The notes under the pieces were generated by a model, which saw nothing but the letters and a program-made list of their open reading frames with translations, was not told where the DNA came from and made no database searches. A stretch of DNA of 41,824 nt from a virus. Of this stretch, positions 1 to 41,824 are shown piece by piece. The translations under genes and the position numbers were made by a program. The first letter of the stretch is position 1; every line of letters begins with the position of its first letter. Where the stretch lies: positions 1 through 41,824 of IMG/VR virus record IMGVR_UViG_3300029955_001365; one strand, written 5' to 3'.

Positions 1-711
1 TTTGTGACCACGCGCGACCCCCATTTCCGCTTTCAAAGCGGCCAGTTCGTGATGATTGGCTTGGAAGTGGATGGCCGTCCCCTGGTCCGTGCCTATTCCA
101 TGGCTGGAGCCCATTACGAAGAAACCCTGGAATTCTTCAGCATCAAGGTTCAGGACGGTCCGCTGACCTCGCGGCTCCAGCATCTGAAGGAAGGCGACAG
201 CATTCTGGTCGGCAACAAGGCCACCGGCACCCTGATCGTCGATAATCTGCTGCCCGGCAAGAATTTATACCTGCTCGGCACCGGCACCGGCCTCGCCCCC
301 TTCCTCAGCGTCATCCGCGACCCCGATGTGTATGACCATTACGACCGTGTCATCCTGGTCCATGGCTGCCGCGAAATCGCCGAGTTGGCCTATCAGGATA
401 TGATCACCCACATCCTGCCCAGCAATGAATTCTTCGGCGAGGCTGTGAAGGAAAAGCTGCTCTATTATCCCACCGTGACCCGCGAGCCCTTCCGCAATCA
501 AGGCCGGGTGACGACGTTGATTGAGAATGGCAAGCTGTTCTCTGATCTGGGTCTGCCACCTCTGAACAAAGAGACCGACCGCTTCATGCTCTGCGGCAGC
601 CCCGCCATGCTGAAAGACACCAAAGAGCTTTTGGAAAAGGCTGGCCTGGAAGAAGGCAGCAGCAGCGAGCCGGGGCATTTCGTAATCGAAAAAGCCTTCG
701 TCGAACAATAA
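1..711 (+). CDS. fpr: Ferredoxin/flavodoxin--NADP+ reductase, 3' part (5' end outside window)
   Basis: Carries electrons between NADPH and ferredoxin or flavodoxin in the cytoplasm, using FAD. The reading frame is open from base 1 (Phe then Val), so the GTG at 4 is probably an internal codon. About 20 N-terminal residues are missing compared with the usual ~258 aa. Counting from base 1, visible motifs are the FAD-binding RAYS (30-33), the nicotinamide-binding GTGTGLAPF (from 93), and the NADP-binding CGSP (from 198). The C-terminus ends in VIEKAFVEQ, as usual in bacterial subclass II Fpr proteins. A strong intrinsic terminator follows. The family assignment is secure; the link to oxidative stress or nitrogen metabolism known for some members cannot be read from this sequence. 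Confidence 0.95.
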   Translation, partial: FVTTRDPHFRFQSGQFVMIGLEVDGRPLVRAYSMAGAHYEETLEFFSIKVQDGPLTSRLQHLKEGDSILVGNKATGTLIVDNLLPGKNLYLLGTGTGLAPFLSVIRDPDVYDHYDRVILVHGCREIAELAYQDMITHILPSNEFFGEAVKEKLLYYPTVTREPFRNQGRVTTLIENGKLFSDLGLPPLNKETDRFMLCGSPAMLKDTKELLEKAGLEEGSSSEPGHFVIEKAFVEQ

Positions 712-763
712 GCCCGCCCCCCCTATAGCCGGGAGCAGCGCACCCGCTTTGGTGATCGAGTTG

Positions 764-791
764 AAAGCCCGCCTTGACCAAGGCGGGCTTT
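764..791 (+). terminator. Intrinsic terminator after fpr
   Basis: A perfect 12-bp GC-rich stem (764-775 with 780-791) closes a 4-nt loop GACC. The 3' arm ends in a short T run. It lies 53 bases after the fpr stop codon. The mirror-image A run on the other side means it could also work on the minus strand. Confidence 0.85.
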
Positions 792-1536
792 TGCTTTGGG
801 GTGGGTGAGAGGATTGGGGGGAGTAAGCTTGGCCCGCCATCCCTACGGCTGAACGCCGGAAATATAAACTTTTATTTATTTTGAAGGGAACTATAATCCG
901 AAGATCCTGCCAAGGCTCTGTTCTGATAAAAGAGTATTAATGAAAAATCATAGAGCATTGACGCTCATACTCCTTACGCACCCGCAGCATAACTGGAATT
1001 ATTCTTCTCATAGAACTCACATATTACAAGAAGCCCTGTGCGATCCAACATTCAACACTTAATTTATGCTGATTAATTGAGGCAATGATAATTTGACGCA
1101 AGCCCCCCTTTTAGGGTAGGGCTTAAACGAAGATTTTGCACTTTCAAGAGTCGGCATAAGGCTCGGATTTCCATCCGCGAATCCAATAGGTGCAGATCGG
1201 GAATCGGCGGGACGGGAGACTTTGTGAAATGGTGAAGGCCTGGGTGTTCGTATTCACAACCAGCAACTCTGTAGTGACAGGATCGTCACCCTGGTGGCGC
1301 GCAGAATCCCTGCCTTATCACAAGGAGGAGCCGGGTTTGACCTGACCCTGGCACCTGGAGTCCTTCGAGTCTGAAGAAAGGTCTGCCCGCGACGCCCCTA
1401 TACTCCTTTCGGTTACGGCCCCCCTGGTGCCGTCACGCGGAGTGTATTGGTCCGGGACTCAATTCAGACTTATTTCGCACGGGCCAAGCCTGTTTCTTAA
1501 GCTGCTGTCGATATAAAAATATTAGGAGATATGGGA
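792..1536. other. Long intergenic region upstream of the chemoreceptor, no gene recognised
   Basis: About 745 bases without a convincing coding sequence. The first part (840-1140) is AT-rich. It contains a stem-loop at about 1100-1124 (AAGCCC pairing with GGGCTT, with an inner CCC/GGG). The second part (1140-1500) is more GC-rich and has several local complementarities, such as GTGAC/GTCAC near 1274-1289. I compared it by eye with 6S RNA, the SRP RNA core and the cobalamin and TPP riboswitch cores and found no match good enough to call. It presumably carries the chemoreceptor promoter. AGGAG at 1524-1528 is the ribosome binding site for the next gene. Confidence 0.4.
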
Positions 1537-4299
1537 ATGGGATCGTCTGTGGGAAATGACAAAGAGATTCCCCTACCGGATGGAATTGTTCTTGTATCCC
1601 ATACCAATACTTTGGGTGAAATCACTTTTGCCAATAATTGCTTTATCGAAATAAGCGGCTATTCAGAAGGTGAACTCCTTGGGCAACCCCATAATATTGT
1701 CCGCCATCCTGATGTGCCGAAGGAAGTTTTTGCCGATCTGTGGACGACCATTCAACAAGGTAAGCCCTGGGATGCCGTCGTCAAAAATCGCACGAAGAGT
1801 CACGATCATTATTGGGTCCGCGCCAATGTCGCACCGATCCTCGAAAATGGTGTCATCACCGGCTATATCTCGATCCGCACCAAACCATCCCCTAAGGAAA
1901 TTGAGGCGGCCGATCACCTCTATAGCCTGCTGCGTTCGGGCAAAGCCGGTCGGGTCGGTCTGGCTGCCGGCCGTGTGGTCGATCAGAGTTTTTGGGGCAA
2001 GGCCAAAGCCAAGCTTGCTGCCATCTCCATCCGCCTGAATTTGGCTTTCCTGATTTTGGGTTTGTCCTTGGCAGCGGTCGGACTGGGCGGCCTGATCAGC
2101 CTCAAATTGTCGAACGATGCGATTGAAAGCAGCTATCAGGACGGGGCCATTGTCATCAGCCAGCTCGCCAGTGTCGACGATATGATTCACGACGATGCGC
2201 TGATGATTGCCGTCATGCAGGCGGAATTGTCCAAGGGCATTGCGGTGGACCGACATCTTGAGCTGCTGCAAAAGAATGAGGATAAGACCGACGAGATGCT
2301 GGGGCGGGTCAGATCCTGGCTGAAGACCGACGATGGACGCGAGGCCGTTGACCGGATGATCGCGGCCCGCACCGACTTCCATCAATCCGTCCTGGTGCCC
2401 GCCATGAAAGCGGCGGCGGCGGGAGATGACAAAGCGCTGCAAGCCATCGTGGCGGAAAAGGTTTGGAAAGGCTTCACCCCCTTTCGCAAGGCCGAAAAGG
2501 ACGTGATTTCCAATGTGATCGCCAATGTCGGCACGGTTTACGAGGGGGCGTTGAAAGTCTTCGCCCGTCTGCTGATCGCGGTGCCCAGCGTCCTGGTCCT
2601 GGCTCTGGTCGTCACCATCCTGGCCCGTCGGATCTTAAGAGCGTCAATCCGTCGCCCCGTCGAGCGATTGGAATCCTATTTTCGCGGCATCGCCAGTCAG
2701 GACCGTACCTTGGTCATCCCTGATGAACCCATCGCCGAATTTCAAAGCAGCGTCGATATGCTGCGCACCATGCGCGCCAATCTGCTCTATTCCACCTTCG
2801 AAACCGCCGACCTTGCCCGACGGAGCGAGGAAATTCGCCGTGCCGAAATGCTGGCTCTGACCGAAACCCTGGAAGGGGAAATCGAGGAGACGGTCGGCGA
2901 CATTTCGGCGCAAGCCAAACATCTGTCTGATGCGGCGGTCAATCTGTCCGCTCTGGCGGATCGCTTGCGGGCCCAGGCCCACGATGTTGGGCGTTCGGTG
3001 GAGACCACCCGCTCCAACATGGAAACCGTCGCCGGGGCCACGACGGAGCTTGAGGCCTCCAGCCGGGCAATTGCCGCCCAGGTCGAACATAGCAATCATC
3101 TGGCGGAGGGGGCTTGCGAGCGGGCCGAACTCGCCAGCCAAAGCATGTCAGGGCTGACCGATGCCACCTCGCGGATCGGCTCGGTGGTCAATATGATCGA
3201 GACCATTGCCTCCCAGACCCGCTTGTTGGCCCTCAATGCCACCATCGAAGCCGCAAGGGCGGGGGAGGCTGGCAAGGGCTTCATCGTGGTGGCCGAAGAG
3301 GTCAAGGGTCTGGCCCATCAGACCGAAGACGGAATCGGTCATGTCCGCACCCAGGCCAACGAAATCGGCACCACAACGGCCAGCGCGGTGGAAACAGTGG
3401 AATCGGTGGCCGAAGCGATCCGTGAGATCACCGCCATCAGTCTGGAAGTGGCGCGCTCCGCCGATCAGCAACGCTCGGCCACCGGAGAAATCATGGATAG
3501 CGCGGGGCAAGCGGCGGAACATACCCGCGCCGTCGCCGAGAATGTCCGGGGCATGGTCGAGGGCGTGGAAATCACTGGCGAGACGGCGGCGAAGCTGAAT
3601 GAAATGTCTGGGTCTGTCAGTCGCGACGTAGCGAATTTGCAGCAACGCCTTTATGTCATCATGCGCAATTCCAGCGGCGGCAATCGTCGCAACACCCAAC
3701 GTCATGTCGCGGCAATCAAATTCTCGGGCAGCCTTGATGGCCACCCCCTCACCGGCTATACCGCAGATATTTCCGCGACTGGGGCGCTGTTGATTCCCTC
3801 CCGCCTCATCACCGTAAAATCCGGCAAGACTCTGCCGATCGAATTGGACGGGCTGGGTCAGATCCCGATTGAAATCATCAGCAATGATGCGACGGGTGTC
3901 CGTGTCCATTTCGTGGAGATCACTCCCGCCCAAATCAAAGCCATCATGGCGGAGGTCGCGACCATCGAGATCGCAGACCAGGGGCGCATCGCCTTTATCG
4001 AGGGCGCTGCCGCCGAGGCCTCCCGCGTCCTGTCGGAGGCATTGACCAAAGGCATCATCAGCCATGAGGATCTGTTCTCGGGCGAGCATGTCCCCATTGC
4101 CGGGACTGATCCGCTCCAGGTGATGGCCCCCCATACTGCCCTGGCGGAAGGTTTGTTTCCTGCCATTTTTGAACCGCTTCTGACCCAGCGACAGGATTTG
4201 GCTTTCTGTGCCGCTTCGGATCGCAATGGCTATATCGCCTGCCATAACCAGTGTAAGGGGACATATGGTTCTGGGGGATGCGGGATGAGGCGGGAATAG
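1537..4299 (+). CDS. PAS-MCP-PilZ chemoreceptor, 3' end cut off by prophage insertion
   Basis: Transmembrane chemoreceptor that would signal to CheA/CheW. Domains, numbered from ATG 1537: PAS of the Aer type (about 15-115, with the NIVRHPDVP segment typical of redox/FAD-sensing receptors); transmembrane helix about 167-191; periplasmic helical region; second transmembrane helix about 345-368; HAMP-like linker; MCP signalling hairpin (tip near 548-595, with [19 protein letters not shown]); PilZ-like domain (about 718-800); then the start of a conserved C-terminal domain. The start at 1537 has AGGAG eight bases upstream; the in-frame ATG at 1531 has only two. From base 4252 the frame runs into phage DNA and adds 15 foreign residues before a TAG. 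The other 79 native codons are at 40163-40399. The intact protein would be about 984 aa. The signalling hairpin is complete, so a truncated receptor may still be made; whether it works is unknown. Confidence 0.9.
4247..4251 (+). repeat. Target-site duplication, left copy (ACCAG)
   Basis: ACCAG sits immediately before the TG that opens the prophage and is repeated at 40158-40162, immediately after the closing CA. Five bases is the duplication length made by Mu transposase. The identity extends one base further (AACCAG on both sides), so the boundary is fixed by the TG...CA rule. Codon phase agrees: joining the two sides through one copy restores the chemoreceptor frame. Confidence 0.93.
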
Positions 4300-4424
4300 G
4301 CGGGATTTATCGGGATTTCCCATGGTTTCTGCGGCTTTCCTGTCATCCACGGCCTCGGCAGTGTTCGGGGGATGGTTTTAGAGGACCGCCAAAAAATTGG
4401 CTTTTTGGACATATGGTTTTGAAG
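4252..4424 (+). promoter_or_regulatory. Prophage left end with MuA-type binding repeats
   Basis: Repeated elements with the core ATGGTTTTG: ACATATGGTTCTG at 4261-4273, CCATGGTTTCTGCGG at 4319-4333, GATGGTTTTAG near 4371-4381, and ACATATGGTTTTG at 4409-4421. The right end has the same core inverted. The layout recalls the L1, L2 and L3 sites that MuA binds to build the transpososome. The stretch to 4564 contains no credible gene. The first 48 bases also supply the 15 foreign codons and stop of the broken chemoreceptor. Confidence 0.75.
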
Positions 4425-4564
4425 CATGGGGCAGTCGGAAGCGGCGCGCCCCATGATGCTTTTAAAGGTCTCGTAATCGGCTCTTACGAAAGTCATATGC
4501 CCTATGGCTTGGTTCTCGTTTGTCAGGAATTTATTACTATCATAGCGTTGCGTCCTGATAACTC

Positions 4565-5062
4565 TCAGGATGCCGATTTGCTTTTACCGCCTTCCGCGGG
4601 CGGCAAACGGACATCCCGGCGTAGCTGGTGCAGGGCGAGATCCAGGCCGACCAGGCGCTTTTCCGCGCTGTCATAGGCGGCGGTGAGATCATCATAAATT
4701 TCAGCGACCTCATCCGCCAGAGCATCGGCGGAAATCCGTACATTTTCAGAGCGATAGACCTCGGAAACACCTTTGTGGACGCGGGATAGTAGCGTTCTAT
4801 CGACACCATTCTGGGGTAATGCGGGGGAATGTAAACCAGTTCCCTTGAGCATTTCCCCTTCTCCTGTCAGTACCCAGTTGGTGTCAATACCGAGTTCCGC
4901 CAACCGGTGCAACACGGCACCAGTTGGTAAGTGATTACCTCTTTCGTAATCATACCAGGATTTCCGCGTTTTGAGCCCGACTGTCTCTGCCATGAGGTCA
5001 GCGCTCAGGTTCATATGATCCCGGATCGCCCTGATCCTAGACGCGATATCAGCGTATTCCAT
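4565..5062 (-). CDS. XRE-family phage repressor (Mu c analogue)
   Basis: A 165-aa DNA-binding protein, the only core phage regulator transcribed leftward. It begins with an XRE-type helix-turn-helix (MEYADIASRIRAIRDHM, then ETVGLKTRKSWYDYERG) followed by the segment LAELGIDTNWVLTGEGEM, common in lambda-type and Mu-like repressors. The C-terminal half is helical and unassigned. I use the ATG at 5062. A longer in-frame start at 5092 would overlap a perfect 10-bp inverted repeat (5081-5106) that is more likely regulatory. It lies divergent to the ner-like gene across an operator region, as Mu c does. The role in keeping lysogeny is inferred from position and fold; the sequence is not close to Mu c itself. 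Confidence 0.82.
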   Translation of the reverse strand: MEYADIASRIRAIRDHMNLSADLMAETVGLKTRKSWYDYERGNHLPTGAVLHRLAELGIDTNWVLTGEGEMLKGTGLHSPALPQNGVDRTLLSRVHKGVSEVYRSENVRISADALADEVAEIYDDLTAAYDSAEKRLVGLDLALHQLRRDVRLPPAEGGKSKSAS

Positions 5063-5152
5063 AGAGACACTTCTCGAGGTGAACTGTCGCATCCCGGCGA
5101 CAGTTCGGATTCAGGGTAACAGTTCCACCTAATCCATTGTTTATAAACAAAA

Positions 5153-5181
5153 TATATACATTGTTACCGCATGCCGGCCAA
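5153..5181 (-). promoter_or_regulatory. Candidate promoter for the repressor gene
   Basis: On the minus strand, TTGGCC (5181-5176) and TATATA (5158-5153) are separated by 17 bases. The 14-bp palindrome at 5137-5150 would lie just downstream of the -10 element, a position suited to repression. This is a pattern match only. Confidence 0.4.
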
Positions 5182-5208
5182 AATGGTAACTGTCTCCCTT
5201 TTTCTGGC

Positions 5209-5237
5209 TTGTTAAGTGGTAAGAATATATCCATAAT
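5209..5237 (+). promoter_or_regulatory. Candidate early promoter (Pe)
   Basis: TTGTTA (5209-5214) and CATAAT (5232-5237) are 17 bases apart, a good sigma-70 match. They lie 80 bases upstream of the ner-like start and face the early genes. The repeat TAACCGTTCCACC at 5264-5276 falls just downstream of the expected start of transcription and could be an operator. Confidence 0.6.
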
Positions 5238-5316
5238 CCTTCCAGACGAAACCCTTCTAAACATAACCGTTCCACCTTCGATGACCAGCCTGCCAGGGCT
5301 GATGGAGGTCTAGACA

Positions 5317-5634
5317 ATGCAACAGGGTTGGCACCCATCCGATATTCGCGCCGCCGTCGAGAAGGCCGGGAAAAGTCTGTCCCAGTGCGCCCTCGATGTC
5401 GGTCTAAACGGGGCGGCCTGTCGCATCGCGACACGCCACCGCCACGAAGGCGGCGAGCGAGCCATTGCCGATCTGATCGGTGTTCCGCTGTTCGTCCTGT
5501 GGCCGGACCGCTGGGAAGAGCAAGCCGGTCACGCCGTCCGTATTGATAACCGTTTCACTCGTCACCGTAGCCAACGCTCTGAAGATAGTCGTCGCATGAG
5601 CATCGGTCACGGTCAAAAACGAAAGGCAGCGTGA
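5317..5634 (+). CDS. ner: Ner/Nlp-family DNA-binding regulator
   Basis: First gene of the rightward early operon, 105 aa. The N-terminal 70 residues match the Ner/SfsB/Nlp family: GWHPSDIRAAVEKAGKSLSQ, then the helix-turn-helix, then a stretch ending VPLFVLWPDRW, which parallels the Ner ending in IWPSRY. In Mu, Ner represses the early and repressor promoters to steer lytic growth. The C-terminal 30 residues are basic, rich in Arg, Ser and His, and longer than Mu Ner (75 aa). The gene lies about 75 bases after the candidate early promoter and just touches the next gene. Confidence 0.85.
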   Translation: MQQGWHPSDIRAAVEKAGKSLSQCALDVGLNGAACRIATRHRHEGGERAIADLIGVPLFVLWPDRWEEQAGHAVRIDNRFTRHRSQRSEDSRRMSIGHGQKRKAA

Positions 5635-5636
5635 AC

Positions 5637-6506
5637 ATGGAAAATGAACGCATCCATAATGTCCGTTTGGACCTGATCGATACACAGGACCGCCTGCGGC
5701 AGATTGATGCCGCCAGGGTCGAGGTGCTGATGGATTCAATCCTGGCGCGGCGTGATCTCAATGCCGGGGCTACCGGCTTGGATACGCCGATCACCGTGCG
5801 CCCCATGAACCAGGGCTATAAATTGGTTGCCGGTGGCCATCGCCTGGAGGCGATCCGTCGCCTGGGCGACACCGAGATCTCCGCCTTTGTGAGGTCGATG
5901 ACCGACAATGAGGCACGCCTCGCGGAAATCGACGAAAACCTTGCTCGGGTCGAGCTGACAATGCTCGACAGGGCAGCATTTTTGTCAGAGCGGGATGCGA
6001 TCTGGCGCGAGTTACATCCTGAACGGTCTCACGGGAAATCAGGAGCCAATGCGCGGTGGCACCATGCGACGGAAAAATTTTCCTTCGCATCGGATGTCGC
6101 AGAAAAGGCCGGTTTGACAGATCGGGCGATCCGCGCCGACGTCAAAATGTTCCGGTCTTTGGCCGCCACGCCCGAGGTGCTGGCGCAGATCCGAGGCACC
6201 TGGATTGCCGACCATCAAAGTCAGCTTAAGTCGCTCGCCAAGCTGGGGCCAGACGAGCGACTTAAAGTCGCGCGAGTCATGACCCGACCAGAGAAACCTG
6301 CCGTTAATGTGGCGGCAGCCCTGGGAGAGATCACCGGCCAGCGTGAGACCGATTTTGACCCGGACGAACATGCGTTCTTAGCCTTTGTGAAAGTCTGGGA
6401 ACATGCATCGGCACGGACGCGGTCGCGGATCGTTGACCATCTGAAGGCGACTGGCGCGCTGAAGGGGGTCAAGGCCGCGACTCAGACGGAAGAGGAGGCT
6501 GCGTAA
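5637..6506 (+). CDS. ParB-like N-terminal domain protein of the early operon
   Basis: About 289 aa. The first ~110 residues look like a ParB/sulfiredoxin fold, with a proline-linked PITVRPM strand, then the motif AGGHRLEAIRRLG resembling ParB box II, then ENLARVELTMLDRAAF. The rest is helical, including a possible helix-turn-helix (VAEKAGLTDRAIRADVKM). ParB-like proteins occur between ner and A in some Mu-like phages; their job is not settled, and regulation or replication are guesses. I use ATG 5637. A GTG at 5631 would overlap the ner stop and is nearer to AAAGG at 5622-5626, so either start is possible. Confidence 0.75.
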   Translation: MENERIHNVRLDLIDTQDRLRQIDAARVEVLMDSILARRDLNAGATGLDTPITVRPMNQGYKLVAGGHRLEAIRRLGDTEISAFVRSMTDNEARLAEIDENLARVELTMLDRAAFLSERDAIWRELHPERSHGKSGANARWHHATEKFSFASDVAEKAGLTDRAIRADVKMFRSLAATPEVLAQIRGTWIADHQSQLKSLAKLGPDERLKVARVMTRPEKPAVNVAAALGEITGQRETDFDPDEHAFLAFVKVWEHASARTRSRIVDHLKATGALKGVKAATQTEEEAA

Positions 6507-6509
6507 GCC

Positions 6510-6971
6510 ATGTCTCCGCCGCCCCGCGATTCACGCACGTTGGACCTGTTTTCCTGGGAGCCTCCTCCGCTCGTGAAGCGGTTTGATGAGGTGCGGGTGC
6601 GGGCGGGGACATTGCGTCAGCGGATCGCCCTTGCAGTGTCGGAAACGCTTAAAGAATCCGAGATGTCGCGGGAAGAGATTGCCAACGGCATGACTGAGTG
6701 GCTGGGCGAAGAGATGTCCAAAAACATGTTGGACGCCTACGCCTCCCAGTCCAGGGAGGAACACAGCATCTCGTTGCTCCGTGTCCTCGCCCTGCTGCAT
6801 GTGACCGGAGACATGCGCCTGTTGCAACTAGCGGCGGACCTCTTTGGGCATAGCGTAATCGAAAACCGTTACTTGCCATGGGTCGAAGTTGGGATGCGTG
6901 CCGATCACAAAATCGAAAGCGATAAATCTTTCGACGCGGCCCTGCGCTGGGCAAAGAAGGTGGCGAAATGA
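6510..6971 (+). CDS. Early-region phage protein, possibly CII/CP76-like
   Basis: 153 aa, soluble and mostly helical. The central part (about 45-110) has a DNA-binding look: SREEIANGMTEWLGEEMSKN, then MLDAYASQSREEHSISLLR, then LHVTGDMRLLQLAADL. This pattern resembles the phage regulatory CII (CP76) group, in which a helix-turn-helix is followed by a test for repeated helical segments. The resemblance is weak and from memory only. It lies between the ParB-like gene and the transposase and overlaps the transposase start by 4 bases, so the two are translationally coupled. Confidence 0.6.
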   Translation: MSPPPRDSRTLDLFSWEPPPLVKRFDEVRVRAGTLRQRIALAVSETLKESEMSREEIANGMTEWLGEEMSKNMLDAYASQSREEHSISLLRVLALLHVTGDMRLLQLAADLFGHSVIENRYLPWVEVGMRADHKIESDKSFDAALRWAKKVAK

Positions 6972-8947
6972 AAGAATGGTATAGCGCAGCCGAACTCGCA
7001 ATCATGAATTTGCCGGGCATGCCACAGGCCCGAACGGCCATCATCCGTCTGGCTAAAAACCGGGGATGGAATGCCCCTGAGCGTGAATGCACCCCAGACA
7101 ATCCGCGTGGAATTTGGCGCAAGAGGTCCGGGCAGGGCGGCGGCGTGGAATATCACTACAGCCTGTTGCCGTCAGCCGTCCAAGCCAAGCTGCTGCTGGA
7201 CGCCCGGCGCGAGGCTACCGGCCAGGATAAGGCTAAGGCCACCCTGGCCGCAGCCGATCTGTGGACTTGGTTTGACGGGTTGCCCGACAAGGCCAAATCC
7301 AAGGCCGCGACGCGCCTACAGGCGCTAGATAGCGTCGAGGCGATGATCCGGGGCGGAGTCACCAAAGACGGCGCGGTGCCCCTGGTTGCGGCACAGGCGG
7401 CGGTGTCCTCATCGTCGATTTGGGGCTGGTACAGCCGGGTGGCAGGCTATGACCGCAAGGACTGGCTGCCAGCGCTGGCCGACAAATACGTGGGCCGGAC
7501 CACCGAGGCGGAGGTCTCGGACGAGGCCTGGGAGGCCTTTAAGGATTTATATTTGAGGGGTGACCAACCAACCCTGACCCGCTGCTATCGCGATCTGAAA
7601 AAGCTGGCGGCTACCGCGCAGGCGCAAGGGCAAGAATGGGCCATTCCTTCTGAAAAGACCCTGGCCCGCAAGATGGAAAAAGACGTTTCAACGCCGGTTA
7701 GGACCCTCTTAAGAGAGGGTCCAGAGGCTCTTAAGAGGTTGTATCCCGCCATGGAAAGAGATCGTTCCTGTTTTCACGCCTTAGAGGCCATTAACGGCGA
7801 TGGCCATAAATGGGATGTGTGGGTGCGCTGGCCCGATGGCTCTGTCCATCGCCCGATGATGGTCGGCTTCCAGGATTTGTATTCCAATAAAATGCTCTCC
7901 TGGCGTTTTGACAAAACGGAAAACCGCGAGCTGATCAGGCTGGCCTTGGGCGATATCGTCGAGACGTTTGGCATCCCCGACCATGTCTATTTTGATAACA
8001 CCCGCGCCTTTGCCAACAAGTGGCTGACCGGCGGCGCAAAGCACCGCTATCGCTGGCGTTTACGTGACGAAGACCCGATTGGCATCTGCGAGCAGATCGG
8101 CATGGAGGTGCATTTCACTTTGCCCTACGCCGGTCAGTCAAAACCCGTGGAACGGGCTTGGCGCGACATGGCGAGTGACGTTGCCAAGGCTCCCGCCTTT
8201 GCTGGGGCCTATACGGGCAATAGCCCGGTGACCAAACCATATAATTACGGCGAGGCAGCCGTTGACCTGGAGGTGTTTGAGCTGGTGGTGGGCCAGGAAA
8301 TCGCCGAATGGAATGCGCGCCAAGGTCGCCGCACAAGGGTGGCCGCTGGCCGGTCTTTCGACGAGGTTTTCGCCGAGTCCTATGAGGCTGCCAGCACCCT
8401 GATCCGGGTCGCCGGGCCAGAGCAAAAGCGCCTCTGGCTGCTGGCTGCCGAGGGGGTCACGGCCAGCCGGGAAAATGGCGAGGTCAAGCTGCTGGGCAAT
8501 CGGTTTTGGGCTGAGTTCCTCGTGGAACATCGGGGGCAAAAACTGATCATCCGCTTTGACCCTCAGAACGTCCTGGCCGGGCTGCATGTCTATAGCCTTG
8601 CGGGCGCTTATCTGGGGTTTGCTGATGTCTGGGAAGCGGCGGGCTTTGCCGATGCCAATGCCGCCCGCGAGCATGCCCGCGCGAGAAATACCTACCTGAA
8701 AGCGGCCAAAGTGCAGGCTCAGATGGAGCGGACGATGTCCATCATCGAGCGTGCGGCCCAAATCCCGGACCCGGAGCCCACCGCCCCGGCGCAGCCCCAA
8801 AAGGTGGTGCGCGCGGCCTTTGGCAATCTCGCCATCAAGGCGCGACCCGAGGAGGAGCCTCAGGACGATCCCTATAACAAAGCACAGGTTTTTGATTTTG
8901 AGACATTGCGTCGCGGCGTGGCCGCCGTCGTCGAGTCTCGCGAATAA
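6968..8947 (+). CDS. A: Mu-type DDE transposase A
   Basis: 659 aa, the same length class as MuA (663 aa). It cuts and joins phage ends to target DNA during integration and replicative transposition. The N-terminus carries the Mu DNA-binding winged-helix region (EWYSAAELAIMNLPGMPQAR). The catalytic core has D278 (in INGDGHKWDV), D343 (in YFDNTRAFANK) and E395 (in SKPVERAWRDM), spaced almost as D269, D336 and E392 of MuA. A beta-barrel region and a charged tail follow. The frame is intact. A 9-bp inverted repeat with a TAAG loop lies inside the gene at 7701-7722, but it codes normal family residues. Together with the B protein it should act on the end repeats at 4252-4424 and 40111-40157. Confidence 0.96.
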   Translation: MKEWYSAAELAIMNLPGMPQARTAIIRLAKNRGWNAPERECTPDNPRGIWRKRSGQGGGVEYHYSLLPSAVQAKLLLDARREATGQDKAKATLAAADLWTWFDGLPDKAKSKAATRLQALDSVEAMIRGGVTKDGAVPLVAAQAAVSSSSIWGWYSRVAGYDRKDWLPALADKYVGRTTEAEVSDEAWEAFKDLYLRGDQPTLTRCYRDLKKLAATAQAQGQEWAIPSEKTLARKMEKDVSTPVRTLLREGPEALKRLYPAMERDRSCFHALEAINGDGHKWDVWVRWPDGSVHRPMMVGFQDLYSNKMLSWRFDKTENRELIRLALGDIVETFGIPDHVYFDNTRAFANKWLTGGAKHRYRWRLRDEDPIGICEQIGMEVHFTLPYAGQSKPVERAWRDMASDVAKAPAFAGAYTGNSPVTKPYNYGEAAVDLEVFELVVGQEIAEWNARQGRRTRVAAGRSFDEVFAESYEAASTLIRVAGPEQKRLWLLAAEGVTASRENGEVKLLGNRFWAEFLVEHRGQKLIIRFDPQNVLAGLHVYSLAGAYLGFADVWEAAGFADANAAREHARARNTYLKAAKVQAQMERTMSIIERAAQIPDPEPTAPAQPQKVVRAAFGNLAIKARPEEEPQDDPYNKAQVFDFETLRRGVAAVVESRE

Positions 8948-8978
8948 GGGCGCTCAACCGCCAAGCCTCGCGCCCTTA
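8945..8978 (+). terminator. Hairpin between A and B
   Basis: TAAGGGCGC (8945-8953) pairs perfectly with GCGCCCTTA (8970-8978) across a 16-base loop; the first bases overlap the A stop codon. There is no T run, so it may be a weak attenuator or an mRNA-stability element that sets the A to B ratio rather than a true terminator. Confidence 0.4.
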
Positions 8979-9009
8979 CCCACATACCAACCCAAGGAGT
9001 TTGACCATT

Positions 9010-9978
9010 ATGAGCAACGAAATCAATCCCGCCAATATTTCCCAGCCCGACGAATGGGAGGAATTGAGGGCTCGCGCTTGGCCAGTGATCAAAAGCTTCC
9101 CAAGCATCGCTGCGGCCTCTCGGGACGCCGATATCGCCGAGGCGACCTTCCACGCCTTCATGAATCGCAAATATAAGGGGCGCAACGACAATGTGGCGGC
9201 GGCATTGGCCCGCTGGCTGTTGGCGGTCGAGGAGCGGTCTCTGACGCGATTGGTGATCCCTCAGCGGCCCTCATTTGTGGCAACGCCGACCTCTGCATCT
9301 ATTAAGACGCTCTTACAGTTCGCCCAAGCCATGCCAGATATGACGGCAATTATTAGCGCTCCAGGGCTCGGAAAAACCGAAACTTTTGAAGATTATGCGG
9401 CCAACACTCCAAACGTCTGGCTGGCGACTATGGAGCCCACCACCGGCGGGGTGAATACCATGCTGCGCGAGATCTGCGGCAGCATGGACATTCAGGAAAA
9501 GTCATCACCCGAACTGTCGCGCGCCATCGGTAATAAGGTCAGGGGCCTGCGCGGGCTACTGATTATCGATGAGGCCCAGCATTTGAGCTCTGCGGCATTG
9601 GAACAGGTCCGGTCCCTCCATGATCGCACTAAGATGGGGATCGCGCTGGGGGGGAACCGCACTATCTATGCCCGGCTTTACGGCGAAGGAAAGGAGGCTC
9701 ACGCCCAGCTCTTCTCGCGCGTCGGCATGAAGATGAAACAATTTAAACCGCAGGCAGGCGACGTTTCCATGCTCCTGGACGCATGGAAAATTGCCGGTTT
9801 GGGCGAGCGAAAATTTTTGACTGCGGTCGCAAATAAAAGCGGTGCCCTGCGGAACATGACCAAGTGCATCACCGCCGCATCCATGTATGCGGCGGGGGCG
9901 GGGCAGGCTTTGAGCTTGGAGCATCTCCGCGTCGCCTGGGACCAATTGGACGTCAACCTTGCCGCTGACGCGGCTTGA
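9010..9978 (+). CDS. B: Mu-type transposition ATPase B
   Basis: 322 aa AAA+ ATPase that binds target DNA, activates the transposase and gives target immunity in Mu. An N-terminal helix-turn-helix (about residues 25-60, SIAAASRDADIAEATFHAFM) precedes the ATPase. The Walker A is SAPGLGKT (116-123) and the Walker B is LLIIDEAQ (D187, E188). ATG 9010 has AAGGAG at 8994-8999, ten bases upstream; a TTG at 9001 would be too close. It follows A after 62 bases with a hairpin. Confidence 0.93.
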   Translation: MSNEINPANISQPDEWEELRARAWPVIKSFPSIAAASRDADIAEATFHAFMNRKYKGRNDNVAAALARWLLAVEERSLTRLVIPQRPSFVATPTSASIKTLLQFAQAMPDMTAIISAPGLGKTETFEDYAANTPNVWLATMEPTTGGVNTMLREICGSMDIQEKSSPELSRAIGNKVRGLRGLLIIDEAQHLSSAALEQVRSLHDRTKMGIALGGNRTIYARLYGEGKEAHAQLFSRVGMKMKQFKPQAGDVSMLLDAWKIAGLGERKFLTAVANKSGALRNMTKCITAASMYAAGAGQALSLEHLRVAWDQLDVNLAADAA

Positions 9979-9991
9979 GGGAGCAATAATC

Positions 9992-10324
9992 ATGCTGTCT
10001 CACGATCTGCAAAACACCGCCGCCGCCATCACGATGCAAGCCGCAGCAAAGGGGCGTATTCCGGCGAAATTTTGGGTTTTGTTAGAGGGCAATCTGCGGC
10101 TCTATGCGGCCCAGGCAAAAACGTTGGAAGACATCGCTACGCTGGATGTCGCGACTATGGCCGGACAGATCAATGGCCTGCGCCTGAGCCTCGAGAAGTA
10201 TCGCGATACGGGAGCGGAAATCACGCCCAAGGCTATGGCATCCATCCTGGATATCCTGGGTGGGATACTGACGCCGCCCCGCCGCCGCCCCTCACTGACC
10301 GTCATTCCGGGAGGCGCGTCATGA
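9992..10324 (+). CDS. Small early-region phage protein, unknown
   Basis: 110 aa, helical, no recognised domain. ATG 9992 has GAGGGAG at 9977-9983 at good spacing. It is in the place where Mu carries small nonessential early genes such as kil and gam, but the sequence does not look like Gam. The stop overlaps the next short frame (ATGA), suggesting coupled translation. Confidence 0.6.
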   Translation: MLSHDLQNTAAAITMQAAAKGRIPAKFWVLLEGNLRLYAAQAKTLEDIATLDVATMAGQINGLRLSLEKYRDTGAEITPKAMASILDILGGILTPPRRRPSLTVIPGGAS

Positions 10325-10413
10325 TGATCCGCCGCATCGTCTCCGGTCTCTTCCCTCGGCCCGGCCTGCTGGCCCTGGGTCTCGCGCAAATCAATCGAAA
10401 GGCCCTGTCATGA
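10321..10413 (+). CDS. Very short coupled ORF (30 aa)
   Basis: Encodes 30 residues beginning MMIRRIVSGLFPRP, with a hydrophobic middle (GLLALGLA) and positive charge. It is joined to both neighbours by ATGA overlaps (10321-10324 and 10410-10413). Tight coupling on both sides is the only evidence for translation. It could be a microprotein or merely a bridge that carries ribosomes to the next gene. Confidence 0.35.
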   Translation: MMIRRIVSGLFPRPGLLALGLAQINRKALS

Positions 10414-11183
10414 CGACACTTCCCTCAACCCTCGCCAAATTGGTGCCCACCGGCATCCACTCTATCGGTGGCACAGACTATATGCATGATACCAAGGGTC
10501 GCCTAACGCCCCTGACCTTGATCCGGCCCCAGGACAAGTTACGCGATGAGATGGTGCGCCATGAAATCGCCTATGCCAAAGCGCTGGGCGCGGAGTTGGC
10601 GCGGTTTAAATCGCGGGCATTCGGCCAGGCTGAAGATTTCATGGCCCTGCTGGCCCAGGAATACGGCCTCCGCGACCCCGCAGGAGCCAAAGGCAACAAG
10701 ACCTTCACAAGCATCGACGGTCTATTCAAGATTGAGATTCAAATTTCTGATCGTATCTCCTTTGGCTCTGAATTGCAGATCGCCAAGGCCCTGATCGACA
10801 ATTGCATCCGCACGTGGGGAGCCGGAGCCGATGAGCGTATCCGCGCCTTGGTCCAATACGCATTCGAAGTCGATAAGGTCGGGCGCATATCGCCGACCCG
10901 TATCGCCCTGCTGCGCCGGGCCAATATCAACGATCCACAATGGTTGGAGGCCATGCGCGCCATTGACGAGGCTAAAGATGTGGTCAGTAGCGCAGAATAT
11001 ATCCGGTTTTACGAGCGGTCGGTGCCGACAGACAAATGGTCGCCCATCACCCTCGACCTTGCCAGCGCCGAGATGACCGCCGAAGCGGCGGCATTAGGGG
11101 GGCTCAGCACTGCGATCGCCAACTATGAACGCGAGATGGAAAAGCTGCGGGAAGAAAACGCTCTGCTGCGCGGTGATGAATGA
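10410..11183 (+). CDS. DUF3164 family phage protein
   Basis: 257 aa, matching the DUF3164 group found in the early region of Mu-like phages. Recognisable parts are the N-terminal DTKGRLTP segment (MHDTKGRLTPLTLIRPQD), an alpha-helical stretch, FKIEIQISDRISFGSELQIA and the C-terminal QWLEAMRAIDEA followed by RFYER. It has no catalytic motif. Its function is unknown; in these phages it sits after B among replication and regulatory genes. The final ~30 residues form a likely coiled coil. Confidence 0.8.
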   Translation: MTTLPSTLAKLVPTGIHSIGGTDYMHDTKGRLTPLTLIRPQDKLRDEMVRHEIAYAKALGAELARFKSRAFGQAEDFMALLAQEYGLRDPAGAKGNKTFTSIDGLFKIEIQISDRISFGSELQIAKALIDNCIRTWGAGADERIRALVQYAFEVDKVGRISPTRIALLRRANINDPQWLEAMRAIDEAKDVVSSAEYIRFYERSVPTDKWSPITLDLASAEMTAEAAALGGLSTAIANYEREMEKLREENALLRGDE

Positions 11184-11533
11184 TGATCCTGGGACCAAAA
11201 CTATCAGCCACACAACGGCTGCTTTACACCACCCTGACGCGGGTGGCAGAGGACGGCCTGCCGTGCCCGTCGAACATCGCCCTGGCGGAAAGGCTCTCTC
11301 TGGGGAGCGCGGCCCAGGCCGCCCACGTCATGACGGCGCTCCAGAATGCTGCGCTGATTATTGTCCAAAGTGGGACGGGATGGCGGACGGTGACGATCCG
11401 GGCAACCGGGGCCACGACGCCTCGTCTTAAGCCGGTGGCATCAACCCGCCGCCCGTGCCTGCGCTGTGGTCGGGATTTTTTTTCAGAGGGGGTTCACAAC
11501 CGCCTCTGTCACCCCTGCAATCAGGCGATCTGA
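11180..11533 (+). CDS. Winged-helix protein with C-terminal zinc finger
   Basis: 117 aa. The N-terminal 75 residues resemble a winged helix (SATQRLLYTTLTRVAEDGLP, then NIALAERLSL, then a TVTIRATG wing). The C-terminus has C-x2-C-x13-C-x2-C (CLRCGRDFF ... CHPC), a zinc-binding pattern. A DNA-binding regulatory role is likely but unproved. The start overlaps the DUF3164 stop; a second ATG at 11183 is also possible. Confidence 0.65.
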   Translation: MMILGPKLSATQRLLYTTLTRVAEDGLPCPSNIALAERLSLGSAAQAAHVMTALQNAALIIVQSGTGWRTVTIRATGATTPRLKPVASTRRPCLRCGRDFFSEGVHNRLCHPCNQAI

Positions 11534-11534
11534 C

Positions 11535-11804
11535 ATGAGCCCGCTTGCCAATCACCTGCTGGCCGTCGATTGCGCCGCTCGGGTGCTCCTGGCCCGACTC
11601 GGGCCGGGCTCGGCTCAGGCGCGTCTGCGGCTGGCGGTGATTGGCCTGCGCCAGGCGGTCGCCCGCCTGCGCCTGACCACGCTGCCCCCGGCCGCCGATC
11701 CGCTGCAGGCGGTGCGCGACACCATCCATCTGGCCCTGGCCGCCGGAGCCGATTGGCAGGCCATCGTCGCCGTGGTCAACAAAACTGGGACGGGGGTGGA
11801 GTGA
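11535..11804 (+). CDS. Small early-region phage protein, unknown
   Basis: 89 aa from ATG 11535, two bases after the previous stop. Ala, Leu and Arg rich and helical (LLARLGPGSAQARLRLAVI). Base composition and the absence of rare features fit an expressed phage gene, but I recognise no family. The frame is open further upstream, inside the previous gene, so that part is unlikely to be used. The gene ends just before a convergent minus-strand gene. Confidence 0.5.
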   Translation: MSPLANHLLAVDCAARVLLARLGPGSAQARLRLAVIGLRQAVARLRLTTLPPAADPLQAVRDTIHLALAAGADWQAIVAVVNKTGTGVE

Positions 11805-11809
11805 TGCGC

Positions 11810-12427
11810 TTATTTCGGCCTGACACCCAGATACAAGCAAAAGAGCTTTTGCTCCTCGGTGTGCCAACTGCCACCACAATAGTCTTCGGCCAACTCAGTT
11901 CCAAAGCGAGTGCCTTTAACTTCTGCAAAGAAGCGAAAAATCCCATGATCATCAATCTTGTCCCAATTTATTTTTTTCAAATCTTCGGCCTTCAGCAGGA
12001 CAGAAAATGCTTCCTCCAATCCCGCGTCATTTCCATATTTATCGACCGTCTTGACTTTGGCGACAAAACGCATGGTCTGAATTGCACCGAGTCCTTTTTC
12101 GCTTTGCCATTTTGCTGCAGCCACGATGGTGTCCATCGCCTGAAAGATGGATTTGGTTTCAAAGGTAATTATTGGGTTTTGATCTTCCCACTGAACAGTG
12201 AGGATATGACTATCTGTCTCGCGCAAGGTCGAGGGCGCGCTACAGCTATGCACGATCAGGATCAGGAAGGCCGGGATGGCAGCCAACACGGCCCCACCTC
12301 CAGCGAGTTGCTTACGGGCTATAGGTGTTCTTCCTCCGGCTTTGGCGGGGTGGATGACCCCTGCAATCGTCGAAGCGACGATGACCAGCAGCAGAATGGC
12401 CAGGATGAAAATGATCACGCTACTCAT
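11810..12427 (-). CDS. Membrane-anchored protein on the opposite strand, candidate moron
   Basis: 205 aa. Two hydrophobic helices (about 4-25 and 43-60) precede a soluble domain of ~140 residues with mixed strands and helices (ILTVQWEDQNPIITFETKS, VKTVDKYGN, EEAFSVLLKAEDLKKINWD). A good ribosome binding site, AAGGGG, lies six bases before the ATG on the minus strand. It is the only gene between ner and mor pointing left, against early transcription, and its DNA is richer in A and T than its neighbours. This is the pattern of a moron: a gene expressed in the lysogen that alters the host. Superinfection exclusion is one possibility; no family is recognised. Confidence 0.7.
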   Translation of the reverse strand: MSSVIIFILAILLLVIVASTIAGVIHPAKAGGRTPIARKQLAGGGAVLAAIPAFLILIVHSCSAPSTLRETDSHILTVQWEDQNPIITFETKSIFQAMDTIVAAAKWQSEKGLGAIQTMRFVAKVKTVDKYGNDAGLEEAFSVLLKAEDLKKINWDKIDDHGIFRFFAEVKGTRFGTELAEDYCGGSWHTEEQKLFCLYLGVRPK

Positions 12428-12489
12428 TCCGAACCCCTTTTAGCTGAATTTGTGAAAGCCTGTCACCCGCAGCAAAGAGAGTCAATGCT

Positions 12490-12702
12490 ATGACCAGGGC
12501 CACCTTGATCAAAGCCATTCACGCGGCTAAGCGGCGCGGGATTTTAGACAACCCGACCAAAGCCGGGCTGCGGTCCTTTTGCGCTGCTGCAACAGGCCTC
12601 AAGGGCAAGGCCGCGACCGACCCGGCATTTTTGACGGTGGCCCAATGCATCAAAGTGGTCGAGGCCCTGGTGGCCATGATCGAAAGGAGTACTCCGAAAT
12701 GA
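12490..12702 (+). CDS. Small early-region protein, possibly GemA-like
   Basis: 70 aa. The opening MTRATLIKAIHAAKRRGIL resembles the start of the GemA/DUF1018 family (LIxxIHxxKxxLGLDDxTY), and there is a similar spacing to a second helix (FLTVAQCIKVVEAL). It is shorter than GemA and lacks its C-terminal part. GemA in Mu modulates host genes and precedes mor, which fits this position. The assignment is tentative. Confidence 0.5.
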   Translation: MTRATLIKAIHAAKRRGILDNPTKAGLRSFCAAATGLKGKAATDPAFLTVAQCIKVVEALVAMIERSTPK

Positions 12703-12977
12703 CCCCAGAACGCGAAGAAGCGATCCTCGCGCGGCTCTATGGCGGCGACGGCGGGGTTATGGTGAAAGCTCCGATGGTTGCTAACATCGGAGAAATTGAA
12801 ATGGTCCCTCTCTATGATGTACCGCCTGACCATATGGCGATCCATCCGACAGATGCGCGGGCGCTGGAAGCAAAGCATTACATCAGAAACTGGAATCCCA
12901 GCACGGGCCGCATCTCAACATCGGCCAATGGCCGGGATGCATGGAATAGACTGGTTCTGACGAATGGAGTGGTCTGA
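12699..12977 (+). CDS. Small phage protein, unknown
   Basis: 92 aa from ATG 12699, with AAGGAG at 12684-12689 nine bases upstream and an ATGA overlap with the previous stop. The sequence contains VPPDHMAIHPTDARALEAKH and a Ser/Asn-rich end. No domain recognised. Its next neighbour starts on its stop codon, so the small genes here form one coupled operon leading to the Mor-like activator. Confidence 0.6.
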   Translation: MTPEREEAILARLYGGDGGVMVKAPMVANIGEIEMVPLYDVPPDHMAIHPTDARALEAKHYIRNWNPSTGRISTSANGRDAWNRLVLTNGVV

Positions 12978-13342
12978 TGCAGTGCGCAGAGATGCTCAAA
13001 GATTTGAGCAAGGCCGAGCTGCTGGACTTGCTGCAGCGTCACCATATTTATCTCAATAAATCGGATGTTATTTGGTCCAAATACAAGGTGGCCCGTGAAG
13101 CGGAGGATCGGGCATTTGACGCATGGGTGCGTGCGTCGGCTGCAGAAAGTTGCGCATGCCAAATGGTCATCAAGTCGACTGACCGTTCCTATCGTCGAGC
13201 ATTTGACGCATGGATCGATGCCGCCAAAAAGGAAAAGCATCATAATCGCCAGCGCGACATTGCGCGAAAGCGACGGGATGCGTTGTATGAGCAATGGCTG
13301 GAGGCTGTTAAGCAAGAACGACTGGGGGATCGCCATGACTGA
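12977..13342 (+). CDS. Helical phage protein with an internal repeat, unknown
   Basis: 121 aa, very rich in Lys, Arg, Glu and Ala, probably one long helix or coiled coil. The segment AFDAWVRASA recurs as AFDAWIDAAK. The DNA beneath is a 15-bp exact direct repeat, GCATTTGACGCATGG, at 13112-13126 and 13199-13213, implying an internal duplication. Two cysteines (CAC) lie between the copies. No family recognised. Confidence 0.55.
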   Translation: MQCAEMLKDLSKAELLDLLQRHHIYLNKSDVIWSKYKVAREAEDRAFDAWVRASAAESCACQMVIKSTDRSYRRAFDAWIDAAKKEKHHNRQRDIARKRRDALYEQWLEAVKQERLGDRHD

Positions 13343-13793
13343 TGAGGCTGATCTCCCTACGAACGTTGTCCCGCTCCCGCAGCTCATGACCGCGCGCCGC
13401 ACCTCGGCGACTCATCTCCCTGGTGTACTGGGCGCTCTGGCGCGGGCGGGTCATGGTGGGGCGGCGTTGCTGCTGGCCGAGCATTGGGGCGGCCAGAAAC
13501 GCTATATCCCAGCGACGATCTATATTGATTGCCCACTCGCCGCATTGATCGGTATTGACGCCGCCCGGGTTGTCTCCGCTTATTATACCAAGGGCGGACA
13601 GGGCGGCGATTTTGACATTCCGAAGGGTAATCTGAAGCCAGCTCTGAAGCGGGATATCCTCGGCCACCCCGCGCCGACGCGGGAGACCGCCCGCGCCCTG
13701 GGCTGTACCGAGCGCTATGTGCGCAAGGTCCGCCAGGGACAAGGGCACAAATCTCGTAAACGAGATCCTCGACAATCGTCGCTATTCGACTAA
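13335..13793 (+). CDS. mor: Mor/C-family transcription activator of middle or late genes
   Basis: 152 aa from ATG 13335, overlapping the previous gene by 8 bases. The second half matches the Mor family layout: LLAEHWGGQKRYIPATIY, then GGDFDIPKG, then a C-terminal helix-turn-helix (RETARALGCTERYVRKVRQG). In Mu, Mor turns on the middle promoter and the related C protein turns on late promoters. Only one member is seen here, so it may do both jobs. It is the last gene of the early operon. A 9-bp perfect dyad starts at its stop codon, and the same core occurs upstream of the protease gene. Confidence 0.8.
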   Translation: MTDEADLPTNVVPLPQLMTARRTSATHLPGVLGALARAGHGGAALLLAEHWGGQKRYIPATIYIDCPLAALIGIDAARVVSAYYTKGGQGGDFDIPKGNLKPALKRDILGHPAPTRETARALGCTERYVRKVRQGQGHKSRKRDPRQSSLFD

Positions 13794-13812
13794 CGCGGAA
13801 CCCGTTCCGCGT
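13793..13812. promoter_or_regulatory. Perfect dyad upstream of the lysis operon
   Basis: ACGCGGAAC (13793-13801) and GTTCCGCGT (13804-13812) form a perfect 9-bp inverted repeat around CC. The 17 bases 13796-13812 recur exactly at 21647-21663. The dyad ends 57 bases before the endolysin start. It lacks a T run, so an activator-binding site (for example for the Mor-like protein) is as likely as a terminator for the early operon. Confidence 0.55.
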
Positions 13813-13868
13813 CATCCATCGCGCGCGCAAATGGCACGGTCTCTTATCATTGATGGATGGAGATCCGG

Positions 13869-14450
13869 ATGCCCACCGATTTTTCCCAACTTCCCGACGA
13901 CCCTGTTTTTAACCAGGCCCTGGCCAAGCTGTGGCCTGATGAGGGCGGCTTTGTCGATGACCCGGATGATCCGGGCGGGGCCACCAATCTCGGCATCACC
14001 CTCTATACTCTGCGGCGCGCGGGCCAGTTGGATGGGATCGACGTTGATCTCAATCATGATGGGACGGTGGATGCCCACGATATCCAGCGCCTCGACAAAG
14101 CCACCGCCGCGCTGATCTATCGCGTCGAATGGTGGGACCGTTATGGCTATGGCCATATCGGCGACCCTCTGCTGGCTATCAAAGTTTTCAACCTGGCTGT
14201 GAATGTTGGGCCGGGAACCGCTGTGCGGCTTTTTCAGCAGGCTATCAATGCCTGTGACCCGCACAACCAGATTTTGGTGGATGGGCAGCTCGGTCCCAAA
14301 ACCTTGGCCGCCGCAAACGCCGCTGATCAGCACATGCTGTTTGGTGATCTGGTCCAAGCGGCCCAGGACTATTACCGCCATCTGGTCGCTATCCGCCCCA
14401 CTCTTTCGAAGTATCTCACCGGCTGGCTAGCTCGCGCCGCCCGCGTTTGA
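13869..14450 (+). CDS. GH108-family endolysin with an EF-hand-like loop
   Basis: 193 aa muramidase of the GH108 type (N-terminal catalytic EGGFVDDPDDPGGATNLGIT, catalytic Glu25) followed by the C-terminal peptidoglycan-binding region (VDGQLGPKTLAAAN). It should degrade the cell wall at lysis. Between the two comes an EF-hand-like calcium loop, D60-x-N62-x-D64-G65-x-V67-D68-x-x-D71. There is no signal peptide, so export depends on the holin-like protein downstream. ATG 13869 has GGAG at 13859-13862 six bases upstream; an ATG at 13857 has none. First gene of the late region. Confidence 0.9.
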   Translation: MPTDFSQLPDDPVFNQALAKLWPDEGGFVDDPDDPGGATNLGITLYTLRRAGQLDGIDVDLNHDGTVDAHDIQRLDKATAALIYRVEWWDRYGYGHIGDPLLAIKVFNLAVNVGPGTAVRLFQQAINACDPHNQILVDGQLGPKTLAAANAADQHMLFGDLVQAAQDYYRHLVAIRPTLSKYLTGWLARAARV

Positions 14451-14462
14451 CGGAGTTTGATT

Positions 14463-14993
14463 ATGCAAGGTTATCGTACCCTGTTGTTGGCGGCGCTCAC
14501 TGTTGTCAGTGGCGTCCTTTTTCCTCACATCGCCCCGTCCGCGCTCGCCAATTACGCCGATGTTATTATTGCAGGGATCGGCTTGCTGTTTGGTGGGTTG
14601 CGGTTTGTCACCTCGACCCCGCTTGGAAAGCAGGTGGTCCAGCAGATCGTCCAGGCTGTCCCGGCATCCGACGAGGTCTTTCGTGAGGCCGAGTCCATCA
14701 CCTTGCCCGATTTTGGGCAGATTGCGGACAACCTGAATGCTGCTGTCGCCAAGCTGGACGGCCATCCGTTGGTCGACCCTGCGTCGCTGCAGGCCATCAC
14801 GGCCCTGGTTGCCACTGCCACGCCCATCGCGGCACCGGCTCCAGCTGACACTTCTGCGCTGGCTGACTTGGTGCCTCATGCTCAGGCTCTGATTGCCGGG
14901 CTGGCGGCCCTGGTCCCTGCGGCGGTGGCTCAGTCTCCTGCTCCTGCCGATCCGCAGCCTCAGCCGCAGCCGATCCCGGCCCCGGCAGCGTAA
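14463..14993 (+). CDS. Holin-like membrane protein
   Basis: 176 aa. Two hydrophobic segments near the N-terminus (about 6-22 and 33-49) are followed by a soluble region rich in Ala and a C-terminal tail of alternating Pro, Ala and Gln. It lies 12 bases after the endolysin, the usual holin position. Its length is unusual for a holin because of the ~120-residue tail. ATG 14463 has GGAG seven bases upstream. The role is inferred from topology and context. Confidence 0.65.
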   Translation: MQGYRTLLLAALTVVSGVLFPHIAPSALANYADVIIAGIGLLFGGLRFVTSTPLGKQVVQQIVQAVPASDEVFREAESITLPDFGQIADNLNAAVAKLDGHPLVDPASLQAITALVATATPIAAPAPADTSALADLVPHAQALIAGLAALVPAAVAQSPAPADPQPQPQPIPAPAA

Positions 14994-15199
14994 TGGCAGA
15001 CATTGGCGACCTCGCGCTAGAGGAGGAAGAATTGGCGCGGGCGGCGGCATTGCGCAGCCGCCCGCGTCCCGCCAGCGGCACCAGCGCCACACATTGCCGC
15101 GACTGTGGCGAGGCAATCGCTGAAGCGCGACGGGCGGCGGTGATCACAGAGCTTTGCGCGACCTGCGCCACCGAGCTGGAAGAATTGAGGCGACGATGA
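14993..15199 (+). CDS. TraR/DksA-family zinc-finger protein
   Basis: 68 aa. An acidic N-terminal helix (MADIGDLALEEEELARAAAL) precedes a four-cysteine zinc finger, C-x2-C-x16-C-x2-C (CRDCG ... CATC). This is the layout of phage TraR proteins, which enter the RNA polymerase secondary channel and change promoter choice without ppGpp. Here it may bias host transcription late in growth. It overlaps the holin stop by one base and the next gene by 4. Confidence 0.85.
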   Translation: MADIGDLALEEEELARAAALRSRPRPASGTSATHCRDCGEAIAEARRAAVITELCATCATELEELRRR

Positions 15200-15585
15200 A
15201 CAAAGGTGAATTGATCGAGCTGGGCCGCCTGATTTTTGAAATCATGCTGGCAGCAGGCGGCGGCCTGTTTGCGTGGGCATGGTGGTCGATCCGCCGCGAG
15301 ATGGTCACCAAGGATCATCTTGCGACCGAACTCGCACGACACGACGAGGAACATCAAATCCTGGAACGCCGACTGGCCGACGGTGATCGGCGATTTTCAG
15401 CCATCATCGCTGATATGCAATCGCTGCCGCGTCGTCAGGATCTCGATGACCTCAAAGAGCGCCTCGGTGGCGTAGAGGGATCGGTAATGGCCCTGCAAGC
15501 CACTATCGAAGGACAAAGCGAAGTTTTCCGGCGCATCGAAAATACTTTGAACATGCTGCTCGAAGATCGTCTGAAGAGGGACTGA
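15196..15585 (+). CDS. DUF2730 phage protein
   Basis: 129 aa. One transmembrane helix (about 10-30, LIFEIMLAAGGGLFAWAWW) is followed by a long coiled coil (HDEEHQILERRLADGDRRF, LDDLKERLGGVEGSVMALQ). This matches DUF2730 proteins, located between lysis and packaging genes in Mu-like phages (Mu gp25 position). A spanin or lysis accessory role has been suggested by position only. Confidence 0.75.
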   Translation: MNKGELIELGRLIFEIMLAAGGGLFAWAWWSIRREMVTKDHLATELARHDEEHQILERRLADGDRRFSAIIADMQSLPRRQDLDDLKERLGGVEGSVMALQATIEGQSEVFRRIENTLNMLLEDRLKRD

Positions 15586-15587
15586 AG

Positions 15588-15884
15588 ATGACGTTTACAG
15601 ATGATTTCATTGGCTCGCGTCGCCTCTTTATTTTGCGCCTGCTGTCTGAGCGGGACGGCGAGATTATCGAGAGCCTGATTTTTAAAGGAGCGTTGCGTGG
15701 TTTTCACAGTGGCACCAGCCGGGACGATATCCGCGCTGATCTGGACCACCTGAAGTCCCAACGCTTGACCGAAGAGACCTGGCACGAAGGCGTCTGCCTT
15801 GTCCGCCTAACGGATCGCGGCGACGATGCAGCCTATGGCCGCGTCCAGGTCGCAGGTGTTGAGCATAGCCGCTGGCGGAAATAA
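15588..15884 (+). CDS. Winged-helix phage protein (Mu gp26 position)
   Basis: 98 aa. It reads like a short winged helix: RRLFILRLLSERDGEIIESL, a DIRADLDHLKSQRLTEE recognition region, then a LVRLTDRGDDAA wing. It corresponds in place and style to Mu gp26 and the VpaChn25_0724 phage family. Its role is unknown; it may be regulatory. Two bases separate it from the DUF2730 gene. Confidence 0.7.
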   Translation: MTFTDDFIGSRRLFILRLLSERDGEIIESLIFKGALRGFHSGTSRDDIRADLDHLKSQRLTEETWHEGVCLVRLTDRGDDAAYGRVQVAGVEHSRWRK

Positions 15885-15888
15885 CACC

Positions 15889-16449
15889 ATGCCGCGCCCG
15901 TCCAAAATCGACCGCCTGCCGCCCGAAACGCAAGAGCTGATCAGCAGACTGCGTCGGGAGGGCCGAACCATTGACGAGATCCTGGCCAAGCTACGCGAGT
16001 TGCTGCCCGCCGCCGATCTGCCCAGCCGCACTGGATTGGGCAAGCGCGTCAAAAAGATCGAGGCTCTGTCGGATCGTATCCGCACGGCAGACGCTATCGC
16101 CGACCGTCTTGTCGGCGTGATGGGCGAAGGCTCCGAAGACAAGCTGCTGAGGGCCAATGCCCGACTGTTGGGCAGCGCGCTGTTTGACCTCTTGGCCGGG
16201 GCCGATGATGGCGAGACGGTGGTGCTGGAGCCTAAGGACGCCAAAGCTCTGTCCGAAACCCTGCGTAATCTGTCGACCACGCAGAAAAACAGCGTTGAGT
16301 TTACAATCAAACTGGAGCAGGAAGCCGACCGTAAAGCCAAGACGGCTGCCGTAAAGGCCGCCGAAACTGTAGGCCGTGAAAAAGGCCTGTCGGTGGACAC
16401 GATCAACGCTATTAAGGCTCAAATCCTGGGCGTCAGGACGGCAAGCTGA
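15889..16449 (+). CDS. DUF3486 protein, putative small terminase subunit (Mu gp27)
   Basis: 186 aa. The start MPRPSKIDRLPPETQELISR followed by RREGRTIDEILAKLREL is characteristic of DUF3486 (Mu gp27). The N-terminal part resembles a helix-turn-helix, fitting recognition of phage DNA for packaging. The C-terminal part is a long helix (STTQKNSVEFTIKLEQEADR). It overlaps the large terminase by one base. ATG 15889 lies four bases after the previous stop. Confidence 0.88.
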   Translation: MPRPSKIDRLPPETQELISRLRREGRTIDEILAKLRELLPAADLPSRTGLGKRVKKIEALSDRIRTADAIADRLVGVMGEGSEDKLLRANARLLGSALFDLLAGADDGETVVLEPKDAKALSETLRNLSTTQKNSVEFTIKLEQEADRKAKTAAVKAAETVGREKGLSVDTINAIKAQILGVRTAS

Positions 16450-18098
16450 TGGCGCTCATTACCAAGGAAGATTGGGCCGCGCATCGTCAAGCCAGTTGCC
16501 AATCTTTGCCCGGCTGGCTGACCTCTGGCGAAATTGAACCCAGCGATCTGCCTGCTGTCTTGCTGAGTTATCAACAAAAGCTGTTGCAGACGACGGCGGT
16601 CAATCGAGTGACCTTTGTCGAGAAGTCACGACGCACCGGTTATACCTGGGCAGTGGCTGCTGATGCTGTATTGACTTCGGCTGCGTCAAAGTCTGCGCGC
16701 GGCATGGATACCCTCTACATCGGGTACAACCTCGATATGGCCAGAGAATTTATTGATACATGCGGCATGTGGGCCAAAGCCTTCAACCAAGTCTCCAGCG
16801 AAGTCCAAGAATTTGTCTTCAAAGACAAAACCTCTGAAGGTGACAGGGATATTCAGGCATTCAGGATCATTTTTGCTTCCGGCTTCGAGATTGTCGCCCT
16901 GGCCTCTCGACCGCGATCTTTGCGCGGACGTCAAGGCTATGTGATTATCGACGAAGCCGCTTTCCATGATGATTTGTCTGAATTGTTGAAAGCCGCACTC
17001 GCTCTGTTGATCTGGGGCGGCAAAGTCTTGGTCATCAGCACTCACGACGGTGATGCCAATCCATTCAACCAGGAAATTCAGGAAATCAAAAAGGGTCGCA
17101 AGCCCTACGCCCTGATCACTCTGGATTTTGATCAGGCACTGCATGACAGTCTCTATCAACGGATCTGTCTGGTGAGCGGTGAAACTTGGTCCTATGAGGC
17201 AGAGGCAGCTTGGCGCGATGACATCATCGCTTTTTACGGCAGCGCAGCCGATGAAGAACTGTATGTGATCCCGTCCAACGGGTCAGGCACCTATATCCCC
17301 TCCATCCTGATCGAGCAGGCCATGCGGCGCGATATCCCTGTGATCCGATGGTCGCAGGATGAGTCATTTCTGCGTCTGGCGGATCATCTTCGCGAAAAGA
17401 TTTGCGCTGACTGGATTGACGCAAATCTCGCACCGCTCATGAGCCGTCTCGACCCCAAGCTACGCTCTGTTCTGGGCGAGGATTTTGCCATGAGCGGTGA
17501 TTTGACGGTGTTCTGGCCCGCTCAGGTACAAAGTAATCTGGTGTTGCGCGCTGCCTTTGTCGTCGAGCTACGCCAAATGCCCTATGCCCAACAACGTCAG
17601 ATCCTCTGGTACATCCTCTCAGGCCTGCCCCGCTTTTCTGGTGCCGCGTTGGATGCCACCGGCAATGGCGCGCCGTTGGCGCAAGAAACTGCTACAAAGT
17701 TTGGACTGGACCTTATCCAGCAAATCAAGATCAACGAGAGCTGGTATCGAGAAACCGGCTTGACCTTCAAAACGGCATTTGAAGACGGTTTGATAGAGAT
17801 GCCGCAAGACGACGATCTCTTCATGGATCACAGAGCGATCAAGTTGTTGCGTGGCGTGGCACACGTCCAGCGCACCACTCAATCGTCCGGCAAGGGCGAA
17901 GATGCCGCTAAGGGCAAGTCAGGCAGCAAGCGTCATGGCGACGGTGCGATTGCTCAATGGATGGCTCATGTAGCCAGCCGTATGGCCTATGGCGGCCCCA
18001 TCGACGTGCAAACCATCGGACGGCCCAGCGTCGCATCAGGCTTGGGCGATTATTATGGATCACCGAGAGGCGGTCGTCGTGACATGCAAGGATATTGA
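16449..18098 (+). CDS. Terminase large subunit (Mu gp28)
   Basis: 549 aa ATP-driven DNA packaging motor with nuclease. The ATPase has a Walker A-like VEKSRRTGYTW (K59) and a Walker B YVIIDEAAFH (D168, E169), with a motor-coupling segment VISTHDGDANPF. The nuclease half shows acidic residues at the usual places: E344/D345 in GEDFAMSGD, D402 in ALDATGNG and D498 in HGDGAIA. Length and motifs match Mu gp28, which packages by headful with flanking host DNA. Confidence 0.93.
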   Translation: MALITKEDWAAHRQASCQSLPGWLTSGEIEPSDLPAVLLSYQQKLLQTTAVNRVTFVEKSRRTGYTWAVAADAVLTSAASKSARGMDTLYIGYNLDMAREFIDTCGMWAKAFNQVSSEVQEFVFKDKTSEGDRDIQAFRIIFASGFEIVALASRPRSLRGRQGYVIIDEAAFHDDLSELLKAALALLIWGGKVLVISTHDGDANPFNQEIQEIKKGRKPYALITLDFDQALHDSLYQRICLVSGETWSYEAEAAWRDDIIAFYGSAADEELYVIPSNGSGTYIPSILIEQAMRRDIPVIRWSQDESFLRLADHLREKICADWIDANLAPLMSRLDPKLRSVLGEDFAMSGDLTVFWPAQVQSNLVLRAAFVVELRQMPYAQQRQILWYILSGLPRFSGAALDATGNGAPLAQETATKFGLDLIQQIKINESWYRETGLTFKTAFEDGLIEMPQDDDLFMDHRAIKLLRGVAHVQRTTQSSGKGEDAAKGKSGSKRHGDGAIAQWMAHVASRMAYGGPIDVQTIGRPSVASGLGDYYGSPRGGRRDMQGY

Positions 18099-18100
18099 CC

Positions 18101-19579
18101 ATGACTGACCTGACTAAAGGCCTCTCGCCCGACATGCGTCAAGAGATCGCGACGATCCAGCGCGATCCCTGGTCTTTGTCTGCCCGGCTTAAATGGCTGC
18201 TTAATGAAGACCCAACGCTGCTCACGCGCGGCGGGTCAAAGGGGTTGAGGATTTACGATGAGTTGGAGCGCGACGCCCGCGTCTATGCGACCTTGCGCAA
18301 GCGCAAGCAGGCATTGCTAGCCTTCCCGTACCAGATTGACCCAGCCAGCGATTCGCCGGCCGATCAGGCCGCCGCTGAATTGGTGACCCAGCAACTGGCC
18401 TCGATGAATTTCCGCGAGACCTGCCTCGACCTGCAAGATGCGGTTCTGAAGGGTTTCGCTATTTCCGAAATCCTCTGGGAATTGGTTGATGGTCGCCCAG
18501 TGATCCGTCAGAGCCTGGCCCGTGATCAGCGGCGGTTTGTGTTCGGTCAGGGCCGGGAATTGCGGATGCGCGACTGGACGAATATGTGGGACGGCCACGA
18601 GATGCCCGCTCGAAAATTTATCGTCCATCGTGTGGGTGGCAAAGATGGCTCGCCCTATGGCCACGGTCTGGGCTCTATCCTGTTCTGGCTGGTTTTATTC
18701 AAACGTCAAGGTCTAACTTTTTGGCTGACGTTTTTAGACAAATTCGGCAGCCCGACGGCAGTTGGTAAATATCCAATTGGCGTTGACGAGGAAGGGCAGC
18801 AAAAGTTGCTCAACAGTCTTTTTGCCATTGCTCAAGATGCCGGGATCATCATCCCGAATAACGTTGAAATTGAGTTGCTGGAAGCCCAGCGGCCTGGCTC
18901 CGTCGATGCTTACGAGCGACTGGCCCGCTATATCGATGAAGAGATTACCCTAGCTGTCCTGGGCGAGACCCTCTCGACGAGCCTGGGCGATGTGGGGTCG
19001 CAGGCCGCGACCTCAGTGCATGATGGTGTGCGCCTCGAACTCGTCCAGGGCGACGGCGAGCTGCTGGCCGCGACCCTCAATGACACGCTGATCCGCTGGA
19101 TCGTCGAGGCAAATCTTCCCAACGCCCAGCCGCCGAAAATAAAATTCCTCGTTGATCAGGAAGAGGATCTGACCAAGCGGGCGCAACGCGATCAAATCGT
19201 TCAGCAGATGGGCTTTAAGCCGACGCTGGAATATATCCAGGAGACCTATGGCGGCGATTGGACCGAGCCGCCCCCCGTCGCAGCCCCCGAAGCGCCACCC
19301 GCCAATCCGGCCTTTGCTGAGCCGAACACGGCGGCCCGCGACGCATCGACCGTCGACACTCTGGTCGGTCAAGCCGCCGATCTGCTCGACCCAATCACCT
19401 CGGCGGCTATTGACGCCGTGCAACAGGCCTTGGCCGACAGCGATAGCTTGGGGGATTTTCAAACGCGTCTGGCCGGTCTCGCCGCCACCTTCCAGGCCGA
19501 TAAATTTGCGGCCATCATGGAGCAGGCCCTCAGCGCCAGCCACCTCGCTGGTCGGGCCGATGTGGATCGCGGCCAATGA
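18101..19579 (+). CDS. Portal protein, DUF935 (Mu gp29)
   Basis: 492 aa. Forms the ring at the capsid vertex through which DNA passes. Recognisable DUF935 stretches are TRGGSKGLRIYDELERDARVY (first part of the domain), the FAISEILWE segment, and ERLARYIDEEITLAVLGETLS. The C-terminus becomes Pro/Ala rich and then helical. ATG 18101 has AAGGA at 18088-18092, eight bases away; a TTG at 18095 is less likely. It overlaps the next gene by 4 bases. Confidence 0.9.
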   Translation: MTDLTKGLSPDMRQEIATIQRDPWSLSARLKWLLNEDPTLLTRGGSKGLRIYDELERDARVYATLRKRKQALLAFPYQIDPASDSPADQAAAELVTQQLASMNFRETCLDLQDAVLKGFAISEILWELVDGRPVIRQSLARDQRRFVFGQGRELRMRDWTNMWDGHEMPARKFIVHRVGGKDGSPYGHGLGSILFWLVLFKRQGLTFWLTFLDKFGSPTAVGKYPIGVDEEGQQKLLNSLFAIAQDAGIIIPNNVEIELLEAQRPGSVDAYERLARYIDEEITLAVLGETLSTSLGDVGSQAATSVHDGVRLELVQGDGELLAATLNDTLIRWIVEANLPNAQPPKIKFLVDQEEDLTKRAQRDQIVQQMGFKPTLEYIQETYGGDWTEPPPVAAPEAPPANPAFAEPNTAARDASTVDTLVGQAADLLDPITSAAIDAVQQALADSDSLGDFQTRLAGLAATFQADKFAAIMEQALSASHLAGRADVDRGQ

Positions 19580-20832
19580 GTCCCAACGCGCCGCCCGAGT
19601 CCCTACCGTTCGAGCAGGCCATTCAGTTTTTCAGGGCTAAGCTGCGACTGCAACAATCAGCCAAATGGGCCGACATGCTGCATGAGCAGCACACCAATGC
19701 CTTCACCGTAGCTGGAGCGGAATCAGACGCCATTCTGAACAGCTTTTACCAAGCGACCGAAACGGCAATCAGCCAGGGTACAACACTTGATGATTTCAGA
19801 GCCGACTTTGACCAGATTGTAAAGGCCAACGGCTGGAGCCATAATGGCAGCCGGAATTGGCGCTCGCGGGTCATCTATCAGACTAATCTCAGCACAGCCT
19901 ATGCCGCCGGTCGTTATGCGCAAATGACCGATCCCGAGGTCAAACGCGCACGGCCCTATTGGCAATATGTCCATGATGATTCCGTTGATCATCCTCGCCT
20001 GGACCATCTGCGCTGGGACGGCCTCACTCTGGAGGCTGATGATCCTTGGTGGGATACCCACTATCCACCGAACGGCTGGGGCTGCTGCTGCACGGTCAAG
20101 ACCCTCAGTAGCCGCCAGTTGGCTGCGTTGGGCAAAAGCGGGCCGGACAAAGCGCCGCCGCTCGAAATGGAGTTAAAGCCGCTCAACACGTCCAAAGGCC
20201 GAATCGAGATCGAGGTGCCGAAGGGCATTGATCCAGGCTGGGGCTATCGGCCAGGAGCCGGGGCAGAAATTCCTATTCCCAACGCCATCAGCGCACCAAC
20301 CATCGGCCCCAGTGGACGTGCGCCGCTCACCTCCGGCGACTGGCAAAGTTGGGGCCGACCAGAGATTATACCGCCCGACCCTCTGCCTACCGCACTCGGC
20401 CCTCATATTACCGACGAAGCTGTGCTGCGCGATAAATTGGCCGAAATGCTTGGGGGGGTGTCGGGGGTCTTTACGCTCCCGACTCATCGCGGCGTCGTGG
20501 TCAGCGCAAAAGACTTAGCCTATCACCTCCTCGGAAGGCCTGGACGCAGCGATTACCATCCAGAGCGCACCGCTTATATCCCGCTGATCCCGGAATTGCT
20601 GCGTGATCCCTATGAAATCTGGGCGGCATACGAGGAATTCACCGATGGCACCATTCATCTGCGCCAGAGAATTTTCCGGGTTTTCGATACAACCAAATAC
20701 GGACGCATGATGATGATTTTTGAAGCGGAGAAAGGCCTATTTGTCGACGTGACGTTTGTGACCTTCAAAAAGGACAAGGACATCAACAAAGCGCGCAAGG
20801 GCGCACTGATCTACGCAAGGCCGGGAACGTGA
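19576..20832 (+). CDS. F: Mu F-like minor head protein fused to a PBECR-type nuclease-fold domain
   Basis: 418 aa. Residues ~30-190 are the phage Mu F domain, with the signature HDDSVDHPRLDHLRWDG, DPWWDTHYPPNGWGCCCTV. Residues ~275-410 form a second domain (DEAVLRDKLAEMLGG, YHPERTAYIPLIPELLRDP, TIHLRQRIFRVFD, GLFVDVTFVTF) that resembles PBECR2, a family grouped with Barnase/EndoU/ColicinE5-D/RelE nuclease folds. The head domain helps morphogenesis and portal-capsid assembly; the extra domain might be ejected with DNA or process RNA, which is inference. The start overlaps the portal gene by 4 bases. Confidence 0.88.
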   Translation: MSPNAPPESLPFEQAIQFFRAKLRLQQSAKWADMLHEQHTNAFTVAGAESDAILNSFYQATETAISQGTTLDDFRADFDQIVKANGWSHNGSRNWRSRVIYQTNLSTAYAAGRYAQMTDPEVKRARPYWQYVHDDSVDHPRLDHLRWDGLTLEADDPWWDTHYPPNGWGCCCTVKTLSSRQLAALGKSGPDKAPPLEMELKPLNTSKGRIEIEVPKGIDPGWGYRPGAGAEIPIPNAISAPTIGPSGRAPLTSGDWQSWGRPEIIPPDPLPTALGPHITDEAVLRDKLAEMLGGVSGVFTLPTHRGVVVSAKDLAYHLLGRPGRSDYHPERTAYIPLIPELLRDPYEIWAAYEEFTDGTIHLRQRIFRVFDTTKYGRMMMIFEAEKGLFVDVTFVTFKKDKDINKARKGALIYARPGT

Positions 20833-20929
20833 GGGGAGAGGCTGGGTCGCGATCTCGCCGTGCCCAACGGCCCAGCACCAGTATGGGATGCGGATATCCA
20901 CTGGATCGGGTTGCAGGGGCAATATTATC

Positions 20930-21451
20930 ATGACCGGCGTACAGATTACAGCCACGATCAACGACACAGCCCTGCGTGCCGCCCTTACGCGCCTGGTCAA
21001 CGTCGATGGCGGCCTGGTCAGAGCCGCCCTCAAGAACATCGGCACGGAAATGGTCGAGCAGACCCGCGATAATTTCCGCGCGCAGCAAGACCCGGACGGC
21101 CATCCCTGGAAGGCCCTGAACCCTGACTACGCCGCGACCAAAAAAGGATCGATGATCCTTCAGGGCATGGGGATGGCGGGCGGGCTGATGGGTTCCATCA
21201 ATTGGCAATTGGCCGGGTCGGATGGGGTGGCGATAGGCACCAATAAGGTCTATGGCGCGATCCATCAGCTTGGCGGGCGGATCGTCCCGCAAAGTGCCGG
21301 TGCGTTACGGTTTAGGCTCGGCGACAAAGTCGTGGTGGCCAAGGCCGTGACGATTCCGGCGCGACCTTATTTGGGCGTAGGCAGAGTGGCCCTTGCCGCC
21401 TTGCTGGACGTCATCGAGGATCATATCCAGCGGGTGTGGGAGCGGACGTAG
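20930..21451 (+). CDS. G: Virion morphogenesis protein (Mu gpG)
   Basis: 173 aa from ATG 20930, with AGGGG at 20915-20919. The family signature is NIGTEMVEQTRDNFRAQQDP, then GHPWKALNPDYAATKK, then HQLGGRIVP and a final IPARPYLGVG. In Mu, G acts in tail completion or head-tail joining. It is the last gene before the central 268-base gap. The 97 bases before it carry no gene. Confidence 0.9.
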   Translation: MTGVQITATINDTALRAALTRLVNVDGGLVRAALKNIGTEMVEQTRDNFRAQQDPDGHPWKALNPDYAATKKGSMILQGMGMAGGLMGSINWQLAGSDGVAIGTNKVYGAIHQLGGRIVPQSAGALRFRLGDKVVVAKAVTIPARPYLGVGRVALAALLDVIEDHIQRVWERT

Positions 21452-21719
21452 CTGGATTGGCTTTTAAGAGACCGTTAAGAGCCGTTAAGATCCCTTTGCG
21501 CGCCTGTTATGGCGGTCCCGCGACAAACTCCCTCTTAGAGTGGCTAAAGCGGCAGTAGAGCGAGAAATCCAATCCATCCGTCTGGACGTGATTACTCTCC
21601 TGCTGTAGCTCTATAAGTTCTCCCTCCCTGCCGTCACCCCATAACACGGAACCCGTTCCGCGTTATGGCCTCGCCCCTCAATCGCTAGGGTCCCACCATC
21701 TTCAGCGGATGGGTTGACC
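21452..21719. other. Central intergenic region, candidate gyrase-site equivalent and late promoter
   Basis: 268 bases between G and the protease gene, at about 48% of the prophage length. In Mu the strong gyrase site lies between G and I at the centre. Contents: a tandem 10-mer ACCGTTAAGA/GCCGTTAAGA at 21471-21490; CCGTTAAGAGCC at 21472-21483, shared with the right-end palindrome; and a near-perfect dyad at 21639-21668 (14-bp arms, one mismatch) whose 17-base core repeats that at 13796-13812. The dyad ends 52 bases before the protease start. I see no ORF worth calling. Confidence 0.55.
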
Positions 21720-22802
21720 ATGACCATGGCCGAGATTGAGATTTTTAAGACGGGCACGCACCGCGATATGGCGGGGGTCGAGCGGACCTTTGACGGGGCG
21801 CAACTGGCGGCCTCCGCCGCCGCCTATGATCCCGCGATTCACGACGCCCCCGCCTGCGTCGGCCATCCGAAGCTGGATGGCCCGGCCTATGGTTGGACCA
21901 AGGGGCTGCGGTATGCGGACGGCAAGCTGCTGGCCGACCTGCACGAGGTCGACCCGGAATTCGCCGAACTGGTGCGGGCCAAGCGCTACAAGCATGTCAG
22001 CGCGGCCTTCTATGCGCCCGACAGCCCGGCCAATCCGGTGCCCGGCACATTATATTTGCGTCATATCGGTTTTCTCGGAGCCACCCCGCCCGCCATCAAA
22101 GGGCTGAAGCCGGTGGAATTCGGCGCAGACGACGCGGGTGTCCTGCAATTCGCGGACTGGGACCAGCTGAGCATTGCCTCCATTTTTTCCGGCTTGCGAG
22201 ATTACCTGATTGAGAAAGAGGGGCTGGACAAGGCCGATCAACTGATCCCGGCCTGGACCCTGCAAAGCCTGCAGCTTTCGGCGGCGCAGCCCGATCCTGA
22301 CAAGGATGGCGATGTTGACCCGTCCCCCGCCTTTACCGAGCCGCCGGAATTGGTTGCCGCACGCGCGGCCATCGAGAAGGAAAAGGCCAAGCTGGCCGCT
22401 GCCCAGGCGGCCTTCGCGGAATCTCAGCGGGCTGGCCAGCGCGCAGCTGACAAGGCTGCTGTTGATGCGCTGATTGCGAAAGGAAAGATCCTGCCCGCAC
22501 ACCAGCAGAATCTGCTGACCTTCATGGAAAGCTTGAGCAGCGATGCGCTGACCTTTGGCGAAGGTCAGGCCCAGCCGCCCCGCGCCTTTCTGCTGGAGCT
22601 GCTGGGAGCCAAGGCTGCCGAGCTGACTTTTGGTGAGATTGCGTCATCCCGCGATTCGCAGCCCGCCGCCGCTGCCTATCGGCCCCCGCATGGGTATGCG
22701 GTCGATCCTGACCGCGCAGCCCTGCATGCGCAGGCCCTGGCTTATGCCGAGGATAAATCTGTCAGCTACATCGAGGCCCTGAAGGCCGTGGAGGAAAAGT
22801 AA
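21720..22802 (+). CDS. I: Prohead protease/scaffold (Mu gpI/Z)
   Basis: About 360 aa. The N-terminal ~170 residues match the Mu I protease: GHPKLDGPAYGWTKGLRY, KRYKHVSAAFYAP and YLRHIGFLGATPPAIKGL. The Ser/His catalytic residues are probably in GHP and VSAAFY by analogy; I cannot prove this. The C-terminal half is a charged coiled coil (EKEKAKLAAAQAAFAESQ), the scaffold part, which Mu makes separately as Z by internal start. ATG 21720 has no strong ribosome binding site; ATG 21726 is an alternative. It leads the capsid operon. Confidence 0.9.
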   Translation: MTMAEIEIFKTGTHRDMAGVERTFDGAQLAASAAAYDPAIHDAPACVGHPKLDGPAYGWTKGLRYADGKLLADLHEVDPEFAELVRAKRYKHVSAAFYAPDSPANPVPGTLYLRHIGFLGATPPAIKGLKPVEFGADDAGVLQFADWDQLSIASIFSGLRDYLIEKEGLDKADQLIPAWTLQSLQLSAAQPDPDKDGDVDPSPAFTEPPELVAARAAIEKEKAKLAAAQAAFAESQRAGQRAADKAAVDALIAKGKILPAHQQNLLTFMESLSSDALTFGEGQAQPPRAFLLELLGAKAAELTFGEIASSRDSQPAAAAYRPPHGYAVDPDRAALHAQALAYAEDKSVSYIEALKAVEEK

Positions 22803-23215
22803 TGTCGAAACTCGGCAATAGTCTGCTCTCATTGGGGGCAGCCGCAACCGGCACGGTCACCGAACGGCGCTTTGTCGGCTTTGATGATCTGCAAGCGAGT
22901 GTGCAGGGTCAGAAGATCAAAGGGATCTCTGAATATGCCGCCGTCGCTGGCGATCAATTTGTTGTCACCGCCAAAGGCACCGCATTCGTCGAGACCGGCG
23001 GCATCATTAGTGTCGGCGATCCGATCATCTCGGACAGTCAGGGCCGGGCCATTACCGGTTCCACCATTGCCATTGGCGCTGGGGCGACGGCGGTCACCAG
23101 CAGCGCGGCGGCTGGGGCCATCCTGACCGGCAGTCAAACGCCCGACTATCGGGTGGGCTATGCCCTCGAAGCCGCCAGTGCCGCCGGACAATTTATCGAA
23201 ATTCTGATCGGTTAA
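22802..23215 (+). CDS. DUF2190 capsid decoration-like protein
   Basis: 137 aa, beta-rich and Gly/Ala rich. DUF2190 features include RFVGFDDLQAS, ISEYAAVAGDQFVVTAKGTA, GDPIISDSQGRA and the C-terminal YRVGYALEAASAAGQFIEI. Such proteins decorate or stabilise the capsid. It sits between the protease and major capsid genes as in many Mu-like phages. Start overlaps the protease stop by one base. Confidence 0.85.
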   Translation: MSKLGNSLLSLGAAATGTVTERRFVGFDDLQASVQGQKIKGISEYAAVAGDQFVVTAKGTAFVETGGIISVGDPIISDSQGRAITGSTIAIGAGATAVTSSAAAGAILTGSQTPDYRVGYALEAASAAGQFIEILIG

Positions 23216-23224
23216 GGAGCCACT

Positions 23225-24175
23225 ATGACTCAGGTCACGCAAACTGCCCCCATGAATGCCGGTCAGATCAGGGTCATTGATCCGATTCTATCCAATATCG
23301 CCCTCGGTTATTCCGACATGGATTTTATCGGGGATGCGGTTGTGCCGCGCGTTCCTGTTAATGCCATGGGCGGCCAAATTCTCCAGTTTGGTAAAGAGAG
23401 CTTCATGGCCAGCCACCGCCGCCGCTCACCGGGCGGGCGGATGCATCGGATGGATATCGGCTTTCTGGGCAAGCACTATTCGCTGGTGCAAGATGGAATC
23501 GAAGGCAAGGTGCCATTCGAATGGCTTCGCGATGCGCAAAACGTCCCCGGCATCGACCTCGGCACCCGCGCGCTGAATGCTGTCATGCGGGTGATCACCC
23601 TCGGGCTTGAGATCGACCGCGCATCCCTGGTGACCAATCCCGCCAATTTCAGCGCGGGTAGCACGGTCACATTAACCGGCACCAGCAAATGGTCCGATGG
23701 CATTAATTCCAGCCCGGTGACAGATGTTGATTTGGGCCGCGAGACCATCCGCTCTCTGACCGGCACCTATCCCAATACGTTGACCCTCGGCCCGCGCGTT
23801 TTTAACGCGCTGAAAAATCACAGCAAGATCAAGGATCAGTTTAAATATTCAAGCGCTGATAGTCTGACGACTGACATGCTGGCTCGCTATTTTACCATTG
23901 ATCGTGTCCTGGTTGGTCGAGCCGTGCAGTCTGACGACAGCGGAACTATGACAGATGTCTGGGGCAATTACGCTCTGCTGTCCTATTCTCCCCTAACGCC
24001 CAGCGGCATCGAACAGCCCGCCTTTGCCTACACTTACACCATGGAAGGGCATCCGCTGGTCGAGCAGCCCTATTTCGAGCGCGATATCCGCTCGTGGCTG
24101 TATCCCACCGTGATGGAGCGCCAGCCGGTGATTACTTGTGCCGACGCTGGTTATCTCATTCAGGGGCCGGTGTGA
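23225..24175 (+). CDS. T: Major capsid protein (Mu gpT position)
   Basis: 316 aa, the main shell protein. It contains DPILSNIALGYSDMDFIGDA near the start, then KYSSADSLTTDMLARYF and VWGNYALLSYSPLTPSGIEQ, a pattern known from major capsid proteins of Mu-like phages of alphaproteobacteria. It starts nine bases after the DUF2190 stop with AAGGAG upstream. The sequence is not close to Mu T itself, so the fold (HK97 type) is inferred from position and length. Confidence 0.85.
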   Translation: MTQVTQTAPMNAGQIRVIDPILSNIALGYSDMDFIGDAVVPRVPVNAMGGQILQFGKESFMASHRRRSPGGRMHRMDIGFLGKHYSLVQDGIEGKVPFEWLRDAQNVPGIDLGTRALNAVMRVITLGLEIDRASLVTNPANFSAGSTVTLTGTSKWSDGINSSPVTDVDLGRETIRSLTGTYPNTLTLGPRVFNALKNHSKIKDQFKYSSADSLTTDMLARYFTIDRVLVGRAVQSDDSGTMTDVWGNYALLSYSPLTPSGIEQPAFAYTYTMEGHPLVEQPYFERDIRSWLYPTVMERQPVITCADAGYLIQGPV

Positions 24176-24177
24176 TC

Positions 24178-24378
24178 ATGGCGAAATCTCCTGAGCTCTC
24201 ATCTTCCGCCGCGCCCGCCACTCAGCGCTATCGCTTCGTCAAAACCATCTCTCATGATGGGATCTATTATCACGTCGACGCCTTCGCCGATCTGACCGCC
24301 GAACAGGCGGATGCGCTGGCCGATATTGACGCGATTACGCTGCACCTCGAAATCTCCGAACCTCAGGCGGGTGCGTGA
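24178..24378 (+). CDS. Small head-region protein, unknown
   Basis: 66 aa. The middle FVKTISHDGIYYHVDAFADL and a short acidic helix (TAEQADALADIDAI) are visible. AGGGG lies 11 bases upstream of ATG 24178. It occupies the place of Mu gp35, a small protein after the capsid. No family recognised with certainty. Confidence 0.6.
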   Translation: MAKSPELSSSAAPATQRYRFVKTISHDGIYYHVDAFADLTAEQADALADIDAITLHLEISEPQAGA

Positions 24379-24836
24379 TGTATGCCACCGTGGCTGATTT
24401 ATTGGCGCGCTTTGGCACCAAGTTGGTCACCGATCTGACCGACCGTGACAATAGCGGCAGCCTGGATGAGACGGTCGCCGCTCAGGCGCTGGTTGATGCC
24501 AGTGCCATGATCGATGGCTATCTCGCCAGCCGCTATGCCCTGCCGATCAGTCCGATCCCGGCCATGCTGCCCCGCATCTGCTGCGATCTGGCCGCGTACA
24601 TCCTCTGCACCGGCGATATCCGGCCTACCGACGATATGCGGAAACGGCATGAGGATGGGTTGGCCTGGCTTAACCAGGTCAATAGGGGGCAGCTTGATCT
24701 GGGTCTGACACCGACCGGCACCGCGCCCCCCGAAACTGGAGGCCCAGCGGGAGTGAGCTTCAAATCGCGTCAGCCGCGCGTGTTTGATTCTGAGAGCCTC
24801 AGTGACTACGGATTTCGCCGGGGATGGCCGCGATGA
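24378..24836 (+). CDS. DUF1320 head-tail connector (Mu gp36)
   Basis: 152 aa. DUF1320 is recognised by MYATVADLLARFGTKLV, the helix with ASAMIDGYLASRYALPI, and LPRICCDLAAYILCT. Members join head to tail. The start shares its first base with the previous stop. The C-terminus (SFKSRQPRVFDSESLSDYGF) is a typical family ending. Confidence 0.9.
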   Translation: MYATVADLLARFGTKLVTDLTDRDNSGSLDETVAAQALVDASAMIDGYLASRYALPISPIPAMLPRICCDLAAYILCTGDIRPTDDMRKRHEDGLAWLNQVNRGQLDLGLTPTGTAPPETGGPAGVSFKSRQPRVFDSESLSDYGFRRGWPR

Positions 24837-25414
24837 TCGCAGCAACCCTCACTGCCATGCAAACCCGCCTGTCGGCTCTGCTCCCTGCGGTCATCCCGGT
24901 CAGCATCCTCGCGAGTTCGTCCGATTTCGGGACTCAAATCCAGGAGCGGGTCAGGAAGACCTCTGCCGTGATGCTGGCGTTCATGGGCGGCACGCGGATG
25001 GATGATGATCGCGCGCGCATTGATGCTGAGTTCATCGCGTTGGTCGTCGTCTCTTCCGTTTCCTTAGTCAAGCGCGCCGATGGTCCGCTCGGCATGGCGC
25101 ATCTGGTCGAGCTGGTGGGGGCAGCGCTGCATGGGTTGCTCATTCCCGAGGCAGGCAGCCTGACCCTGGCCAATGTCGCCAATCTTTGGGCCGACGATCT
25201 GGATAAACAAGGCCTCAGCCTGTTCGCTCTGACCTTCCGCGCCCCGCTGCCGTTGGTCCTGGCCGATGACCCTACCATCAATCTGGCTGCGCTGGTGACG
25301 GTCCATAGCGACTGGATCATCGACGATGCGACACCCGTACCGCCCGCCGCCGCACTGCCCCTGGCCGATTCTGTCGGCTCGATTACCGTCACTTTGCCGC
25401 AGGAGGTACCATGA
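24833..25414 (+). CDS. DUF1834 tail-terminator-like protein (Mu gp37)
   Basis: 193 aa from ATG 24833 (ATGA overlap with the previous stop); ATG 24824 is an alternative. Recognisable DUF1834 features are the RTSA-type strand VRKTSAVMLAFMGG, FIALVVVSSVSL and the C-terminal FALTFRAPLPL. It follows gp36 as in Mu. Role by family: completion of the tail end that joins the head. Confidence 0.85.
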   Translation: MIAATLTAMQTRLSALLPAVIPVSILASSSDFGTQIQERVRKTSAVMLAFMGGTRMDDDRARIDAEFIALVVVSSVSLVKRADGPLGMAHLVELVGAALHGLLIPEAGSLTLANVANLWADDLDKQGLSLFALTFRAPLPLVLADDPTINLAALVTVHSDWIIDDATPVPPAAALPLADSVGSITVTLPQEVP

Positions 25415-25635
25415 AAGTCATTGTCGCGCCGGGTCGTCGGGTCCGTCATCCCGATACTGCGATCCCCATCACCGGCGAGATCGATGTTGATCCCAATGAA
25501 ACCCATTGGTGGCGGCTGCTGTCGGACGGAGACCTCGTGGAGGTGGTCGAAGCGGCAGGCCTGACCGTCACTCAACATGAAGCCAGTCCCGCCGAGCCCG
25601 CTACCGCTCTGAGCGAGGAGCATGACCATGAGTAA
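25411..25635 (+). CDS. DUF2635 phage protein (Mu gp38)
   Basis: 74 aa. MKVIVAPGRRVRHPDT and THWWRLLSDGDLVEV are diagnostic of DUF2635. AGGAGG precedes the ATG. Small protein between the tail terminator and the sheath in Mu-like phages; function unknown. Its last codons overlap the sheath start. Confidence 0.85.
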   Translation: MKVIVAPGRRVRHPDTAIPITGEIDVDPNETHWWRLLSDGDLVEVVEAAGLTVTQHEASPAEPATALSEEHDHE

Positions 25636-27109
25636 CATCGCCGTCAGCGTCAGTTTTAACGACATCCCGCCGTCTCTTCGGGTGCCCGGCGCTTACCTTG
25701 AGATCGATAATTCGGGGGCGCTGCAGGGCCTGCCGGTCATTTGGTATAAGCTGCTGGTCATCGGTCAGAAATTGCCTGCGGGCGGCCAGCCTGCCGCAAC
25801 GCCGCTGCTGATTACTGGCGGAAAGGCGCAGGCCGATGCGGCCTTTGGCCAGGGCTCCATGCTGTCGTTGATGGTGCAAGCGGCGCGCAAGGCCAACGAT
25901 TACACCGAGATGTGGGCTATCGCCCTCGACGATAATTCCGCCGGTGCTGCCGCCACGGGCTCGGTTGCTTTGGCAGGGACTGCCACCGCCGCCGGAACCT
26001 ATCAGCTTTATGTCGGCGGCGTGCCCATCCAGGTTGCCGTGACGGTGGGTATGACCGGCACTGCACTCGCCACTGCTCTCGCCGCCGCCATCGCTGCTAA
26101 TGCCGACCTGCCGGTTACCGCCTCGACCGCCATTGGCACTGTCACCCTGACCGCGCGTCACAAAGGGGTCGAGGCCGGGCAGATCGATCTGCGCAATCTC
26201 TATTACCAGGGCGATGCGATTCCGGCGGGTATCACCTCGACCATCACCCAGATGAGCGGCGGCTCGGCCAACCCGCTGCTGGCCAGCGTCATCAATGCCA
26301 TGGGCGATGATCCCTATCACGCCATCATCCTGCCCTATAACGACACGGCCAGCGTTACGGCCCTGAACACCGAATTGACCCGTCGGTTTAGCGGGTTGGT
26401 GCAAAAGGACAGTCATGCCTATGGCTGGGTGCCCGGCACAGTCGGCACGTTGGCTTCTTGGGGCACCACTCAAGACAGCCCGCATCTCTCAGTGCTGGGG
26501 GCCAGCAATCTGCCGACGCCCGGCTTCGTGGCGGCGGCTGTGTACGGTGCGGTTGCTGCCTATTATTTGTCCGATGATCCGGCCCGCCCGCTACGGACCC
26601 TCGCGCTTCCCGGCCTGCTGGCCCCGGCTCCGGCGGATCGGTTTTCTTGGACCAACCGCAATCTTCTTCTTCACGACGGCATCGGCACCTTTGTCGTCGA
26701 TCCTGACGGCACCATGCGCATCGAGCGAAGCATCACGACGTACCAGCTGAATGGTGCCGGGGCACAGGACGCCAGCTACCTGCAAACCGAAACCATGGCC
26801 ACCATCGCCTATGTGCGGTTTTCCTGGGTCAACCGGATGCTGATCCGCTTCCCTCGGTACAAGTTGGCCGACGATGCTCCGACCCCGCCGCCGCCGAATA
26901 CCGTGACCCCCCGCGTGGTGGCAGCCGAGCAGCTGGCTTGGTTCGTGGAGATGGTCGATGCCGGGATCTGCGAGGACGTGGCTCAATTCAAGGCCACTCA
27001 GATTGTGGTGCGTAACCGTAACGACAACACCCGCATCGACTCGATTGTGCCCGCTCATCTCGTCAGCGGCCTGCAGGTGATCGCGGGCAAGCTTAGATTC
27101 CTTCTCTAA
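25628..27109 (+). CDS. L: Contractile tail sheath protein (Mu gpL)
   Basis: 493 aa. Forms the sheath around the tail tube. Family marks: FNDIPPSLRVPGAYLEIDNS near the start, LLVIGQKL, AAKA-type stretch TGGKAQADAAFGQGSMLS, the middle YHAIILPYNDTASVTALN, and RALPGL-like LRTLALPGLLAP. ATG 25628 is preferred because GAGGAG (25615-25620) is seven bases away; ATG 25622 is only one base away. Its neighbour is the tube protein. Confidence 0.94.
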   Translation: MSNIAVSVSFNDIPPSLRVPGAYLEIDNSGALQGLPVIWYKLLVIGQKLPAGGQPAATPLLITGGKAQADAAFGQGSMLSLMVQAARKANDYTEMWAIALDDNSAGAAATGSVALAGTATAAGTYQLYVGGVPIQVAVTVGMTGTALATALAAAIAANADLPVTASTAIGTVTLTARHKGVEAGQIDLRNLYYQGDAIPAGITSTITQMSGGSANPLLASVINAMGDDPYHAIILPYNDTASVTALNTELTRRFSGLVQKDSHAYGWVPGTVGTLASWGTTQDSPHLSVLGASNLPTPGFVAAAVYGAVAAYYLSDDPARPLRTLALPGLLAPAPADRFSWTNRNLLLHDGIGTFVVDPDGTMRIERSITTYQLNGAGAQDASYLQTETMATIAYVRFSWVNRMLIRFPRYKLADDAPTPPPPNTVTPRVVAAEQLAWFVEMVDAGICEDVAQFKATQIVVRNRNDNTRIDSIVPAHLVSGLQVIAGKLRFLL

Positions 27110-27121
27110 CGGAGAGAGACT

Positions 27122-27490
27122 ATGGCATCGGCCAATCAACGCACAGGTCGCGTCTATCTAACCATTAATGGCACCTATTACGAATCCGACGGGGGAGCCA
27201 AACTCAGCAACGCCAACGCAATGACCCGCGAAGACGTCATTGGCGATCAAATCCATGGATTCAAAGAGGTTCTCAAGGCCCCAACCCTTGAATGCTCACT
27301 GATTCATGGTGGCGATTTGGATGTGTTAGCCGTGGGCGACATCGTCGACGGCACGGTCATCTTCCGGACTGACACTGATATCTCCTACACTTTGTCGAAT
27401 TGCTGGGTCTCTGAGCTTAAAGACTTGGACGGCAAAGAAGGAAAGCTTGGGGTCACGATAAAATCCAAGCTGCCTGCCCAATCGAGCTGA
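27122..27490 (+). CDS. M: Tail tube protein (Mu gpM)
   Basis: 122 aa, right length for gpM. Contains RVYLTINGTYYESDGGAKLS, REDVIGDQIHGFKE and a C-terminal KEGKLGVTIKSKLPAQSS. Polymerises inside the sheath. The 38 bases after its stop include a small hairpin (GGCT/AGCC near 27500-27512) followed by TTTT, which could partly end transcription and keep tube mRNA high. Confidence 0.9.
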   Translation: MASANQRTGRVYLTINGTYYESDGGAKLSNANAMTREDVIGDQIHGFKEVLKAPTLECSLIHGGDLDVLAVGDIVDGTVIFRTDTDISYTLSNCWVSELKDLDGKEGKLGVTIKSKLPAQSS

Positions 27491-27528
27491 CTTTAAACCG
27501 GCTTTAAAAGCCTTTTGACGGAGCGATC

Positions 27529-27816
27529 ATGCCCACCATTGAAATTCATAAGGACGGCTCGAAGACCGTCCACCTCGACTATCCCCTCGAAAAAGGGCCG
27601 GAGGGCAACAAGCTGGCCTCGGTGACCTTTCGCCGGATCAAAGGCAAAGATCTTCGCGTCATGGCCGAGCGCAATCACAATCTGTTCTGGCTGATCAGCC
27701 AACTGTCTGGTGTCGCTGGCCCGTTTATCGACGAGTTGGATGGCGAGGATATAGCCATGATTCAAGATGTGGTGAACGGTTTTTTGAAGTCTGGCCAAGC
27801 AACTGGCGAGGCCTGA
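27529..27816 (+). CDS. Tail assembly chaperone, short form (Mu gp41)
   Basis: 95 aa. LEKGPEGNKLASVTFRRIKG and LRVMAERNHNLFWLISQLSG identify the Mu gp41/tail assembly chaperone group. In long-tailed phages this protein and a frameshifted longer form guide tube assembly around the tape measure. The slippery site TTTTTTG is at 27780-27786. A second frame continues past the stop to 27935 and lies directly before the tape measure gene. Confidence 0.88.
   Translation: MPTIEIHKDGSKTVHLDYPLEKGPEGNKLASVTFRRIKGKDLRVMAERNHNLFWLISQLSGVAGPFIDELDGEDIAMIQDVVNGFLKSGQATGEA
27780..27786 (+). other. -1 ribosomal frameshift heptamer T TTT TTG
   Basis: In the chaperone frame the codons are GGT TTT TTG, so the bases 27780-27786 form a X XXY YYZ heptamer (T TTT TTG). 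A -1 slip leads into an open frame of 49 codons that ends at 27935. The frame change is the expected one for tail assembly chaperones. Confidence 0.8.
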
Positions 27817-27935
27817 TCGCTGATCTCCTGGCCGTTCTTGGTGGCGGCCTGGATTGGCTGGATATGAATAAGGACGAACTGATGCGCTGGCACGAAGAGG
27901 CCTGCCGCATCCGGAATGCAAAGGGAGGAAGTTGA
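27786..27935 (+). CDS. Frameshifted C-terminal extension of the tail assembly chaperone
   Basis: Read in the -1 frame after the slip: 49 codons and a TGA at 27933-27935. The encoded segment (GLIADLLAVLGGGLDWLDM, then MRWHEEACR) looks like real protein and lacks a convincing start of its own before the overlap. The fused product would be 135 aa. The stop shares its last base with the tape measure start. The extension is presumed to contact the tape measure protein. Confidence 0.75.
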   Translation, partial: EVWPSNWRGLIADLLAVLGGGLDWLDMNKDELMRWHEEACRIRNAKGGS

Positions 27936-30340
27936 TGGCTGGCAATATGACTTTCTCTCTTTTGTTCAAGGCGCGCGATGAAGCCTCGGCTGTCGTCCAG
28001 CGCCTGATCTCAAACCTTGCCGCCCCTGCCCATGCAGCCCTCCAAACGGCCCGCGCCACCGGCATGGCGGCGCAACAATTTGCGCAGAGCTTCGCGGGCA
28101 TTGGCTCAATGGTAGCGGGTGGCTTTGCGATGCGCGATGTCATCAAGGCCAATGACGGTTTTACCCGCCTCGCCATCACCAGCGGCATGAGTGCCGATCA
28201 GGTCAGTCATCTGCGCGATACCTTTCACGACACCGCCATCGCCGCGCGCGTGTCTGGCGCAGATATGGCTGCCGCTTTTCAGGGGATGCGGTCGCACGGC
28301 GGCTCAATCCAACTATTTGAGGACAATGCCAACACCATCGGAGCTGCCATCCAGTTGATGGGGGGCCATGCTGACGAGCTTGGGGCCATGATGGCCTCGG
28401 CTAACAAGCATATGCAGCTCTCCAGCGGCCCGCAGTTGCTGCAATTTCTGGCTACGGCGCGTCAGCAGTTGAAGGGTGTGGATGGCGGATTTGAGGCCTT
28501 TGCCGAACATAGCCAGGCGCTGATGTCGAGCTATGCCGAGCAAGGCCATACGGGCGAAAAAGCGGCGCGGGAAGTTTCCGGAATCTATGCCCTGACGGCC
28601 ATGGGCACCGCCTCGCCCATGCGCGCCGCCCGCACGGTCGATGGCCTGATTCAATCCTTGGCCGATCCCGCCGCCCGCAATCATCTGCAAAGCATGGGCA
28701 TCAAGGTCTTCAACACCGATGCCAATGGCAACCAGGATCGCCGCCTCGGGACGCGCGGCATCTCGGATATCATGCAGCAAATGGCAGCCGGTCTGGCCGA
28801 TAGCAAATCTCAATTCATGTTCGAGGATCAGCTCGGCCCTGAAATGAAGGCCGCTCTCAAGATCGCTATCGCTGAGATCAAAGCGGACAAAGCATCTGGC
28901 GGCATTGGCCGATCTCAGACCCTGGAAAAGATGGTCAATGACCAGGGGGATGCCAGCAAATTCACGGCTGATGCCGAGAAAATGAAGCAGACATTCAGCG
29001 GCTCCATGAATGCGCTGAATGGGTCGGTCAGTAAATTTGCAGATGCGCATTTGGCTGGGCCGGTTCAGGCGCTAGCCAACGGTATGGCGACCCTCGAAGG
29101 GCCTCTCGGCACCGTTGTCGTCAGTTTGGCCGGGCTGGTCGCCGTTGGCAATGCTCTCGGCTGGATCATGAGCGCCGTGGCGGCCTTCAAAGCCTTTGGG
29201 GCAGCGCTGGGGGTCTTGCGACTGGGCAGCGTTGTGACCTCTCTCATCGGCCTCGCTCGCGTAGGCGTGATCGTGGGTGGCTTGCGTTTCGGCGGCATGG
29301 TCATGAGTCTGGTTGAGGGTGCCGGGGCCTGCTTGGCCCTGGTCCGAGGTATTCGGGTCGCGACGGCGGCCATGTGGCTCTTTGATATCGCCGCCAATGC
29401 CAATCCGATTGGCCTCGTTGTCCTCGGCGCAGCGGCGCTTGCCGCCAGCGCCTTTGTCGTGTGGGACAATTGGAAAGAACTGGTGGCGTGGTTCGAGGAC
29501 AAACTGACTAAGCTGCGTCAGATGTTTCAGGATCTCGCCGACACGATTAAAAACTCTGGCGTTGGCAGGTTCTTCGGGGCCGGGGGGCCTCCCTCAGCAG
29601 CGGGCACTGCGCGATGGGCCAAAGTCACGGCCCTGGGTGGCCCGTTGATTGATGCAGGCCATCGCTCGCCGCGCCAGGGCCCAGCCGCCTCAGAGCCGGT
29701 GGGGATTCGCAACAACAATCCTTTGAATTTGCGGTCATGGCAAGGGGCCGAGACCAAGGATGGTTTTGCCGCCTTCGCCAGCCCAGAAGAGGGGATTTCC
29801 AAGGCCGTCAAGAACCTCCAGAATTACGACAGGCGCGGCGATGATACGGTCGAGCGCATTATCGCCAAATGGGCACCGGCCAATGAAAACAACACCAAAG
29901 CCTATACGGAGACCGTCTCCAAAGGCATGGGTGTCAAGCCGGGAGATCATCTGGATCTGCAAGATCCCGGTACGCTGTCAAAGCTCCTCTCGAACATGAT
30001 CAAGGTCGAGGATGGCAAGCAACCCTATAGCACTGAGGCGTTGGCTAAGGGTATCGCCATGGGCCTCGCGGAACAGCCAGGCCCGCCGCCGGTCGAAAAA
30101 GTGGCGGCGGGACTGGCAAAGCAGGAACCGGCGCACCAAACTGCGCAGGCGACATCGGTGGGCGACGCCAACGACGCCATGCCCGCCACACGTCAGGCCC
30201 CAGCTGCCCAGCGGCTGGAAGGCACGATCACTGTCATGATTCAAGGCCTGCCCAAAGAGGCGACAGCCACGGTCAAATCTAATCAGCCCGGTCTCGGGGT
30301 CGCACTGGATCGCGGGCCGCTGATGGCTGCGGGAGGCTGA
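27935..30340 (+). CDS. Tape measure protein with embedded peptidoglycan hydrolase
   Basis: 801 aa. Sets tail length and is ejected ahead of DNA. The N-terminal ~370 residues are helical, from MAGNMTFSLLFKARDEASAV onward. Several hydrophobic stretches follow (about 390-510). At ~587-715 there is a lytic domain, with GIRNNNPLNLRSWQG, FAAFASPEEGISKAVKNL, ERIIAKWAPANENNTKAY and KQPYSTEALAKGIAMG, close in pattern to the P5-type muramidase of phage particles. It would help the DNA cross the cell wall. ATG 27935 overlaps the frameshifted stop. Confidence 0.9.
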   Translation: MAGNMTFSLLFKARDEASAVVQRLISNLAAPAHAALQTARATGMAAQQFAQSFAGIGSMVAGGFAMRDVIKANDGFTRLAITSGMSADQVSHLRDTFHDTAIAARVSGADMAAAFQGMRSHGGSIQLFEDNANTIGAAIQLMGGHADELGAMMASANKHMQLSSGPQLLQFLATARQQLKGVDGGFEAFAEHSQALMSSYAEQGHTGEKAAREVSGIYALTAMGTASPMRAARTVDGLIQSLADPAARNHLQSMGIKVFNTDANGNQDRRLGTRGISDIMQQMAAGLADSKSQFMFEDQLGPEMKAALKIAIAEIKADKASGGIGRSQTLEKMVNDQGDASKFTADAEKMKQTFSGSMNALNGSVSKFADAHLAGPVQALANGMATLEGPLGTVVVSLAGLVAVGNALGWIMSAVAAFKAFGAALGVLRLGSVVTSLIGLARVGVIVGGLRFGGMVMSLVEGAGACLALVRGIRVATAAMWLFDIAANANPIGLVVLGAAALAASAFVVWDNWKELVAWFEDKLTKLRQMFQDLADTIKNSGVGRFFGAGGPPSAAGTARWAKVTALGGPLIDAGHRSPRQGPAASEPVGIRNNNPLNLRSWQGAETKDGFAAFASPEEGISKAVKNLQNYDRRGDDTVERIIAKWAPANENNTKAYTETVSKGMGVKPGDHLDLQDPGTLSKLLSNMIKVEDGKQPYSTEALAKGIAMGLAEQPGPPPVEKVAAGLAKQEPAHQTAQATSVGDANDAMPATRQAPAAQRLEGTITVMIQGLPKEATATVKSNQPGLGVALDRGPLMAAGG

Positions 30341-30341
30341 G

Positions 30342-31877
30342 ATGTCCTGGCGCGATGGATTGCAAAAAGCATCGTTTCGTGGGGTGACGTTCCTGACGGG
30401 CCGCCCCGAATTGGAAACCGGGCGCCGGGTGGCACTCCATGAATATCCTAAAAAGGATGAGCCGCGCGCCGAGGATATGGGCCGGAAAGCACGGGTATTC
30501 GCTTTCGAGGCATTCGTGCTTGGAGACGATTACATCTCGCAAGCGCGGGCGCTTCTAGCCGCCTGCGAGACCAAGGATGCCGGGCGGCTGGTCCATCCGT
30601 CCTGGGGGGCGACCATGGCCCTCTGCACGGCATGTCATATGACAGAGGATTTCGCGACGGCGGGCCGTATGGCCAGCTTTGCGCTGACCTTCCAGGAGGA
30701 CCCGACTGCGGGTCAGGATGGCGCGGGCGGCGGTGCATCTTCTGCGGGTGCGGGCGGCTTGAGCATCACTGAGGACACCAGCACCAGCGTCACCTTGGCG
30801 GCGGACGATGCTGATGCGGATATTAGTGATGGGTTCGCGGATGAGTGGGATTGTAGCGGCATCTCTGATATCTCCGCCTCTGCGACCGAGGATGTCGCGG
30901 CTGCCACAGATGCCCTCAGCGACATGGCCAGCCAGATCGATCTCAGCGGAGCCATGGCGGCCCTGGCCAAAGTCCGTAGCCTGCCGGGCTATTTGCTGTC
31001 GATCATCCCCGGCCTAGGCCTGACCAGTCGCCTCAGCAGCTTCCGTTCGCTGATCAATAGCTATCTCAATCTGCCTGCCCAACTCGCGGCGCAGGTGACT
31101 GGGCTGATCTCCTCATTCACCGGCGCGCTTGGCCTGGGCGGCGCGAGTTCCGGACTTTGGTCAATGGCAGGCGGGCGCGGCGCTGGGTCGCCGCATCTGG
31201 CTATCGCCGATCTGTTCGTCGATCCCAGCGGTGCCGGGTCAAATGGATCATCGAGCGGCGGCGCTGCCCTGGTCTGGCCTCCCCTGCCCACCGGCACAGC
31301 AGCCGGTGCGGTCGATCAGGTCCGCTATTACCAGACTGCGGCGCAGATCCAGGCTTCCAACGCGAGCGCGGCATTATCGCTCAATGCCATCTCGGCCATC
31401 ACGTCGCAGGCCAGCATCACCACGAGCCTGCCGACCATCGCGCCGGTTGCGAAAATGGTTGCCAACCGGGTGGCACTTGCGGCCCTGATCCGCCGGATGG
31501 CCCTGGTCGAAGCGGCGCGGGTGGCAGCGACGGTGACGCCCACGAACAAGGCCGAGGCCCTGGCCATCAGCACCGATCTGGCTGCCCGTCTGGATGCAGA
31601 GGTCATCGTGCTCGGCAATCAGACTCCGACAGCCGCCCGCCGCCGCACCATGTCCAGCCTGACCCGGCTGAAGGTGGCGGTCCAGCGCGACATGAGCCAG
31701 CGCGCCGCTACCCTGGCTGATCTGGTGACTTATCGCAACACCAGCCCGATCCCAGCCATCGTCCTGGCCGCCCGTCTCTATGACGATCCGGCCCGTGCGG
31801 GTGAGATCGTGACGCGCAATGGCGTGGCGCATCCCGGCTTCGTGCCCGCGATTAATTTGGAGGTTTTAGCCCAATGA
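30342..31877 (+). CDS. N: DNA circularisation/tail protein N (Mu gpN)
   Basis: 511 aa. The N-terminus matches the DNA_circ_N family: WRDGLQKASFRGVTF, HEYPKKDEPRAEDMGRKAR and DAGRLVHPSWG. In Mu N binds and circularises incoming DNA and is part of the tail tip. The rest is Ala/Ser rich with helical segments (VEAARVAATVTPTNKAEALA). GGGAGG lies five bases before ATG 30342. It overlaps gene P by 4 bases. Confidence 0.9.
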   Translation: MSWRDGLQKASFRGVTFLTGRPELETGRRVALHEYPKKDEPRAEDMGRKARVFAFEAFVLGDDYISQARALLAACETKDAGRLVHPSWGATMALCTACHMTEDFATAGRMASFALTFQEDPTAGQDGAGGGASSAGAGGLSITEDTSTSVTLAADDADADISDGFADEWDCSGISDISASATEDVAAATDALSDMASQIDLSGAMAALAKVRSLPGYLLSIIPGLGLTSRLSSFRSLINSYLNLPAQLAAQVTGLISSFTGALGLGGASSGLWSMAGGRGAGSPHLAIADLFVDPSGAGSNGSSSGGAALVWPPLPTGTAAGAVDQVRYYQTAAQIQASNASAALSLNAISAITSQASITTSLPTIAPVAKMVANRVALAALIRRMALVEAARVAATVTPTNKAEALAISTDLAARLDAEVIVLGNQTPTAARRRTMSSLTRLKVAVQRDMSQRAATLADLVTYRNTSPIPAIVLAARLYDDPARAGEIVTRNGVAHPGFVPAINLEVLAQ

Positions 31878-32914
31878 GCAACGATGTTGTGACCCTCAAA
31901 ACCAATGGTCAGCTTTGGACAGGCTGGACCTCTGTGACCATCGAGACCGGCCTTGAAACGATGACGGGCTCCTATTCCTTGGGCATCACCGACACGGCAA
32001 CAGCCGAGGCCATCAAACAGATTTTCCCGGGCCAATCCTGCTCGGTCGAGATCGATGGCACGCCGATCATCACCGGCTATATCGATGATGTGGATGTCAG
32101 CTACAGCAAGGATAGTCACGGTCTGACCGTGCAGGGCCGCGATGCCAGCGCGGATCTGGTCGATTGCTCGGCGGTGCATGACACGGGCCGCTGGACCACG
32201 CAGACGACTTTGCAAATCGTCCAGGATCTCTGCAAGCCCTTCGGAATCAAAGTTACCGCCGAAGTTGAGATGGGCAAGCCGTGGTCCGATTTCCACTTGC
32301 AGACAGGGGAGACTGTTTATGAGGCACTGGAGCGGGTCTGCCGCTGGGAAGGTGTCCTGGCGACCAGTGATGGCCTTGGCGGCCTGCTCCTCACTCGCGC
32401 CGGTGTCAGCGGGAAAAATGGAGGTTTGCGCTTGGGCGACAACCTTCTCAGCGGCGATGGCCATCATTCTTTTCGGGATCGTCAATCGGAAATTACGGTG
32501 CTGGGGCAGCTGGGCGGCAGCGATTACGTGTCACCAGCGCAAACAGCGGGGCCGAAGGCGGTCGGTAAAGACCCGAATATCAGCCGCTATCGGCCTTTGA
32601 TCGTCATGGCGGAAATCGCCCGCGATGGGGACAATTTCGCGCGCCGCGCCGCTTGGGAAATCTCCAATCGCGCGGGTCGGTCGCGGCGGGCGACGGTGGC
32701 TGTGCAGGGCTGGCGTGACGCGGATGGTGCGTTGTGGGCCACCAATCGTATGGTTTCCATCGACGATGGTCTGTTAGGCATTGGCGAGGATTTTGTCCTG
32801 ACCAACGTCAAATTCACGCTCGATGAAAACGGAACCAGGTCGGAACTATCGCTGATGCCGAAAGAGGCATTTTTGCTTGATCCCATCCCTCCGATGGAGG
32901 CCAACCGTGCGTGA
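31874..32914 (+). CDS. P: Baseplate hub protein P (Mu gp44)
   Basis: 346 aa. Family segments: WTSVTIETGLETMTGSYSL near the start, GYIDDVDVSYSKDSHGLTV, VQGRDASADLVDCSA and the C-terminal LTNVKFTLDENGTRSELSLM. Forms the hub of the tail baseplate on which the spike is mounted, equivalent to gpD-type proteins in P2. It overlaps the following gene by 8 bases. Confidence 0.9.
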   Translation: MSNDVVTLKTNGQLWTGWTSVTIETGLETMTGSYSLGITDTATAEAIKQIFPGQSCSVEIDGTPIITGYIDDVDVSYSKDSHGLTVQGRDASADLVDCSAVHDTGRWTTQTTLQIVQDLCKPFGIKVTAEVEMGKPWSDFHLQTGETVYEALERVCRWEGVLATSDGLGGLLLTRAGVSGKNGGLRLGDNLLSGDGHHSFRDRQSEITVLGQLGGSDYVSPAQTAGPKAVGKDPNISRYRPLIVMAEIARDGDNFARRAAWEISNRAGRSRRATVAVQGWRDADGALWATNRMVSIDDGLLGIGEDFVLTNVKFTLDENGTRSELSLMPKEAFLLDPIPPMEANRA

Positions 32915-33485
32915 TAATGGAACTGGCCATGACCTGCGGCGAGCGATTGCCAAGGCCACGGGCGCGATGCAGCGGCGGGTCCAGATGATGGTCGCTCGCT
33001 GTGTCCTGACCCTGATCGACGATAGCAAAGGGCGGCAGGAGCTGCAGGTCAGCCTGCTGGCGGGCGAAGCCGCGGATGGCGTTGAGCATTTCCAGTCTTA
33101 CGGTTACAGCTCTGTGCCTTTTCCAGATTCCGAGGGCGTCTATCTGTCCATTGGTGGGGATCGAAACAATGGCGTGGTCATTGCCACAGGGGATCGACGT
33201 TATCGCCTCAAAAACCTGCTGCCCGGTGAAGTCGCACTTTATGATGATCAGGGACAGACGATCCACCTGACCCGCGACGGCATCGTGATCGATGGCGGGA
33301 CCAGCCAGCTGCCGATCAAAATCCAAAACACCTCCAGCGTTACCATCGATAGTCCCACCGCCCACATGACCGGGAATCTGATGGTGGACGGGGAAGTGAC
33401 GGCGAAGGGAAGCCATACAGTATCCGCTCATACGCATGGCGGCGTCGCTATTGGCGGCGCTCACACTACTGACCCAACGGGGTGA
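32907..33485 (+). CDS. Baseplate spike protein (Mu gp45)
   Basis: 192 aa from GTG 32907, chosen because GGAGG (32896-32900) is six bases upstream. It matches Mu gp45: QELQVSLLAGEAADGVEHFQ, YGYSSVPFPDSEGVYLSIGG and a beta-helix region. The end contains the metal-site motif HTH in VSAHTHGGVAIGG, which in Mu-type spikes holds an iron ion at the needle tip. It punctures the outer membrane. Confidence 0.92.
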   Translation: MRDNGTGHDLRRAIAKATGAMQRRVQMMVARCVLTLIDDSKGRQELQVSLLAGEAADGVEHFQSYGYSSVPFPDSEGVYLSIGGDRNNGVVIATGDRRYRLKNLLPGEVALYDDQGQTIHLTRDGIVIDGGTSQLPIKIQNTSSVTIDSPTAHMTGNLMVDGEVTAKGSHTVSAHTHGGVAIGGAHTTDPTG

Positions 33486-33487
33486 TC

Positions 33488-33931
33488 ATGCTCGACATTG
33501 CTCTCATCCTCGACCCGATCACGCATCAGCCCGATATCGCTCTCGCCGCAGGCGATTTGGTGACCGACAATAGCCTTTATACAGCCGTGCTCTTATCCCT
33601 GGGCTGCGATGCGCGGGCTGAAGCGGGCGATGTGCTGCCGGTCAGTAGCACCGATCCGCGCGGCTGGTGGGCCGATCGTGTGACACCGACGATGCGCCCC
33701 GCTGTGCCAGCCCATCGCACTGGCTCAAAGCTCTGGTTGGAGGCCCGCTCAAAGCAAATCCCGGAAACTTTAAGGCGCATTGAAGACCGTTTAAAAGCCG
33801 CCCTCTCCTGGATCGTGCAGGACAATTATGCCACCTCGCTCACCGTCCAGGCTGAGTGGATCGGCTTGGGCCAGCTGGGCTATCTGATCGTCATTGACGC
33901 TCGCAAGATTAGTCTGAGGGGAGCCCTGTAA
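33488..33931 (+). CDS. Baseplate protein GP46 family
   Basis: 147 aa. MLDIALILDPITHQPDIAL, GGWW-type segment STDPRGWWADRV, and GSKLWLEARSKQIPETLRRI are characteristic of gp46. It is a baseplate wedge part next to the J-like protein. GTG 33482 is an alternative start; no strong ribosome binding site is visible. It ends on the start of the next gene. Confidence 0.88.
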   Translation: MLDIALILDPITHQPDIALAAGDLVTDNSLYTAVLLSLGCDARAEAGDVLPVSSTDPRGWWADRVTPTMRPAVPAHRTGSKLWLEARSKQIPETLRRIEDRLKAALSWIVQDNYATSLTVQAEWIGLGQLGYLIVIDARKISLRGAL

Positions 33932-34995
33932 TGTCCTATCCCATCCCGACCCTCTCTCAAACCATTGCCGCCGCGCAAAGCGATGTGGTCTCGCGCCTTC
34001 CCGGCGCGCAGCCGCAATTGCCGGGCTCGGTGCTGGGGGCTCTGGCCCGTGCCCAGGCGGCAGCGGTCGATGGTCTTTATGGTCATCAAGTGTGGCTGGC
34101 CGACCAGATCCTCTATGACACAGCCGACAGCGACAATCTCACCCGCTGGTCGGCGATCTGGGGCCTGACCCGCGAACAGCCGACTGCGGCAGCGGGCAGC
34201 GGGATATTTACCGGCCTCGCGGGCAAGATTGTGGCGGCGGGCAGCCAGATCAACCGGGCTGATGGGGTACAATATAGCCTCACTGCCGATGTCATTCTGG
34301 ATGGCAGCGGCAATGGATCGGGGACCATCAGCGCGTCGGTGGTCGGGAGCCTGACCAATACCGATGCGGCGACCGTGCTGAACCTCAATGCGCCCGCCGC
34401 GGGCGTCTCATCATCTGTGACCGTCGATGCCAATGGCCTCGGCGGCGGCGCGGATCTGGAGACCGACCTCAGCCTACGCACCCGCTTGCTGGCGCGTATT
34501 CAGCAGCCGCCGCAGGGTGGCTCTGTCGCTGATTTTGTCCGCTGGGCCAAGACGGTTAATGGTGTGACTCGCGTGTGGGTCATTCCCGGTTGGCTAGGGA
34601 CCGGCACGGTCGGCGTCACGTTTACCATGGACAATCGGTCCAACCTCATCCCGCTTCCGGCTGACGTCGCCCTGGTTCAGGCGGCGATTGATGCGGTGCG
34701 GCCGGTGGCGGCTCCGACCATTGTTTTTGCACCGAGCGCAGTGCCGGTGACCTTCGTGCTGCATTTAGTGCCCGATGCCCCGGCTTTGCGGGCGCAGGTC
34801 TCAGCCAACCTCGCGGCTTTGATGGCGAGTGAGTGCGTGCCCGGCGGCAGCCTGATCTACAGCCATGTCATGGCGGCGATATCTGGCGCAACGGGTCAGG
34901 GCGATTTCGCGCTTACCTCGCTTACCTCGCTCACCACCTCTCTCACCTGCTCTGCCGGACAATTGCTGACTTTGGGGGGGGTCACATGGGTCTGA
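33931..34995 (+). CDS. Baseplate J-like protein (Mu gp47)
   Basis: 354 aa wedge protein of the baseplate. Typical parts are LPGSVLGALARAQAAAVDGLY, the segment DSDNLTRWSAIWGLTREQPT, and PQGGSVADFVRWAKTVNGVT with VWVIPGW. The start shares one base with the gp46 stop. It overlaps gp48 by 10 bases. Confidence 0.92.
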   Translation: MSYPIPTLSQTIAAAQSDVVSRLPGAQPQLPGSVLGALARAQAAAVDGLYGHQVWLADQILYDTADSDNLTRWSAIWGLTREQPTAAAGSGIFTGLAGKIVAAGSQINRADGVQYSLTADVILDGSGNGSGTISASVVGSLTNTDAATVLNLNAPAAGVSSSVTVDANGLGGGADLETDLSLRTRLLARIQQPPQGGSVADFVRWAKTVNGVTRVWVIPGWLGTGTVGVTFTMDNRSNLIPLPADVALVQAAIDAVRPVAAPTIVFAPSAVPVTFVLHLVPDAPALRAQVSANLAALMASECVPGGSLIYSHVMAAISGATGQGDFALTSLTSLTTSLTCSAGQLLTLGGVTWV

Positions 34996-35594
34996 CCGCC
35001 ACCGATTATCAATCCGCCCTGACGCAATCCTTACCGCCATCGTCCAGCCTCGGAGCGAACCTCTGGGCTGGTCCCAATGTCCAGGCTCTATTGCTGGCTC
35101 TGGCCGATAGTCTGGCCCGCGCGGGGCTGAGCGCCGAGGGATTGCTGGATGAGGCCGACCCAAGAACTACCTCGCTGTTGTTGGGGGACTGGGAACGGTT
35201 GGCGGGGCTTCCCGACCCAGCTTTGGGCGGCGCATGGCAGAGCATCCAGGAGCGCCGCGCTTGGCTGGTATCGCGCCTGACATGGCAGGGCGGTCAATCG
35301 AAAGCCTATTACATCGGGCTGGCGGCACGACTGGGCGTGACCATCACCATCACCGAATTCACGCCCTGGGGCTGCGGACTCGGGCAATGCGGACGCGACA
35401 TGATCGGCTCTGACACCATGAACCTACTCTGGCAGGTCAACATGCCAGCGCCCCCCGTCTATTACTTCCAAATTGGGCTTAGCATGTGCGGCGAGCCCTT
35501 GGGCTATGCCCAGACGGGCATTATCGAGGCGCTGTTTGCGCGCATCAAGTCAGCCCATACCACTCTAATTTTTAACTATGGAGGCACCGCATGA
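34986..35594 (+). CDS. Tail protein gp48 family (DUF2313, YmfQ)
   Basis: 202 aa. YQSALTQSLPPSSSLGANLW at the start and DPRTTSLLLGDWERLAGLPD mark the YmfQ/DUF2313 family. It has six cysteine residues, four in a CGLGQCGRD / MCGEPLGYA arrangement, typical for the family. It attaches fibres to the baseplate wedge. The stop overlaps the fibre gene start by 4 bases. Confidence 0.9.
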   Translation: MGLTATDYQSALTQSLPPSSSLGANLWAGPNVQALLLALADSLARAGLSAEGLLDEADPRTTSLLLGDWERLAGLPDPALGGAWQSIQERRAWLVSRLTWQGGQSKAYYIGLAARLGVTITITEFTPWGCGLGQCGRDMIGSDTMNLLWQVNMPAPPVYYFQIGLSMCGEPLGYAQTGIIEALFARIKSAHTTLIFNYGGTA

Positions 35595-36958
35595 AGCGGG
35601 TTGATGGGCTACATTCCCTGCCTAATGGGAATGGTTTGGGCAAGACGGGCTGGCAAGATTACAACGCAGCGACAGGCGTTATGGGAACAATTCCTACCGC
35701 CGCGACCCTGAATGCTTGGCAAGAAGAATTATGCGGCCTCATTGAGAGCCAGGGCCTGCCCCTCAATCCGGCGGACAACACGCAATTGCAACAGGCGGTG
35801 CAGGCGATGATTGCGACGGTGCAACGCGGCATGTTTGCTGTCGGCCCCACCGAACCCGCCAGCCTGACCCTGACCGTGGCGGCGGGCTGGCTCAATGCAG
35901 CCACCAGCGTGACCTATGTGGCTGCGCAGACGGTGACGGAGGTGTCGCCGACCGGCAATCCTCGGATTGATCTGGTGGTGGCCAACCGGCAGACCGGCGC
36001 GGTGAGCCTGGTCCAGGGCCTGGCGGCCACGTCGCCGGTGGCACCGGCCTGTCCGGCGGCCAACCTTCCGCTCGCCACAGTCACGATCACGGCGGCGGCC
36101 ACGGCGATCACGGCGGCGATGATCTCCGATTGCCGCGATCTGCCCGCGTTTGATTTGGGCGCGGCGGCATACCTCAATATCGGCGCGGGACTGGTCAATG
36201 ATGGGGCGGGGAATTTGGCCTTGTCGGCCACATCCTATGGTGTCGTCGGGAGTATGAGGAATCTCAAGGCCAGCGTGACCGCACCCGCCACCAGTGCAAC
36301 TTGGATATGGGATGAGTTAATTGTTGAGACCGCGCTGGGGGGCACATCATATCGACTGACCAATACGGCGGGCCTGACACTCAATCTGGGGGCCACGGGC
36401 GCGGGCGGCATGGACACGGGGGGCGCACCGGCGGCGGGCTGGCTGGGGGTCTATGCCATCTATAACCCCAGCACCGGGGCCAAGGCCTTGCTTGGGGTTG
36501 ATGCTACATCGGCCATTCTGCCGAATGTCTACGGTGGTGCGCATATGCCCGCCGGATACACCGCCTCGGCTCTGATTTCGATAGTGCCGACCGATGGATC
36601 GTCTCAAATCGCTAAATTTGACCAATGTGATCGGAAGGTCTGGTACTTGACGTCATTTTTGTCCGTATCAGGAGATAACGCGCCCCACACCATCAGCATT
36701 GCAGGATCGGTGCCAAAATCCGCCACAACATTTGATGCCTCGATCTCGTTGGGCGGGGCAAGCGTAGCAGGCAATTATATATTTAATATCAGCCAATACT
36801 CCGACGGAACAGGGGCCTATCAGTTCGGAGGATACATGCAAAGCGGCACCGGCATATACAGCACTATTACTGGCATACCGATATCAACACCTCAAACGAC
36901 GACCTATATTTCCCCCATCGGTATGACCCAAGCCAGCGCACTGGCCTATACTTTTTAA
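35591..36958 (+). CDS. Tail fibre-like protein
   Basis: 455 aa. The N-terminus (VDGLHSLPNGNGLGKTGWQD, then PTAATLNAWQEELCGLIESQ, then ADNTQLQQAVQAMI) is the common fibre attachment region next to gp48. The remainder is beta-rich, high in Ala, Thr and Gly, and probably trimeric. The last ~100 residues have fewer GC-rich codons, which can indicate exchange of the receptor-binding end. Host receptor unknown. Confidence 0.8.
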   Translation: MKRVDGLHSLPNGNGLGKTGWQDYNAATGVMGTIPTAATLNAWQEELCGLIESQGLPLNPADNTQLQQAVQAMIATVQRGMFAVGPTEPASLTLTVAAGWLNAATSVTYVAAQTVTEVSPTGNPRIDLVVANRQTGAVSLVQGLAATSPVAPACPAANLPLATVTITAAATAITAAMISDCRDLPAFDLGAAAYLNIGAGLVNDGAGNLALSATSYGVVGSMRNLKASVTAPATSATWIWDELIVETALGGTSYRLTNTAGLTLNLGATGAGGMDTGGAPAAGWLGVYAIYNPSTGAKALLGVDATSAILPNVYGGAHMPAGYTASALISIVPTDGSSQIAKFDQCDRKVWYLTSFLSVSGDNAPHTISIAGSVPKSATTFDASISLGGASVAGNYIFNISQYSDGTGAYQFGGYMQSGTGIYSTITGIPISTPQTTTYISPIGMTQASALAYTF

Positions 36959-36967
36959 GGAGTAACC

Positions 36968-37342
36968 ATGATCGTTTATGTCCAATTGGATAGCGCCCAG
37001 ACGGCGGTTATCGCGGTGTTTGGGTGCGCGCAAGATCCTATTGACTATCCCAATCAGGCGACCATCGACAGCAGCGACAGCCGCTATCTGGCCTTTATCA
37101 ATCCCGCCTCGACCCCGGCGGGGATTCATGCCGCCCTGGCGACCGCAGCTCAGGCGTTGCTGGACAGTCGTACCACCTTGGACCGCATCATGGGGGCTGT
37201 CGCGCAGGGCAAGACCACCCTGTCGACGCCTGATGTGGTGGCCTGGTTCGCCTGGCGCGATGCCTTGCGCGCCATTGTCACGGGCGCGGACACCACCAGC
37301 ACGGCCATCCCGGCGCGGCCCGCTTATCCGGCGGGGACGTGA
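36968..37342 (+). CDS. Small tail-fibre-associated protein
   Basis: 124 aa. No secure family. AAGGAG at 36957-36962 is five bases before ATG. The N-terminus is short beta strands (MIVYVQLDSAQTAVIAVF), and the rest is helical (HAALATAAQALLDSRTTLD). The position directly after a fibre gene suggests a fibre assembly helper. It overlaps the next start by one base. Confidence 0.6.
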   Translation: MIVYVQLDSAQTAVIAVFGCAQDPIDYPNQATIDSSDSRYLAFINPASTPAGIHAALATAAQALLDSRTTLDRIMGAVAQGKTTLSTPDVVAWFAWRDALRAIVTGADTTSTAIPARPAYPAGT

Positions 37343-38082
37343 TGGGAGACGTATCGATTCTTGTGCCGACCGGGGGGGCCAATGCCGACGGCACACCGAC
37401 ATTGGCGCCGCTGACTCTCGCGCGGCCATTGCCAGTCCAGCTCATGGGCGGCGGGGCGGCGACGCCGCTGGCCGATATCCTCTGCACCGACACGGTCGGG
37501 GGCGTGACCACGCACTTCGTCTGGCGCGATAACGGCGCGACACTGCCAGTCTTTACCGCTTATACGGTGCCCGACAGCCAGCCCTATACACCCAGTGCAG
37601 CCTGGACCCCCTGGGCTGTCACCGGCCTACCACCGGGTGCGGCCACGGATGCGAGTCTCCAGACCCTGCACGGTGATCTGACCAGTGCGCTGGCCGATCT
37701 GGCTCAGGTTCATGCTGATGGTGGCACGACATTGGCAACCCTGCTGACAGCCATCAAATCGGCGGTCACGGGCACGCTGCAAACCTATGACAATTCGGGG
37801 ATCGCTCATGCCCCTGCCCAGTTTGTCGGGCTCAGCAGCACCGCTTCCGCCGTCAGCACGCCGGGCGCAGGAGCGGGAGCCATATCCGCGCCCAGCTGGG
37901 CGACTCAGGTCTGGATACAGGTCGTCACGGGCACCCTGATTTATCGATGTGACGGGACGGCACCTACTCTGGCCCTGGGGGTGCAGATCGCCAGCGGCCA
38001 AACATGGGTTTTGCCGATTGCCGCTTGGCCGGCGCTGCAACTTATTGGGACGGCAACCTTCAGCGCCGAATTTAGGGGATAA
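37342..38082 (+). CDS. Phage tail-tip or fibre accessory protein, unknown
   Basis: 246 aa. Contains ILVPTGGANADGTPTLAPLT, then a segment typed DNGATLPVFTAYTVPDSQPY, then a helical stretch (LHGDLTSALADLAQVHAD), then a beta-rich end. No family recognised; low complexity of Ala, Thr and Gly resembles other fibre components. It is followed by the large hydrolase after three bases. A GTG at 37339 is a second start option. Confidence 0.6.
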   Translation: MGDVSILVPTGGANADGTPTLAPLTLARPLPVQLMGGGAATPLADILCTDTVGGVTTHFVWRDNGATLPVFTAYTVPDSQPYTPSAAWTPWAVTGLPPGAATDASLQTLHGDLTSALADLAQVHADGGTTLATLLTAIKSAVTGTLQTYDNSGIAHAPAQFVGLSSTASAVSTPGAGAGAISAPSWATQVWIQVVTGTLIYRCDGTAPTLALGVQIASGQTWVLPIAAWPALQLIGTATFSAEFRG

Positions 38083-38085
38083 AAG

Positions 38086-40014
38086 ATGATCACTCCGCCC
38101 GCCGCGCCCGCTACTCTCCTCAACATTCCCACTTTGCAGCCAGCACTTCAAAGGCGGTCGCCGTTGCGCATCATTGGCGGCCAAAACCCCTATAACTCGG
38201 CTTTGCCGCTCTCTGGCGCGGCGGGGGATTTTGGCTGCACTGGCCAGACGACTTATCAGGCCCTGGGCACGATCACCCAGATGCAGCTCATTTTCGCGCC
38301 TTTGGCCAACTCTTATTATGGCGGTGTCGAACTATATGCGCCCTCGCCGATGATCATCCGAGCCAGTCTGGTCGCAACCAACGTCTCCGTGCCATTTTCG
38401 TTTAATGGGCAGAGAGAGGCCCTGCTGTCGTCGGCGTCGGAGCTGGTCCTGAGCGACGTCCTCGGCACCTATGTCGCTGCCGGGTCGACCTGGAGGCTCA
38501 ACGTCCATAAACGCATCAGCGCCCCACCGCAATCTGTCGCCGCTGCCCTGGCATCTGGTGGGGCGCTGACCGTCGGCACCAAGTATTATTATGTCGTAAC
38601 CAATGTCGATTGTGGTGTCGAGAGCGGCGCTTCATCCGAGGTTTCAGTGACACCCACCACCGGCAATCAGGCTGCGGCGCTGACCTGGACTGCGCCAGCC
38701 TATGGTCAGGTGCTCCGGATCTATCGTGGGGCGGCTGCTGGCGGCGAGACATTTTTGGATGAAATTCCAGCGGGCGCGAGTGGTTGGACGGATGCCGGGT
38801 ATCTGCTCCCTGTCCCCGGCAAAACACCACCTGCCGCCTCGGTCCTGACCCTGGACAGATATCTCAACAGTAGTGGGGATAGTTGCAACCTACCGGCGGC
38901 TGGCGGCAATGGTTTGGACATGACGACCAGCGTTAGCGCTCTGCCTATCGTGGGCGGCAGCGGCTATCACGGGACTGTTGGTGCAACGGCCGTAATCGGC
39001 GACGACGTCAGCAATAATCCCTCCATCCTTGGCCGTGGGGATAGCATCGAGCAGGGCACTGGCCTGCTGTTCAGCACCTGCGGTCCGGGTTCGGTCGGCA
39101 ACAGGAACTGGCTTTCCCAGGGTTTGACTGGGTTCCACGCCCTCAACATGTCGATTCCGGGGTCAATCAACCGGCAGTTCGAAACCGGCGAGGTTCCGTC
39201 CCAGGATCGAGAGACCATCACGGCCTATGCCGATTATGTGGTATCCGATTTGGGTCACAATGATTTTGCCTCTTTCGGACTGACTTGGCAGCAGATTGCC
39301 GCCATCGACCTCCAGATCGGTCAGCAATTAACGCTAACCGGCAAGCGGTTGGTCGTCACGACCCTGCCGCCCTTCACGGCCAGCCCTAATGGCTTTTTGA
39401 CGCCTGGAGGCCAGACTGTCACGACCCTCGAAGCCACTCGGACCAGCCTCAATACCTGGCGGCGGAGTCGGCTGGTCGATGGCACAGGGGCCCCTGTGTT
39501 GAGCGGCGGCATGCCGACACCTTGGATCTGCGACTGTTTTGATTTGGCCTCGGCTGTAGAGGTCAATAGCTCCAATGCGCTGACCCCCAATGGTGGGCTC
39601 TGGATCACGCCTGCGGCACCGAGTTACACGGCGAGCTGCACAGGCACAGAGACTCTGACGCTGATCAACGCATCAGCAGCAGCTTGGCCCCCGAGCTATA
39701 GCTGGTCCGTGGGGCTTTGGGGTTCCGTGGTCAAGATGACGTCGGGCGCGGCGGCGGGACAGGTGGCATTTGTCGCCAGCAGCACCTCGCCGACCCAACT
39801 ATCGCTATACCCTGCCGGGTCTACATCACTCAATGGCCAGGCCACCCCGGGATTGTCCATTATCCCTGCGGCAGGAGATACCTTTCAGGTTTTGCAGCCC
39901 GCGACGACTGATGGCATCCATCCGTCAGGCTGGGCGCATGATCTCATCGCTGCCGCCCTCAAGGCGTGGGCTCCCAGCCACCTTGTCCCATTCGGAGCCA
40001 GCAAATCATCCTGA
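38086..40014 (+). CDS. Large SGNH-family hydrolase in the tail-fibre region
   Basis: 642 aa. The catalytic domain has the SGNH blocks: block I ILGRGDSIEQGTG with Ser320, block III VSDLGHNDF with Asn392, and block V TTDGIHPSGWAHD with Asp609 and His612. A fibronectin-III-like region (about 145-240) precedes it, and a beta-rich insertion lies between blocks III and V. No signal peptide. It would be a virion-borne esterase, perhaps removing acetyl groups from surface polysaccharide. The substrate is unknown. AGGGG lies seven bases upstream of the ATG. Last gene of the prophage. Confidence 0.85.
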   Translation: MITPPAAPATLLNIPTLQPALQRRSPLRIIGGQNPYNSALPLSGAAGDFGCTGQTTYQALGTITQMQLIFAPLANSYYGGVELYAPSPMIIRASLVATNVSVPFSFNGQREALLSSASELVLSDVLGTYVAAGSTWRLNVHKRISAPPQSVAAALASGGALTVGTKYYYVVTNVDCGVESGASSEVSVTPTTGNQAAALTWTAPAYGQVLRIYRGAAAGGETFLDEIPAGASGWTDAGYLLPVPGKTPPAASVLTLDRYLNSSGDSCNLPAAGGNGLDMTTSVSALPIVGGSGYHGTVGATAVIGDDVSNNPSILGRGDSIEQGTGLLFSTCGPGSVGNRNWLSQGLTGFHALNMSIPGSINRQFETGEVPSQDRETITAYADYVVSDLGHNDFASFGLTWQQIAAIDLQIGQQLTLTGKRLVVTTLPPFTASPNGFLTPGGQTVTTLEATRTSLNTWRRSRLVDGTGAPVLSGGMPTPWICDCFDLASAVEVNSSNALTPNGGLWITPAAPSYTASCTGTETLTLINASAAAWPPSYSWSVGLWGSVVKMTSGAAAGQVAFVASSTSPTQLSLYPAGSTSLNGQATPGLSIIPAAGDTFQVLQPATTDGIHPSGWAHDLIAAALKAWAPSHLVPFGASKSS

Positions 40015-40060
40015 CACCGCGCCCACGGTTTTGTAGTCAGATGCTTCTGATCCCGCCCAA

Positions 40061-40104
40061 ATAACGCCGTTAAGAGCCTTTTGAAAGGCTCTTAACGGCG
40101 TTAT
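40061..40104. terminator. Perfect 21-bp inverted repeat near the right end
   Basis: Arms 40061-40081 and 40084-40104 are exact complements around TG; a realistic loop is TTTGAAA. It lies 47 bases after the hydrolase stop and just inside the right-end repeats. A T tail is weak, so it could be a bidirectional terminator that protects the right end from late transcription, or a protein-binding site. CCGTTAAGAGCC inside it also occurs in the central gap. Confidence 0.65.
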
Positions 40105-40110
40105 CATCTG

Positions 40111-40157
40111 CTGCAAAACCAAGAGTCCCCCACTGCAAAACCATGTGGCGCGCTACA
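40111..40157 (-). promoter_or_regulatory. Prophage right end with two MuA-type sites, 22-bp period
   Basis: CTGCAAAACCA occurs at 40111-40121 and at 40133-40143, exactly 22 bp apart, as for R1 and R2 of Mu. The complement is TGGTTTTGCAG, matching the left-end core ATGGTTTTG. The element ends CA at 40156-40157. Against the outermost 23 bases of the left end, 16 match in the inverted orientation. Confidence 0.8.
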
Positions 40158-40162
40158 ACCAG
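40158..40162 (+). repeat. Target-site duplication, right copy (ACCAG)
   Basis: Follows the CA that ends the prophage and matches 4247-4251. See the left copy for the reasoning on the 5-bp length. Confidence 0.93.
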
Positions 40163-40402
40163 AAATTCTCTCATCCCCCGCGGGAGGGAGATCCCCTGTG
40201 GAACCAGGCCAATTGCCGCAATCGACGGGTCTTTAACGATCCTACCGCCATTCTGGCCGCACGATGCCACAAGCCGCAGGTCCAGACCTATGCCCGCGAC
40301 ATGGGGGGAAATGTCTTCTCCGTGTTGAAGGAAATCGATGCCCCCATCATCATCGAGGGGCATCGCTGGGGGGCGGTTCGCGCCGCTTTCACCATTGATT
40401 AA
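40163..40402 (+). pseudogene. Detached 3' end of the chemoreceptor gene
   Basis: 79 codons plus TAA, the natural ending of the receptor broken at 4251. Joined at ACCAG the protein reads through CHNQ into KFSHPPREGDP and on to NCRNRRVFNDP, VQTYARDMGG and EGHRWGAVRAAF. This is the conserved end of the C-terminal domain seen in alphaproteobacterial receptors (recalled pattern HN...P..GD, NRR.F.D, LQTY.RDMGG, HWG..R..Y). A GTG at 40145, inside phage DNA, could start a short product, but this is not expected to be functional. Confidence 0.9.
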
Positions 40403-40437
40403 CGAAATTCGGGGCGATTAACCGGGATCAGGGGCCA

Positions 40438-40453
40438 CGCCTCGGGGGAGGCG
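40438..40453 (+). terminator. Short GC hairpin after the chemoreceptor
   Basis: CGCCTC (40438-40443) pairs with GAGGCG (40448-40453) around GGGG, 36 bases after the receptor stop. No T run follows. It could be a weak terminator or a leader hairpin of the next gene. Confidence 0.35.
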
Positions 40454-40495
40454 CTGTCCCTGACATTATAAAGTAGAGAGACTTGGGGAGGGCCT

Positions 40496-41824
40496 ATGAT
40501 ACGGAAGATCATTCGGGGAACAGCGAAAGCCTTGGCGATGACCATTGGCTGGGGGAATTGGCGTCGGGCCATTGGACAATCGCTCTGTCCGCTCCCCATC
40601 CTACTGCTCAGCACAATGGTGCAACCGGCCCAGGCCTTGCCAAGCTTTGGGGTTCAGACCGGTCAGCCCTGCGCCGCCTGTCATATCGGGGCCTTTGGGC
40701 CGCAACTGACCCAATATGGGCGGGACTTCAAACTGTTCGGCTATGTGGCCGCCGAACCGGGCAAAAACCATTTCCCGCCGATTTCCGTGACGGATCAGGC
40801 CACCGTGACTCATACCCAAAAAGACCAGCCGCCGGGCTCTGTTCACGCGCCGCGCTTTAGCACCAACGACAATATTTCTCCGGCGCAAGAGCTTTCGGTT
40901 TTCTATGCCGGCACGGTCATTCCCAAACAATTGGGGGCCTTCGTCGAGGTCCATTACGAGGCAGCCGACAGCACAATCCTCCTGTCGAACGTCGATATCC
41001 GCCATGCCAAAGAAGGTCACTTCCTGGGCAGTGACCTGGAATGGGGGATAACCTTCAACAATAATCCCACGGTCCAGGATATCTGGAACTCCACCCCGGC
41101 CTGGGGCTTCCCCTATTTCGCTTCGGCTCTGGCCCCGACGCCCGCCGCCACCGCCCGCCTGGATGTGGGAGGCGTGACCTCCTATGGGCTGGGGCTTTAT
41201 GGCATGTGGAATGACCTGATCTATGCCGAAGTCGATTTCTATAAGCAGCTCCCCAAGGAGAGTCTGCTGTTGTTGGGCCAGCCCATCCATAATATCGACG
41301 TGGCGACCGGGGTGAGCCCCTATTGGCGGCTGGCGCTGCAACAGAACTTTGACAAAGAGCATCAATATATCGAGTTGGGCACCCTGGGCATGACCCAGAA
41401 TATTCGGCCTGGGGGAGACACCACCACGGGCCTGACTGACCATTATCTCGATAATGCAATCGATGTGAATTACCAATGGTACAGCAATCCCAACGACGTG
41501 CGGGCTCTCGTCCTGTCCGCTCACAGCATTTATCTCCATGAGACGGAAGCATTGGACGCCAGCTCCCTGTTGATCGGCAGCAATCGCAATAACCATCTGG
41601 ACAGCTTCCGCGCAGATGCTTCCCTGGCCATCGACGGAACCTATGTCCCGAGCCTGCAATATTTCCGCAAGACGGGGAGCAGCGACCCCAGCGGGGTTTG
41701 GGGAAGTGATGTGGCGGGAAATCCGGTCACTAATCCGAAAAGCTCGGGATGGGTGGGCGAGTTGGCCTATGCGCCTTGGGGCAAGCCGGATTCCTTTGCA
41801 CCCAATATGAATGCGCGCCTGACC
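40496..41824 (+). CDS. Monoheme cytochrome c fused to a barrel-like domain, Cyc2-like (3' end outside window)
   Basis: 443 codons are visible and the frame is open at the window end. A signal peptide ends at VQPAQA, then comes LPSFGVQTGQPCAACHIGAF with one CxxCH heme site (C59, C62, H63) and FGPQLTQYGRDFKLFGY. The remaining part alternates short polar and hydrophobic strands with many Tyr/Trp/Phe, as in an outer-membrane barrel. This layout matches the cytochrome-porin fusions related to Cyc2, the iron oxidase; many relatives are uncharacterised. ATG 40496 follows GGGGAGGG with short spacing; ATG 40538 would also keep the signal peptide. The gene follows the receptor by 93 bases in the same direction. 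Confidence 0.75.
   Translation, partial: MIRKIIRGTAKALAMTIGWGNWRRAIGQSLCPLPILLLSTMVQPAQALPSFGVQTGQPCAACHIGAFGPQLTQYGRDFKLFGYVAAEPGKNHFPPISVTDQATVTHTQKDQPPGSVHAPRFSTNDNISPAQELSVFYAGTVIPKQLGAFVEVHYEAADSTILLSNVDIRHAKEGHFLGSDLEWGITFNNNPTVQDIWNSTPAWGFPYFASALAPTPAATARLDVGGVTSYGLGLYGMWNDLIYAEVDFYKQLPKESLLLLGQPIHNIDVATGVSPYWRLALQQNFDKEHQYIELGTLGMTQNIRPGGDTTTGLTDHYLDNAIDVNYQWYSNPNDVRALVLSAHSIYLHETEALDASSLLIGSNRNNHLDSFRADASLAIDGTYVPSLQYFRKTGSSDPSGVWGSDVAGNPVTNPKSSGWVGELAYAPWGKPDSFAPNMNARLT

Follow-up and report, generated by a model that had tools for sequence, protein, structure and literature searches.

The question raised by this locus is what occupies the long non-coding gap between genes G and I of a Mu-like prophage, and whether it includes an equivalent of the strong gyrase site (SGS) of phage Mu, as an earlier note on this DNA had proposed. 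The window, that is, the whole stretch of DNA analysed, is 41,824 nucleotides long, and the prophage within it (Table 1) accounts for 35.9 kb, bounded by a 5-bp ACCAG target duplication at 4247-4251 and 40158-40162. MuA-site-like repeats (TGGTTYTG) are found in forward orientation at 4265 and 4413 and in reverse orientation at 40143 and 40121, the latter two being 22 bp apart. The insertion has split a chemotaxis-receptor-like gene into an N-terminal part (1531-4251) and a C-terminal part that resumes at 40158. After the lysozyme gene the order along the window is terminase, portal, F, G and I. A ParB-like gene (5631-6506; phrog_3264, E 1e-56) lies between the early regulator and MuA, and the F homologue (19576-20832) ends in a PBECR2 nuclease-like domain of the Barnase/EndoU/ColicinE5/RelE type (E 6.8e-17), possibly a toxin domain on a virion protein. 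No tRNA was detected within the window.

The premises on which a gyrase site had been suggested were borne out. In the list of open reading frames no other late-gene junction equals the G-I gap in size, the phased repeat that it contains is located at 48.0% of the prophage (48% had been estimated for the gap), and family matches identify the neighbouring genes as G and I, the two that flank the SGS in Mu. The tandem CCGTTAAGA and the large dyad described inside the gap are both real. The gap measures 262-268 bp, since I may start at TTG 21714 instead of ATG 21720. The proposal itself survived for the left part of the gap, where comparison with other phages supports a phased TTAA array as the gyrase-site equivalent; it did not survive for the dyad, which has a twin at the C stop codon and is likely to be an operator of the late activator C. 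On sequence comparison, we consider the gap probably to be a composite of two elements, a candidate gyrase site and a late-promoter operator, as in Mu, and its size would be accounted for because the two functions share it. Both elements appear to be of already known kinds, but the repeat turns out to be common at the same place across many Mu-like phages. A structured RNA in the gap was also considered and is disfavoured, since the gap folds with only mild stability (z -1.9). No RNA families were found within the window.

Table 1. Positions of the prophage, its relevant genes and the elements of the G-I gap in the window.
Feature	Position	Strand	Assignment or basis
Mu-like prophage, end to end	4252..40157	+	ACCAG target duplication, TG...CA ends, MuA-like sites
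MuA	6968-8947
MuB	9001-9978
Mor/C-family late transcription activator (C)	13335..13793 (start codon inferred)	+	phrog_836, E 5.8e-12
Twin dyad at the C stop codon, before lys	13788..13817		predicted operator of Plys
Lysozyme (lys)	from 13857		directly behind the C gene
Gene G (virion morphogenesis; Phage_tail_S)	20888..21451	+	PF05069, phrog_26
G-I intergenic gap	21452..21719		G stop 21451, I ATG 21720
Phased array TTTTAAGAGACCGTTAAGAGCCGTTAAGATCC	21462..21494	+	TTAA at 21464, 21475, 21485; candidate gyrase wrap arm (SGS equivalent)
Dyad CCATAACACGGAAC-CC-GTTCCGCGTTATGG	21639..21668		predicted C-activator operator of late promoter P_I
Gene I (head maturation protease)	21720..22802	+	phrog_976, E 4e-111

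The dyad before I consists of 14-bp arms that are 93% complementary and separated by a spacer of 2 bp. Its core recurs once in the window, behind the C gene, with 92% identity over 25 bp, and no match of that quality is expected in shuffles; the earlier note, which was correct as to the presence of the first dyad, had overlooked this near-identical second one. The relationship between the two places was examined in 38 Mu-like phages having both genes by matching dyads in the region behind C to those in the region before I, with a threshold score of 18. The best match scored at least 18 in 23 of the 38, compared with 31 of 1406 comparisons in which the C and I regions came from different phages, and none of 10000 permutations reached the observed sum. 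The dyads themselves differ from phage to phage. In a Fulvimarina prophage both places carry a dyad of quite another sequence, and yet other dyads occur in Thalassospira, Rhodospirillales and uncultivated phages; Rhodovulum RS1 shows no such pair. Since the dyads vary between phages and yet stay in step at the two sites, as expected of an activator and its sites, it is almost certain from this pattern that the dyad before I is the C operator of late promoter P_I and is an element apart from the gyrase site. The phage's own C/Mor-family activator would bind this operator and switch on P_I, leading to expression of gene I and the genes behind it, with the twin operator before lys serving Plys; binding of C to both dyads is thus a prediction. 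The arrangement resembles that of Plys, P_I and activator C in Mu, with a C-family gene directly before lys and an operator both at the C stop codon and before I, but the operator found here has no sequence relationship to the Mu one and forms a stronger, near-perfect palindrome. In Mu, C is required at lys, I, P and mom (PMC4461284); no further operator copy for P or mom was found within the window. A sigma-70-like promoter was not found at P_I, which weighs against this assignment, though the late promoters of Mu are non-consensus too (PMC4461284).

The left part of the gap is occupied by the array, in which the three TTAA steps occur one per helical turn. CCGTTAAGA is present at 21472-21480 and 21482-21490, with a period of 10 bp, and a third copy of the core, TTTTAAGAG, is found at 21462. 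Within the window this is the sole series of three consecutive TTAA at a spacing of 10-12 bp. A 12-mer of the array, CCGTTAAGAGCC, is also present in both arms of a perfect 21-bp inverted repeat near the right end of the prophage (40061-40104, 53-96 bp inside the end; -34 kcal/mol, z -8), which is not followed by a T run. This right-end palindrome with CCGTTAAGAGCC, sought as a shared control element, was absent from seven related records and from IMG/VR.

The SGS of Mu is similarly placed, between G and I, near the centre and beside P_I, and the Mu gap likewise holds both functions, the gyrase cut at 17879/17880 and P_I at 17977-18043. From the cut, TTAA steps follow rightward at 17895, 17916 and 17928 in the right arm. 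Their phasing of 0, 21 and 33 may be compared with 0, 11 and 21 here; the motif also differs between the two, TTAAGA rather than TTTAAAC, and the array of this prophage, unlike the Mu SGS, starts approximately 12 bp after the G stop codon. The Mu site is known to assist synapsis of the prophage ends and to be most effective at a central position (PMC10052514, PMC3820752). When natural sites were tried as replacements for it, just one of them worked, and it came from a closely related prophage (PMC10052514). Cryo-EM of gyrase on Mu SGS DNA has shown that the right arm wraps the GyrA C-terminal domain with the AT repeats facing the protein (PMC11626157), and the cleavage sites of E. coli gyrase have a GC content phased at 10.75 bp (PMC6379681).

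Comparison of the gap across related prophages had been suggested as a way of finding a conserved core, and phased TTAA pairs do recur there. Related loci were gathered through a terminase search of viral contigs; a search of viral contigs with peptide patterns of the I protein had retrieved none. Across 44 gaps (known duplicates excluded), 16 TTAA pairs were found at 10-12 bp compared with 0.36 expected in dinucleotide shuffles, and phased pairs were approximately 50-fold denser in the gap (1.05 per kb) than in the remainder of these loci (0.02 per kb), both figures being partly descriptive because the motif was picked after the gaps had been read. Pairs at spacings of 20-24, 33 and 43-44 bp were also counted in the same 44 gaps. 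The experimentally defined SGS of Mu is among the gaps with phased pairs. With TTYRAA allowed and Mu excluded, 21 of 42 central gaps contained a pair, compared with 3 of 50 ORF-free stretches elsewhere (p = 2e-6); a clear pair is therefore missing from half of the related gaps. Examples from the same gap are CTTAAACGCGAATTAAACCGATTTAAACGGG (L070), TTTTTAAGAGCCGTTTAAAACAGTTTAAGACGG (L077) and TTTTTAAACGGGTTTTAAATGG (L085). In AT-richer phages, TTAA pairs are found elsewhere in the genome too. In AF083977.1 (Mu), HQ316581.1 and MZ568828.1, each genome has 10-12 pairs at 10-12 bp, whereas the reversed pattern, AATT, used as a control, gives 0-1; there may thus be a genome-wide enrichment of phased TTAA in these three phages.

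The array was also present in a separate collection fetched later, in Vibrio martha 12B12, vB-Vv-ZX4290, Shewanella MuM16-2, Chromohalobacter YPCBV-1 and D108, the last being a close relative of Mu. Pseudomonas phage Ab30 has a weaker form, TTAACCCCGTTAGAACCCCGTTAGA, and in the same collection a clear array was not seen in Pseudomonas CF78a and Fc22, Stenotrophomonas phiSHP3, Rhodobacter RC1 or Rhodovulum RS1; in RC1 and RS1 the region from G to I is longer and contains extra genes. In eight phages (seven records, of which that of YPCBV-1 is partial, and this prophage) the array lies between 48.0 and 52.8% of the length. For Ab30 an SGS has been proposed right after G, at 18736-18772, from a lack of insertions (PMC5977238), so that there, as here, the candidate is a non-coding stretch in the centre of a Mu-like phage. 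The phased TTAA/TTAG/TTAG of Ab30 (L097) is just upstream of I at approximately 19632-19658 and not in that proposed gap.

Since the array keeps its form from host to host and the phage-specific operator next to it does not, it would be expected to have a host partner that is itself conserved; the obvious choice, by inference, is gyrase. We therefore regard the array as a likely, though still candidate, equivalent of the central gyrase site. Weighing against this reading, crude AT periodicity, as a rough view of the fit to the 130-bp gyrase cleavage motif, is high in the gap but does not set it apart within the window; clear pairs are missing from half of the related gaps and, in AT-richer phages, also occur outside them; and just the one natural replacement for the Mu SGS worked. 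Gyrase is predicted to bind it, and the supercoiling introduced from the left part of the gap would help bring the prophage ends together for replicative transposition; the array would then be needed for replication.

An alternative is that the whole gap is a late-promoter region and that the array assists P_I, whether as curved DNA, as a UP-type element or by binding a host nucleoid protein. This would fit with the array being upstream of the operator in every case read and with the bending of DNA expected from phased AT tracts. However, the distance between array and operator ranges from 72 to 177 bp, which is too far and too variable for a UP element, and in Mu the corresponding element is a gyrase site defined by experiment (PMC10052514), which makes a promoter element unlikely. 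It is also conceivable that the array terminates transcription of the lys-to-G operon, since TTTAAA-like units can pair, GGCTTTTAA and TTAAGAGCC can form a stem, and the Mu gap has a predicted terminator, but no T run follows the array on the + strand, direct-repeat matches outnumber inverted ones in the flanks of paired sites (17 against 5), and the distance from the upstream stop codon varies widely, so that a terminator is very improbable. The direct orientation of the copies and the variable distances on both sides of the array thus argue against either function. That the phased TTAA arose here by chance is hardly credible, for although the gap's score in a crude AT-periodicity scan, while high, is reached at 14 places in the window and so is not specific, and the window has two further, isolated TTAA pairs (18189/18201 and 27493/27504), relatives show an enrichment of this signal in the corresponding gap on both of the counts given above.

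Returning to the array as a gyrase site, these comparisons bear on how general the central gyrase site of Mu is. We lean towards the view that a phased TTAA (TTYRAA) array before I is a general signature of the central gyrase site in Mu-like phages of alpha- and gammaproteobacterial hosts, next to which the C operator turns over. The signature would be conserved across hosts and separable from the adjoining promoter, providing immediate candidates for testing gyrase cleavage in other hosts, and matching dyads behind C and before I would offer a simple rule for locating the late operators of Mu-like phages. If this is true, the SGS mechanism would be ancestral to the Mu-like transposable phages and their central gyrase sites would be predictable from sequence.
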